A DNA stretch of 48,787 nucleotides, taken from Sphingobium arseniciresistens (GTDB lineage Bacteria > Pseudomonadota > Alphaproteobacteria > Sphingomonadales > Sphingomonadaceae). The position numbers and the translations under genes were made by a program. Below the pieces are notes generated by a model. The model saw nothing but the letters and a program-made list of their open reading frames with translations. It was not told the origin of the DNA and did no database searches. The DNA lies in contig JARFNK010000033.1 in the NCBI GenBank assembly GCA_029167225.1, positions 1 through 48,787 on the forward strand. Reading direction: 5' to 3'. This document shows, one piece after another, positions 1 to 48,787 of this stretch (position 1 is the stretch's first letter; each line of letters begins with the position of its first letter).

Positions 1-2
1 TC

Positions 3-59
3 GTCACCGCCAATGCCCTGCTCAAAGCAGATCGCCTCTGGCAGCAATCGCGGGCTTGA
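3..59 (+). CDS. 3' end of an unidentified gene (partial)
   Basis: The window opens in an open frame reading VTANALLKADRLWQQSRA and then a TGA stop. The codons are GC-rich in third position and the peptide looks like an amphipathic C-terminal helix, so this is plausibly the last 18 residues of a gene starting outside the window. Too little is left to name it. It could equally be chance open frame. Its direction matches the downstream dgoK-dgoA genes, but a divergent regulator gene lies between. Confidence 0.3.
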   Translation, partial: VTANALLKADRLWQQSRA

Positions 60-295
60 CCATCACGGATACTCTAGGGCGTTCGACGTCCAATTTACTG
101 GCGGACAATATTTCGCAATGACAATGCATTGAAGGGATAGGAATTTTCATTTCGCATCCCTGCCCGTCCTCCTGCGAAAGCAGGAACACGGGATGGCGGA
201 GCGCTTTCTCGCCCTGCGTTGCTGCCTTCGCAGAACACAAAAGATGCGCCATTCCATTGCGCTCGGCTGAATGCCAACGGCATCCATATCTGCGC
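60..295. repeat. Intergenic stretch with a nested hairpin (155-195)
   Basis: No gene is seen here. A nested inverted repeat lies at 155-195: outer arms CATCCC (155-160) and GGGATG (190-195), inner arms TCCTGC (170-175) and GCAGGA (180-185) around a GAAA loop. The inner arms recur almost exactly at 33757-33772 between obgE and proB, so this is a dispersed palindrome rather than a gene-specific site. It sits downstream of the minus-strand GntR gene and could also end its transcript. Confidence 0.45.
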
Positions 296-1048
296 TCACC
301 GGGTGAGCGCATCCCCCTCGCCCTCGACCGTCTCGATCAGGTGCAGCACGTCGTCGATCAGACGGTGCATGGCCGCGCGCGCGCCTTCCGGGTCGCGCGC
401 GGCAATCGCATCGCGCACGGCGGCATGATCGGCGATGCTCGCCGAACGCCCGGCAATCTTGTTGGTGAAGCGGATCGAGGTGCGCAGCGCCGTGGCGACG
501 ACCTCCCGGAACTGAATGAAGAACGGATTGTCGGACGCACGCAGCACCGCGACATGAAAGGCAATGTCGGCCTCCAGCGGCTCGCCAAGCCCTTCCTCGG
601 CGCGCATCATCTGTTTCAGGCCCTCGGAAATCGCCTCGTTCTGCGCATCGCTGGCCCGCTGCGCCGCCAGCGCTGCCGCCTGTGGCTCCACGCTGATCCG
701 CAATTCGTTGAACCGGCGGAGCAGTTCCACGGAGGACGGGCGATCCAGCATCCAGCGCAGCACGTCGGTATCGAACAGGTTCCACCGTTCCTCGGGCTGG
801 ATGAAGGTGCCCTGCTTGGGCCGCGCCGCCAGCAGCCCCTTGGCGCTGAGCATCTTCACCGCCTCCCGCGTCACCGACCGGCTGACATCATATCGCTTCG
901 CCAGTTCCGCCTCGGTCGGAAACGGCTCGTCATGGTAGCGGCCGGTGATGATCGCCCGGCCAAGGCTTTCCTGCAAACCATAGGTCAGGTTGCGGCCGAG
1001 ATGCTGCCGAACCAGTGAATATTCCCCAGAACCTGTGTCTTCCTTCAC
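296..1048 (-). CDS. FadR/GntR-family transcriptional regulator (FCD domain)
   Basis: Predicted DNA-binding repressor of about 250 residues. The N-terminal third is a GntR winged helix (FPTEAELAKRYDVSRSVTREAVKML, with the recognition-helix SRSVTREA pattern); the rest is an all-helical FCD ligand domain ending in the HxxxxxAIxxRDPxxAR pattern typical of the subfamily. I place the start at a GTG (1046-1048) because GGAGG lies seven bases upstream of it; a TTG six codons earlier is also open. It is divergent from dgoK-dgoA, and relatives such as DgoR and LgoR control sugar-acid catabolism, so control of these genes by a galactonate-derived ligand is a reasonable inference. The ligand itself cannot be read from the sequence. 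Confidence 0.88.
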   Translation of the reverse strand: MKEDTGSGEYSLVRQHLGRNLTYGLQESLGRAIITGRYHDEPFPTEAELAKRYDVSRSVTREAVKMLSAKGLLAARPKQGTFIQPEERWNLFDTDVLRWMLDRPSSVELLRRFNELRISVEPQAAALAAQRASDAQNEAISEGLKQMMRAEEGLGEPLEADIAFHVAVLRASDNPFFIQFREVVATALRTSIRFTNKIAGRSASIADHAAVRDAIAARDPEGARAAMHRLIDDVLHLIETVEGEGDALTR

Positions 1049-1251
1049 GCGCCTGCCTCCAGCCAAAGACGGCCATAGACGCTAAGTGCGTTCGGTTCCA
1101 CCTCACGCCTCTCGACACATCTCTTAAATCATATAAATAGGGCAACCGATGGACGGCGAACAGCTGGCGCCGCGCTGCCAGCATCGGCTTCACCGCCGGG
1201 GCAATGGCCGTCAGGCCGGCGGTCCGCGCCGCTAATGCGAGTATTGTGGTG
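1049..1251. promoter_or_regulatory. Divergent control region between the GntR gene and dgoK
   Basis: About 200 bases separate the divergent starts. The only AT-rich patch is around 1121-1140 (TCTTAAATCATATAAATAG), which stands out in this GC-rich DNA and is the likeliest place for a promoter and a GntR operator. I cannot define a convincing palindrome or a -35/-10 pair. Confidence 0.3.
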
Positions 1252-2115
1252 ATGACTTCCGACTTTGTGGCCGTGGATTGGGGAACGACGAACCGGCGTG
1301 CCTATCTGGTCCGGGATGGCGCGGTGATCTCCACCGAGCGAGACGGACAGGGCATTCTCTCCGTGCCCGCAGGCGGGTTCGGGAAGGCGGTCGCAGATCT
1401 GCGTGCGCGCCATGACGGAGCGCCGATGCTGCTCGCGGGCATGGTCGGGTCGAACCGGGGCTGGGTGGACGCGGGCTATGTCGCCGCGCCCGCCCGGCTG
1501 GAGGATCTGGCGGCGGCGGTCGCCCGCCCAGCCGACGGCGTCGCCATCGTGCCCGGCGTCAAGCGGATCGACGGCCAGCGCGGCGACGTGATGCGCGGCG
1601 AGGAAGTGCAGCTACTGGGCGCGACGCTGGCCGGCCTTGTCCCGCCCGACGCGCTCCTCTGCCAGCCAGGCACCCATTGCAAATGGGCGTGGATGCAGGA
1701 TGGCGCGCTCGCCGATTTCGTCACCGCCATGACCGGCGAGATGTTCTCGCTGCTCAAGTCCCACGCGCTGATCGGGCAGGAAATGACCGGAGAGGTCCAT
1801 GCCGACGAGGCCTTCCGCGCCGGCGTGCGCGAAGCACAGCGGGGCGACCTGCTCGCGTCCCTTTTCGGCGTGCGCCCCTCCAGCCTGCTTGGCCTGCGCG
1901 CGCAGGCCGATGCTGCCTCCTTCGTCAGCGGCCTGCTGATTGGCACCGACTGTCGCGCGCATATCAAGGGCGAGCATGTTTATCTACTCGCCGACCCGGT
2001 GCTGGGCGCGCTCTACAGCTGCGCGATCGGGGAACTGGGCGGCAATGCCACGCTGATCGACAGCCACACCGCCTTCGTCACCGGAATAACCCGTATCTGG
2101 GAGTTGATGCATTGA
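1252..2115 (+). CDS. dgoK: 2-dehydro-3-deoxygalactonokinase
   Basis: Phosphorylates 2-keto-3-deoxygalactonate with ATP in the cytoplasm, the penultimate step of De Ley-Doudoroff galactose breakdown. The N-terminus carries the family nucleotide-binding signature VAVDWGTTNRRAYL, followed by the internal segments LLAGMVGSNRGW and LCQPGTHCKWAW and a C-terminal GELGGNATLIDSHTAFVTG. The length (287 residues from the chosen ATG) matches DgoK. The frame opens 16 codons earlier at 1204, but the ATG at 1252 places the conserved core at the expected distance. The stop overlaps the start of the aldolase by four bases, so the two are translationally coupled. Confidence 0.93.
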   Translation: MTSDFVAVDWGTTNRRAYLVRDGAVISTERDGQGILSVPAGGFGKAVADLRARHDGAPMLLAGMVGSNRGWVDAGYVAAPARLEDLAAAVARPADGVAIVPGVKRIDGQRGDVMRGEEVQLLGATLAGLVPPDALLCQPGTHCKWAWMQDGALADFVTAMTGEMFSLLKSHALIGQEMTGEVHADEAFRAGVREAQRGDLLASLFGVRPSSLLGLRAQADAASFVSGLLIGTDCRAHIKGEHVYLLADPVLGALYSCAIGELGGNATLIDSHTAFVTGITRIWELMH

Positions 2116-2738
2116 GCCTGAATTTCGCCACCGCCTTCGCACGCTGCCCCCTCGTCGCCATCCTGCGCGGTGTCCGCCCGGACGAGGTGGAAGAGATCGG
2201 CGAAGAGCTGATCGCCGCCGGCTTCACCCTGATCGAGGTGCCGCTCAATTCCCCCGATCCGTTCGACAGTATCACACGCCTCGCCCGCACCGCCGGCGAT
2301 CGCGCGCTGGTCGGCGCCGGCACGGTACTGACCACGGACGATGTCGCCAAGCTGCGCGATGCGGGCGGCCAGCTCGTCATCTCGCCCAATGCCAATGTCG
2401 AGGTGATCGCCGCCACGGTCGCGGCGGGCATGATCTCCATGCCCGGCTATTTCACCCCGACCGAGGGTTTTGCCGCGCTGGCGGCGGGCGCAAGCGCGCT
2501 CAAGCTGTTCCCGGCGGAAGCCGCAACGCCGGCCGTGCTCAAGGCCCAGCGCGCCGTCATCCCCGCGGATGTGCCGGTGCTGATCGTCGGCGGCATCACC
2601 CCGGACACCATGGCGCCTTGGCGCGCCGCCGGTGCCAGCGGCTTCGGCCTTGGTTCGGCGCTCTACAAGGTCGGCAAGAGCGCGACGCAGGTCGGCGAGG
2701 ATGCCCGTGCCTTCGTCAGAGCCTGGCAGCGGGGCTGA
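2112..2738 (+). CDS. dgoA: 2-dehydro-3-deoxy-6-phosphogalactonate aldolase
   Basis: Class I aldolase that splits 2-keto-3-deoxy-6-phosphogalactonate into pyruvate and glyceraldehyde 3-phosphate. The 208-residue TIM barrel has the catalytic Glu42 in LIEVPLNSPDP and the Schiff-base Lys131 in ALKLFPAE, with GAGTVLT and the phosphate-binding VGGITPD in the expected places. E. coli DgoA has about the same length. No ATG fits the N-terminus; a TTG at 2112 gives SLNFATAFARCPLVAILRGV and overlaps the dgoK stop, the usual coupled arrangement. The similar Entner-Doudoroff KDPG aldolase is possible on sequence alone, but the dgoK partner favours the galactose pathway. No galactonate dehydratase gene is in the window. 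Confidence 0.93.
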   Translation: MSLNFATAFARCPLVAILRGVRPDEVEEIGEELIAAGFTLIEVPLNSPDPFDSITRLARTAGDRALVGAGTVLTTDDVAKLRDAGGQLVISPNANVEVIAATVAAGMISMPGYFTPTEGFAALAAGASALKLFPAEAATPAVLKAQRAVIPADVPVLIVGGITPDTMAPWRAAGASGFGLGSALYKVGKSATQVGEDARAFVRAWQRG

Positions 2739-2758
2739 CGCACACCCGTTTCAGAAGA

Positions 2759-2791
2759 CCGGGAGGCCGCCAGCTCATGGCAGCCTCCCGG
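2759..2791. terminator. Hairpin between convergent dgoA and the DUF1508 gene
   Basis: Perfect 9-bp arms CCGGGAGGC (2759-2767) and GCCTCCCGG (2783-2791), with a further GCCA/TGGC pairing inside the loop. It begins 20 bases after the dgoA stop and ends seven bases before the stop of the opposing gene, so it could end both transcripts. There is no T-run on either side, which leaves intrinsic termination unproven. Confidence 0.5.
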
Positions 2792-2798
2792 CCAGCGA

Positions 2799-2969
2799 TC
2801 ACTCTTCGGTCGGCGTGGTGGGGCCGTTCTTCTTGATGGATTCGATCGCGTTGATGGCGCCCGCCTTGCTGCTGTAGCCCTCGGTCCAGAACATCACTTC
2901 GCTGTTATATTTGAACTTGGCGACATATTCGCCGGCCTTGTTCTGCTCGATCACAAATTTGTGCGCCAT
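2799..2969 (-). CDS. DUF1508 (YegP/UPF0339-like) small protein
   Basis: A 56-residue protein starting MAHKFVIEQNKAGEYVAKFK and containing a single DUF1508 unit: the aromatic pattern FxxxxNSEVMFWTEGYSSKAGAINAIESIKKNG is typical. E. coli YegP has two tandem copies of this fold; single-copy forms of this length are common. The biochemical role is unknown. The frame extends further upstream, but that part overlaps the neighbouring flavoprotein gene in a shadow frame, and the ATG at 2969 has an AGAGGAT-like site in front of it. It lies 34 bases downstream of the flavoprotein gene on the same strand and may share its transcript. Confidence 0.85.
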   Translation of the reverse strand: MAHKFVIEQNKAGEYVAKFKYNSEVMFWTEGYSSKAGAINAIESIKKNGPTTPTEE

Positions 2970-3003
2970 GGCGGCATCCTCTCTTTCATGATGGAGGCCA
3001 AGG

Positions 3004-4164
3004 CTATTGCGCAACCGATCCGATTGCCAGCACCGAATGCGATGCGTCTGCGCCGAAACGTGCCGGGCTGAACCGCGCGGCGTCGATGCCCGCGACCGCA
3101 TCGTCCATCGCATCGCCGGTCATCAGCGCGCGGCCGATCAGCGCGGCGGCCGGCGACGTCTGGATGCCGAAACCGCCCTGCCCCGCGAACCAGAAGAAGG
3201 CCGGATCGGCCGGGTCGCGGCCATAGACCGGCAGGCGGTCCGGCGCGAAGCTGCGCAGCCCCGCCCAGCGCTGTTCCACCGCCAGGATCGGCCAGTCCAC
3301 GACCGACTGGAAGCGGTCGATGGCGATGGCGATGTCCAGCTCCTCGGGCGCGGCGTCGCATGGGGCGGACGGCACCTCGTCATGCGGGGTCAGCCACAGC
3401 CGGCCGCCGCCCACCGGCTTGAAATAGAAGCCCCCGGCCAGATCCATCACCAGCGGCATGGCCTCGCTCGCGGGCGGATCGACGCGGATCTGGACGACGC
3501 AGCGGCGCAGCGGCGCGATGCCGAGCGGCGCGATGCCGCAGAGCGCCGCGACCGGATCGGCCCAGGCGCCCGCCGCGTTGACGATCGTGCCGCAGGCGAC
3601 CTCCTCGCCGCCGATCTCGACGATCCAGCCGTCTGGCACGCGCCGCGCGGCATTGAGCGGCGCCCGCGTCCGCAGCGTCCCGCCGGCACGTGCGAAACGC
3701 CGCAGCCATGCGCCGTGCAGCGCGGCCACGTCGATATCCATGGTGGAGGGCTCCTCCAGCCCGACCACCCACTGCTCGCGCAGGCCGGGGATGCGCGCGC
3801 GCAGTTCGTTCGCGTCGGGGAGCAGGAAAGGCATCCCCATGTCGCTGAATTCCGCCATTATCCCCGCGCGCAGCGGCGCGTCCTCGGCCCGGCCGATATG
3901 CAGCTCCCCACGGGGAGAGAGGAAGCCTCGCTCGCTGAAGCCGGAGACCGGCGTGGCCAGGAACGGGCGGGAGGCGACCGACAGCGGCTGGATGCCCGGC
4001 CCGCCATAAGTCTCGCTCCAGAAGGCTACCGAACGGCCGGTCGCGTGCCGCCCCGGCGCATCCTCTGCCTCGATCATCAGCACGGAGCCATGTGTGGCGA
4101 GCTGCGCGCCAAGGCTGGCACCGGCGATGCCCGCCCCCACGACAAGGATATCATAGCGCATCAT
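3004..4164 (-). CDS. FAD-dependent D-amino-acid (D-arginine-like) dehydrogenase
   Basis: A 386-residue flavoprotein of the DAO family. The N-terminus is a dinucleotide-binding fold (DILVVGAGIAGASLGAQLA), followed by GRHATGRSVAFW, the mid-protein FAD contact VNAAGAWADPVAALCG, and a C-terminal WAGLRSF and GQGGFGIQTSPAAA. These blocks and the length resemble Pseudomonas D-arginine dehydrogenase DauA as I remember it, so oxidative deamination of D-amino acids to 2-keto acids is likely; the exact substrate is not shown. Its ATG overlaps the stop of the upstream hydrolase gene (ATGA), so the two are co-translated. Another DAO-family oxidase role is the main alternative. Confidence 0.82.
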   Translation of the reverse strand: MMRYDILVVGAGIAGASLGAQLATHGSVLMIEAEDAPGRHATGRSVAFWSETYGGPGIQPLSVASRPFLATPVSGFSERGFLSPRGELHIGRAEDAPLRAGIMAEFSDMGMPFLLPDANELRARIPGLREQWVVGLEEPSTMDIDVAALHGAWLRRFARAGGTLRTRAPLNAARRVPDGWIVEIGGEEVACGTIVNAAGAWADPVAALCGIAPLGIAPLRRCVVQIRVDPPASEAMPLVMDLAGGFYFKPVGGGRLWLTPHDEVPSAPCDAAPEELDIAIAIDRFQSVVDWPILAVEQRWAGLRSFAPDRLPVYGRDPADPAFFWFAGQGGFGIQTSPAAALIGRALMTGDAMDDAVAGIDAARFSPARFGADASHSVLAIGSVAQ

Positions 4165-5150
4165 GCGGCCGGCGCCCGTTCGCCCAGAAAGGCGTCGATC
4201 CGGTCCAGCGCGTCGGCGCGCACAGCATCCACTTCCCGGAGCAACTCATGCGCCGCCTCGCCGCCGTAGAGATGCAGGCTGGCGTCGGGCAGCCGCGCAG
4301 ACACCCGCGCGACGCTTGCGGGCAGGACGAGCTTGTCCCCCATCGTCCCCAGCACCAGTAACGGCACAGCCATGCGTCGCAGCGCCGGATCGGCCGCGAG
4401 CCTGCGTGTCGAGCGATAGGCCTGTTGCAGCCAGCGCCAGCTCGGCGCGCCCAGCACCAGCTTGGGATGGACCTCCCGCCACGCCAACTCCTGCGCGAAG
4501 CGATCGGGATCATGGGTCAGCCGGGCCATGCGCGCGGGCGAGGCTGGGCGATCCGGCCATGCGGCGCTGCGATCGAAGCCGGCAGCGCACATCATCATCG
4601 CCAGCGCCTCCCCCGTCCAGTCCGGCAGCAGCCCGGCGTTGAGGCCGAACATGGGCGAGAGCATCACCGCCGCGTCCAGCGCGATCCGCCCCTCGACCAG
4701 CGCGCGCAGCAGCAGGTGGCCGCCCATGCTGTGGGCGATGGCGACATGCGGCCCCTGCGGCGTCTCCGCGCGCCATGCGGCGGCGATCGCCTCCAGATCG
4801 CCCATCCACAGCGCGAAATCATCGATATGCCCGACCATCGCATCGGGCAGCACACGGCCGGAGCCACCCTGCCCGCGCCAGTCGAAGGCGGTGACGGTCC
4901 AGCCCTGCGCAGCCCAGTGGACGATCGCTTCGAGATATTTCTCGATGAAATCCGCCCTGCCGGCCATGAACAGCAGCGCCCCGCGCGGCGCGATGTCGTC
5001 ACGCGCTGCGAGGCGCAGCCGGCGGATCGGCCAGCCATCGGCCATGGGCAGATGATCGACGACGGCGCCGGCCGGCAGCACGCAGCCATCGGCGCGGTGA
5101 GTAGAGGTAAGCGAATCCATGCGCGGCATGGTTACGTTTTGGTAAGCCAT
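4161..5150 (-). CDS. Alpha/beta hydrolase (lysophospholipase/monoglyceride-lipase type)
   Basis: Serine hydrolase of the PldB-like group. The nucleophile elbow is AHSMGG, the oxyanion segment is RGALLFMAGRADFIEKY, and the acid and base are probably the Asp of TMGDKLVLP and the His of EAAHELLREVD near the C-terminus. FDWRGQGGSGR is the pattern usual in lysophospholipases. The start is uncertain: the ATG at 5150 (MAYQNVTMPRM) has GAAGAGG about ten bases upstream, while ATGs at 5129 and 5120 lack any site. It is divergent from cpaA with only about 20 bases between them. The substrate cannot be read from the sequence. Confidence 0.85.
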   Translation of the reverse strand: MAYQNVTMPRMDSLTSTHRADGCVLPAGAVVDHLPMADGWPIRRLRLAARDDIAPRGALLFMAGRADFIEKYLEAIVHWAAQGWTVTAFDWRGQGGSGRVLPDAMVGHIDDFALWMGDLEAIAAAWRAETPQGPHVAIAHSMGGHLLLRALVEGRIALDAAVMLSPMFGLNAGLLPDWTGEALAMMMCAAGFDRSAAWPDRPASPARMARLTHDPDRFAQELAWREVHPKLVLGAPSWRWLQQAYRSTRRLAADPALRRMAVPLLVLGTMGDKLVLPASVARVSARLPDASLHLYGGEAAHELLREVDAVRADALDRIDAFLGERAPAA

Positions 5151-5151
5151 A

Positions 5152-5163
5152 AGGTCTAGACCT
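5152..5163. promoter_or_regulatory. Perfect 12-bp palindrome between divergent hydrolase and cpaA
   Basis: AGGTCTAGACCT reads identically on both strands and sits in the very short gap between the divergent starts. A second, looser dyad TTAC-N6-GTAA lies at 5132-5145. Either could be an operator affecting both directions; a palindrome of this length can also arise by chance. Confidence 0.3.
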
Positions 5164-5171
5164 CTTCTCCC

Positions 5172-5657
5172 ATGATGGGGGAACATCTGCAATCGGGCCT
5201 GGCCTATGGGCTACTGAGCATCCTTGCCTGCCTGCTTCTGGTGGCGGCGGTAACGGATCTGCGCGCGCGGATCATCCCCAATATGCTCAATCTCGCCATC
5301 GCGATGCTTGCGCCTCTCTTCTGGTGGGCCAGCGGCATCGCCTTCTGGCCCGACATGCCGCTGCAACTGGGGCTGGGGATCGCCGTGTTCGCGGCGTTCA
5401 CGCTGCTCTTCGCGCTCGGCATGATGGGCGGCGGCGACGTGAAGATGCTGGGCGCACTGGCGCTGTGGTTTCCGTGGCAGATCCTGATGGCGATGCTGTT
5501 CGCCATGGCGATGATCGGCGGGCTCGTGACATTGGCCACGATCGTCCATCACCGGATGACCCGGCAGGCCGGCGCGCCAGAGGTTCCCTACGGCATCGCC
5601 ATATCGGCAGCGACCCTGTGGGTGGTTGGCCAACAGTATTTTAACCATTTTAGTTGA
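5172..5657 (+). CDS. cpaA: Prepilin peptidase CpaA/TadV (A24 family)
   Basis: Inner-membrane aspartic protease that cleaves Flp-type prepilins and pseudopilins. The 161-residue protein is almost all membrane segments and has the two catalytic aspartates of the family: Asp29 in AVTDLRARIIPN and Asp89 in the GxGD-type motif MMGGGDVKMLGA. The short form without the N-methylation domain is the Tad type. It opens the pilus cluster, 51 bases before cpaB. ATG codons at 5172 and 5175 are both possible; no strong ribosome site is visible. Confidence 0.92.
   Translation: MMGEHLQSGLAYGLLSILACLLLVAAVTDLRARIIPNMLNLAIAMLAPLFWWASGIAFWPDMPLQLGLGIAVFAAFTLLFALGMMGGGDVKMLGALALWFPWQILMAMLFAMAMIGGLVTLATIVHHRMTRQAGAPEVPYGIAISAATLWVVGQQYFNHFS
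5641..5655 (+). promoter_or_regulatory. Possible CtrA-type box upstream of cpaB
   Basis: TTAACCATTTTAGTT at the end of cpaA contains the TTAACCAT half-site reported for CtrA in Caulobacter and approximates TTAA-N7-TTAA with two mismatches in the second half. It lies 54 bases before the cpaB start. Tad pilus genes are CtrA targets in Caulobacter, so this is a reasonable but unproven control site. Confidence 0.3.
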
Positions 5658-5708
5658 TGACTGCAGGTCGCGGACCAACGTGTCCGCGCCAGGGAGGCGA
5701 ATTTCGTC

Positions 5709-6728
5709 ATGGATGCCAAGAAAATTGCACTGCTCGTCGGCGCGCTGGTCATAGCCGTCACCACGGCCCTGCTGGCGCGCAACATGCTCAACAGCAACGG
5801 CGCGCCGGTGGCGGGCGCCGCCTCCATGCCCATCGACGAGGATACGCCGCATGTGCTGGTGGCCGTGAAGGCCCTGCCCGTCGGTACCATTATAGACGCT
5901 GAAAGCATGCGCTTCCAACCCTGGCCCAAGGATCTGGTCGAACAGGCCTATTTCGTCCAGAAGGACGCCGATCCGGCCAAGCTGGTGGGCAGCGTGGTAC
6001 GCAACGCCATCACCGCCGGCCAGCCCGTGACGCAGGGCGCGCTGGTGAAGCCGGGCGAGCGCGGCTTCCTGGCCGCCGCCCTTTCGCCGGGCATGCGCGC
6101 CGTAACCGTGCCGGTCTCGACCGCAAACTCGGTCGCGGGCTTCATCTTTCCGGGCGACCGCATCGACCTCGTCCTCACCCAGTCGGTGACGGGCGGCGGC
6201 GACGGCCAGCCCCTGCGCGTCTCCGAAACCATCCTGCGCAACATGCGCGTGCTCGCCACCGACCAGCGCACCAATGCGATGGGCGACGACGGCAAGCCGC
6301 AGGTCGTGACCTATTCCAACGTCACCCTGGAAGTGACGCCCAAGATTGCCGAGAAGATCGCGGTCGCCCAGACCGTCGGCTCGCTCTCGCTGTCGCTGCG
6401 CTCGCTGGCGGACAACGCCTCCGATCTTGATGCGGCGATCGCCAGCGGCGACGTCGACCTGCCCGACAATGCTGATCCCGCCGCCGAAAAGCGCGCCCTG
6501 GCAAAGATCGCCGCGCGCCCCATCGACAAGGGATCGACCTTCGCCACCGGCGCCGACGTCTCGCGCTTCCAGCGCAGCAGCGTGCCGCCCAAGAGCGAGG
6601 ATGCCGCGCCGGCCGCCGCCGGCAATGGATCGCCAGTCGCCGGCATGCCGGCGGCACGGCCAGCGGGACCGGTGGTGCATGTCGCCCGCGGCACCGCAGT
6701 GACCGATGTTTCGGTCGGGGGGAAGTAA
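5709..6728 (+). CDS. cpaB: Flp pilus assembly protein CpaB/RcpC
   Basis: Periplasmic assembly factor of the Tad pilus, thought to work with the secretin. A single N-terminal membrane anchor (KKIALLVGALVIAVTTALL) is followed by an SAF-like domain (VLVAVKALPVGTIIDAESM) and the RcpC region containing GMRAVTVPVSTANSVAGFIFPGDRIDLVLT. The C-terminal tail of about 60 residues is rich in Pro, Ala and Gly and probably disordered. GGAGG lies about ten bases before the ATG. One base separates it from cpaC, so the two are tightly coupled. The 339-residue length fits the family. Confidence 0.93.
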   Translation: MDAKKIALLVGALVIAVTTALLARNMLNSNGAPVAGAASMPIDEDTPHVLVAVKALPVGTIIDAESMRFQPWPKDLVEQAYFVQKDADPAKLVGSVVRNAITAGQPVTQGALVKPGERGFLAAALSPGMRAVTVPVSTANSVAGFIFPGDRIDLVLTQSVTGGGDGQPLRVSETILRNMRVLATDQRTNAMGDDGKPQVVTYSNVTLEVTPKIAEKIAVAQTVGSLSLSLRSLADNASDLDAAIASGDVDLPDNADPAAEKRALAKIAARPIDKGSTFATGADVSRFQRSSVPPKSEDAAPAAAGNGSPVAGMPAARPAGPVVHVARGTAVTDVSVGGK

Positions 6729-6729
6729 G

Positions 6730-8250
6730 ATGGACCGCACCACCAAGATCTTCATGCGCAGGACCGTCGCCTGCGCCGCGACACTCGCGCTGACCCTCGG
6801 CGGCGTCGCACTGCCCACCGCCAGCCTGCAGGCCGCGCCTGCCCCGGCGAGCGATGACGGCGCGCTGCTGATGTCGGTCGGCGCCAGCCGCGTCATCAAC
6901 CTGCCATCGAAGATGAGCGACGTGGTGATCGCCGACCCGACTGTGGTCGACGTGCATGTCCGTTCCGACACGCAGCTCTACATCATCGCCAAGAAGGCCG
7001 GCGAAACCACGGTGTTCGCCACCGCCGGCAACGGCAAGGTGCTGTATTCCAACACCGTCCGCGTGGGCAACAACCTGACGAGCATCGACCAGATGCTGAG
7101 GCTCGCCATGCCCGAGGCGGACATCCAGTCGAACAAGATGAACGGCATGGTGCTGCTGACCGGCACGATCAAGGCGCCCGAGGACGCGGCCGAGGCCGAA
7201 CGTCTGGTGCAGGCCTTCGTCGGCAAGGACGTGACGGTGGTCAGCCGCCTGCGCACCGCGACGCCGCTGCAGGTCAACCTACAGGTCAAGATTTCCGAAG
7301 TCAGCCGCAACCTGATCCATCAGGTGGGGACGAACTTCACCGGTCTGGGCACCGGATCGGGCAGCTTCACGGGCTATCTGGGACGCAACACGCGCGGCGC
7401 CATTACGGACAATGGCGCCGTGGCGAACCTGCCCGGCAACATCACCCGGTCCGTTACGTTCAACCAGCCCTCCGACGGCAGTACGACCGTAGGTTTTCTC
7501 GCGAAGCTGTTCGGCATGGATGTCGCCGGCGCGCTCGACCTTGCCGAGACTTCCGGCCTTGCGACCTCGCTGGCCCAGCCCAACCTGACCTCGATCTCCG
7601 GCGAAACCGCGAGCTTCCTGGCGGGCGGCGAATATCCCTACACCGTTTCCAACGGCACGCAGGGCAACAGCATCGAGTTCAAGCAATATGGCGTGCAGCT
7701 GGCCTTCACGCCCACGGTGCTGGCCGATGGCCGCATCTCGCTGCGCGTCCGCCCGACCGTCTCCAGCCTCGATTTCTCGATAACAGCCGGCGTGCCTGCG
7801 CTCAAGAGCCGCACGGCGGAAACGACGGTGGAGCTGGGCTCCGGCCAAGCCTTCATGATCGCCGGCCTGCTGAGCGCGGACACCGCCAACAATGTCGACA
7901 AGGTGCCCGGCATCGGCAACGTGCCGATCCTCGGCAGCCTGTTCAAGTCGCGCAACTTCCAGCGCAACGAGACGGAGCTGGTCATCGTCGTGACGCCCTA
8001 TCTGGTGAAGCCGGTCAATGCCGGCGACATCAAGCTGCCGACCGATGGCTTCCGCAGCGCCAATGAGGCGCAGGGGTTGCTCCTGCAGCAGGGCTCCGAT
8101 GGACAGAGCGGCGTCAGCCGGCCCCTGCCCAGCATCGCGCCAGGTGGCGGCGTGCCTCTTCACACGCCCGCGCCGTCCGGCTCGGCAGCCGCCGACTCCC
8201 GCAAGTCGGGCAAGTCCACCGACGCCGCCGCGCCCGGCTTCAGCTTCTAA
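6730..8250 (+). CDS. cpaC: Tad pilus secretin CpaC/RcpA
   Basis: Outer-membrane channel through which the Flp pilus is extruded. After a signal peptide (ACAATLALTLGGVALPTASLQA) comes the pilus-specific N-terminal domain (SRVINLPSKMSDVVIADPTVVDVHV), a BON-like stretch (MLRLAMPEADIQS) and a C-terminal secretin domain with the family core VPGIGNVPILGSLFKSRNFQRNETELVIVVTPYLV in full. The start is ATG 6730, preceded by GGGGGAAG inside the end of cpaB. The last 60 residues are Pro/Ser/Gly-rich. The length of 506 residues is normal. Confidence 0.94.
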   Translation: MDRTTKIFMRRTVACAATLALTLGGVALPTASLQAAPAPASDDGALLMSVGASRVINLPSKMSDVVIADPTVVDVHVRSDTQLYIIAKKAGETTVFATAGNGKVLYSNTVRVGNNLTSIDQMLRLAMPEADIQSNKMNGMVLLTGTIKAPEDAAEAERLVQAFVGKDVTVVSRLRTATPLQVNLQVKISEVSRNLIHQVGTNFTGLGTGSGSFTGYLGRNTRGAITDNGAVANLPGNITRSVTFNQPSDGSTTVGFLAKLFGMDVAGALDLAETSGLATSLAQPNLTSISGETASFLAGGEYPYTVSNGTQGNSIEFKQYGVQLAFTPTVLADGRISLRVRPTVSSLDFSITAGVPALKSRTAETTVELGSGQAFMIAGLLSADTANNVDKVPGIGNVPILGSLFKSRNFQRNETELVIVVTPYLVKPVNAGDIKLPTDGFRSANEAQGLLLQQGSDGQSGVSRPLPSIAPGGGVPLHTPAPSGSAAADSRKSGKSTDAAAPGFSF

Positions 8251-8263
8251 AGGGATCGCAAGG

Positions 8264-8938
8264 ATGACACTCATGATGAAATCCGCCCTCGCCCGCCTGA
8301 GCCTGGCCGGCGCGCTCTTCCTGCCGCTCGCGGCATGCGGCATCGGCCCCGATGGCCGGGCCATCGGCTTCAACCGATCGGTCGACTCGGTCCACCAGCC
8401 GGTCGTCAGCACATCCTCCTTCACTTATGACGTTCAGCCCGCCGCCGATGGCAGCATCAGCCCGGCCGAGCGCCAGCGGCTGGACGAATGGCTGACCTCG
8501 ATCGACGTGGGCTATGGCGACCGCGTGGCGATCGCCACCGATCCGGGCGCCTATGCGCCGAGCACCCGCACCGGCATCGCGCTGGCCCTCGCCCGCCGCG
8601 GCCTGCTGGTCGAGGATGACAGCACGGCGCAGGCCGGCACTGCCCCCGATGGCGCCGTCCGCCTGATCGTGCGCCGCGCCAGCGCCAGCGTGCCGGGCTG
8701 CCCGGACTGGCATGACAAGGCGGAAAATAACGGCCAGGGCGCGATGTCCGCCAATTATGGCTGCGCGAGCAATGCCAATCTCGCCGCGATGGTCGCCAAT
8801 CCCGACGATCTGGTGCGCGGCCAGACCACCGATAGCGACCTGCGCACGGCGACGTCGACCCGCGCGATCCAGACCTATCGCGACAAGGCACCGACCGGCG
8901 CCGGCGCACTGCAGACGATCAGCGCGGGGAGCAACTGA
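8264..8938 (+). CDS. cpaD: Pilus assembly lipoprotein CpaD
   Basis: A 224-residue outer-membrane-associated lipoprotein of the Tad system. The signal sequence ends in the lipobox LAACG, and the body contains the CpaD signature (ASVPGCPDWHDKAENNGQG, then NYGCASNANLAAMVANPDDLVRG). The frame stays open further upstream inside cpaC, but the ATG at 8264, preceded by AAGGGATCGCAAGG, gives a proper signal peptide. It begins 13 bases after cpaC and ends two bases before cpaE. Confidence 0.92.
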   Translation: MTLMMKSALARLSLAGALFLPLAACGIGPDGRAIGFNRSVDSVHQPVVSTSSFTYDVQPAADGSISPAERQRLDEWLTSIDVGYGDRVAIATDPGAYAPSTRTGIALALARRGLLVEDDSTAQAGTAPDGAVRLIVRRASASVPGCPDWHDKAENNGQGAMSANYGCASNANLAAMVANPDDLVRGQTTDSDLRTATSTRAIQTYRDKAPTGAGALQTISAGSN

Positions 8939-8940
8939 GC

Positions 8941-10224
8941 ATGAACGCACCCTGGAAACCCGTCGGATCGGCCGCGCGCGATGCGTTCGCGGCCTTCGTG
9001 TGCGACGAGAACAGTTTCGACCTGCTGCGCAGCGTCGCCATCGAAATGGGCTGGCCGCCCGAAAAGGTCGCCAAGGGCGGCCTGCGCAACGCGGTCCAGA
9101 CCCTGTCGGTCACGGCGAGCCCCAACATCCTGTTCGTCGACATGTCCGAAAGCGGCGATCCGCTGAACGACATCAACGGCCTTGCCGAAGTGTGCGAGCC
9201 CGGAACGGTGGTGATCGCCGCCGGCCAGGTGAACGACGTGCGCCTGTACCGCGACCTCATCGCCAGCGGCATTTCCGACTATCTGCTCAAGCCCTTCGGC
9301 CCGGACCAGCTGCGCGACGCGATCGCGCAGGCGCAGGCCGTGTTCGCCGCGCCGCGCATCGAGGCGAGCAGCGACCGCCCGCATGCGACGATCGCCGTCA
9401 TCGGCACGCGCGGCGGCGCCGGTGCCTCGACGATCGCCACCTCGCTCGCCTGGGAACTGAGCGAAAAGGCCAGCCGCAGCACCGCCCTTCTCGACCTCGA
9501 CGTGCATTTCGGCACCGGCGCGCTGGCGCTGGACCTGGAGCCGGGACGCGGCCTGACCGACGCTATCGAGAATCCCAGCCGCATCGACGGCCTGTTCATC
9601 GAGCGGGCGCTGGTGCGCGCGGGCGAACGGCTCGCCATCCTCTCCGCAGAGGCGCCCATCAGCCAGCCGATGCTGACCGACGGCGGCGCTTTCTACCAGT
9701 TGCAGGAAGAATTTCGGCTCGCCTTCGAATGCAGCGTCATCGACCTGCCCCGCAACATGCTGATCCAGCACCCCCACCTCATCAACGAGGTGAACGTGAC
9801 CGTGCTGGTGACGGAGCTGACGCTGGCGGCAGCGCGCGATTCGATCCGCATCCTCTCATGGCTGAAGAGCAATGCGCCTCAGACGCGCGTGATCGTGGTC
9901 GCCAACCGCGTCCAGCCGACCGCGCTGGAGATCAGCCGCAAGGATTTCGAACAGTCGATCGAGCGCAAGGTCGACATCGCCATCCCCTATGACGTGCGCA
10001 CCGCCGCGCATGCCGCAAAGCTCGGCAAGTGCTTCGCCGAGGTCGCCAAGGCCAGCAAGACCGGCATCGCGCTCGGCTCGCTGATGAAGCAGGTGCTGGG
10101 CGCGGTCGAGGAAGAGGGCGAGGATGCCGGCAAGCCCACCCCCTCCACATCGCTGCTCGGCAAGCTTTCGATGGCGAAACTCATGTCGCGCAAGAAGGCC
10201 AAAGAGCCGGCCACCAAGGGTTGA
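8941..10224 (+). CDS. cpaE: Tad pilus ATPase-like localisation protein CpaE/TadZ
   Basis: Cytoplasmic protein that positions the Tad machine. The N-terminal third is an atypical receiver-like domain (ending SGISDYLLKPFGPDQLRDAI); the rest is a MinD/ParA-type fold with a deviant P-loop, TRGGAGASTIATSLAW. The signature lysines are replaced by Arg and Ala, which is common in CpaE, so weak or no ATPase activity is expected. LLDLDVHFGTGALALDLEPGRGL is the Walker A-prime/B region. The gene is normally followed by cpaF; here tadB follows after 41 bases. Confidence 0.93.
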   Translation: MNAPWKPVGSAARDAFAAFVCDENSFDLLRSVAIEMGWPPEKVAKGGLRNAVQTLSVTASPNILFVDMSESGDPLNDINGLAEVCEPGTVVIAAGQVNDVRLYRDLIASGISDYLLKPFGPDQLRDAIAQAQAVFAAPRIEASSDRPHATIAVIGTRGGAGASTIATSLAWELSEKASRSTALLDLDVHFGTGALALDLEPGRGLTDAIENPSRIDGLFIERALVRAGERLAILSAEAPISQPMLTDGGAFYQLQEEFRLAFECSVIDLPRNMLIQHPHLINEVNVTVLVTELTLAAARDSIRILSWLKSNAPQTRVIVVANRVQPTALEISRKDFEQSIERKVDIAIPYDVRTAAHAAKLGKCFAEVAKASKTGIALGSLMKQVLGAVEEEGEDAGKPTPSTSLLGKLSMAKLMSRKKAKEPATKG

Positions 10225-10265
10225 TGACGGGCCTTATGGCGAGCGCTCAATAGGACAGGCATGAC

Positions 10266-11261
10266 ATGGATTTTCAACTGCTCCTGATTGTCGTGTTGAT
10301 GATGAGCATGTTCGTGCTCGTCATCTTCGCCTTTTCCGGCCCCTCCGCCGAAAAGGCCGGCGCGCGTCGCATCGCCACCATCCGCGGCCGCCACAGCGAC
10401 TCGCCCGAGGGCGCGCTGGAAGCCAAGATGCGCAAGGCGATCTCCAATCGCCGCGGCGAGGACATGAAGATCCTGGCATCGCTGGTGCCCAATCCCGAAA
10501 ATCTGGCCAAGCGCATCCGCATGACCGGCAAGAAGTGGACGCTGGGCGGCTATATGGCGACCTGCTGCACGATCTTCCTGGTGCTCGCCGCGTTGACGCT
10601 GGTGCGCGGATGGCCGCCGCTGCTCGCGCTGTTCGTTTCGCTCGCCGCCGGGCTTGGCCTGCCCCATTGGTGGATCAGCAAGCTCATCGCCAAGCGGATC
10701 AACCGCTTTACCGTCAACTTCCCCGATGCGCTGGAACTGCTGGTGCGCGGCCTGCGATCGGGCCTGCCGATCACCGAGACGCTGGGGCTGGTCGCCAGCG
10801 AGATCCCCGGCCCGGTGGGCGAGGAATTTCGCCTCGTCACCGAGCGGATCAAGATCGGCAAGACGATGGACCAGGCGCTACAGGAAACCGCCGAGCGGCT
10901 GGGCACGCCGGAATTCCAGTTCTTCTGCATCACGCTCAATATCCAGCGCGAGACCGGCGGCAACCTCGCCGAAACACTGCAGAACCTCGCCACGGTGCTG
11001 CGCCAGCGCGCGCAGATGAAGCTGAAGATCAAGGCCATGTCGTCTGAATCGAAGGCGTCGGCCTATATCATCGGCGCCCTGCCGTTCATCGTCTTCAGCC
11101 TGATCTGCTACATCAACTACGACTATATGAAGCCGTTCTTCACCCCGGACCCGACCGGCCTGTTCGGCCTGGGCCTGATGCAGGTGATCGGCATCGGCGG
11201 CATGTGCTGGATGGGCACGGGCGCGTTCATCATGTCGCAGATGATCAACTTCGAGATCTGA
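10266..11261 (+). CDS. tadB: Tad pilus inner-membrane platform protein TadB
   Basis: A 331-residue GspF-type membrane protein that forms the pilus assembly platform with TadC. One N-terminal helix, two central helices (residues about 95-135), the cytoplasmic T2SSF domain with FPDALELLVRGLRSGLPITETLGLVASEIPGP, and a C-terminal helix pair. RETGGNLAETLQNLATVLRQR is the conserved helix of the family. The gene directly follows cpaE, although in related clusters cpaF lies between them. Confidence 0.93.
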   Translation: MDFQLLLIVVLMMSMFVLVIFAFSGPSAEKAGARRIATIRGRHSDSPEGALEAKMRKAISNRRGEDMKILASLVPNPENLAKRIRMTGKKWTLGGYMATCCTIFLVLAALTLVRGWPPLLALFVSLAAGLGLPHWWISKLIAKRINRFTVNFPDALELLVRGLRSGLPITETLGLVASEIPGPVGEEFRLVTERIKIGKTMDQALQETAERLGTPEFQFFCITLNIQRETGGNLAETLQNLATVLRQRAQMKLKIKAMSSESKASAYIIGALPFIVFSLICYINYDYMKPFFTPDPTGLFGLGLMQVIGIGGMCWMGTGAFIMSQMINFEI

Positions 11262-11276
11262 GGAAGGACAAGACAG

Positions 11277-12272
11277 ATGGAAGCCCTTCCCCCCGCCAGC
11301 GCCACGCTCTTCGGCCTCACCGCCTCGGACTTCGGCACGCTGCTCGCCGCGCTGGCGACCTTCGCCATCCTCGTGGCGATCTATGCCGCGACGACGGTGC
11401 GCGATCCCATGGCCAAGCGCGTCAAGGTGCTGAACGAGCGCCGCGAACAGCTCAAGGCCGGCATCACCGCCTCCACCGCCAAGCGCCGCGCCAAGCTGGT
11501 CCAGAAGAACCAGACGACCGACCGGATGCGATCCTTCCTGTCGAGCCTGCAGGTGCTGCAGGATGATCAGCTGAAGGAAGCACAGGGCAAGCTGGCGCAG
11601 GCCGGCATCCGCTCCAAGGACTGGGCCGTCGCGATCATCTTCGGCCGCCTGATCCTGCCCATCGTCGTCGGCGGGGCGGCGGCGCTGTTCCTCTATGGCT
11701 TCGATACCATGCCGGAATGGGGGCCGATGAAGCGCTTCGGCGCCTTCGCGGTCGCGCTGCTGCTCTCCTACAAGGCCCCCGACCTCTATATCGGCAACAA
11801 GATCACCAAGCGATCCGCCGCCATCCGCAAGGGCATCCCCGACGCACTCGACCTGCTGGTCATCTGCGCCGAGGCGGGCCTGACGGTCGACGCCGCCTTT
11901 GCCCGCGTATCGAAGGAACTGGGCCGCGCCTATCCCGAACTGGGCGACGAGTTCCAGCTGACCGCGATTGAACTGAGCTTCCTGACCGAACGCCGCATGG
12001 CCTTCGAGAACCTCGCCCAGCGGGTGAAGCTGGACGCGATCAAGGGCGTCGTCACGACCATGGTGCAGACGGAGAAATATGGCACGCCGCTCGCCTCTGC
12101 GCTGCGCGTGCTGTCGGCCGAGTTCCGCAACGAGCGCATGATGCGCGCGGAAGAGAAGGCCGCACGCCTGCCCGCGATCATGACCGTGCCGCTGATCCTG
12201 TTCATCCTGCCGACGCTGTTCGTCGTCATTCTCGGCCCGGCCGCCTGCTCGATCAGCGCGGCGTTCAAGTAG
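11277..12272 (+). CDS. tadC: Tad pilus inner-membrane platform protein TadC
   Basis: The second GspF-type platform subunit, also 331 residues. N-terminal helix (LLAALATFAILVAIYAATTV), two central helices, then the T2SSF core KGIPDALDLLVICAEAGLTVDAAFARVSKELG and a C-terminal helix. AGGAAGGAC stands before the ATG. It is 15 bases after tadB and is the last gene of the cluster; a hairpin with a short T-rich tail follows at 12291. Confidence 0.93.
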   Translation: MEALPPASATLFGLTASDFGTLLAALATFAILVAIYAATTVRDPMAKRVKVLNERREQLKAGITASTAKRRAKLVQKNQTTDRMRSFLSSLQVLQDDQLKEAQGKLAQAGIRSKDWAVAIIFGRLILPIVVGGAAALFLYGFDTMPEWGPMKRFGAFAVALLLSYKAPDLYIGNKITKRSAAIRKGIPDALDLLVICAEAGLTVDAAFARVSKELGRAYPELGDEFQLTAIELSFLTERRMAFENLAQRVKLDAIKGVVTTMVQTEKYGTPLASALRVLSAEFRNERMMRAEEKAARLPAIMTVPLILFILPTLFVVILGPAACSISAAFK

Positions 12273-12290
12273 ATCCGACTTTGGGGGGGA

Positions 12291-12332
12291 GCGCGGGGAT
12301 CGTCGCCGGACGGCGGCGGCCCCGCGCTTTAT
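12291..12332 (+). terminator. Rho-independent terminator of the Tad operon
   Basis: Perfect 8-bp arms GCGCGGGG (12291-12298) and CCCCGCGC (12320-12327) with further GC pairing in the loop, followed by TTTATT. It begins 18 bases after the tadC stop and suits termination of the plus-strand operon. Confidence 0.75.
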
Positions 12333-12360
12333 TGTATGACGGTGCGGAAGAACGCCGCGC

Positions 12361-13053
12361 CTATTGCCCCAGGATGAAGTCCACGCCTGCCTTCGCGTGG
12401 ATCGACGTGCAGTCGTAGATCGGCAGGACATTGGCCTTCACGTCCACGATCAGTTCCAGCTCGGTGCAGGCGAGCACCACGGCCTGCACGTCTTCCTTGG
12501 CGATATCGGTCAGTTCCGATTTCATGAAGCGTTCGGATTCGCGGCTTACCTTGCCCACGGTCAGCTCGTCATAGACGATGCGGTCGATCCGGTCGGCCAG
12601 TTCCATGTCCGGCGGCAGCAGCGAAATGCCGTGCGAGACCAGCCGCTGGCGATAGAATTTCTCGGTCATCACATTGCGCGTGCCGACGAGCGCCGCGGAG
12701 TTGATACCGTCCGCCTTCATCTTGTTGCCCACCACGTCGGCAATGTGGATGACGGGCACGTCCACCGCCTCCTGCACCCGGTCATGCACGCGGTGCATGC
12801 TGTTGGCACAGATCAGCAGCGCCTCCGCCCCGCCGGCCGCCAACCGGGTGGCCGCGCTCGTCAGCGGTACGGACGCGCAATCCCAGTCGTCTTCGGAGGA
12901 ACAGCGGGCGACCTGCGCGAAGTCCAGGCTCTCGATCAGCAGCGGCGCGCTGTGGAAGCCGCCCTTGGCGCGATGCACGGCCTCGTTGATGATCTGATAA
13001 TAGCGGGCGGTGGACGTCCAGCTCAGACCGCCGATAAGACCGATTTTACGCAT
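12361..13053 (-). CDS. Aspartate/glutamate racemase family protein (YgeA-like)
   Basis: A 230-residue cofactor-independent amino-acid racemase. Both catalytic cysteines are present: Cys82 in LLICANSMHRVHD and Cys196 in VVLACTELELI, the pattern of the broad-specificity YgeA/aspartate racemase group. The N-terminus MRKIGLIGGLSWTSTARYY is characteristic. The frame is open for 55 more codons upstream, but ATG 13053 with GGGAGC in front matches the family start. It would interconvert L- and D-amino acids; the natural substrate is unknown. Clusters with no obvious partner, though a D-amino-acid dehydrogenase-like gene lies 8 kb away. Confidence 0.88.
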   Translation of the reverse strand: MRKIGLIGGLSWTSTARYYQIINEAVHRAKGGFHSAPLLIESLDFAQVARCSSEDDWDCASVPLTSAATRLAAGGAEALLICANSMHRVHDRVQEAVDVPVIHIADVVGNKMKADGINSAALVGTRNVMTEKFYRQRLVSHGISLLPPDMELADRIDRIVYDELTVGKVSRESERFMKSELTDIAKEDVQAVVLACTELELIVDVKANVLPIYDCTSIHAKAGVDFILGQ

Positions 13054-13407
13054 GCTGCTCCCGCTTCTGTGACCACAGACCCCCGACAACGGTCCAAAAC
13101 GAACCACGCCTGCCGAAACCCCAGATGCTTCTTTAGAGAAGAACGGGGCTTCGACAAGCGCAGGACGAACAGCGAGTGAGCAGGATGCGACGGGTCGCAG
13201 GCCGGATGTTGCGGGCATCGGGCCCTAAATCAGAACCGTTCGCCCTGCGCTCGTCGAAGCCTTGCCCTTCTTCAAGAGAAGATCGGCCCTTCGACATTGG
13301 AACGAGTCAGCTGCCTCGTTCCAACAACGCGAACGGAGAAGATCGCCCGTTGCACCCATTTGGGAGCGCCCGGCGAGCGCTCCCTTTGAGCCGGCCAGCG
13401 AGCGCCT
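13054..13407. repeat. 354-base intergenic region with palindromic repeat element
   Basis: No gene is seen. Three structures are present. A hairpin lies just downstream of pntB (arms GGGAGCGC 13362-13369 and GCGCTCCC 13377-13384). A 52-base element at 13285-13336 has a perfect 10-bp stem (TTGGAACGAG 13297-13306, CTCGTTCCAA 13315-13324). A degenerate copy of the 28-base CCGTTCGCCCTG...TCGAAG motif lies at 13236-13263. The 52-base element recurs in inverted orientation at 27109-27160 with only a few differences. Confidence 0.75.
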
Positions 13408-14826
13408 TTAGTGTGCCAGACCCTTGACGATTTCCTCCACCATCTTCTTGGCGTCGGCCAGCAGCATCATGGTGTTGTCCATGTAGAACACCTCGTTGTC
13501 GACGCCGGCATAGCCTGCCCCGCCCATCGAGCGCTTCACGAACAGCACCGACTTCGCATTGGCGACGTCGAGGATCGGCATGCCATAGATCGGCGAGGTC
13601 TTGTCGGTCTTCGCCGCCGGGTTGGTCACGTCGTTGGCACCGATGACGAAGGCGACGTCGGCCTGGCCGAACTCGCCGTTGATGTCCTCCAGCTCGAACA
13701 CCTCGTCATAGGGCACATTGGCTTCGGCCAGCAGCACGTTCATGTGGCCGGGCATGCGGCCCGCGACCGGATGGATGGCGTATTTCACCGAAACGCCTTC
13801 CTTCTTCAGCAGGTCGCCCATCTCGCGCAGCGCGTGCTGTGCCTGGCTGACCGCCATGCCATAGCCTGGCACGATGATGACGCTGTCCGCCTGCTTCATC
13901 AGGAACGCCGCATCCTCGGCGCTGCCGCGCTTGTAGGGACGGTCGATGACCGGGCCGCCGGCGCCCGAAGGCCCTGCATCGGCACCGAAGCCACCCGCGA
14001 TGACGCTGATGAAGCTGCGGTTCATCGCCTTGCACATGATGTAGGAGAGGATCGCACCGGACGAGCCGACGAGCGCGCCCGTCACGATCATCGCGCTGTT
14101 GTGCAGCGTGAAGCCCATGGCCGCCGCCGCCCAGCCCGAATAACTGTTCAGCATCGACACGACGACCGGCATGTCCGCGCCGCCGATGGGGATGATGAGC
14201 AGGAAGCCGATGACGAAGCTGAGCGCCGTGACCGTCCAGAACACCCAGGGGCTCTGGTCGGTGACGAAATAGGCGATCAGGCCGATGATCGCCGCCAGCG
14301 TGCCCAGGTTGATGACATGGCGGCCGGGCAGCATGATCGGCTTGCCCGACATGTTGCCGTTGAGCTTGAGGAAGGCGATGACCGAGCCGGAGAAGGTGAT
14401 GGCGCCGATGGCGACGCCCAGGCCCATCTCGATGCGGCTGGCATGGTGGATCTCGTTCGTCGCCGCGTCCAGGATGCCGAAGGCGCCGGGGCTCAGATAC
14501 GCCGCCACGCCCACCGCAACGGCGGCCATGCCGACGAGGCTGTGGAACGCCGCCACTAGCTGCGGCATGTCCGTCATCGCGATCTTGCGGGCGATGACGA
14601 AGCCGATGCTGCCGCCGATCGCGATCGCGACGAGGATTTCCCAGAGATTGGCGATTTCATGCGTGTAGAGCGTTGTCGCCACGGCGATCGCCATGCCGGC
14701 CATGCCGAAGCGGTTGCCGCGACGGCTGCTCGCGGGGCTCGAAAGCCCGCGCAGCGCGAGGATGAAGCAGATGCCGGCCACCAGATAGGCGAACGGCGCG
14801 ACCCAGTCGGGAAGGGCGAACAGCAT
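13408..14826 (-). CDS. pntB: NAD(P) transhydrogenase subunit beta
   Basis: Beta subunit of the proton-translocating transhydrogenase, which uses the proton gradient to make NADPH from NADH. About 180 N-terminal residues form membrane helices with the conserved MTDMPQLVAAFHSLVGMAA, and the C-terminal domain III binds NADP(H) with the GYGMAVSQAQHALREM fingerprint, the VAGRMPGHMNVLLAEANVPY block and FVIGANDVTNPAA. The length of 472 residues is normal. Its ATG overlaps the stop of pntAB by one base (TGATG). Confidence 0.97.
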   Translation of the reverse strand: MLFALPDWVAPFAYLVAGICFILALRGLSSPASSRRGNRFGMAGMAIAVATTLYTHEIANLWEILVAIAIGGSIGFVIARKIAMTDMPQLVAAFHSLVGMAAVAVGVAAYLSPGAFGILDAATNEIHHASRIEMGLGVAIGAITFSGSVIAFLKLNGNMSGKPIMLPGRHVINLGTLAAIIGLIAYFVTDQSPWVFWTVTALSFVIGFLLIIPIGGADMPVVVSMLNSYSGWAAAAMGFTLHNSAMIVTGALVGSSGAILSYIMCKAMNRSFISVIAGGFGADAGPSGAGGPVIDRPYKRGSAEDAAFLMKQADSVIIVPGYGMAVSQAQHALREMGDLLKKEGVSVKYAIHPVAGRMPGHMNVLLAEANVPYDEVFELEDINGEFGQADVAFVIGANDVTNPAAKTDKTSPIYGMPILDVANAKSVLFVKRSMGGAGYAGVDNEVFYMDNTMMLLADAKKMVEEIVKGLAH

Positions 14827-15110
14827 CAGTTGCGCTCCTTCTTCTTGTACATCGCGAGCATCCGTTCAGTGACCGCGAAGCCGCCGAAGATGTTGACGCT
14901 GGCGAAGACCACCGCGAGCAGCCCGACATATTTGGCGATCTCGCTGTTCGCCTCCGCCGCCGCGACCAGCGCGCCGACGATGATGACGGACGAGATGGCG
15001 TTGGTCACGGCCATCAGCGGCGTATGCAGGGCCGGCGTGACCGACCAGACGACATAATAGCCGACGAAGCACGCCAGCACGAAAACCGAAAGAATGGAGA
15101 TGAAGTCCAT
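14826..15110 (-). CDS. pntAB: NAD(P) transhydrogenase subunit alpha, membrane part
   Basis: A 94-residue membrane protein carrying the domain II helices that are fused to the soluble part in E. coli PntA but separate in many alphaproteobacteria. It has three predicted helices, including SVFVLACFVGYYVVWSVTPALHTPLMAVTNAISSV, whose TPALHTPLMAVTNAIS block is the family hallmark. It sits between pntAA (48 bases upstream) and pntB (overlapping). Confidence 0.95.
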   Translation of the reverse strand: MDFISILSVFVLACFVGYYVVWSVTPALHTPLMAVTNAISSVIIVGALVAAAEANSEIAKYVGLLAVVFASVNIFGGFAVTERMLAMYKKKERN

Positions 15111-15158
15111 GATGACCCCCCTTTGCCAACCCGGCGCACGGCCGGGTGGCCAAAAACA

Positions 15159-16277
15159 TCAGAGCAAACGCTCGTTTACGACCTTGCCGCCCTGCGTCAG
15201 GCGGATGGCGTTGCCGATTTCCTCGTCCAGCACCGGCGCGCCCTTTTCCTTGTCCCAGAAGGCGGACAGGAAGTTGTAGAGGTTGCGGGAGAACAGGGCC
15301 GATGTATCGGCGGCAAGGCGCGAGGGCACGTTCTTGTGGCCCACGATCTTGACCCCGTGCTTTTCGACGATCTCGCCGGCGATGGCGCCCTCGACATTGC
15401 CGCCCTGCTCCACCGCCAGGTCGACGATGACGCTGCCCGGCTTCATGCTGGCGATCTGCGCGTCGCTGATGAGGCGCGGCGCGGGCCGGCCGGGGATCAG
15501 CGCGGTGGTGATGACGATGTCCTGCTTGGCGATATGGCTGGAAACGAGTTCGGCCTGCGCGGCCTTGTATTCGTCCGACATCTCGGTGGCATAGCCGCCG
15601 GTGCCCTCACCCTCGATACCGGCCACCTTCTCCACGAAGATGCCCTTGGCGCCGAGCGATTCGATCTGTTCCTTGGTCGCGGCGCGCACGTCGGTCGCGG
15701 AGACCTGTGCCCCCAGCCGGCGTGCGGTGGCGATCGCCTGCAGCCCGGCCACGCCCACGCCCATGATGAAGACACGCGCGGCCGAGACGGTGCCCGCCGC
15801 CGTCATCATCATCGGGAAGGCCCTGCCATATTCGGCGGCGGCATCCAGCACCGCCTTGTACCCCGACAGGTTCGACTGGGAGGAGAGGATGTCCATCGAC
15901 TGCGCGCGGGTGATACGCGGCATGAACTCCATCGCCAGCGCCTCATAGCCAGCCGCCGCATAGGCATCGACACGGGCACGCTCGCCAAAGGGGTTGAGCC
16001 CCGCCACGATCCATGCACCGGATGCCGAGCCGGCCAGACTTTCCGGCGCCGGCCCCTGCACGCCCAATATGATGCCTGCGCCCGAAACGACGTCTTCGCG
16101 TGCGCCCACGGTTGCGCCAGCTGCGGCATAATCGGCGTCGGCGATCGACGCGGTCAGCCCCGCGCCCGCCTCCACGGCGACCTCAGCGCCCAGCGCGATG
16201 AATTTCTTCACCGTCTCGGGCGTGGCGGCCACGCGGCGTTCACCGGCGGCCTGTTCTTTCACGATTGTTATTTTCAA
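15159..16277 (-). CDS. pntAA: NAD(P) transhydrogenase subunit alpha, soluble NAD-binding part
   Basis: Domain I of the split transhydrogenase, 372 residues, related to alanine dehydrogenase. It begins KITIVKEQAAGERRVAATPETV, has the NAD-binding fingerprint VFIMGVGVAGLQAIATARRLGAQV, and ends near NFLSAFWDKEK. The start codon is TTG, with GAGGGGG nine bases upstream; no ATG fits the conserved N-terminus. It is followed by pntAB and pntB and lies 29 bases after the small oxidase subunit gene, so all four are probably one transcript. Confidence 0.96.
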   Translation of the reverse strand: MKITIVKEQAAGERRVAATPETVKKFIALGAEVAVEAGAGLTASIADADYAAAGATVGAREDVVSGAGIILGVQGPAPESLAGSASGAWIVAGLNPFGERARVDAYAAAGYEALAMEFMPRITRAQSMDILSSQSNLSGYKAVLDAAAEYGRAFPMMMTAAGTVSAARVFIMGVGVAGLQAIATARRLGAQVSATDVRAATKEQIESLGAKGIFVEKVAGIEGEGTGGYATEMSDEYKAAQAELVSSHIAKQDIVITTALIPGRPAPRLISDAQIASMKPGSVIVDLAVEQGGNVEGAIAGEIVEKHGVKIVGHKNVPSRLAADTSALFSRNLYNFLSAFWDKEKGAPVLDEEIGNAIRLTQGGKVVNERLL

Positions 16278-16306
16278 TTTTTTGCACCCCCTCCGAAAGG
16301 CTCAGA

Positions 16307-16432
16307 TCAACTCGAAATAAGCAGAATGACCAGCGCGGCCACCGCGATGCAGGCAATGGTGCCCCATTTCATCACGCCGACGAAGCCGGCATAGGTTTCT
16401 GTCGCGCTTTTAATGTCGTTGCCCGAAGCCAT
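16307..16432 (-). CDS. aa3-type cytochrome c oxidase subunit IV
   Basis: A 41-residue protein with a short polar head (MASGNDIKSATETYAGFVGV) and one membrane helix (IACIAVAALVILLI). The pattern SxxxTYxGFxxxMKWGTI is that of the small alphaproteobacterial aa3-oxidase subunit IV family. Its role in the oxidase is structural and dispensable in studied cases. It is located directly ahead of the pnt genes rather than with the other oxidase genes. The frame is open upstream, but ATG 16432 is the family start. Confidence 0.87.
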   Translation of the reverse strand: MASGNDIKSATETYAGFVGVMKWGTIACIAVAALVILLISS

Positions 16433-16480
16433 GCATGTTCCCCTGTACGATAGTCGCGTGCCTAGGATTGGCGCGCTTTT

Positions 16481-16502
16481 GCGAACTTTTTGGGAAGTTC
16501 GC
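16481..16502. promoter_or_regulatory. Inverted repeat between coxIV-pnt and the NtrC-like gene
   Basis: Perfect 8-bp arms GCGAACTT (16481-16488) and AAGTTCGC (16495-16502) with a 6-base spacer, in the 161-base gap between divergent genes. The size suits a dimeric regulator, so it is a candidate operator for either side. It has T and A runs on its flanks, so a hairpin in the leader is the alternative. Confidence 0.35.
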
Positions 16503-16593
16503 GAAAAACGCACCGTTATCGGGCCGGATTAATCGGCCCTTTACCCCAAGGCAATAGCATCGGCGACTATCAATTGCCGGGGGTTTTGGTCGC

Positions 16594-18030
16594 TTGCACA
16601 ACGGTATCCCTTTTCTGATGCTGATCGATGACGAGCCGGCGCAGCGCCGCCTTGCATCGGCGCTGGCCGCCCGCGCGGGGTGGCGCACGCTGTTCGCCAA
16701 TGATGGCGAGATGGCGCTGGCGATGCTCGGCACGCAGGACGGCATGCGGCTGGACGCGGTGCTGATCGACCAGTGGAGCCCGGAATATCAACCCGCAGAG
16801 CTGGTTCGCCAGATCCGCGAGCAGCGCCCTTCCCTGCCGATCCTCATCCTCACGGCGCATAACAGCGTAGCCGTGGCGGTGGATGCCATGCGCGCGGGCG
16901 CCACCGATTACCTTGCCAAGCCGATCGCGCCCGACAGGCTGCTCGCCGCCCTCAATGCGACGCTGAGCGACACGCCCGACACAGGCGAGCTTCGCCCGCT
17001 GACAGAAAAAATATCCGCGCCACTGGCGTTCGAGGAAATCGTCGGCTCCGCCCCGCAATTCCGCGCGGCCCTGGCCATCGCAGCGAAGGCCGCGCGGGCG
17101 CGGGTGCCCGTGCTGGTTGAGGGAGAAAGCGGCGTCGGCAAGGATGTGATCGCCCGCGCGATCCATAACGCCTCGCCCCGCTTCCGGCAGCAGATGGTGA
17201 CGGTGAACTGCGGCGCGATCCCCACGAACCTGGTCGAATCAGAGCTCTTCGGCCATGAGCGCGGCGCCTTCACCGGCGCCTTCGATCGCCAGGTCGGCCG
17301 CTTCGTCACCGCCGACATGGGCACCATTTTCCTCGACGAGGTCAGCGAACTGCCGCTCGACGCGCAGGTCAAGCTGCTGCGGGTGCTGCAGGATGGCGAG
17401 GTCCAGCCCATCGGCGCGCGCCGGCCCACCCATGTCGACGTGCGCGTTATCGCCGCGACCAACAAGACGCTGCTGGACGAGGTGGAGGCCGGGCGCTTCC
17501 GCGAAGACCTCTATTACCGCCTCAACGTCGTACAGCTCACGGTGCCGCCCCTGCGCGAGCGATCGGGCGACATTCCGGCCCTCTGCCGCCATCTGCTGGC
17601 CCGCATCGCCAATCAGCCGGGGCTGCGCAGCCTGGGCGTCACGGCGGAAGCGGTGACGCTGCTGATGCAGCACGACTGGCCGGGCAATGTGCGCCAGCTG
17701 CAGAACGCCCTGTTCCGTGCCGCCGTGCTGTGCGAGGGCGACGCGCTGACGCCGCAGGATTTCCCGCAGATCGCGGCGCAGATCACCACCCGCGAGAATG
17801 GCGGCGGCCGCAAGCTTACGCTGGTTTCGCACCAGCCCGAAGCCGCCGGCGTGACGCTGTTCGAGCTGGACGGCCACATCCGGCAGCTGACCGAAATCGA
17901 GGCGGACGTCATTCGCCTCGCCATCGGCCATTATCGCGGCCGCATGACGGAAGTGGCGCGGCGGCTGGGGATCGGTCGATCGACCCTGTACCGCAAGCTC
18001 GCCGAACTGGGCATCGAGAACGCGGCCTGA
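16594..18030 (+). CDS. NtrC-family sigma-54-dependent response regulator
   Basis: Activator of 478 residues with three domains. The receiver (1-120) has the acidic pair in LIDDEP, the phosphate-accepting Asp59 in VLIDQW and Lys in YLAKPI. The AAA+ domain (about 145-380) has Walker A GESGVGKD near residue 177, the sigma-54 contact GAFTGA at 224-229, and Walker B TIFLDEVSELP. The C-terminal Fis-type helix-turn-helix is MTEVARRLGIGRSTLYRKLAELG. The start is a TTG with GGGGG upstream; the next ATG would delete the first receiver strand. No partner kinase lies next to it, and its targets cannot be read here. Confidence 0.94.
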   Translation: MHNGIPFLMLIDDEPAQRRLASALAARAGWRTLFANDGEMALAMLGTQDGMRLDAVLIDQWSPEYQPAELVRQIREQRPSLPILILTAHNSVAVAVDAMRAGATDYLAKPIAPDRLLAALNATLSDTPDTGELRPLTEKISAPLAFEEIVGSAPQFRAALAIAAKAARARVPVLVEGESGVGKDVIARAIHNASPRFRQQMVTVNCGAIPTNLVESELFGHERGAFTGAFDRQVGRFVTADMGTIFLDEVSELPLDAQVKLLRVLQDGEVQPIGARRPTHVDVRVIAATNKTLLDEVEAGRFREDLYYRLNVVQLTVPPLRERSGDIPALCRHLLARIANQPGLRSLGVTAEAVTLLMQHDWPGNVRQLQNALFRAAVLCEGDALTPQDFPQIAAQITTRENGGGRKLTLVSHQPEAAGVTLFELDGHIRQLTEIEADVIRLAIGHYRGRMTEVARRLGIGRSTLYRKLAELGIENAA

Positions 18031-18211
18031 GAGGCACGCCGGTCCCTCCAGTCACGGCTTTTCCCTATTTTCCCAGGCGCGCAAGCGTCCGCTTTCGCTC
18101 GCGCCTTTGGCCATTGAGGCGAGCGATGGCGCTGCCGGCGAGGAAGGCTATCTGCTCCTATCGGCGCGCCAACCGTTGAAATCGCAGCGCGCCTATGCTT
18201 TGGCTAGGGTC

Positions 18212-18868
18212 ATGAAAGCCCCCCTCCCGCGTTTCGCCCGGCTTGCGCCATCCGCCCTGATCCTCTCCGCCCTGCTGCTGACCGGCTGTGGCCGGCAGGA
18301 GTCGGTTGATGACCTGCCCTCCGCAAATGAACTGGCGAACGCATCGCGCGCCGAACTGCTGAAGGCGGAAAAGGCCGAGAAGGACGAATTGGGCGCGGCG
18401 AGTCGCAACTATGTGAACGATACCCACGGCTTTTCGATCCTGCTGCCGGAGGGCTGGACGCGGGACACTGCCACCGGCAACGCCATGGGCGTGGAGGCGC
18501 AGGATCCCGGCGCGGGCGCCGACATCCGCGTCTTCTGGTCCGCCAATGGCGAGAACAAGGATCTGCAGCAGGTCGTCGGCGCGATGAACGAGGGATCGGA
18601 GGCCGTGGACGGCAATTTCGTCGGCCAGAACGAATATCGCGGCACCGCCAGCGACGGCGAAGGCAATAATGTCGCGGTGCGGCTGATCCGCAAGAAGGAC
18701 GGATCGCTCGTCACCGCGACGTTCGTCTATCCCGAACTGCTGAGCGAGCAATATATGCAGATCGCCGAGCAGACGCTGGATACGCTGCGTGTGTTCGAGA
18801 CCGCCGCGAGCAAGGGCACGGCGCCTGCCGCGGTCAGCCCGCCTGCATCGGAAAACGCGGCGCAATAG
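18212..18868 (+). CDS. Predicted lipoprotein with PsbP-like C-terminal domain
   Basis: A 218-residue protein with a signal peptide ending in lipobox LLLTGCG, a short charged, probably coiled segment (ASRAELLKAEKAEKDELG) and a C-terminal domain beginning NDTHGFSILLPEGW, a pattern seen in PsbP-like and stress-related lipoproteins. The frame extends upstream without a signal peptide, so I use ATG 18212. Function unknown. It lies 180 bases after the NtrC-like gene and converges on another lipoprotein gene. Confidence 0.75.
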   Translation: MKAPLPRFARLAPSALILSALLLTGCGRQESVDDLPSANELANASRAELLKAEKAEKDELGAASRNYVNDTHGFSILLPEGWTRDTATGNAMGVEAQDPGAGADIRVFWSANGENKDLQQVVGAMNEGSEAVDGNFVGQNEYRGTASDGEGNNVAVRLIRKKDGSLVTATFVYPELLSEQYMQIAEQTLDTLRVFETAASKGTAPAAVSPPASENAAQ

Positions 18869-18882
18869 GCTTCGCGTCCGGC

Positions 18883-18899
18883 GCCGGCCGACAGCCGGC
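18883..18899. terminator. Short hairpin between two convergent lipoprotein genes
   Basis: GCCGGC (18883-18888) and GCCGGC (18894-18899) form a 6-bp stem with a 5-base loop in the 40-base gap between convergent stops. There is no T-run, so termination is only suggested by position. Confidence 0.35.
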
Positions 18900-18908
18900 A
18901 CGGCCCTT

Positions 18909-19652
18909 CTACATCCCCTGGTTCGCGATCAGGTCGACCGCCGTGCCACCACCCGGCGCGGCGCTGAAGCTGATGACATAGGCCCCGTCGTTGGCGCGGC
19001 GCACGCCGCCGAGCATATGCTGCCCGTCCAGCACTTCATGGCTGGCATCATAGCCGGCGCGGCGCGCGCGGGTGTAGTAGAAGTCGATCACCGCCTGCAT
19101 CGGCACGTCGGTCACGAAGCTGACCGCGCGGATACGGCAGCCCGCGCCGTCCGCCCCCGCAGCCTCCGTCAGCCGCGCCATGGGATAGAGCGGGAAGTCC
19201 TGAGGCAGGCGCTCGGCCCATTGCATGCCATAGTCTATCTTCGCGGCGCAGCCGCCCTTGCCCGCCTTCTGCCGGTGAGCGAGCGCGCCGAGCGTCAGCG
19301 GAGCCGCATCATCGCGCGAGGGGCCTGCAGCCGGGGCGTGCATGAGTGTTCCGCCCGCCATCCTGGTCGCCGCAGCGGCGGCCGCCTTCGCATCGCCCTT
19401 CAGCACCGGCACCGCGCCATCCACCGGTTTGTCGGCAGGGCGCACCGCATTGGGGTTTGCCTGTTGCGTCAGTTGCGGATCGACCACGATCTGGTCCTCC
19501 AGCGCGCCGGTGAGCGCCGGGTCGCTCACGCCATTGGTGAGCTGCGCGTCGAGCGCCGCGAGATTATTGGCATCATCGCCGCGCCCGCACCCCGCGAGGC
19601 TCAGCGGCAGCGCGGCCAGCACCACCGCGATCGGCACCATACGCACGGCCAT
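18909..19652 (-). CDS. Predicted lipoprotein of unknown function
   Basis: A 247-residue protein with signal peptide MAVRMVPIAVVLAALPLSLA and lipobox SLAGCG. An Ala-rich, low-complexity linker (about residues 40-110) precedes a C-terminal domain with FPLYPMARLTEAAGAD and VSFVTDVPMQAVIDFYYTRARRAGY, a layout seen in periplasmic proteins of unknown function in this group. ATG 19652 with GGGGGAG upstream is the chosen start. It is convergent with the preceding lipoprotein gene. Confidence 0.78.
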   Translation of the reverse strand: MAVRMVPIAVVLAALPLSLAGCGRGDDANNLAALDAQLTNGVSDPALTGALEDQIVVDPQLTQQANPNAVRPADKPVDGAVPVLKGDAKAAAAAATRMAGGTLMHAPAAGPSRDDAAPLTLGALAHRQKAGKGGCAAKIDYGMQWAERLPQDFPLYPMARLTEAAGADGAGCRIRAVSFVTDVPMQAVIDFYYTRARRAGYDASHEVLDGQHMLGGVRRANDGAYVISFSAAPGGGTAVDLIANQGM

Positions 19653-19918
19653 GGATCGGCACTCCCCCTGCGGCCCCACCGGGCAAACTCCCATACAGCG
19701 TTGGCGCATCGGCGTTAATTTTCCGTGAGGAAACAGGGTTAACTGGCAAATTCGGCATTAACGCTATGCCGGAACGCTATACCGGTTTGCCATCGGGACA
19801 GCCTTGGAGACGGTAAGACGAGGGTCTCCTCCAGGCAGCCCCCGCCGCCGGATGCCGCCGGGACGGAGTTTTTCCGTTCCAGCTTGCGTGCGAGGTCCGC
19901 GCCGCCCATCTAGGGGCC

Positions 19919-20140
19919 ATGCTGAACATCTTCTCCGCCCTCATTGGCCTTTTCACCCTGATCCTGATGATCCCGACGGTGATCCCGCTGACGGGATGGA
20001 TCAACTGGTTCCTCGTGCCGGTCGCGCTGGTCGGCGCCTTTGTCGGCATGTTCTCCCGCAGCAATGGCGGCCGCAACTTCTGCCTGATCGTGGCCGGGCT
20101 GGGCGTACTGCGGCTGGTGCTGGGCGGCGGCTTCATATGA
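19919..20140 (+). CDS. Small two-helix membrane protein
   Basis: A 73-residue hydrophobic protein with helices near residues 5-40 and 52-72, separated by FSRSNGGRN. No known family recognised. Its TGA stop overlaps the ATG of rarD (ATGA), which supports it as a real, co-translated gene. No clear ribosome-binding site precedes its ATG. Confidence 0.72.
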   Translation: MLNIFSALIGLFTLILMIPTVIPLTGWINWFLVPVALVGAFVGMFSRSNGGRNFCLIVAGLGVLRLVLGGGFI

Positions 20141-21051
20141 GCCAGCCGGGGGGCGAGACGAAGGACCGTCAGGGAAGCGGGCTGTTCTACGGCATCGGCG
20201 CCTATCTGTGCTGGGGCCTGCTGCCGATCTACTTCAAGCAGATGCCGCATTATGGTGCGGTCGAGATCGTGGCAAACCGCATCATCTGGTCGCTGCTGTT
20301 CATGGCCGCCGTGCTCGCCGCGACCGGCGCGATGCGCGAATTTTCCCACAACCTGCGCAACCGGCAGGTGATGCTGGCGATGACGGGCAGCGCCGCGATG
20401 ATCGGCATCAACTGGCTGATCTATGTCTGGGCGATCAGCGCCGGGCACATATTGGGCGCGAGCCTTGGCTATTTCCTCAACCCGCTGGTCAATGTCGCGC
20501 TTGGCGTGGTCCTGCTCAAGGAACGGCTGCGCCCGTTGCAGAAACTGGCGATCGCCGCCGCGGCGATCGGTGTCGCGATGATGGCCGTGTCGGCGCTGGA
20601 CACGCTGTGGATCAGCCTCGTCCTGGCGGTCAGCTTCGCGGTCTACGGCTTCATCCGCAAGGTGGCACCGATCGGCCCGCGCCAGGGTCTGGCGGCCGAG
20701 ACCCTGATCCTCACGCCCTTTGCCGGCGCCTATTTGCTGTGGCTGAACGCCAATGGCACGGCGCAGTTCGGCGTGGAGGCGATGCCGAGCATCCTGCTGG
20801 TCGTGGGCGGGGCCATCACCTCCATTCCGCTGCTGCTCTTCGCGACGGCGGCGCGGCGCATGACGCTGACAGCGCTGGGCGTCCTCCAATATCTGGCGCC
20901 GACCTTGCAGTTCCTGTGCGGCGTGCTGCTGTATGACGAACATCTGAGCCATGGCCAGCTTGCCGCCTTCGCGGCGATCTGGGCCGGCCTTGCGATCTTC
21001 ACCTTCGATTCGGTCCGCAGCTTCCGGGTCCAGCGACTGGCCCCCGCCTGA
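20137..21051 (+). CDS. rarD: EamA-family transporter RarD
   Basis: A 304-residue inner-membrane permease of the drug/metabolite transporter superfamily with ten predicted helices. The N-terminus GLFYGIGAYLCWGLLPIYFK and the motif EIVANRIIWSLLF are typical of RarD, originally linked to chloramphenicol sensitivity; the substrate is unknown. The second half repeats the fold (GVLQYLAPTLQFLCGVLLYDE). It is coupled to the small upstream membrane protein and convergent with the MocR regulator. Confidence 0.9.
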   Translation: MSQPGGETKDRQGSGLFYGIGAYLCWGLLPIYFKQMPHYGAVEIVANRIIWSLLFMAAVLAATGAMREFSHNLRNRQVMLAMTGSAAMIGINWLIYVWAISAGHILGASLGYFLNPLVNVALGVVLLKERLRPLQKLAIAAAAIGVAMMAVSALDTLWISLVLAVSFAVYGFIRKVAPIGPRQGLAAETLILTPFAGAYLLWLNANGTAQFGVEAMPSILLVVGGAITSIPLLLFATAARRMTLTALGVLQYLAPTLQFLCGVLLYDEHLSHGQLAAFAAIWAGLAIFTFDSVRSFRVQRLAPA

Positions 21052-21056
21052 ACGGA

Positions 21057-22544
21057 TCAGATCACCCGATCGGCCTCCAGCGCCCAGACGCTTGAATCCA
21101 GCCCGGCCGGCGCGCGGTTTTCCAGCCGGAAGGCGGCGGCGGCGAGCCGCTCGACTGCCGGCTCGATCTGGGCGTCGGGCAGGGTGAAGGGCAGGCGCAC
21201 GAACCGTTCGAACGCGCCGTTCACGCCGAAGCGCGGGCCGGGCGCCACCAGCAGGCCCTGACTGTGCGCCATCGCCGCCAGCGCGCTCGCCTGCGGCCGG
21301 GGAAGCTCTGCCCACAGGGAAAGCCCGCCCGCAGGCAATGGCACGCGCCAGTCGGGCAGGTGCCGGGCGAGCAGCGCCACGATCCGGTCACGCCGGTCGC
21401 GCAGCATCACCCGCCGGTCCGCCCCGCCCGTCACCGTGCCATCCAGCAGCGCCGCGACCGCAAGCTGGTCGACGATCGGCGTCGCCATGTCGATGGTCGC
21501 GCGGATGCGGGCGAGCGCCGCGATCGTCTGCTCGTCCGCCCTGATCCAGCCGATGCGCAGCCCGCCCCACAGCCGCTTGCTGGCCGAGCCGATGCTAATG
21601 ACGCGGGTGCCGGTCGGATCGAAGGCGGCGACCGGCGGCGGTAGCGCGACATCCCCCAGCAGGTCGCCGTCCAGCGGCATCTCGGCCATCGTCTCGTCGA
21701 TCAGCAGCGGCGTGCGGCTGCGTTCGGCCACGTCCACCAGCGCGCGGCGCGTGGCGGCGTCCATGATCCGGCCGGTGGGATTATGGAAATCGGCAATGAT
21801 ATAGGCAAGGCGCGGCCCGGTCTGGCGAAAGCTCGCGTCGATCGCCTCGATATCCCATCCCTGGTCGGGCAGGCCGACCGGCACCGGCACGCAATTGCTC
21901 TTCTGGATGCAGAAGAGCGCGTTGTGATAGGTCGGGTGATCCACGACGATGCGGTCGCCGGGCGCCGCCATCAGCCGTAGCAGCAGCGCCAGCGCATGCT
22001 GCGCGCCGCTCGTCACCATGATCTGCGCCGAGTCGGTGGGGCAGCCGCGCCGGACATAATCGGCCGCGATCGCCTGTCGCAGCCGGGGGATGCCGATCGC
22101 TTCATAGCCATGGCCCGAGAGCCATGCCGGCAACTGCCCCAAAGCAGCCTCATAGGCATGCCACACGGTTTCAGGCGCCGGCAGCGCGGCCGCCGTCCAG
22201 TTGATGATGCCATCGCGCTCGATGGTATCCACGCCATAGGCGGGCGCATCCACCGTGCCGCCATTGGGAACACGGGTGACGCTGCCCGATCCCTGGCGGC
22301 TCTGCAGATAACCCTCGTCGCGCAGTTGGTCGAAGGCGGCGGCGACGGTCGTGCGGCTGACGCCGAGCGCCTGCGCGAGTTCCCGCTCGCCGGGGAAGCG
22401 GATGCCCAGCCCCACGCGGCCGTCCAGCACCAGCAGCTTGAGCGCGCGCGCAAGCTGGCGATAGGCCGGGTCGCCATTGCCGCTGCTGCGCCAGTTGCCG
22501 AGATGGCGGACCAGAGAGGCCGCACCGAGGGAGGAAATGCTCAT
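21057..22544 (-). CDS. MocR-family regulator (GntR helix-turn-helix + aminotransferase domain), YczR-like
   Basis: A 495-residue regulator combining an N-terminal winged helix (FPGERELAQALGVSRTTVAAAFDQLRDEGYL) with a fold-type I aminotransferase domain that binds pyridoxal phosphate; the PLP lysine is expected in VISIGSASKRLWGGLRIGW. It is divergent from a YczE-type membrane protein. The yczR-yczE pairing is known from Bacillus and actinobacteria, so this is probably a YczR-type MocR controlling that gene. The ATG at 22544 is chosen over an earlier one at 22634 because it matches the family N-terminus. The effector is unknown. Confidence 0.9.
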   Translation of the reverse strand: MSISSLGAASLVRHLGNWRSSGNGDPAYRQLARALKLLVLDGRVGLGIRFPGERELAQALGVSRTTVAAAFDQLRDEGYLQSRQGSGSVTRVPNGGTVDAPAYGVDTIERDGIINWTAAALPAPETVWHAYEAALGQLPAWLSGHGYEAIGIPRLRQAIAADYVRRGCPTDSAQIMVTSGAQHALALLLRLMAAPGDRIVVDHPTYHNALFCIQKSNCVPVPVGLPDQGWDIEAIDASFRQTGPRLAYIIADFHNPTGRIMDAATRRALVDVAERSRTPLLIDETMAEMPLDGDLLGDVALPPPVAAFDPTGTRVISIGSASKRLWGGLRIGWIRADEQTIAALARIRATIDMATPIVDQLAVAALLDGTVTGGADRRVMLRDRRDRIVALLARHLPDWRVPLPAGGLSLWAELPRPQASALAAMAHSQGLLVAPGPRFGVNGAFERFVRLPFTLPDAQIEPAVERLAAAAFRLENRAPAGLDSSVWALEADRVI

Positions 22545-22578
22545 GAGGCCACCTTTCCACAACCGGACCTTTATTTCA

Positions 22579-22601
22579 ATGCCAATCAAGATCATTGGCA
22601 T
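22579..22601. promoter_or_regulatory. Perfect inverted repeat, candidate MocR operator
   Basis: ATGCCAAT (22579-22586) and ATTGGCAT (22594-22601) with a 7-base spacer, between the divergent yczR-like and yczE-like genes and five bases before the yczE-like ATG. The centre-to-centre spacing suits a dimer binding two turns of DNA. Known MocR sites are often direct repeats, so an additional or different site is possible. Confidence 0.5.
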
Positions 22602-22605
22602 GGAC

Positions 22606-23217
22606 ATGATGTATCGCAGACTCTTCCAGCTCATATGGGGCCAAAGCCTCTATGGTTTCGCCATGGCATTGATGCTGCGCGCCAATCTGGGGCTCGACCC
22701 CTGGGACGTGCTGCATCAGGGGCTTGCGCCGCGCATGGGCCTCAGTTTCGGCATGACGGTGAACGTCATCGGCCTGCTGGTCCTGCTGCTGTGGATTCCG
22801 CTGCGCCAGCGACCGGGGATCGGCACGGTCTGCAACATCGCTCTGATCGGCACGGTCGTCGACCTCACCCTGCCCTTCATCCCGGCACCCGAAGGCTATG
22901 CCGCGCGCTTCGCCATGCTGGGCATCGGCATTATCCTGAACGGCATCGCCGGCGGCGCCTATATCGGTGCCGGCCTTGGCCCCGGCCCGCGCGACGGGCT
23001 GATGACCGGGCTGTGCCGCCGCACCGGATGGCAGGTCAAATATGTCCGCACCGCGATCGAGCTGTCAGTGCTGGTCTTGGGCTGGCTGCTCGGCGGCACG
23101 CTGGGCATCGGCACGCTGCTCTATGCGATCACCATCGGCTGGGTCGTCCACCACGCCCTGCCCTGGTTCATGATCGGCGAGCGGCCGGAAAAGCGAGTCT
23201 CCCTGCCGGCGACATGA
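22606..23217 (+). CDS. YczE/YitT-like integral membrane protein
   Basis: About 203 residues and five or six membrane helices. The conserved block MLRANLGLDPWDVLHQGLAPRMGLSFG and the glycine-rich GGAYIGAGLGPGPRDGLMTG are those of the YczE family (DUF6198), thought to be membrane proteins of unknown transport role. I start at ATG 22606 (MMYRRLFQLIWGQSLYG) because the earlier ATGs at 22579 and 22600 overlap the candidate operator. Divergent MocR regulators are its usual neighbours. Confidence 0.85.
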   Translation: MMYRRLFQLIWGQSLYGFAMALMLRANLGLDPWDVLHQGLAPRMGLSFGMTVNVIGLLVLLLWIPLRQRPGIGTVCNIALIGTVVDLTLPFIPAPEGYAARFAMLGIGIILNGIAGGAYIGAGLGPGPRDGLMTGLCRRTGWQVKYVRTAIELSVLVLGWLLGGTLGIGTLLYAITIGWVVHHALPWFMIGERPEKRVSLPAT

Positions 23218-23260
23218 GATCGCCCCTTCCCTTGGCTGATCGAATGCCTATCTGCCAGCC

Positions 23261-23767
23261 ATGACAAGCACCCTTCATGAGCTGACCGTCCCGGTCTTCA
23301 TCCGCGCCCTCGGCAATCTCTCCGCCTTCCTGAAGAAGGGGAGCGACCATGCCGACGCCCATGGCATCGCCCATAGCGAGTATCTGGAGGCCCGGCTCGC
23401 GCCCGACATGGCACCGCTGGTCGCGCAGATCCAGCGGGCGAGCGACGCGGCCAAGGGGATGATGGTCCGGCTGGGCGGCGTGCCCAACGAAGCCTTCGCG
23501 GACGAGGAAGTCAGCTTCGCCGACCTGCAAGCCCGCATCGCCCGCACCATCGCCTTTCTGGAAGCCGCACCCGCAGACGCATTGGCCGGCAAGGAAGATG
23601 CGACCGTCGTGCTGGAGACGCCCGGCCGCAGCTTCACCTTCACCGGGCTCGGCTATGTCCAGAATTTCGCCCTGCCCAACTTCTTCTTCCATGTGACGAC
23701 CGCCTATGCGCTGCTGCGGCACAAGGGCGTTCCCGTAGGCAAGATGGATTTCCTCGGCGGGATTTAA
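23261..23767 (+). CDS. DUF1993 domain-containing protein
   Basis: A 168-residue helical protein of the DinB-like DUF1993 family: TVPVFIRALGNLSAFLKKG near the N-terminus, HSEYLEARLAPDM, and a C-terminal LPNFFFHVTTAYALLRHKGVPVGKMDFLGG that is highly typical. Function unknown; the related DinB fold binds metals and thiols. It stands alone between the yczE-like gene and a convergent lipoprotein gene. Confidence 0.9.
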   Translation: MTSTLHELTVPVFIRALGNLSAFLKKGSDHADAHGIAHSEYLEARLAPDMAPLVAQIQRASDAAKGMMVRLGGVPNEAFADEEVSFADLQARIARTIAFLEAAPADALAGKEDATVVLETPGRSFTFTGLGYVQNFALPNFFFHVTTAYALLRHKGVPVGKMDFLGGI

Positions 23768-23782
23768 GGAATAGCGGGAGGT

Positions 23783-23801
23783 CGGAGCTTTCAGCGCTCC
23801 G
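23783..23801. terminator. Hairpin downstream of the DUF1993 gene
   Basis: CGGAGC (23783-23788) and GCTCCG (23796-23801) with a 7-base loop, 15 bases after the stop and followed by a pyrimidine-rich stretch. A weaker dyad GTCATC/GATGAC follows at 23822-23848. Either may separate the convergent genes. Confidence 0.4.
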
Positions 23802-23891
23802 TCGCCTTCTCATCCTCATTCGTCATCCTGAAACACGTTCATGATGACTTGTGGCTAGGACAGCCACAGCCATTTCAAATGCGATTGCGTT

Positions 23892-24443
23892 TCAACCCGC
23901 CACCAGCGCCACATAGGCGCTGGACACCCAGCCGCTGCGGCACGGCCCGCGATAGGGCCGGCGGCGCTCGACAGGGGAGGATACGCCGCAGTCGATCTCC
24001 GGCGCGGCCTGCGCGGCGGCATTGTCCGTCCCGGCGGCGTCATTGTCGAGCGACGGGGCCTGCGCCGCATCGACATCCTGCGCCACCACCACGCCCAGCC
24101 ATTTCTGGTCGATGCTGCGGGTGCAGATATGCAACCGCGCGCCATCGGGCAGGTCGACCAGCACCTTCGCATCGCCAAAGGGCGCCGCCCGCAATGCCAG
24201 CCCGTCCGCGCCGACCCGTCGCACCACGCCCAGCCCGCCGCACGCGTCAAAACGCGGGCCGTCTTCCCCGATCGTCACCGGCCGCGCGAGCGGCGCCTCC
24301 ATCCGGCTTTCGGGCACATCCTCGCGCGGGGCGCCGGCGAGCGAGCTGTTTGGCAGCTCGTCCATCACGTCCCGGCTGTCGGAACAGGCGCTGAGCGGCA
24401 GCGTTGCCAGCAGCCCGAGGGCGAGGATGAAAGCGCGATACAT
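23892..24443 (-). CDS. Predicted lipoprotein with SH3-like domain
   Basis: A 183-residue protein with signal peptide MYRAFILALGLLATLPLSAC and lipobox LSACSD. The middle part, LGVVRRVGADGLALRAAPFGDAKVLVDLPDGARLHIC, has the layout of a bacterial SH3 domain (a cell-wall or ligand-binding module), and the C-terminus (GPCRSGWVSSAYVAL) continues it. The domain is interrupted by a 40-residue Ala/Asp-rich insertion. An earlier ATG at 24461 is possible. Function unknown; divergent from gyrB. Confidence 0.72.
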   Translation of the reverse strand: MYRAFILALGLLATLPLSACSDSRDVMDELPNSSLAGAPREDVPESRMEAPLARPVTIGEDGPRFDACGGLGVVRRVGADGLALRAAPFGDAKVLVDLPDGARLHICTRSIDQKWLGVVVAQDVDAAQAPSLDNDAAGTDNAAAQAAPEIDCGVSSPVERRRPYRGPCRSGWVSSAYVALVAG

Positions 24444-24557
24444 GGCCTGCCGATAGCCCATAAGCGCAGCCCGTAGAAGGCCCCCCGGAACACCCCCAGA
24501 AACACACCAAGAAACACCCTGCGAATGTGCCACCCGGCCCGCCATGTTTCACTTTAG

Positions 24558-27077
<2,520 letters not shown>

Positions 27078-27108
27078 AGCATCGTGCCTTTTATCGGGTC
27101 ACTTTTCT

Positions 27109-27234
27109 CCGTTCGCCCTGTTGGAACGAGGCGCGTGACTCGTTCCAATGTCGAAGGGCCGTTCTTCTTTCTGTAGAAGGATGAGGCTTCGACATTTGGA
27201 AGAGTCTCTTGCCTCGTCCAAACAGCCCGAACGG
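27109..27234. repeat. Head-to-head pair of palindromic repeat elements after gyrB
   Basis: The left copy (27109-27160, CCGTTCGCCCTG...TCGAAGGGCC) has a perfect 10-bp stem TTGGAACGAG (27121-27130) / CTCGTTCCAA (27139-27148). Its reverse complement matches 13285-13336 with only a few differences. A degenerate copy in the opposite orientation follows at about 27184-27234. It may also end the gyrB transcript. Bases 27076-27085 (TAGAGCATCG) start another short motif, also found at 41336. Confidence 0.75.
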
Positions 27235-27321
27235 ATTTGATTTAAGGCGCGGCGCTCTAACCTTCATGTCTCCGGAGGGCGCGTATCATGCCGCGCCCTC
27301 CGGGATTTCGAACTTCCGCGC

Positions 27322-28107
27322 TCAGCGCTCCACCACCCGCGTATAGAGGTGCCAGCTCGCATAGCCGAGCACCGGCAATGCGATCGCCAGCCCCAGGAAG
27401 ACGGGGATGCAGGCCACCGCCAGGATGCACGCGACATACAGGCCCCAGCGGGCGATGATGAGCGGGTTTTGCGCCGTCGCCCGCAGCGATGTCTCCACCG
27501 CGTCGCTCGCATGCGCCTTCCCGTCGACCAGCATCGGGAAGGACACCACCGACACCGCCAGGGTGACGATGGCAAAGCCAAGGCCGGCCAGGTTGCCGAA
27601 AATGATCAGGCGCCAGCCCTCCGGCGTCGAGAACAGCTGCGACACGAAGCTGCCGACATCTGCCGGGGCAAGCCGGCCCATCGTGCTTTCATAGATGGTC
27701 ATCGCGACCCACATCCATGCGACGGCCAGCATGGTGAGGAAGAGGGCAAGCCCGAAGATCTGTCCCTTCGCCGGGCCGCGCAGCGGATCGAAGAAATGCG
27801 TCCAGCTGGCATCCTGCCCCTCTTCCCGGCGCTTGGCGAGGCCATAGAAGCCGATGGCGATGATCGGCCCGAGCAGCGAGAAGGCCGCGGCCATCGGGAA
27901 GATGAGCGGCACAAGGTTGCGATCGAGCGCGAAGGACGCGGCCAGCAGGGCAACGATGGGATAGATGATCCCGGCAAAGACGATATCGCCCCGCAGCGTC
28001 AGGAAATCATTCAATCCCGCGCGGAGCGCCCAGTGAAGATCGGCCACGCCGATATGGCGCAGCTTGAAGGTGCGTGTCGAAGATAGCTGTGGCGATATGG
28101 CGACCAT
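27322..28107 (-). CDS. DUF2189 integral membrane protein
   Basis: A 261-residue protein with six predicted helices. The N-terminal block VADLHWALRAGLNDFLTLRGDIVFAGIIYPIVAL and the later FGNLAGLGFAIVTLAVSVVSFPMLVDGKAHASDAVETS are the DUF2189 hallmarks, common in alphaproteobacteria. Function unknown; often found near terminal-oxidase genes, which is not the case here. It converges on gyrB. Confidence 0.9.
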   Translation of the reverse strand: MVAISPQLSSTRTFKLRHIGVADLHWALRAGLNDFLTLRGDIVFAGIIYPIVALLAASFALDRNLVPLIFPMAAAFSLLGPIIAIGFYGLAKRREEGQDASWTHFFDPLRGPAKGQIFGLALFLTMLAVAWMWVAMTIYESTMGRLAPADVGSFVSQLFSTPEGWRLIIFGNLAGLGFAIVTLAVSVVSFPMLVDGKAHASDAVETSLRATAQNPLIIARWGLYVACILAVACIPVFLGLAIALPVLGYASWHLYTRVVER

Positions 28108-28350
28108 TTCGAGTCTCCCAACAGAGCAGTCCCAGGCTGCGATCAGTCAAGACTGCGATAAACGGGCCACGGCACGGACAATGGCGCACCGGCCCCATGC
28201 AGGCAGGTTACGCCTTTCCGGAAGCGAAAGCCAGCGGGCCATCGGGAGCCTGGCCGAGCAAGCGAACGGCGGATTTGGGTGGGAAGCGGAATGGCTGCTT
28301 CTGGCCAAAGGAGGCTGGAAAGCAGTCATCCTTTGTGGCAGCGTCGAGGC

Positions 28351-28839
28351 ATGAGTGTCGATACAGGTGCAGGTGCCGACGGACGGGTATCTAACAAGAC
28401 AGTTGTTGTGACGTGCTGTGCTATTGGGGGATTTTTCTTTTTCCTGAACGATTTAATCGGACTGATTAACGGGGGCGGTATATTCTCAGCGACTTCCGCA
28501 ATGCGAGCCGCTCACGCTCATGTCCTGTCTTTAGATATTGACCGCGCAAGTTTAAGGACGATTTTTGTCACGATTTGCGCTTTCTCAACGACAATGATCT
28601 GCAAGTGGTTGCAACTTGATATTCATAAGAGATGGCCGCAGTTGTTTTTCATGCTGTCTATAATTGGCGGCGGCTTTATCCTCGATGCTGCCTGTGGCCC
28701 TTGGATGATTGAGAACTATCTAAATCGCAGTGGTTATAGCCGATGCGCTGAACAGGATCATTCTGTGGGTAGTGGCAAGGGCCGTGTGCGGCTGGACAAT
28801 TATGTGTTAGATCACACTGCATGCCCATCGCCATCATAA
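28351..28839 (+). CDS. AT-richer orphan membrane protein, unknown
   Basis: A 162-residue protein with three predicted helices (VVVTCCAIGGFFFFLNDLIGL, LRTIFVTICAFSTTMICKWL, LFFMLSIIGGGFILDAA). The tail has a GYSRC...DNYVLDHTAC pattern with two spaced cysteines, a layout I associate loosely with small membrane proteins of the DUF1240 kind. Its base composition is visibly more AT-rich than all neighbours and it uses TTT, TTA and ATT codons that they avoid, suggesting recent transfer. GAGG is only two bases before the ATG. Real but unassigned; no partner gene is adjacent. Confidence 0.6.
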   Translation: MSVDTGAGADGRVSNKTVVVTCCAIGGFFFFLNDLIGLINGGGIFSATSAMRAAHAHVLSLDIDRASLRTIFVTICAFSTTMICKWLQLDIHKRWPQLFFMLSIIGGGFILDAACGPWMIENYLNRSGYSRCAEQDHSVGSGKGRVRLDNYVLDHTACPSPS

Positions 28840-29137
28840 CCTGAGCGGACGTCCGCTAGTTGGCACTCAGTTTGCTTCCTGTAGCGACAACAACTGGTCG
28901 CCTCCGGCCACCACCCCCCGTTCGCGCTGAGCATTTCGAAGGGCCATCCTCTGCATCAAATTTGCAAGAAAAAGAGAAGTGCAGTCCTTGGACAGGTTCG
29001 GAGCGAGCGGATGAGAGGTCCGTTTGCGTTCGCATGACCGTCAAGCGGTTCCAACGAGCATGCCGCCCCAAAGATCATCAGGCAGCCAAGATCGAATGGA
29101 TTGCGAGGGCGCGGTTTCGGCTCTAGGCGGATAGGCC
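28840..29137. repeat. 298-base intergenic region with a palindrome and a repeat copy
   Basis: No convincing gene. A perfect 14-bp palindrome AGCGGACGTCCGCT lies at 28844-28857. At 28918-28945 there is a 28-base copy of the dispersed CCGTTCGC(C/G)CTGAGC...TCGAAGGGCC motif that also occurs at 46182-46209. An 88-codon open frame crossing the region looks fortuitous. Confidence 0.6.
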
Positions 29138-30100
29138 ATGCTGTCGATTTTCGTTTCCACGCTGGTTTCCATCCTGCCCGTGTTCCTCATCATCGCGACG
29201 GGCTTTGGCGCGGGCAAGGTCGGGATATTGGGCCAAGGCGCCGGCCGCACGCTCAGCCGCTTCGTCATCTGGATCGCGCTGCCCTGCCTGATGTTCGACG
29301 TGGTGGCGACGACCGACTGGCATCGGCTGTGGAATGCTGGCTTCGTCGCCGCATCGGTGATCGGCAGCATCATCCTGTACGGCGCCGGCCTGCTGATCGG
29401 CCGGGCGCGCGGGCTCTCGCTCTCGGACATGGCGGTGGACGGCCTCAACGCCAGCTATTCGAACGCCGCCTTTATCGGCCTGCCGCTGCTCGCGCTGCTG
29501 CTCGGCCCTGCCAGCCGGCCGCTGGTGGCGATCGCCGCGACACTCACGCTGATGATCCTGTTCGCGTTGGCGGTGCTGACGATCGAGCTGGGGCGCAGCC
29601 ATGGCCATGGCATCAGCCGGGCCGCCTGGCACGCACTGCGCGGCGTGCTGACCAACCCGGTGCTCATCCCGCCGCTGGTGGGGCTTGGCTGGTGGATGAC
29701 GGGGTGGACGCTGCCGCTGCCGGCCGAGCGCTTCGTCGCCATGCTGGGCGGGGTCGCCAGCCCGACGGCGCTGGTCTCGATCGGCCTGTTCCTGGCCGAG
29801 CGCCCCCTTCGCGACGTGGCGGGCGACCGTTTCGTCCTGTCGCTCAGTGCCGCGAAGCTGATCGTCCACCCGGCGATCACCGCGCTGCTCGCCTTCCAGC
29901 TGCTGGCCCTGCCCCATGACATCGCGGTCGCCGTCATCATGATCGCCGCGCTGCCCACCGGCACCGGGCCGTTCATGGTGGCGGAATTCTATGCGCGTGA
30001 CGGCCGCGTCACGTCGGGCACGATTTTCATGAGCACGATGCTTTCCGTTGTGGTGATCGCCGGATTGGCCGCGATCCTTGGCGTCGTTCCGCCCGGCTGA
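29138..30100 (+). CDS. AEC-family (auxin efflux carrier-like) transporter
   Basis: A 320-residue permease with about ten helices in two five-helix halves. Typical blocks are IATGFGAGKVGIL near the N-terminus, NASYSNAAFIGLPLL before the middle, LTNPVLIPPLVGLGWWM, and a C-terminal LPTGTGPFMVAEFYARD ahead of the last helix. Bacterial AEC proteins move malate, malonate or other carboxylates; which one is not shown. It stands alone, ahead of the rplU promoter. Confidence 0.88.
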   Translation: MLSIFVSTLVSILPVFLIIATGFGAGKVGILGQGAGRTLSRFVIWIALPCLMFDVVATTDWHRLWNAGFVAASVIGSIILYGAGLLIGRARGLSLSDMAVDGLNASYSNAAFIGLPLLALLLGPASRPLVAIAATLTLMILFALAVLTIELGRSHGHGISRAAWHALRGVLTNPVLIPPLVGLGWWMTGWTLPLPAERFVAMLGGVASPTALVSIGLFLAERPLRDVAGDRFVLSLSAAKLIVHPAITALLAFQLLALPHDIAVAVIMIAALPTGTGPFMVAEFYARDGRVTSGTIFMSTMLSVVVIAGLAAILGVVPPG

Positions 30101-30146
30101 GCGCCAGAAGCCGCCGATCGGGAGGGTTAAAACGGCGCTCGCACGG

Positions 30147-30175
30147 TTGACAGAAAAGACTCGATCCACTAACGG
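30147..30175 (+). promoter_or_regulatory. Promoter of rplU-rpmA
   Basis: A perfect -35 hexamer TTGACA (30147-30152) is followed after 17 bases by TAACGG (30170-30175), a weak but usable -10 for an alphaproteobacterial housekeeping sigma factor. The start of rplU lies 78 bases further on, leaving a leader of about 70 bases. Confidence 0.5.
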
Positions 30176-30253
30176 GCCACATTCCCGCGCGGGGTGCCAT
30201 GGGGCTGCGGCCTCTTGTCCTGTGCAAGCAGTTTGGATCAGAAGAGAAAAGCC

Positions 30254-30619
30254 ATGTTCGCAGTCGTGCGCACGGGCGGCAAGCAGTATCGCGTCGCCGC
30301 CGGAGACAAGATCGTCGTCGAGAAGCTGGCCGGTGAGGCCGGTGACAAGATTACCCTGGATGACGTCCTGCTGGCCGGCGAGGGCAGCGATCTCAAGGAC
30401 ACCAAGGGCCTGACCGTTGCCGCCGAGATCATCGCGCAGGCAAAGGGCGAGAAGGTCATCGTTTTCAAGAAGCGCCGCCGGCACAACTACCGTCGTCGCA
30501 ACGGTCATCGCCAGAACCACACGATCCTGCGGATCCTGGCCGTTGGCGGTGAAGAGAAGAAGGCCGCCAAGAAGGCTGCCAAGACCGAAGACGCGCCCGC
30601 AGCGGCTGCTGAAGCCTGA
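30254..30619 (+). CDS. rplU: 50S ribosomal protein L21
   Basis: A 121-residue ribosomal protein starting [20 protein letters not shown], with the RNA-binding signature [23 protein letters not shown] near the C-terminus of the core. An Ala/Lys-rich extension of about 20 residues ([22 protein letters not shown]) is common in alphaproteobacteria. The frame opens earlier, but ATG 30254 with AGAAGAGAA upstream is the family start. Followed after 30 bases by rpmA. Confidence 0.98.
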
Positions 30620-30649
30620 TCGCTTCAGGAAATTCGAGGAGTATAGACC

Positions 30650-30919
30650 ATGGCACATAAGAAAGCTGGCGGTTCATCCCGCAACGGCCGCGACTCGGCC
30701 GGCCGGCGCCTGGGCGTCAAGAAGTTCGGCGGTCAGGACGTGATCGGCGGCAACATCATCATCCGTCAGCGCGGCACCCGCGTGTATCCCGGCCGCAATG
30801 TCGGCATGGGCAAGGACCACACCCTGTTCGCCCTGTCGGACGGCAAGGTCGTGTTCCACGACGGCAAGCTCGGCCGCAAATATGTGTCGGTCGACATGCT
30901 GGCGGAAGCTGCAGAATAA
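30650..30919 (+). CDS. rpmA: 50S ribosomal protein L27
   Basis: An 89-residue ribosomal protein, [20 protein letters not shown] onward, containing [22 protein letters not shown] in full. Its N-terminal arm reaches the peptidyl-transferase centre. GAGGAG precedes the ATG. The N-terminus begins directly with MAHKK, without the cleavable extension found in Firmicutes. Confidence 0.98.
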
Positions 30920-30996
30920 CCGGACGATCATGACGGGTCGTCCAACGGGACGATCCTGAAAGATGTCTTCGCGGCCAAAAATCGCGAACGAGGGAG

Positions 30997-31035
30997 ACGG
31001 GGCGTCCTGAAAGGGAGCGCCCCGTTTCCCTTTTT
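30997..31035 (+). terminator. Terminator after rplU-rpmA
   Basis: Arms ACGGGGCG (30997-31004) and CGCCCCGT (31018-31025) pair perfectly, and TTTCCCTTTTTTATTT follows. It is 77 bases after the rpmA stop. Confidence 0.85.
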
Positions 31036-31169
31036 TATTTCTCCCTCGTCATCGCCGGAACAACCGCTCGTCCAAAACGTCACACGGGTCGGGGAAAGCG
31101 GCGTACATTGTCGCCAAGCCGTAACCAGATGTCGGCAAGGCGCCTGGATAAGACGAAGGAGAGCGGGAT

Positions 31170-31751
31170 ATGTTCGCAAGAACAAAGAGATTATTGCTGA
31201 GGCCGGGCTGGACCGAAGATGCCGGCGCCCTGGCCCAGGCCATTGGCGACATCGACGTCGCGCGCAACCTGGCGCGCGTGCCGCACCCCTATGGTATCGA
31301 CGACGCAAGGGCTTTTCTGGAAACGCCGCACGACCCGCTGCTGCCGCGTTTCCTCATCTTCTCGCGCACCCGCGGCGCCCCCCGGCTCGTGGGCGGTTGC
31401 GGCATTGCGCGTGACGAGCGCGGCGTGCTGGAACTGGGCTATTGGATCGCGCGCCCCTATTGGGGGCTGGGCTTCGCCACGGAGGCGGGCCGCGCCGTCA
31501 TGCGGATCGCGCGGGCGACAGGGCTCTCCGGCGTCACCGCATGCCACATGGCCGACAACCCGGCATCGGGCAATGTGCTGCGCAAACTGGGCTTCCGCTT
31601 CACGGGCCAGATCGAGCGTCGGCACAGCGTGGGCCGTGGCGCGCCCGTCGATTGCCTGATGTTCGAGCAGGGCGAGGAAACCGCCATGGCGCCCGACAGC
31701 GCATCGGAGCTTTATCTCGACGCCATGCCCGCGCGCGCGCTCGCGGCCTGA
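31170..31751 (+). CDS. GNAT-family N-acetyltransferase (RimJ/RimL type)
   Basis: A 193-residue acetyltransferase starting MFARTKRLLLRPGWTEDAGAL. The acetyl-CoA loop is in YWGLGFATEAGRAVMRIA, and NPASGNVLRKLGFRFTGQIER is the usual C-terminal motif. GGAG lies ahead of the ATG. The family acetylates protein N-termini, ribosomal proteins or small molecules; the target here is unknown. A pair of such genes between rpmA and obgE is a common alphaproteobacterial arrangement. Confidence 0.9.
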   Translation: MFARTKRLLLRPGWTEDAGALAQAIGDIDVARNLARVPHPYGIDDARAFLETPHDPLLPRFLIFSRTRGAPRLVGGCGIARDERGVLELGYWIARPYWGLGFATEAGRAVMRIARATGLSGVTACHMADNPASGNVLRKLGFRFTGQIERRHSVGRGAPVDCLMFEQGEETAMAPDSASELYLDAMPARALAA

Positions 31752-31771
31752 GCGGCGCGGACCAATGATCG

Positions 31772-31814
31772 CGAGAGCATGATCCCTTCCTCATCGAACA
31801 GGATCATGCTCTCG
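31772..31814. terminator. Strong hairpin between two convergent acetyltransferase genes
   Basis: A perfect 14-bp stem: CGAGAGCATGATCC (31772-31785) and GGATCATGCTCTCG (31801-31814) with a 15-base loop, then TGGCTTTT on the plus strand. It can serve both directions. The GAGCATGATC core also resembles widespread alphaproteobacterial intergenic palindromes. Confidence 0.65.
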
Positions 31815-31862
31815 TGGCTTTTCCGCACAACCGACGGGCAGTCCGGCCCGTGGCACGGGCGT

Positions 31863-32390
31863 TCAGGAACCGGCGCGGCGCTCCATCACCAGGATCGATG
31901 CGCCATTCAGCGCCGTCTGCGTGAGCCCTGAGAAGCCCAGCTTTTCCGCCACGCCCACCGATGCGGCATTGCCGTCTTCGATGATGCAGCGCAGCACCGG
32001 CGCGCCAAGGCCTTGGTCGGCCCAGTCGAGCACCGCCCGCATCGCCTCGGTCGCGATGCCCCTGCCCCAGGCCGCCGGCGCCAGTACCCAACCGACCTCC
32101 GGCACGCCTTCCAGCTCCTCCAGGCCGCGACAAGCGTTGAGCAGCCCCGCCTCGCCCAGAAAGGCGCCGGTTTCCCGTTCCTCGATCACCAGCATGCCAT
32201 AGCCCAGCAGCGACCACATGCCGGCATAGCGCAGCATGCGGAACCACACGGCCTGCCGGTCCTGCACCGTCCCGCCGATGTAGCGGACGACCGATTCGTC
32301 TCCCCACAGCGCGCAGCATTGGTCGAAATCTTCCAGGCGGTGTGGCCGCAGGATCAGGCGGTCGGTGGTGAGTACGGGCATGGATGTCAT
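31863..32390 (-). CDS. GNAT-family N-acetyltransferase
   Basis: A 175-residue acetyltransferase of the RimJ/RimL class (TDRLILRPHRLEDFDQCCALW at the N-terminus; acetyl-CoA site in AAWGRGIATEAMRAVLDWA; CIIEDGNAASVGVAEKLGFSG near the end). The frame is open further upstream, but the ATGs at 32390 and 32381 sit right before the conserved TDRLILRP block. It is on the opposite strand to its sister gene and converges on it. Confidence 0.88.
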   Translation of the reverse strand: MTSMPVLTTDRLILRPHRLEDFDQCCALWGDESVVRYIGGTVQDRQAVWFRMLRYAGMWSLLGYGMLVIEERETGAFLGEAGLLNACRGLEELEGVPEVGWVLAPAAWGRGIATEAMRAVLDWADQGLGAPVLRCIIEDGNAASVGVAEKLGFSGLTQTALNGASILVMERRAGS

Positions 32391-32633
32391 CGCCCGACAT
32401 GGCGCCGACCGCGCCCGTGGGTCAAGCGAGCATCGGGCTTCCGCAGGGCGAAGAAGACTCCGCCAGCCGATTCGCACAATGGGGCGGCGATGCCCCCCGC
32501 GTGTCGCCGTCAGCATGAAAAGCCGCAAGAAACGGTCCTCTGGCCGCCATAAGCAGCGTTAATCGAGGAATTGAGGGCATTCGGCACGCGCACGGCGGTT
32601 TAATTCTGTCACATAAGCCGCTATGGGCGCGCC

Positions 32634-33746
32634 ATGCATTTTCTCGATCAAGCAAAAATTTATATCAAGTCCGGCTGGGGCGGTCCCGGTGCGGTCAGTT
32701 TCCGGCGTGAAAAATATGTCGAATATGGCGGCCCCGACGGCGGCAATGGCGGCAAGGGCGGCGACATCATCTTCGAAGCGGTTGCAGGCCTCAACACCCT
32801 GATCGACTTTCGCTACACCCAGCATTTCAAGGCGCAGCGCGGCACGCCCGGCATGGGCAAGAACCGCTATGGCGCGGGCGGCGAGGATCTGGTCATCCAG
32901 GTGCCCGTCGGCACCCAGATCCTGTCCGATCCCCAGCCCATCGAGGGCACCGAAGACGAAGACGGCTATCCCGAATATGGCGAGCAGGAAGTGCTGGCCG
33001 ATTTCACCAAGGCCGGCGAGCGTGTCGTCTTCCTGCGCGGCGGCGATGGCGGCCGCGGCAACATGTCGTACAAGACCAGCACCAACCGCGCCCCGCGCCA
33101 GCATGGCACCGGGTGGCCGGGCCAGGAAATGTGGGTGTGGCTGCGCCTGAAGCTGCTCGCCGACGTCGGGCTGGTCGGCATGCCCAATGCGGGCAAGTCC
33201 ACGCTGATCAACCAGATCACCAATACCAAGGCGAAGGTCGGCGCCTACGCCTTCACCACCACCAAGCCGCAGCTTGGCGTGGTGCTGCACAAGGGCCGCG
33301 AGTTCGTGCTCGCCGACATCCCCGGCCTGATCGAGGGTGCGGCGGAAGGCGCCGGCATCGGCGACCGCTTCCTTGGCCATATCGAGCGCTGCCGCGTGCT
33401 GCTGCACCTGATCGACGCGACCGGCGACGATCCGGTCGAGGCATGGCGGATCGTGCAGGACGAGCTGGCTGCCTATGGCGCCGGGCTGGACGAGAAGCCG
33501 CAGCTGGTGGTGCTCAACAAGGGCGACCTGCTGGGCGAGGAGCTGATGGAAGACATTGCCAACCAGCTGCGGGAGGCCGGCGCGGAAGACATCTTCATCA
33601 TCTCCGGCGCGACCGGCGAGGGCGTGGGCAAGGTACTGGACGCGGTGATCCCGGTGCTGGGCGAGGCCAAGGCGGCCGAAACGGCTGACGACGAAGACGA
33701 TGATGCGGGGGACGAAGGGAGCGACGGGACATGGTCGCCGCTCTAA
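32634..33746 (+). CDS. obgE: Obg GTPase (ribosome assembly)
   Basis: Essential large-subunit assembly GTPase, also called CgtA. The N-terminal glycine-rich Obg fold (residues 1-159) begins MHFLDQAKIYIKSGWGGPGA; the G domain has G1 GMPNAGKSTLI, G3 DIPGLIEGAAEGAGIGDRFL and G4 NKGD. The C-terminal 30 residues are acidic (ADDEDDDAGDEGSDG). The length of 370 residues is normal. It lies between the acetyltransferases and proB, as in many relatives. Confidence 0.97.
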   Translation: MHFLDQAKIYIKSGWGGPGAVSFRREKYVEYGGPDGGNGGKGGDIIFEAVAGLNTLIDFRYTQHFKAQRGTPGMGKNRYGAGGEDLVIQVPVGTQILSDPQPIEGTEDEDGYPEYGEQEVLADFTKAGERVVFLRGGDGGRGNMSYKTSTNRAPRQHGTGWPGQEMWVWLRLKLLADVGLVGMPNAGKSTLINQITNTKAKVGAYAFTTTKPQLGVVLHKGREFVLADIPGLIEGAAEGAGIGDRFLGHIERCRVLLHLIDATGDDPVEAWRIVQDELAAYGAGLDEKPQLVVLNKGDLLGEELMEDIANQLREAGAEDIFIISGATGEGVGKVLDAVIPVLGEAKAAETADDEDDDAGDEGSDGTWSPL

Positions 33747-33756
33747 TTCGCCGCGT

Positions 33757-33772
33757 TCCTGCGAAGGCAGGA
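33757..33772. repeat. Small dispersed palindrome between obgE and proB
   Basis: TCCTGCGAAGGCAGGA forms a 6-bp stem with a 4-base loop and nearly equals the inner hairpin at 170-185. It lies in the 91-base obgE-proB gap. Confidence 0.45.
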
Positions 33773-33837
33773 GCCCGGTGCCCCAAGCGTTTCCGCCAGC
33801 CGCTTTTGACTTCTGCCTTTGCGGGAGCACGGCAGCG

Positions 33838-34986
33838 GTGACGCAACTCCTCTCCGGCTTCCCGCCGGCGCACGTCTCCCGTCTCGTCATCAAGATCGGC
33901 TCGGCGCTGCTCGTCGATCCGGCGGGGCAGGTGCGCGAGGCGTGGCTGCGCACGCTGGTCGCCGATGTCGCGGCACGGCGCGCGGCGGGCCAACAGATCA
34001 TCATCGTGTCCTCCGGCGCGATCGCGTTGGGCGCGCGGCGCGCAGGCTTGGCAAAGGGCGGGCGCGGCAGCCTGGAAGATGCGCAGGCCGCCGCCGCCAT
34101 CGGCCAGATCGCGCTGTCCCAGACCTGGGCGGCGCTGCTCGCCGAACAGGGCATCACCGCCGCGCAGATGCTGGTCACGCTCGACGATCTTGAGCATCGC
34201 CGCCGCTACCTCAACGCCTCCGCCACGCTGGAGCGACTGCTGAGCCTGGGCGCCGTGCCGGTGGTGAACGAGAATGACAGCGTCGCCACCGCAGAGATCC
34301 GCTTCGGCGACAATGATCGGCTCGCCGCACGCATCGGGCAGGCCGCGCGGGCTGACGCGGTAGTCCTTCTGTCTGACGTGGACGGGCTTTACACCGCCAA
34401 TCCGCATGTCGATGCCAGCGCCATGCTCGTCGAACGGATCGAAAGAATAGATGCCGCCATCATGGCCATGGCCGATGGCGGTTCAGGGTCGGGCATGGGA
34501 TCGGGCGGCATGCACTCCAAGATCGAGGCGGCGAAGATCGCGACCCGCGCGGGCGCCCACCTCGCCATCATCTCGGGCCACAAGGACGCGCCGCTCTCCG
34601 CCTGGGAACAGGGCGGCAAGGGCAGCATCTTCGTGGCGCAGGCCCCCGGCAAGGGCAGCGGCCGCGCGCGCCAGGGCTGGCTCGCCGGACGACTGACGAC
34701 ACGCGGCCACATCACCATCGATGCCGGCGCAGCGCGCGCGCTCGCCAAGGGCAACAGCCTGCTGCCCGCCGGCGTGCGCGCGGTTGCCGGCCTGTTCACC
34801 CGCGGCGATGTCGTCGACATCATCGGAGAGGATGGCCGCCCGATCGCGCGTGGCCTGTCGGAATATGACAGCGCCGACGCCACCCGCATCGCCGGCCTGC
34901 GCAGCGACGAGATCGCCGCCATCCTCGGCGACGTCCCTCGCTTCGTCCTCGTCCACCGCGACCATATGGTGATGCTCGGCCAATGA
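33838..34986 (+). CDS. proB: Glutamate 5-kinase
   Basis: First enzyme of proline synthesis: phosphorylates the gamma-carboxylate of glutamate. The kinase domain has LVIKIGSALLVD, IIVSSGAIALGARR, VPVVNENDSVA and GGMHSKIEAAKIATRAGAH; a C-terminal PUA domain starts near residue 285 (ITIDAGAARALAKGNSLLPAGV). I start at a GTG (33838), eight bases after GGGAG; upstream codons run into the intergenic palindrome. The length of 382 residues is near the family norm. Its TGA overlaps the ATG of the next gene (ATGA). Confidence 0.96.
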   Translation: MTQLLSGFPPAHVSRLVIKIGSALLVDPAGQVREAWLRTLVADVAARRAAGQQIIIVSSGAIALGARRAGLAKGGRGSLEDAQAAAAIGQIALSQTWAALLAEQGITAAQMLVTLDDLEHRRRYLNASATLERLLSLGAVPVVNENDSVATAEIRFGDNDRLAARIGQAARADAVVLLSDVDGLYTANPHVDASAMLVERIERIDAAIMAMADGGSGSGMGSGGMHSKIEAAKIATRAGAHLAIISGHKDAPLSAWEQGGKGSIFVAQAPGKGSGRARQGWLAGRLTTRGHITIDAGAARALAKGNSLLPAGVRAVAGLFTRGDVVDIIGEDGRPIARGLSEYDSADATRIAGLRSDEIAAILGDVPRFVLVHRDHMVMLGQ

Positions 34987-35900
34987 AGGGCTTCAGGATT
35001 GCGATCACCGGCGCGACGGGCTTCGTCGGCGCCGCCACCCTCGACCGCGCATTGAAAGCGGGCTTCAGCGTGAACGCGCTCACCCGCCGCAAGCAACCCT
35101 CGCGGCGCGGCGTGACATGGGTGGCCGGTTCGCTCGACGACCAGGCGAGCCTCGACCGGATGGTGCGCACCGCCGACGCGGTGCTGCACATCGCTGGCGT
35201 GGTGAACGCCCGCGATCGTGCCGGGTTCGAGGAAGGCAATGCGCTGGGCACGATGCGGGTGGTCGATGCCGCGCGCAAGGCCGGCGTACGCCGCTTCGTC
35301 CACGTCTCCTCGCTGGCCGCGCGTGAGCCCTCCCTCTCCTCCTATGGCTGGTCGAAGGAATTGGCCGAGCGCTATGTGAAGGCGAGCGGGCTCGACTGGA
35401 CGATCGTGCGGCCACCGGCCATCTATGGTCCGGGCGACCGCGACATCCTCGACCTGTTCCGCATGGCCAAGCGCGGCATCATGCTGCTGCCGCCCGGCGG
35501 ATCGCTCTCGATCATCGCCGTCGAAGATCTGGCGGAGCTGCTGCTGACCCTCGTCCTGGACCAGGAGGAAAGCCGCGCGCAGGTCTATGAAGTGGACGAC
35601 GGCACCAAGGGCGGCTTCACCCATGACAGCTTCGGCCGCGCCATCGGCCGCGCCGTGGGCAAGCAAGTGCGCTGCATCGCTGCCCCGCGCTGGCTGCTCG
35701 ATGCGGCCGCCTGGATGGACGGCACCATCCGCCGCGACAAGGCGAAGCTGACACCCGACCGGGTCAACTATTACTGCCATCCCGACTGGGTGAGCAATCC
35801 GATGAAGGCCGTGCCGCCGCAACTGTGGACGCCGCAGGTCTTCGCCGCCGAGGGCCTGGCGAGCACCGCCCGCGCCTATCGCGCCAAGGGCTGGCTGTAG
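34983..35900 (+). CDS. NAD(P)-dependent epimerase/reductase, CerR-like
   Basis: A 305-residue extended SDR: nucleotide-binding TGATGFVGAATLDRAL, active-site YGWSKELAERY (Tyr and Lys in the YxxxK pattern) and VRPPAIYGPGDRDI. Caulobacter CerR, which reduces 3-oxo-dihydroceramide, is a protein of this family encoded next to spt and acp. The location here, two genes before acp-spt, suggests the same role. It overlaps proB by four bases, so it is co-translated with a proline gene, which is odd for a lipid enzyme. Another sugar- or lipid-directed reductase is possible. Confidence 0.8.
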   Translation: MKGFRIAITGATGFVGAATLDRALKAGFSVNALTRRKQPSRRGVTWVAGSLDDQASLDRMVRTADAVLHIAGVVNARDRAGFEEGNALGTMRVVDAARKAGVRRFVHVSSLAAREPSLSSYGWSKELAERYVKASGLDWTIVRPPAIYGPGDRDILDLFRMAKRGIMLLPPGGSLSIIAVEDLAELLLTLVLDQEESRAQVYEVDDGTKGGFTHDSFGRAIGRAVGKQVRCIAAPRWLLDAAAWMDGTIRRDKAKLTPDRVNYYCHPDWVSNPMKAVPPQLWTPQVFAAEGLASTARAYRAKGWL

Positions 35901-35922
35901 CGGCGGCGCTCCGAGCCCCCGT

Positions 35923-36648
35923 CTACACCATCCGTCCCAGGCCCCATTCGGCAATGAACGCGATGAAGCTGAGGCAGAGCCCGGTCAGGAAGGCCCGGTA
36001 GGCAAAGCCCAGATAACGGTATTTCTTGCCGTTCAGCACCTGCCCGTTCTGGTAGATGTCGCGCAGCATCGTGCGGTAGATTTTCTCGTCGTCGTCCAGC
36101 CTGTCGACGATTCGGTCGATGAACGCATCCTCGGTCAGGCTGGTGAAGATACCGAAGAACATGATGTTGGCATCGTCGCCGATCGGGCCGTCGATCCGCG
36201 TCACCTTGGGCAGGACGGAGAGGATCGCGAAGATCGCCGCCACCATCGCCCCGCCCGCAAGGATCGCGACCGGCAACAGCATCGTGCCCGCCCGGAATTG
36301 CCCGACGGAGAGGGTGAAGACCACGAAGGCCGCGCCCATCACCATATTCGCCTTCTGGTCGGCCATCTGACTGAGCTGCAGGTTGCAGGCCATCGACGTC
36401 CTGACCAGATGCACCGCATTGGGCGCCAGCGGGCGGGCCGGCGCCGCCGCGCGGAAGGCGCCCGTGTCGAGAGCTGAACTGGAGCTGGAACTGGAACCGG
36501 GGCTGATGCCAAGGCCCGCGCCCATGCCCTTGCCGGGGGCCTCATTCCGGGCATTGCCCAAGGCATTATCCGGGGCATTGCCCGGGCCGGGGCCGAGCCG
36601 TGCGCCCTCTTCCCCATGGCCGGGCGCGGCGTGGTCGCTGTCCATCAT
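35923..36648 (-). CDS. Pycsar-effector-family (PycTM-like, DUF5706) membrane protein
   Basis: A 241-residue protein. The first 80 residues are low-complexity (Gly/Pro/Asn-rich, then seven serines from alternating TCC/AGT codons). The conserved part starts CNLQLSQMADQKANMVMGAAF, followed by two membrane helices, the NIMFFGIFTSLTEDAFIDRI block and a C-terminal helix. This matches the PycTM domain of Pycsar anti-phage effectors, which damage the membrane when they sense a cyclic pyrimidine nucleotide. No pyrimidine cyclase gene is adjacent, so defence is not established. It is convergent with the CerR-like gene and divergent from acp. ATG 36648 and 36645 are both possible. Confidence 0.75.
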   Translation of the reverse strand: MMDSDHAAPGHGEEGARLGPGPGNAPDNALGNARNEAPGKGMGAGLGISPGSSSSSSSALDTGAFRAAAPARPLAPNAVHLVRTSMACNLQLSQMADQKANMVMGAAFVVFTLSVGQFRAGTMLLPVAILAGGAMVAAIFAILSVLPKVTRIDGPIGDDANIMFFGIFTSLTEDAFIDRIVDRLDDDEKIYRTMLRDIYQNGQVLNGKKYRYLGFAYRAFLTGLCLSFIAFIAEWGLGRMV

Positions 36649-36773
36649 GGTAAATGCATCGCACCATCTGCACATTACGGCAAGATCATGCCCGATTGAC
36701 GCCTTATTCCCTTGCCAAAGGGATCAGATTGGGCACAGACCCGCGCACTCATTTTTCCGCAAGAAAGCAGACC

Positions 36774-37016
36774 ATGACGGATCGCCAGCAGATTTTCGAC
36801 AGCGTCGCGGCACAGATCGCGCCGTTCAACAAGAAGGAGGCCCCCCTGAGCGAGGCTACCACCTTCGCCGGCGATCTGGAGTGGGACAGCCTGACCGTGA
36901 TGGACTTCGTCGCCGCGATCGAGGACGAGTTCGACATCATCATCACCATGAACATGCAGGCAGAGATCGAGACCATCGGCCAGCTGGTCGATGCCGTGGC
37001 CAAGCTGAAAGCCTGA
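36774..37016 (+). CDS. Acyl carrier protein dedicated to sphingolipid synthesis
   Basis: An 80-residue acyl carrier protein. The phosphopantetheine attachment is Ser39 in DLEWDSLTVMDFVAAIEDEFDI; the helix after the serine is strongly acidic, as in all ACPs. Its position 110 bases before spt agrees with the Caulobacter and Sphingomonas arrangement, where the serine palmitoyltransferase takes its acyl chain from this ACP rather than from CoA. The chosen ATG matches the usual length. No acyl-ACP synthetase gene is in the window. Confidence 0.92.
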   Translation: MTDRQQIFDSVAAQIAPFNKKEAPLSEATTFAGDLEWDSLTVMDFVAAIEDEFDIIITMNMQAEIETIGQLVDAVAKLKA

Positions 37017-37034
37017 GCCGCTCCCCTCTTCCCG

Positions 37035-37102
37035 CCTCCGTCCGGCCGGTCGCCAAAGAGAAGGACATACTGACTTCTCCCGATGCGCGGCCCGGACGGA
37101 GG
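37035..37102 (+). promoter_or_regulatory. Long-range inverted repeat between acp and spt
   Basis: CCTCCGTCCGG (37035-37045) and CCGGACGGAGG (37092-37102) are perfect 11-bp complements separated by 46 bases. The right arm contains GGAGG, 24 bases before the spt ATG. In the mRNA it would fold into a stable stem between the two genes, possibly a processing or translation-control element. It is not a classic terminator, because no T-run follows. Confidence 0.45.
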
Positions 37103-37126
37103 ACTGAACCGAACGGATTGATGCAC

Positions 37127-38386
37127 ATGACCGAAGCAGCCGCCACCGCCACCACGCCCCAGGCCGACACCGCGCCCGCCGCGACCGACCTGTTCTCCAA
37201 ATTCGACGGCCTGATCGCCGAGCGCGAGGCGCTGCTGGCGACCGGCGTGCGCGATCCCTTCGCCATCGTCATGGACGAGGTGAAGTCGCCGACGCTCGCG
37301 GTCATCAAGGGCAAGGAGACGATCCTGCTCGGTACCTATAATTATATGGGCATGACCTTCGACCCGGACGTGGTCGCGGCGGGCAAGAAGGCGCTGGACG
37401 AATTCGGCGCCGGCACCACGGGCAGCCGCGTGCTCAACGGCACCTATCAAGGCCACAAGGCATGCGAGGACGCGCTCAAGGACTTCTACGGCACCGATCA
37501 CGCCATGGTCTTCTCGACCGGCTACCAGGCGAACCTGGGCATGATCTCCACGCTCGCCGGCAAGGGCGATTATGTGGTGCTGGATGCGGACAGCCATGCA
37601 TCGATCTATGACGGCTGCTTCCTGGGCAATGCCGAAATCGTCCGTTTTCGACATAATAGCGTGGAAGATCTCGACAAGCGGCTCGGCCGCCTGCCCGCCG
37701 ACGCGCAAAAGCTGGTCGTGCTGGAGGGCGTCTATTCGATGCTGGGCGACATCGCCCCTCTGCCCGAGATGGTGGCTGCCGTGCGCAAGCATCCCAACTG
37801 CATGATCCTGGTGGACGAGGCCCATGGCATGGGCTTTTTCGGCCCCAATGGCCGCGGCGTCTATGAGGAGCAGGGCGTCGAGAAGGACGTGGATTTCGTC
37901 GTCGGCACCTTCTCCAAGTCGGTCGGCACGGTCGGCGGCTTCTGCGTATCGAACCACCCCAAGTTCGAGGTGCTGCGCCTCGTCTGCCGCCCCTATGTGT
38001 TCACCGCGTCGCTGCCGCCCAGCGTCGTCGCGACCGCGGCAACCTCCATCCGCAAGCTCATGCACGCGGGCGAAAAACGCGCGCATCTTTGGGAAAACAG
38101 CCGCCGCCTGCATAAGGGGCTGACGGACCTAGGTTTCACGCTCGGCACGAAGACGCCGCAGTCCGCGATCATCGCCGTCATCCTGACCGACCAGACGCAG
38201 GCCGTCGCCATGTGGCAGGCGCTGCTGGAACTCGGTCTGTACGTCAACATGGCTCGCCCCCCCGCCACGCCGGCCGGCACCTTCCTGCTGCGCTGCTCGC
38301 TCTGTGCCGAGCATAGCAGTGAGCAGGTGACGCAGATCCTGGGCATGTTCGAGGCCGCGGGCAAGGCGACCGGCACCATCGGCTGA
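37127..38386 (+). CDS. spt: Serine palmitoyltransferase
   Basis: Soluble PLP enzyme that condenses serine with an acyl thioester to 3-ketosphinganine, the committed step of sphingolipid synthesis. The 419-residue sequence closely follows the Sphingomonas paucimobilis enzyme: LLGTYNYMGMTFDPDV, DADSHASIYDG (cofactor-stacking His), LVDEAHGMGFFGPNGRG, the PLP lysine Lys264 in GTFSKSVGTVGG, and the C-terminal RPPATPAGTFLLRCSLCAEH. I use ATG 37127 (MTEAAATATT), which matches the paucimobilis N-terminus; ATG 37121 is also open. It follows acp in the same direction. Confidence 0.97.
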   Translation: MTEAAATATTPQADTAPAATDLFSKFDGLIAEREALLATGVRDPFAIVMDEVKSPTLAVIKGKETILLGTYNYMGMTFDPDVVAAGKKALDEFGAGTTGSRVLNGTYQGHKACEDALKDFYGTDHAMVFSTGYQANLGMISTLAGKGDYVVLDADSHASIYDGCFLGNAEIVRFRHNSVEDLDKRLGRLPADAQKLVVLEGVYSMLGDIAPLPEMVAAVRKHPNCMILVDEAHGMGFFGPNGRGVYEEQGVEKDVDFVVGTFSKSVGTVGGFCVSNHPKFEVLRLVCRPYVFTASLPPSVVATAATSIRKLMHAGEKRAHLWENSRRLHKGLTDLGFTLGTKTPQSAIIAVILTDQTQAVAMWQALLELGLYVNMARPPATPAGTFLLRCSLCAEHSSEQVTQILGMFEAAGKATGTIG

Positions 38387-38483
38387 GGCTTTTCCCGCGC
38401 CAAACGTCCCACCTCATAAATGGGGCGGAGCGGCGCAAGAAATCCGCTTTCCCTATCCCATGTTGTGGACTAGGGTCTGGTTA

Positions 38484-40478
38484 ATGGAAGTCGCATCCAT
38501 ATCGGCGGGAGAGCCACATTGGTGGCGGGTTCGCTTACGCATCACGCTCCCAGTGTTGGTTGGCGCGATGCTCGTCTGTGCGCTCGCCGCGCTGCTCTTC
38601 TATGCGAGCAGGGCGGCGACCGATCGCGACAATGCGCTGAACGAACAGCGTAACAGCTACAAGGTCATCACCCTCGTCCGCCGGCTGGATGCCAGCATGG
38701 CACGCGCTGAATCGACCCTCTCGCGTTATGTCATTGGTATGGACGCAGATACCGGCCGTTTGTTCCAGGAACAGTGGCGTAATGCCGGCGAGGAATTGAA
38801 CGCGCTGGTGTTCATCACCCGCAATTCCGCCTGGCAGCGGGCCTCGATCGTCGATCTGCGCGACGCCTATAATGATCGCGGACAGTTGCTGACGGAGATC
38901 GGCCTGCGCACCACCTACGACCAGAAGATGGCGGCGCTCGCGCAGTTCCATCAGGCCGGGCAGGCGGACAATCTCAAGCGCATCGACACCCTGCTCAACC
39001 AGATCATCAAGGCGGAGGAAGCCCGCCTTGCCGAGCGCAGCAATGCCGTCAACCTCGCCGGCGCGCGCAGCAAGCGCTTTTCCGACACCTCCAGCCTCGT
39101 GGGCCTCGCGCTACTGGTCTCCTGCCTGTTCGCCGCATGGATTGCGCTGACGGCGATACAGGACAGGCGCAAGGCGCGCACGCTAGCCGAAAGCGAAGCC
39201 GCCCGCGCCGACGATCTGGAAGCCGCCGTGACGCGCCGCACCGCCGAACTGCGCGCCACCAACGAACGGCTGAAGGAGGAAGCGACCGAGCGCGCCGCCG
39301 CCGAGGAAAGCCTGCGCCAGATGCAGAAGATGGAGGCCGTGGGCCAGCTGACCGGCGGCATCGCCCATGACTTCAACAATATGCTGGCGGTGGTCGTGGG
39401 CGGGCTGGAGCTGGCGAAGCGCAAGCTGCACCTCGACCAGGAACTGGCCGAACGGCATCTGGACAATGCGATGGAGGGCGCCAATCGCGCCTCCACCCTC
39501 ACCCGCCGCCTGCTTGCCTTCGCCCGTGCTGAGCCGCTGCTGCCCTCCGCGCTCGATGCCGACATGCTGGTCACGGGCATGACCGAGATGATCGACCGGA
39601 CGATCGGCGACCAGATCAAGGTTGAACTGGACCTGCAGGCGCGCGGCTGGGCGATCTTCGCCGACAGGCACCAGCTGGAGAACGCGCTGCTCAACCTCGC
39701 CGTCAACGCGCGCGACGCGATGGACGGGCGCGGCACGCTGACGATATCGACGCAGCAGGCCACGCTTGCCGCGCATGAGTTAGGGGAATGCGGCGCGGGC
39801 GAGTATATCCGCCTGTCGGTGGCCGACAATGGCTGCGGCATGACCCCGGACGTGCTGGAGCGCGTGTTCGAACCCTTCTTCACCACCAAGCCGATGGGCA
39901 AGGGCACCGGCCTGGGCCTCAGCCAGATCTTCGGCTTCGTGCGCCAGTGCAGCGGCGAGATCCGCATGGAATCGACCCCTGACGAGGGCACGCGCGTCCA
40001 CCTCTACCTTCCGCGGCGGATCACGCCGGCGGAACAGAACCTGGCGTCCTCCCCCCTCAAGGTCGCGCGCGTCGAGGCGACCATTCCGCCCACCCGCATC
40101 CTGATCGTGGAGGACGACCCGCGTGTCCTTGCCCAGACCATCGCCGCCATCGAGGAACTGGGCCACCTGCCGATCGCCTGCGATCACCCGACCAAGGCGG
40201 CGGCCATGCTCGGCCGGCATCGCGACATCGGCCTCATCATCAGCGATGTGATGATGCCGGAGATGACCGGGCCGGAAATGATCCGGCAACTGGGGCCGGC
40301 CTATAGCCGCATCCCAGTGCTGTTCGTCACCGGCTATACCGGCGACAGCACGGACAGCAGCCTGTTCGAAGGGCATATCGTGCTGCGTAAGCCCTATACG
40401 CTGGGCGGCCTCGCATCCTCGATCGTGCGCGCCATCAACGAACAGCCCGGCTTGCAAACAAGCGCGGCAGCAGAGTGA
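38484..40478 (+). CDS. Hybrid sensor histidine kinase with C-terminal receiver
   Basis: A 664-residue sensor. The N-terminal helix (about residues 20-45) and a second near 210-230 bracket a periplasmic helical domain that looks CHASE3-like. After a coiled coil comes the phosphorylation site H295 in [13 protein letters not shown], the ATPase boxes [37 protein letters not shown] and GTGLGLSQ, and a receiver with Asp588 in ISDVMMPEM. The HDFNN type is frequent among hybrid kinases. ATG 38484 is preferred over 38460. Its signal is unknown. The last 44 bases overlap the end of the opposing Tam41-like gene. It follows spt by about 100 bases. Confidence 0.92.
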
Positions 40479-41331
40479 AGGCGGCGAGCAGCGGCCAGCG
40501 CCGCTGCCACGGGCTAATGACGATTGCCGTGCCCGCGTGGCGATTGATCTTCCACGCCAGATAATCGATCCCGCCGGCGAAGGTGAAGCTGGCCTTGGCC
40601 AGGCGCAATACGGACAGCCACTTGCCCCGCCGCTGCAGCGATCGCCAGCGCCTGGCATTGGCCGAGGCCTGCGCCGCCGTGGGCACCTCGCCAACCGGCA
40701 CCGCCTGCGCGAAGCGGCGATAGCGATCGGGATCGCTGTCCACGATGGAGGCCGACCGGTCCTCACGCTCCGCCCGCAGTTCCGCGCGGTAGGTGCGCGC
40801 GAACCCGGCATACCAGCGCGCCAGCGGATCACGCCGCGCTTCCCCGGTCACTGCCGGCGCGGCAAGATCGAGCAGCGTCGGCGCGGCCAGCGCCACGGCT
40901 TCGACAGCGCGGGCACGGGCGGCTTCGTCGCTCCACCATAGGAGCCGCGTGGGCTGCGCGAACCGCGCCCAGACCGAGACATTGTCCGCCTCCGGCCCGC
41001 ACAGCCGGGCGAAATCCGCCTCGCTCAGCACCGCATATTTCGCCGCGAGCCCATCATGGGCGAACGGAAAGACATTAGGCGGGATCAGCCGGTTGGCACA
41101 CGCCATCCAGCTCTTGCCATAGGCAGCGCGATAGTCCGACACGATCAGGTAGAAATCGAGCATCAGCCCGTCGAGATTCTTCTCCCGCAGGCATGATCCA
41201 TAGAACAGCACCGCCCGCGCGGCACCGGGATATTGCGCTGCAATGGCCCCCGCCATCGCCACGGCGCGCGGATCGGCAGGGACAGCCAGTTCGGCTGCGA
41301 CAAGGGCGGAAAGATGATCGGCCATGGTCAT
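40435..41331 (-). CDS. Tam41-like nucleotidyltransferase (possible CDP-lipid synthase)
   Basis: A 298-residue protein. The N-terminal half has a nucleotidyltransferase motif, VLFYGSCLREKNLDGLMLDFYLIV (Gly45-Ser46, Asp54, Asp59), then NRLIPPNVFPF, KYAVLSEADFARL and VWARFAQPTRLLW. This order follows Tam41/Mmp37, the mitochondrial phosphatidate cytidylyltransferase (GS, MLDF, KYGVIS, then AGRLQKPVKIL, as I recall it). It would attach CMP to a lipid phosphate. The lipid kinase two genes upstream on the same strand could supply that substrate. Assignment rests on motif order only. ATG 41331 or 41325. No membrane segment is obvious except a weak C-terminal one. Confidence 0.65.
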   Translation of the reverse strand: MTMADHLSALVAAELAVPADPRAVAMAGAIAAQYPGAARAVLFYGSCLREKNLDGLMLDFYLIVSDYRAAYGKSWMACANRLIPPNVFPFAHDGLAAKYAVLSEADFARLCGPEADNVSVWARFAQPTRLLWWSDEAARARAVEAVALAAPTLLDLAAPAVTGEARRDPLARWYAGFARTYRAELRAEREDRSASIVDSDPDRYRRFAQAVPVGEVPTAAQASANARRWRSLQRRGKWLSVLRLAKASFTFAGGIDYLAWKINRHAGTAIVISPWQRRWPLLAAFTLLPRLFASRAVR

Positions 41332-41339
41332 GCCCTAGA

Positions 41340-41384
41340 GCATCGGACGCGAAAGTGGGAACCGCTTTTGCGCGGGAACGATGC
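41340..41384. repeat. Nested palindrome between the Tam41-like gene and the next gene
   Basis: Outer arms GCATCG (41340-41345) and CGATGC (41379-41384) enclose an imperfect inner pair CGCGAAAG / CTTTTGCGCG. The pattern (TAGAGCATCG start, AAAG...CTTTT centre) resembles alphaproteobacterial RIME-type intergenic palindromes; the same TAGAGCATCG start occurs at 27076. Confidence 0.5.
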
Positions 41385-41429
41385 GGCAGCGCCAAAGCAT
41401 CGGCGCGCGCGAGGGAAAGCGGGCGCGGA

Positions 41430-41897
41430 TTATCGCGGGGGAGCGGCCGCTCCTCGCGGCAGATCGACCGGCAGCGCGACATCCGCGTCCGGGTCCACCA
41501 GCAAGGTGCCCAGCCGAATTGTCGCGCTCAGGGGATCGCGGCCGCCGCCATAGCCATATTCGCGCGCTTCCGTCTTGCTGCACCGGCGCTGTCCCTGGAA
41601 TATCCCGCATGGTGCCAGCGGAGCGGCATTCGCCGACGCGCGCGGGGCTTCACCAGGATGACGGCGCAGCTGATCGGACGGGGGACGCTCGCCGCGCAGC
41701 GGCAGCCGGTAGCGGTCGTCGCTACGCCGACGGCCGCAGACCATGATCTCCGCCTCGTTCAGACCGTCGGACACGGCGCCGCACTGGCTGGCGGAAGTCA
41801 TGTCGTGCGCAGCGTCGAGCAGGGACTGCATCGATGGCCGCGCGATGCCCGGCATGGAACCCTGCGCTAAAGCCGCGATGGGACAGGTCAAAGACAA
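41430..41897 (-). CDS. Uncharacterised, probably exported protein
   Basis: An open frame of 155 codons with an apparent hydrophobic leader (LTCPIAALAQG) followed by a polar body with MVCGRRRSDDRYRLPLRGERPPSD and CGIFQGQRRCSKTEAREYGYGGGRDP. Arg/Tyr motifs of this sort recur in small periplasmic proteins of sphingomonads, but I know no function. Start uncertain: TTG 41897 keeps the leader, ATG 41855 removes it. It lies between the lipid kinase and the Tam41-like gene on the same strand and is presumably cotranscribed. Confidence 0.5.
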   Translation of the reverse strand: MSLTCPIAALAQGSMPGIARPSMQSLLDAAHDMTSASQCGAVSDGLNEAEIMVCGRRRSDDRYRLPLRGERPPSDQLRRHPGEAPRASANAAPLAPCGIFQGQRRCSKTEAREYGYGGGRDPLSATIRLGTLLVDPDADVALPVDLPRGAAAPPR

Positions 41898-41953
41898 GGC
41901 AGAAATAGGGCCAATCCGCCACCATGGCAGAAGGCCTTGAATCGCCCGCCCCT

Positions 41954-42928
41954 TCAGGCGGCGAGCCGCAGGAAGGGCACCGGCGCGGTCGAGCGCAGCA
42001 CGATCGGCCGTCCCTCGCTGGCCTCGAACAGTTCGCCATCCAGGATGACGTTGCTGCGGTCGCCCTCGATGCGGATCATGTCGCCGCGCTCCAGATGGAT
42101 ACCCTGCATCCGCCGGGCGCCATCGCGGCGCATCAGGCCGAAGGCGGCGAGGCGCAGCAGCGATCCGACATTATGATCCACCGCCATCAGCTTCAGGCTG
42201 CCGAGGCCGCCGCCCGAAGCGCCCGGCCGCGCGCCCAGCAGCAATTTTTCCAGCGTCGTCACGATCAGCACCGCGAACCGGCCGACAAGCTGCCCGTCGC
42301 GGATCAGCGAGATGCTGACCGGCCGGGCGCGCGGCGGCATGAACGAGGCGCGCAGGCCGAAGATCAGCGAGACCAGCACCGCCATCGCCGTGATGAAATG
42401 GCTGAACCCATTGGAGAGACCCAGCGGATAGATCTTGTTGCGGCAATAGAGGATATAGTCGGCAAGCCCGGCCCCGCCCAGGAACATGCCCAGCACCGGG
42501 CGGCTTTCCGCGCGCCCGTCCGTCAGCGCGATCAGTTCGCGCGCGACAACATGATCCTCCACGCCCGTCTTGGCGATGTCGACGATCCGCTCCAGCGCGG
42601 TGATCGGGTCGCCATGGATGCCAAGGTCGAGCGCGATCAGGTTGGTCTTGCCATTGGGCAGCACCGCGATCGGCGGCACCTTCCCCTTGAAATGCTCGCC
42701 CTGGTACAGCTCGGTCAGCGCCGCCTGCACCGTGCCGTCGCCGCCATTGATGACGATGACGGCCGGCTCGATCCGCGCGAAGATTTGCAGCGCGCGGCCG
42801 ATCTGGTCCACATGCTCCACCTCATAGTGGAAGATGTCGGGATGGTTGGCGCAATAGCTCCGCACGCGCGGCAGGGTCTGCCGATTGCCCGTCGACTTGG
42901 GATTGGAGAGCAGCGCGACAAGAACCAT
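41954..42928 (-). CDS. Diacylglycerol/sphingosine (LCB5-like) lipid kinase
   Basis: A 324-residue kinase with the DAGK catalytic domain: NPKSTGNRQTLPRV at the N-terminus, the nucleotide-binding GGDGTVQAALTEL (Gly62-Gly63-Asp64-Gly65-Thr66) and IAVLPNGKTNLIALDLG, then a C-terminal beta-sandwich. The family phosphorylates diacylglycerol, sphingoid bases or ceramide; Caulobacter CpgB is a ceramide kinase of this class. Location inside the sphingolipid island makes ceramide or sphinganine a likely substrate, by inference. It starts 26 bases after the DUF2141 gene. Confidence 0.88.
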   Translation of the reverse strand: MVLVALLSNPKSTGNRQTLPRVRSYCANHPDIFHYEVEHVDQIGRALQIFARIEPAVIVINGGDGTVQAALTELYQGEHFKGKVPPIAVLPNGKTNLIALDLGIHGDPITALERIVDIAKTGVEDHVVARELIALTDGRAESRPVLGMFLGGAGLADYILYCRNKIYPLGLSNGFSHFITAMAVLVSLIFGLRASFMPPRARPVSISLIRDGQLVGRFAVLIVTTLEKLLLGARPGASGGGLGSLKLMAVDHNVGSLLRLAAFGLMRRDGARRMQGIHLERGDMIRIEGDRSNVILDGELFEASEGRPIVLRSTAPVPFLRLAA

Positions 42929-42954
42929 GATCTGTGACCGACCCCCTATTGATC

Positions 42955-43473
42955 TCAGCCGTGAATGGGCTTGAAGCTCAAGCCCTGCACATAGTTGAGC
43001 ACGACATTGATCTTGCGTGTCGAATCGCCGACCGCGAACTGAGTTTTCGACAGCGGCGGCTTCCGCTTGAAGACGAGGTCCGACAGGCTGACCGACGGAT
43101 TGCCGGAGAAGCCGCCGCCATCGCTGCGGTCGCTCTTGCCGCTGCCGTTCACGTCATGGCGGACATAGAGGGCGTAGTTGCCGGCCTTGGGCACGGCGAC
43201 GCACACCTCCATCGCGCCGGAGCGCGTGACGGGCAGCTCGATCCGCTCCAGATACTGGCGCTTTTCGAGGAACGTCTTTTCATTGGCGGCATAGAGCTGC
43301 ACGCGCAGCATGCCCGCGCGCTCCTTGAAACCATCGATATGCACGAGCACGGCGGCGCCGTTGCGCTCGCAGGTCGCGGCCTGCGGCCCGAGCGCGGCAC
43401 TGGCGGGAGCCGGATTCGCCGCAGCCATCAGCGCCACGAGGGCGCCCATCGACACGGCCGGAATTTTCAACAT
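42955..43473 (-). CDS. DUF2141 periplasmic protein
   Basis: A 172-residue secreted protein with signal peptide (VSMGALVALMAAANPAPASA) and a DUF2141 beta domain: VLVHIDGFKERAGMLRVQLYAANEKTFLEK, then YALYVRHDVNGSGKSDRSDGGGFSGNPSVSLSDLV. The DVNGSGKSD stretch resembles a calcium-binding loop. Function unknown. The frame is open upstream into the divergent control region, so I use ATG 43473, with AGGAG ten bases before it. It is the first gene of the minus-strand group DUF2141, kinase, exported protein, Tam41-like. Confidence 0.88.
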   Translation of the reverse strand: MLKIPAVSMGALVALMAAANPAPASAALGPQAATCERNGAAVLVHIDGFKERAGMLRVQLYAANEKTFLEKRQYLERIELPVTRSGAMEVCVAVPKAGNYALYVRHDVNGSGKSDRSDGGGFSGNPSVSLSDLVFKRKPPLSKTQFAVGDSTRKINVVLNYVQGLSFKPIHG

Positions 43474-43607
43474 GACCAACACACTCCTGGCGGCTATAGC
43501 CCGCCGGACGCCACGGCCCGGCAGACGACGCCCCTGTTCGCCCCGCAGGATTGATATGGGCACCGTTTGCGGCCAAAACATGGTGATGGAACGACCACAT
43601 ATTGAAA

Positions 43608-44822
43608 ATGCTGAGCGCCACTGACCGATATATCGCGCGCCTGATCGCCGTTCCGCTCCTGGGCACCCTTGTTCTGGCATCGATGCTGTTCGTGCTGGAC
43701 AAGATGCTGAGGCTGTTCGATTTCGTCGTTCAGGAAGGCGGCCCCGTCAGCGTCGTGTGGCGCATGCTCGCCAACATGATCCCGGAATATCTCTCGCTCG
43801 GCATCCCGATCGGGCTGATGCTGGGCATCCTGCTTGCCTTCCGCAAGCTCGCGACCTCCTCGGAACTCGACGTGCTGCGCGCCGTGGGCCTCTCCTACGG
43901 CCGGCTGCTGCGCGTGCCCTATATGTATGCGATCGGGCTGGCGCTGGTGAACCTGGCGATCGTGGGCTTCGTCCAGCCCTATGCCCGCTATGCCTATGAA
44001 GGGCTGCGATTCGAGCTGCGCTCGGGCGCGCTGGGCGCCTCGATCAAGGTCGGCGAGTTCACCAATTTCGGCAAGCGCATGACCATCCGCATCGAGGAGA
44101 GCGAAGATGGCGGCCGCAACCTGCACGGCATCTTCGTCCAGGCGAAGAATAGCAACAACCAGACGCTGGCGGTGACGGCGGCGCAGGGCACCTTCCTTGC
44201 CACCGACGACCCCGACACCATCATCTTTCGCCTGAAGGACGGCGTGCTGGTGCATAACGCCCCCGGCTTCCGCACGCCCCGCGTGCTGAGCTTCTCCAGC
44301 CACGACCTGCCGATCGACCTGCCGCAGATCGAGAATTTCCGCGGGCGCGGCGATGCCGACCGGGAACTGACCCTGCCGGAGCTGGTGCGCGTGGGCCATT
44401 CGCAGAAATCCAGCGCGGAGCTGCGCAACGAAGTGCGCGCCAATTTCCATTTCCGCATGGTGGAGGTGGCGATGATGCTGCTGCTGCCGATGGCGGCGCT
44501 TGCCTTCGCTGTGCCGCCCAAGCGATCGACATCGGCGCTCGGCGTCTTCCTCTCGATCATCTTCATCGTCACCTATCACAAGATCAACGAATATGCCGAG
44601 GCGGTGGGCGCGCTGGGCAAGATCGAGCCGATCATCGCGCTGTGGGTGCCCTTCCTGCTGTTCGCCGGGCTCATCATGTGGATGTACCATGTGCTGGCGC
44701 ACCGGGCCGGCGGGCAGCCCATCGGCGCGCTGGAAATCGCCTTCGCCAAGTTCGGCAAGTGGATCGGCCGGCTCATCCGGTTCGGCCGAGCCAAGATGCA
44801 AAGAGAGCCCGCCGCGCAATGA
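43608..44822 (+). CDS. lptF: LptF, lipid-export permease subunit
   Basis: Inner-membrane permease subunit of the LptB2FG transporter, 404 residues. N-terminal helices with DRYIARLIAVPLLGTLVLASMLFVLDKML and YLSLGIPIGLMLGILLAFRKLATSSELDVLRAVGLS (coupling helix), a periplasmic beta-jellyroll (about 125-275) and C-terminal helices with LLPMAALAFAVPPKRS. I prefer ATG 43608 to the TTG at 43602. Its stop overlaps the start of lptG. It is divergent from the DUF2141 gene. In sphingomonads, which have glycosphingolipid instead of LPS, the cargo may be a sphingolipid. Confidence 0.93.
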   Translation: MLSATDRYIARLIAVPLLGTLVLASMLFVLDKMLRLFDFVVQEGGPVSVVWRMLANMIPEYLSLGIPIGLMLGILLAFRKLATSSELDVLRAVGLSYGRLLRVPYMYAIGLALVNLAIVGFVQPYARYAYEGLRFELRSGALGASIKVGEFTNFGKRMTIRIEESEDGGRNLHGIFVQAKNSNNQTLAVTAAQGTFLATDDPDTIIFRLKDGVLVHNAPGFRTPRVLSFSSHDLPIDLPQIENFRGRGDADRELTLPELVRVGHSQKSSAELRNEVRANFHFRMVEVAMMLLLPMAALAFAVPPKRSTSALGVFLSIIFIVTYHKINEYAEAVGALGKIEPIIALWVPFLLFAGLIMWMYHVLAHRAGGQPIGALEIAFAKFGKWIGRLIRFGRAKMQREPAAQ

Positions 44823-45922
44823 TGATGCAATTCTTCCCGTCGCGGACCATGGCCTTCTACATGGCCAAGCTGTTCCTGGTGCGCAGCTTCGCGGTGCTGG
44901 CGCTGCTGGTGTTGGTGCTGCAGACGCTGGACCTGTTGGGCCAGACCGGCGACATCCTGGCGCATCCGGGCAACGGCAATGCGGAGCTCATCCATTATGT
45001 CGGCCTGCGCGTGCCCCAGATTATTGCCCGATTCCTGCCTTTTTCGGTGCTGCTCGGCACCATCATCACGCTGGCGACGCTGAACCAGAACAGCGAAGTC
45101 ATCTCGATGAAGGCCGCCGGGCTTTCCGCGCACCAGATCCTGGCGCCGCTGGTGGTCGCCGCCATCGGCATCGCCGCGCTCAGCTTCGTCTTCAACGAGC
45201 GGGTCGTAGCCCGCTCCACCGCCGCGCTCGACCTGTGGGAAGCGGTGGACTACGGCCCGATCCCGCATGAGACCGGGGTGAAGACCAACATCTGGGTGCG
45301 CGAGGGCGGCGACCTTATCAATGCCGGCTTCGTCGCCGGCCGCGCATCGGGCACGCTGCTCCGCCAGATCAAGATCTTCCGCCGGATCAACAATAGCCTC
45401 ATCACGATCCTGTCGGCCCCGCGCGGCCATTTCGACGCGAAGGCCGGCAAGGGCTGGATCCTGGAGGACGCGCAGCAATTCGACGTCGCGCGCGGCACCT
45501 CGCGCATGCTGGGCACCGTGCATCTGGGCGACGGCATTCGCAGCGACCAGTTCACCCTCGCGAAGGTCAATGCCGACGGCCTGTCGCTCGAACCCCTGCG
45601 CCAGGCTGTCGCCGACCTCAAGGATGCCGGCCGGCCCACCGCCGCGCTGGAAGCCAGCCTGTGGCACAAATTCTCCGGCCCGCTTTCATCGGTGCTGATG
45701 CCCCTGCTCGGATCGGTCGCGGCCTTCGGCCTGGCGCGTTCAGGCCGCCTGTTTATCCGTGCGGTGATCGGCATGGCGCTGGGCTTCGCCTATTTCGTGG
45801 CGGACAATTTCGCCCTCGCCATGGGCAATCTGGGCGCCTATCCGCCGCTCATGGCGGCATGGGCGCCGTTCCTGCTGTTCCTGCTGGTCGGCGAAACCGT
45901 GCTGATGCGGACCGAGGAATAG
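44819..45922 (+). CDS. lptG: LptG, lipid-export permease subunit
   Basis: The second permease subunit, 367 residues. The membrane and coupling region contains LPFSVLLGTIITLATLNQNSEVISMKAAGLSAHQIL, followed by FNERVVARS, a periplasmic jellyroll domain, and C-terminal helices with FSGPLSSVLMPLLGSVAAFGLARSGRLFIRAV. It starts at an ATG in the overlap with the lptF stop (ATGA), so both subunits are made together. The ATPase LptB and the bridge proteins are not encoded in this window. Confidence 0.93.
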   Translation: MMMQFFPSRTMAFYMAKLFLVRSFAVLALLVLVLQTLDLLGQTGDILAHPGNGNAELIHYVGLRVPQIIARFLPFSVLLGTIITLATLNQNSEVISMKAAGLSAHQILAPLVVAAIGIAALSFVFNERVVARSTAALDLWEAVDYGPIPHETGVKTNIWVREGGDLINAGFVAGRASGTLLRQIKIFRRINNSLITILSAPRGHFDAKAGKGWILEDAQQFDVARGTSRMLGTVHLGDGIRSDQFTLAKVNADGLSLEPLRQAVADLKDAGRPTAALEASLWHKFSGPLSSVLMPLLGSVAAFGLARSGRLFIRAVIGMALGFAYFVADNFALAMGNLGAYPPLMAAWAPFLLFLLVGETVLMRTEE

Positions 45923-46289
45923 GGCACGGCGAGAACGGGCGCGCCGTACATCGCAGAGCCTTCCTGTCCGCCTCCCTCGACGCTGGAACCCGGCACGCGC
46001 CTCCTTCTGGAGGTTATCGAGATTCCCCGTTCGGCTGTTTGGGCGGGACACGTGACTCGCTTCAACAGGGCGAACGGTGCTGGTTGAGGCTCGATGGCAG
46101 ATCGGACACACGCCGCCACCAACAGACACCAGCAAAAAGGGCGCCGGATTGCTCCGCGCGCCCGCCTGCTTCAGCAATGATCCGTTCGCCCTGAGCCTGT
46201 CGAAGGGCCGTCCTTCTCAGAGGGACGGGGCTTCGACATCTGGTCGAGTCACTTGCCTCGTCTATATCACCCGGACAAGGTGAGGCAGC
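45923..46289. repeat. 367-base intergenic region with repeat copies
   Basis: No gene is seen. An element at 46027-46077 starts CCGTTCG and ends CGAACGG and resembles the 52-base element at 27109. A 28-base motif lies at 46182-46209 (CCGTTCGCCCTGAGCCTGTC, then GAAGGGCC), and a partial copy follows at about 46225-46274 (GGGGCTTCGACATC...). The region separates the convergent lptG and desaturase genes. Confidence 0.6.
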
Positions 46290-47354
46290 TCAATGCGCTC
46301 GCATCGTGCTCCGGGCGATCTTGCCGATCAACGGCATCATGCCGGCATAGTTGCCGCGCTGATAGGTCGATTGCTCGCCCAGCACCTCCACCATGCGGCG
46401 ATGCGCCTGCCCCAGCGCATGATAGGGCACGCTTGGCAGCAGGTGGTGCAGCGCATGGTAGCGCAGGCCGACCGGCGCCCAGATCGGCGCCAGCAAAGCG
46501 GGCGGCGGGACGTTCACCGAATCGAGATATTGCGCCGTCACCGTCATCGCCTCGCCCTCATTTTCCCACAGATGCGCGACCAGCGTGCGCAGCTGGTTGA
46601 TGACGGTCATGCCCGAATGCACCGCCATGTAGACGAGCAGCGGCTTCCAGCCGAACACCGCCACGCTGCCCACCAGCGCGAGCGCGAACAGGCAGGCGCC
46701 CGCTTCCTGCCAGAACCACTGCCGCCTGAACTCGCCCTCGGGCGCGCGGCGGCGATAGGCGGGGTTGATCGACAGCGCCGAATAGCGCTCGCGCACGATC
46801 CGGCGGAAGGGTGGGATGACGAGGCCGAGCGGCGTCAGCACGCCGAAGCGGAGGATGAGACCGACCGGCGCCAGCGCCGCGGCCACGATGAACAGCGGCA
46901 GCGACCATGGCTTCATCAGCGCCAGCGGCAGATATTCGGGATCGTTCGCGGTGCCATAGCGGGTGCGGGCGTGATGCTGGGTATGCACCCCTTCATACAT
47001 GAAGGAGGGGATCATCAGCGGAACGCCGATGAGCAGGTTCCAGCCGAAGCGAAACCCCGGCAGCGCGCCTTTGCGGATATGCGTCAGCTCATGGATGAAG
47101 CTCGCCGCCCGGTACAGCGCCAGCATCGCCACCAGCGCCGCGCCGATCGCCAGCGCCACATTCTGCGCCAGAATCGCGACCGCGAGCCCGGCATAGCCAA
47201 GCAGCGCCGACGCCAGCAGATCAGGCCAGTAGATCGCGGGGTTGGCGGTGGAGAGATCGCGCGTCAGATCAGCCGCCGCGCGCAGCATCGCCGCATCGTC
47301 CGGGATCGGCGCGCGCGCGGTGGCGGGCGCGATAATGGTCTTATGAGCTGTCAT
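46290..47354 (-). CDS. Membrane fatty-acid desaturase
   Basis: A 354-residue di-iron membrane desaturase/hydroxylase. The three histidine boxes are HELTH (88-92), HTQHH (124-128) and HALHH (300-304), with about four membrane helices. The family introduces double bonds or hydroxyls into acyl chains or lipid-bound chains. It is divergent from the ceramide-synthase-like gene with a 143-base shared gap, so it may act on the sphingoid base or ceramide acyl chain; sphingomonad long-chain bases are often monounsaturated or cyclopropanated. A role in ordinary phospholipid desaturation or carotenoid modification cannot be excluded. Confidence 0.85.
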   Translation of the reverse strand: MTAHKTIIAPATARAPIPDDAAMLRAAADLTRDLSTANPAIYWPDLLASALLGYAGLAVAILAQNVALAIGAALVAMLALYRAASFIHELTHIRKGALPGFRFGWNLLIGVPLMIPSFMYEGVHTQHHARTRYGTANDPEYLPLALMKPWSLPLFIVAAALAPVGLILRFGVLTPLGLVIPPFRRIVRERYSALSINPAYRRRAPEGEFRRQWFWQEAGACLFALALVGSVAVFGWKPLLVYMAVHSGMTVINQLRTLVAHLWENEGEAMTVTAQYLDSVNVPPPALLAPIWAPVGLRYHALHHLLPSVPYHALGQAHRRMVEVLGEQSTYQRGNYAGMMPLIGKIARSTMRAH

Positions 47355-47497
47355 GGAGCTGTTCCTAGGCGGTAATTGCGCGCAGAGTGTGGCAGCAACT
47401 TGGCATCGACATCATCCGGGAAAGCCCTTGTTGCCACGCTTGACAAAAGCCGTCCGAGCTACGCAGTGCTACGCATCCCTTCCGTAAAGGCAGCGCC

Positions 47498-48655
47498 GTG
47501 GCTCAGACTGACGTAGTAATCTCCCCCGTTTCCGGCAAGGCCGACATCAAGGCCTTCGTCGAACTGCCCTGGACCATCTATGCGAACGATCCCAATTGGG
47601 TCGCGCCGCTGAAGGGGGAGGCGCACGCACTCATCACGCCCGGCAAGAACCCGTTCTTCGACCATGCCGAGGCGCAATATTTCCTTGCCCGGCGCGGCGG
47701 CGAGATCACCGGCCGCATTTCCGCCCATATCGACAGGCTGGCGCTCACGATCACGCCGGAACAGGGCATGGGGCCTGGCACCGGCAATTTCGGCCTGTTC
47801 GAGGCGAAGGACAAGGAAACCGCCGCCGCGCTGATCGCCGCCGCCGAGGACTGGCTGCGCGGCAAAGGCATGACCCGCGCGCTCGGGCCCCTCTCCCTCT
47901 CCATCTGGGAGGAGCCGGGCCTGCTCATCAAGGGCCACGATCATCCGCCCACGGTGATGATGGGCCACAACAGCGCGGCCTATCAACCCTGGATCGAGGC
48001 CGCCGGCTACGCGCCGGTGAAGCAGCTCAACACCTATGAGCTGGACATCACGAAGGACTTCCCGCCGCTCATCCAGCGCATCGTCCAGTCGGGCGAAAAG
48101 AACCCGCGCATCGTCATCCGCAAGGTCGACAAGTCGAAATTTGCCGAGGAAGCCGCCACGATCATGGCGATCCTGAACGACGCCTGGGGTCGCAACTGGG
48201 GCTTCGTGCCGATCACCGACACGGAGATCGCCTTCACCGGCAAGAAGCTGAAGCCGATCGTGTTCGAGGATCTGATCCGCATCGCCGAAGTGGATGGCGA
48301 GCCCGTCGCCTTCATGATGACGCTGCCCGACCTCAACGAGGCGATCAAGCCGCTCAATGGCAACCTCCTGCCCTTCGGCTGGGCGAAGCTGCTGTGGTGG
48401 CTGAGGAAGCCGCAGGTCCGCACCATGCGCGTGCCGCTGATGGGCGTGGTGCAGAAGCTGCAATCCTCCCGCCTTGCCAGCCAGCTCGCCTTCATGATGA
48501 TCGAGTTCATCCGCCGCGACGCAGTGTCGAAATATGGCGCCTCGCGCGGCGAGATCGGCTGGATCCTGGAGGATAACCAGGGGATGGTCGCGATCGCCGA
48601 GGCCATCAACAGCCATGTGAACAAGGTCTACCAGATCTACGCCAAGCCGCTTTAG
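47498..48655 (+). CDS. GNAT N-acyltransferase, bacterial ceramide synthase-like
   Basis: A 385-residue protein of the GNAT acyltransferase family that is often misannotated as dATP pyrophosphohydrolase. Features are FVELPWTIYANDPNWVAPL at the N-terminus, AALGPLSLSIWEEPGLLIKG-like text (ALGPLSLSIWEEPGLL) in the middle, LNDAWGRNWGFVPITDTE, and EIGWILEDNQGMVAIAEAINSHVNKVYQIY at the end. Caulobacter bacterial ceramide synthase (CC_1154, bCerS), as I recall, belongs to this group. It would N-acylate the sphingoid base or its 3-keto form. The start is GTG with AAAGG upstream. The position in the island supports the call. Confidence 0.82.
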   Translation: MAQTDVVISPVSGKADIKAFVELPWTIYANDPNWVAPLKGEAHALITPGKNPFFDHAEAQYFLARRGGEITGRISAHIDRLALTITPEQGMGPGTGNFGLFEAKDKETAAALIAAAEDWLRGKGMTRALGPLSLSIWEEPGLLIKGHDHPPTVMMGHNSAAYQPWIEAAGYAPVKQLNTYELDITKDFPPLIQRIVQSGEKNPRIVIRKVDKSKFAEEAATIMAILNDAWGRNWGFVPITDTEIAFTGKKLKPIVFEDLIRIAEVDGEPVAFMMTLPDLNEAIKPLNGNLLPFGWAKLLWWLRKPQVRTMRVPLMGVVQKLQSSRLASQLAFMMIEFIRRDAVSKYGASRGEIGWILEDNQGMVAIAEAINSHVNKVYQIYAKPL

Positions 48656-48723
48656 GGCGAGGCGAGTGAAGCGGAGGCAATATCCGCAAGTGGCTGTGGG
48701 CGACCAGAAAGAGACTCTCTGCT

Positions 48724-48744
48724 CCCCTCCCTGAAAGGGAGGGG
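48724..48744. repeat. Hairpin downstream of the ceramide-synthase-like gene
   Basis: CCCCTCCC (48724-48731) and GGGAGGGG (48737-48744) with a 5-base loop, 69 bases after the stop. The following GGCCGGGGGTGGGT is a frequent companion of this palindrome in sphingomonads. Without a T-run it is more likely a dispersed repeat than an intrinsic terminator. Confidence 0.5.
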
Positions 48745-48787
48745 CCGGGGGTGGGTAGGCGAACGGAGCGAGCCTCGCTACGATGCC

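Follow-up and report, generated by a model that had tools for sequence, protein, structure and literature searches.

The closest described system to the locus studied here is the ceramide phosphoglycerate (CPG) pathway of Caulobacter, for which CPG and CPG2 are the lipid products reported, and in which the conversion of ceramide 1-phosphate to CPG is the unexplained step of a route that helps the bacterium to live without LPS. Ceramide phosphorylation has been demonstrated for Caulobacter CpgB (PMC10331486). A CC_1161 mutant contains no CPG; more generally, mutants in CC_1161 or in CC_1159/CC_1160 lose this lipid and recover it with CC_1161 or CC_1160, respectively, and CPG is still made by cells without CC_1159 and by a CC_1152 (cpgD) mutant. 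CpgD activity has been demonstrated in vitro for the Caulobacter protein (PMC12275187). For CC_1161 an NDP-activated ceramide has already been proposed (PMC11324152), the mechanism of CpgC is still called unidentified in a 2026 preprint, and we found neither an enzyme assay of CpgC in the literature examined nor any paper in a literature search with CDP-ceramide and variant terms. The second point of reference is Tam41, which, like its Firmicutes homologue, makes CDP-diacylglycerol (CDP-DAG) (PMC7018664, PMC11646218).

The original prediction for our locus was that a lipid kinase and a Tam41-like nucleotidyltransferase could convert ceramide to its phosphate and then to a CMP-activated form, by a pathway not described in bacteria. 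Our analysis supported the resemblance of the one protein to Tam41 in fold, the class of the kinase, the setting in a sphingolipid island, a functional link between the two genes and the predicted CMP transfer to ceramide 1-phosphate. The claim of an undescribed pathway had to be given up: the genes belong to the known ceramide phosphoglycerate system, not to an unknown one, the pair is the counterpart of CpgB/CpgC, and both the CC_1161 phenotype and the proposal of an activated ceramide are in print.

A CpgB/CpgC-like pair in a sphingolipid island

The stretch of DNA analysed (the window) comprises 48,787 nt of Sphingobium arseniciresistens (GCA_029167225.1, contig JARFNK010000033.1, positions 1 to 48,787). 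Two minus-strand ORFs, found exactly as predicted, encode a 298-residue CpgC-like protein (40435..41331), and a 324-residue CpgB-like protein (41954..42928), predicted to be a ceramide kinase. From the ORF, the structure model, Foldseek, alignments A1 and A2 and an HMM, we propose that the former may be a Tam41-fold CTP:ceramide-1-phosphate cytidylyltransferase. In this genome they are separated by 622 bp that include an extra minus-strand ORF of 155 residues (41430..41897) outside the conserved pair, which has no Pfam or NCBIfam match, no counterpart between the pair in any of 80 sphingomonad loci and, among the 119 genomes of the family, matches at E<=0.001 in nine, its own among them. Kinase and cpgC adjoin in 38 of the 80 loci.

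The assignment of the kinase to the DAGK/LCB5-type lipid kinases was borne out by a DAGK_cat match (PF00781, 6.8e-16) and a GGDGT motif. Its structure model (pLDDT 73.0, good enough for fold class only) matched DgkB, SphK1 and YegS, with diacylglycerol kinases at the top. An HMM built from 34 cpgC-linked kinase sequences outside the window's family gave it 240 bits, while the genome's remaining two DAGK_cat proteins reached 38 and 33, and by this score, which defines group assignment here, the window kinase falls in the cpgC-linked group rather than with the other lipid kinases.

The correspondence with Caulobacter was established through a genome, L217, in which 17 genes follow the CC_1168-CC_1152 order as published (PMC11324152), with the CpgC family at the CC_1161 place, and which, judging from this gene order, would be a member of the Caulobacteraceae. 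The window CpgC shares 38.6% identity with its L217 counterpart over 295 columns (E 1.3e-43) and the window kinase 29%, so that the pair is assigned, through L217 and not through the Caulobacter proteins themselves, to sphingomonad CpgB (ceramide kinase) and CpgC (CC_1161).

The predicted sphingolipid island was likewise recovered around the pair. On the plus strand lie genes for a CerR-like NAD(P)-dependent reductase (34983..35900; PF13460/PF01370), a conserved neighbour; a probable acyl carrier protein (36654..37016; AcpR-like, PF00550 4.1e-9, start possibly internal); serine palmitoyltransferase (SPT), which forms the ceramide backbone (37121..38386, from the first in-frame Met; E 5.6e-210 in its own genome with profile A4, which includes this very sequence); and, between spt and cpgC, a hybrid histidine kinase (38460..40478; PF02518, PF00072 and PF00512 over cut-off, PF05227 below) that adjoins cpgC in 69/80 loci. 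Beyond the kinase, a DUF2141 protein (42955..43680, minus strand; PF09912 4e-19, true start probably inside the ORF) is a recurrent kinase neighbour, and a similar gene occupies the CC_1157 place in L217. The plus-strand ORFs 43602..44822 and 44711..45922 (start chosen inside the ORF), at the CC_1156 and CC_1155 places in the L217 comparison, presumably encode LptF2-like and LptG2-like transporter subunits. They are followed by a fatty acid desaturase/hydroxylase family protein (46290..47354, minus strand; PF00487 7.2e-28) and a GNAT-like putative ceramide synthase (47498..48655, plus strand), which has a weak PF00583 match below cut-off and 44% identity to the L217 gene at the CerS/CC_1154 place. 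CpgA-, CpgD- and CofC-like genes were found on another contig of the genome, C110.

The CpgC-like protein has a predicted Tam41 fold

The motifs in which Tam41 had been recognised by eye (GS, LDF, KYAVLS and RFAQPTRLLW) are present in the 40435-41331 protein and conserved in a 35-member alignment of the CpgC family, in which 20 columns are invariant at identities to the window protein down to 32%. The invariant residues include Y44, G45, S46, D59, P85, K98, W121, R123, Q126, P127, E184, R186 and E188. D59 is the sole invariant acid of the YGS...LDF motif, and Tam41 is said to retain only one of three nucleotidyltransferase acids (PMC11646218); E184 and E188, likewise invariant, may count against the Tam41-type reading. 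An HMM built from members outside the window's family gave the protein 320 bits.

Comparison of its structure model (pLDDT 89.3) with the PDB by Foldseek returned Tam41 chains at ranks 1-4 (probability 1.00, TM 0.46-0.56), with 7ecd, 6ig2 and 6ig4 as the top matches and the Tam41-CTP-Mg complex 7ecd first (E 5.8e-6). These matches cover nearly the whole CpgC length at 12-15% identity, and for the best one, which has CTP-Mg bound, the TM-scores are only 0.51/0.56 and the rmsd 6.3. The model thus points to a nucleotidyltransferase plus helical fold, and the resemblance to Tam41 withstood a comparison in which it could have failed. Further nucleotidyltransferases also matched, among them aminoglycoside nucleotidyltransferases, which rank below the four Tam41 chains; a role in resistance is made unlikely by the genomic context.

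Family profiles behaved differently from the fold. The window protein matches no Pfam or NCBIfam family, including CTP_transf_1 (CdsA, PF01148), and since it has no match over the curated cut-off of PF09139 it is not filed as a member of that family, while sharing the Tam41 fold as modelled. No PF09139 match at E<=10 was obtained among 28 A1 members and none in 33 of 35 A2 members; a single distant family member (L114) was seen to pass, with 28.8 bits versus a cut-off of 24. Profiles A1 and A2 run against PDB sequences gave weak matches (best E 0.064 and 0.069) that did not reach Tam41. PF09139 found nothing in the window's own genome or in 14 control genomes, Caulobacter vibrioides among them, and therefore can show neither presence nor absence.

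Kinase and CpgC occur together across genomes

Profile searches of 385 genomes from the class located CpgC in 42 and the kinase in the identical 42; these are plain counts, and the Fisher value, which ignores genome relatedness, was not used as a probability. The two matches lie within 200 nt of each other in 37/42 genomes, and each of 40 genomes with no kinase next to cpgC has it elsewhere, so that the proposed functional coupling came through the co-occurrence test. SPT accompanies CpgC in 41/42 genomes, one genome has both genes without SPT, and 8 have SPT with neither kinase nor CpgC.

We also looked for an enzyme that could consume CDP-ceramide. The recurrent neighbours in 54 loci are LptF/G, SPT, GNAT, ACP, CerR, AasR, a metallophosphoesterase, a fatty acid hydroxylase, an NTP_transf_3 protein, DUF2141 and CpgA, without an obvious CDP-ceramide:glycerate transferase among them; CpgC is counted 52 times, the kinase 51 and every other neighbour at most 44. 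A strong CpgA-like match (E<1e-80) is present in 24 of the 42 CpgC genomes and missing from 18, and 6 of 17 scanned genomes from the latter group have only two PF01066 (CDP-alcohol phosphotransferase) proteins. These data show that the common core of the pathway is the kinase plus CpgC, not CpgA, which is unlikely to be a universal consumer because of this limited distribution and because CPG is still made without CC_1159.

Proposed reaction and alternatives

The pair probably phosphorylates ceramide and then activates the product with CTP, a second step already suggested in print for a relative. The CpgB-like kinase would turn ceramide into ceramide 1-phosphate, onto which CpgC, with its Tam41 fold and basic C-terminal tail, would move CMP from CTP to give CDP-ceramide and pyrophosphate; a further enzyme would swap CMP for glycerate or phosphoglycerate, yielding CPG, and CpgA and CpgD, encoded on the other contig, would add a second phosphoglycerate from CDP-glycerate. 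Fold, family, conserved residues, co-occurrence and cluster place are observed, and from them we infer substrate and product, with CDP-ceramide as the best and a likely reading. The Caulobacter phenotypes of CC_1161 (no CPG) and cpgD (CPG present) indicate that CDP-glycerate is dispensable for CPG synthesis whereas the kinase and CpgC are required, which is what activation of the ceramide phosphate itself would predict.

Direct joining of glycerate or phosphoglycerate to ceramide 1-phosphate by CpgC, with no CDP-lipid, is the model that Zik et al. put forward initially, according to PMC11324152 and PMC12275187. The mutant lipids fit such a single step, and in six genomes no separate CDP-alcohol phosphotransferase able to consume CDP-ceramide was found. 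We nevertheless consider it improbable: the nearest folds of CpgC are CTP-using enzymes, condensation without activation has been called energetically not very favourable (PMC11324152), and CPG is still formed in cpgD mutants, in which CDP-glycerate should be missing.

Two further readings appear still less probable, to a similar degree. CpgC might be a second CDP-DAG synthase that uses phosphatidate like true Tam41, with the kinase making phosphatidate or another lipid phosphate, as the activity reported for Tam41 and its Firmicutes homologue and the diacylglycerol kinases heading the kinase's structural matches would suggest; this is weakened by the PF01148 (CdsA-family) protein present in 44 of 45 CpgC genomes examined (the window's own and 43/44 others), by the tracking of the genes with SPT within a sphingolipid island, and by the loss and respective restoration of CPG in the Caulobacter mutants. 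Activation by a nucleotide other than CTP, or a ceramide that carries a nucleotide as end product rather than intermediate, would accord with a published proposal that says only NDP-activated (PMC11324152) and with the six genomes that have two CDP-alcohol phosphotransferases and no evident consumer, but the closest structure has CTP bound and the reported Caulobacter products are CPG and CPG2.

Returning to CDP-ceramide, structure and strict co-occurrence give a precise, testable proposed reaction for CpgC, and if this lipid does exist, sphingolipids would acquire their headgroups by way of the kind of activated lipid that phospholipids use. A bolder extension, which we hold to be doubtful, is that CDP-ceramide is a general alphaproteobacterial liponucleotide with its own supply by CpgB and CpgC, parallel to CDP-DAG, on which housekeeping PssA or PgsA draw, as the several pair-bearing genomes with only two CDP-alcohol phosphotransferases might suggest; CpgA would then have joined later, to attach the second phosphoglycerate, and glycerolipids and sphingolipids would share headgroup machinery.

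Comparison with known systems

CdsA (PF01148) would catalyse the same reaction type, CTP plus lipid phosphate, but is an unrelated integral membrane family (PMC7018664), and the genome encodes a separate PF01148 protein (C1:316199-316939). The predicted likeness to Tam41/TAMM41, the mitochondrial CDP-DAG synthase (PF09139), is closer: it is the best fold match over nearly the full length, the YGS motif has a single invariant acid and the C-terminal tail is basic (the last 60 residues carry a net charge of +8), whereas sequence identity is very low, the PF09139 match is missing and the setting of the gene is sphingolipid, not cardiolipin. Closest of all are CpgB (CC_1160/CCNA_01218) and CpgC (CC_1161/CCNA_01219) of Caulobacter crescentus, as the Caulobacter-type cluster L217 has the same pair among the same neighbours, arranged alike; in the window genome the pathway is instead split over two contigs, spt and cpgC are separated by a histidine kinase, and the extra ORF stands between kinase and cpgC.

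Identity of the gene pair

The kinase (41954-42928, minus strand; DAGK_cat, PF00781, 6.8e-16) and the 298-residue protein (40435-41331, minus strand) were both found where the original prediction had placed them, and the latter, searched alone, matched nothing in Pfam or NCBIfam. The Caulobacter cluster CC_1168-CC_1152 is described in PMC11324152, and locus L217, from another family of the same class and inferred from its gene order to be from Caulobacteraceae, reads LptC, a 374-aa protein, flippase, AasR, CerR, ACP and SPT, followed by CpgC, the kinase and a CDP-alcohol phosphotransferase (all minus strand), a metallophosphoesterase, DUF2141 (minus strand), LptF, LptG, GNAT, NTP_transf_3 and NTP_transferase (minus strand). 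These 17 genes match, gene by gene, the functions in PMC11324152, whose available parts give none for CC_1167 and CC_1157; this agreement with CC_1168-CC_1152 therefore puts the window's family at the place of CC_1161 (CpgC) and the kinase at that of CC_1160 (CpgB). Two HMMs were trained without any sequence of the window's family: that of 34 kinases scored the window kinase at 240 bits versus 38 and 33 for the two other DAGK_cat proteins of the same genome, and that of 36 CpgC sequences gave 320 bits for the CpgC-like protein. The account in PMC11324152 reports largely good orthologues of the cluster genes in Sphingomonas wittichii, CC_1158 excepted. Membership of the window pair in the known CpgB/CpgC pathway is thus well supported.

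Around the pair lies a sphingolipid island with a reductase, ACP, SPT, a histidine kinase, DUF2141, two Lpt-like transporter genes, a desaturase-family protein and a GNAT-like protein; SPT, CerR and LptF/G are presumptive names, based in part on gene order. The 298-residue protein has relatives on 255 stretches of assembled genome contigs, of which we kept the best 80, mostly from Sphingobium, Sphingomonas or near kin. Within these 80 sphingomonad loci, a hybrid histidine kinase (38460-40478, plus strand, in the window) adjoins cpgC in 69, and PycTM-like proteins, represented in the island by a Pycsar effector-type membrane protein (35923-36675, minus strand; PF18967), occur in 19. The histidine kinase, which had no match among 29 short loci of other families (L088-L116), is a possible regulator of sphingolipid synthesis. 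In several families (L121, L122, L124, L125, L217 and L232), DUF2141 proteins are recurrent neighbours of the pair or of Lpt genes; one lies near the kinase in the window (42955-43680, minus strand) and another at the CC_1157 place in L217.

Co-occurrence of kinase, CpgC and SPT

In 385 genomes drawn evenly across the class, taken as Alphaproteobacteria, the CpgC profile A1 (E<=0.001) and the kinase profile A3 (E<=1e-25) matched the same 42 genomes. The stricter limit for the kinase allows for DAGK_cat paralogues; taking the top kinase match of each of the 42, the weakest had E 2.3e-58. The SPT profile A4 (E<=1e-100) matched 49 genomes, 41 of them carrying the pair, leaving eight with SPT alone and one (G334) with the pair but no SPT at this threshold. 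Co-occurrence, a check proposed with the original prediction, did not refute it. The two profile matches lie at most 200 nt apart in 37 of the 42 genomes and on separate contigs in four, and the gap in the window's own genome is 649 nt. Across the phylum, the wider CpgC profile A2 matched 27 of 398 genomes, including G470 and G482, which do not belong to the class.

The kinase adjoins cpgC in 38 of the best 80 sphingomonad loci, two have upstream sequence too short to judge, and 40 lack it despite more than 3 kb upstream of cpgC. All 40 of these genomes carry it elsewhere, and in the four inspected it was grouped with DUF2141, LptF, LptG and GNAT, so that the island there is split between the two genes. 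This junction, where the island splits in Sphingobium-type genomes, is also where the window has a 155-aa ORF (41430-41897, minus strand), absent from all of the best 80 loci. Among 119 genomes of the family, 9 encode it or a relative, counting the window's own; the best match in another genome has E 5.4e-35 at 53% identity.

Likeness of CpgC to Tam41

An AlphaFold2 model of the CpgC-like protein, built from a 28-member alignment (mean pLDDT 89.3, pTM 0.87), had Tam41 structures as its top four PDB matches, 7ecd and then 6ig2 and 6ig4, upholding the predicted likeness with moderate TM-scores (7ecd, from Firmicutes with CTP-Mg bound: E 5.8e-6, TM 0.51/0.56, rmsd 6.3). The nucleotidyltransferase-like 3c18 and aminoglycoside nucleotidyltransferases followed. 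Sequence-level evidence is weak: PF09139 matched none of the 28 members and touched two of 35 in the wider alignment, and of 10 members scanned singly only that of L114 passed its cut-off (28.8 bits). The 35 members, down to 32% identity, share 20 invariant columns, including Y44 G45 S46, D59, P85, K98, W121, R123, Q126, P127, E184, R186 and E188. D59 is a single acid at the site where a DxD pair is expected, and Tam41 is described as retaining one of the three nucleotidyltransferase acids (PMC11646218). The last 60 residues carry a net charge of +8, in agreement with the positively charged C-terminal helix by which Tam41 binds the membrane, as reported in PMC7018664.

The CpgC reaction

In Caulobacter, CC_1160 is reported as the ceramide kinase (PMC10331486, PMC11324152). 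According to PMC11324152, ceramide phosphoglycerate (CPG) is absent in CC_1161 mutants, while CC_1152 and CC_1153 mutants retain CPG and lack CPG2. Since CpgD (CC_1152) is reported to produce CDP-glycerate (PMC12275187), CPG formation does not depend on CDP-glycerate, which leaves activation on the ceramide phosphate. CpgC would carry out this activation using CTP, most likely the nucleotide given the modelled Tam41 fold and its CTP-bound nearest structure. The predicted CMP-activated ceramide is thus likely right as chemistry, but not new as an idea: PMC11324152 notes a CC_1161 InterPro domain suggesting a CDP-DAG synthase, proposes that it might form NDP-activated ceramide and assigns the condensation to another, unnamed enzyme. 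Our literature search for CDP-ceramide, with most subscription journals outside its coverage, found no paper, and a 2026 preprint (PMC13228409), in the part available, still calls the mechanism unidentified.

Less probably, CpgC could join glycerate or phosphoglycerate directly to ceramide 1-phosphate. CpgA-like proteins matched strongly (E<1e-80) in 24 of the 42 CpgC genomes and in none of eight SPT-only and eight other genomes. A PF01066 scan (E<=0.001) of 17 of the 18 CpgC genomes without such a match found exactly two proteins in six (G325, G159, G167, G026, G158 and G256), presumably PgsA and PssA, judging by their scores. CDP-ceramide would then be consumed by a housekeeping enzyme or by one of a different class, unless it has no consumer and the direct-joining model is right. 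A second CpgA-like CDP-alcohol phosphotransferase (about 400 aa), adjoining LptG in L117, L118, L119, L221 and L234, is a candidate for another headgroup step. The duller possibility first raised, a second CDP-DAG route, is disfavoured, since a CdsA-family protein (PF01148) in 44 of 45 CpgC genomes (the exception, G372, is 77% complete) argues against CpgC as the cell's CDP-DAG synthase. The reaction of CpgC is now sharply open to test.

The remaining pathway genes

The CpgA-like protein of the window's genome is its third PF01066 protein, 40-41% identical to those adjoining the kinase in family f37, and shares a stretch of contig C110 with a CpgD-like NTP_transferase, a Polysacc_synt flippase, an NTP_transf_3 protein and a 364-aa protein. 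As the assembly is marked 6.02% contaminated, contigs C48 and C110 are likely, but not certain, to belong to one organism. One cluster of G640, a genome of the window's family, unites flippase, CpgD-, 364-aa- and CpgA-like genes, DUF2141, kinase, CpgC and NTP_transf_3.

At the CC_1167 place stands a conserved protein (about 370 aa; L217:3061-4182, plus strand; C110 about 20353-21447, L129:10354-11448) with a weak resemblance to CDP-glycerol glycerophosphotransferases: its L232 homologue matches PF04464 at E 0.078, which is below the cut-off. PMC11324152 considers CC_1167 probably unrelated, despite the cofitness with spt and CC_1159 it describes. That this protein recurs next to CpgA, CpgD or the flippase suggests that it takes part in making headgroups, and its representative in the Caulobacter-type cluster L217 resembles the 364-aa protein of C110.
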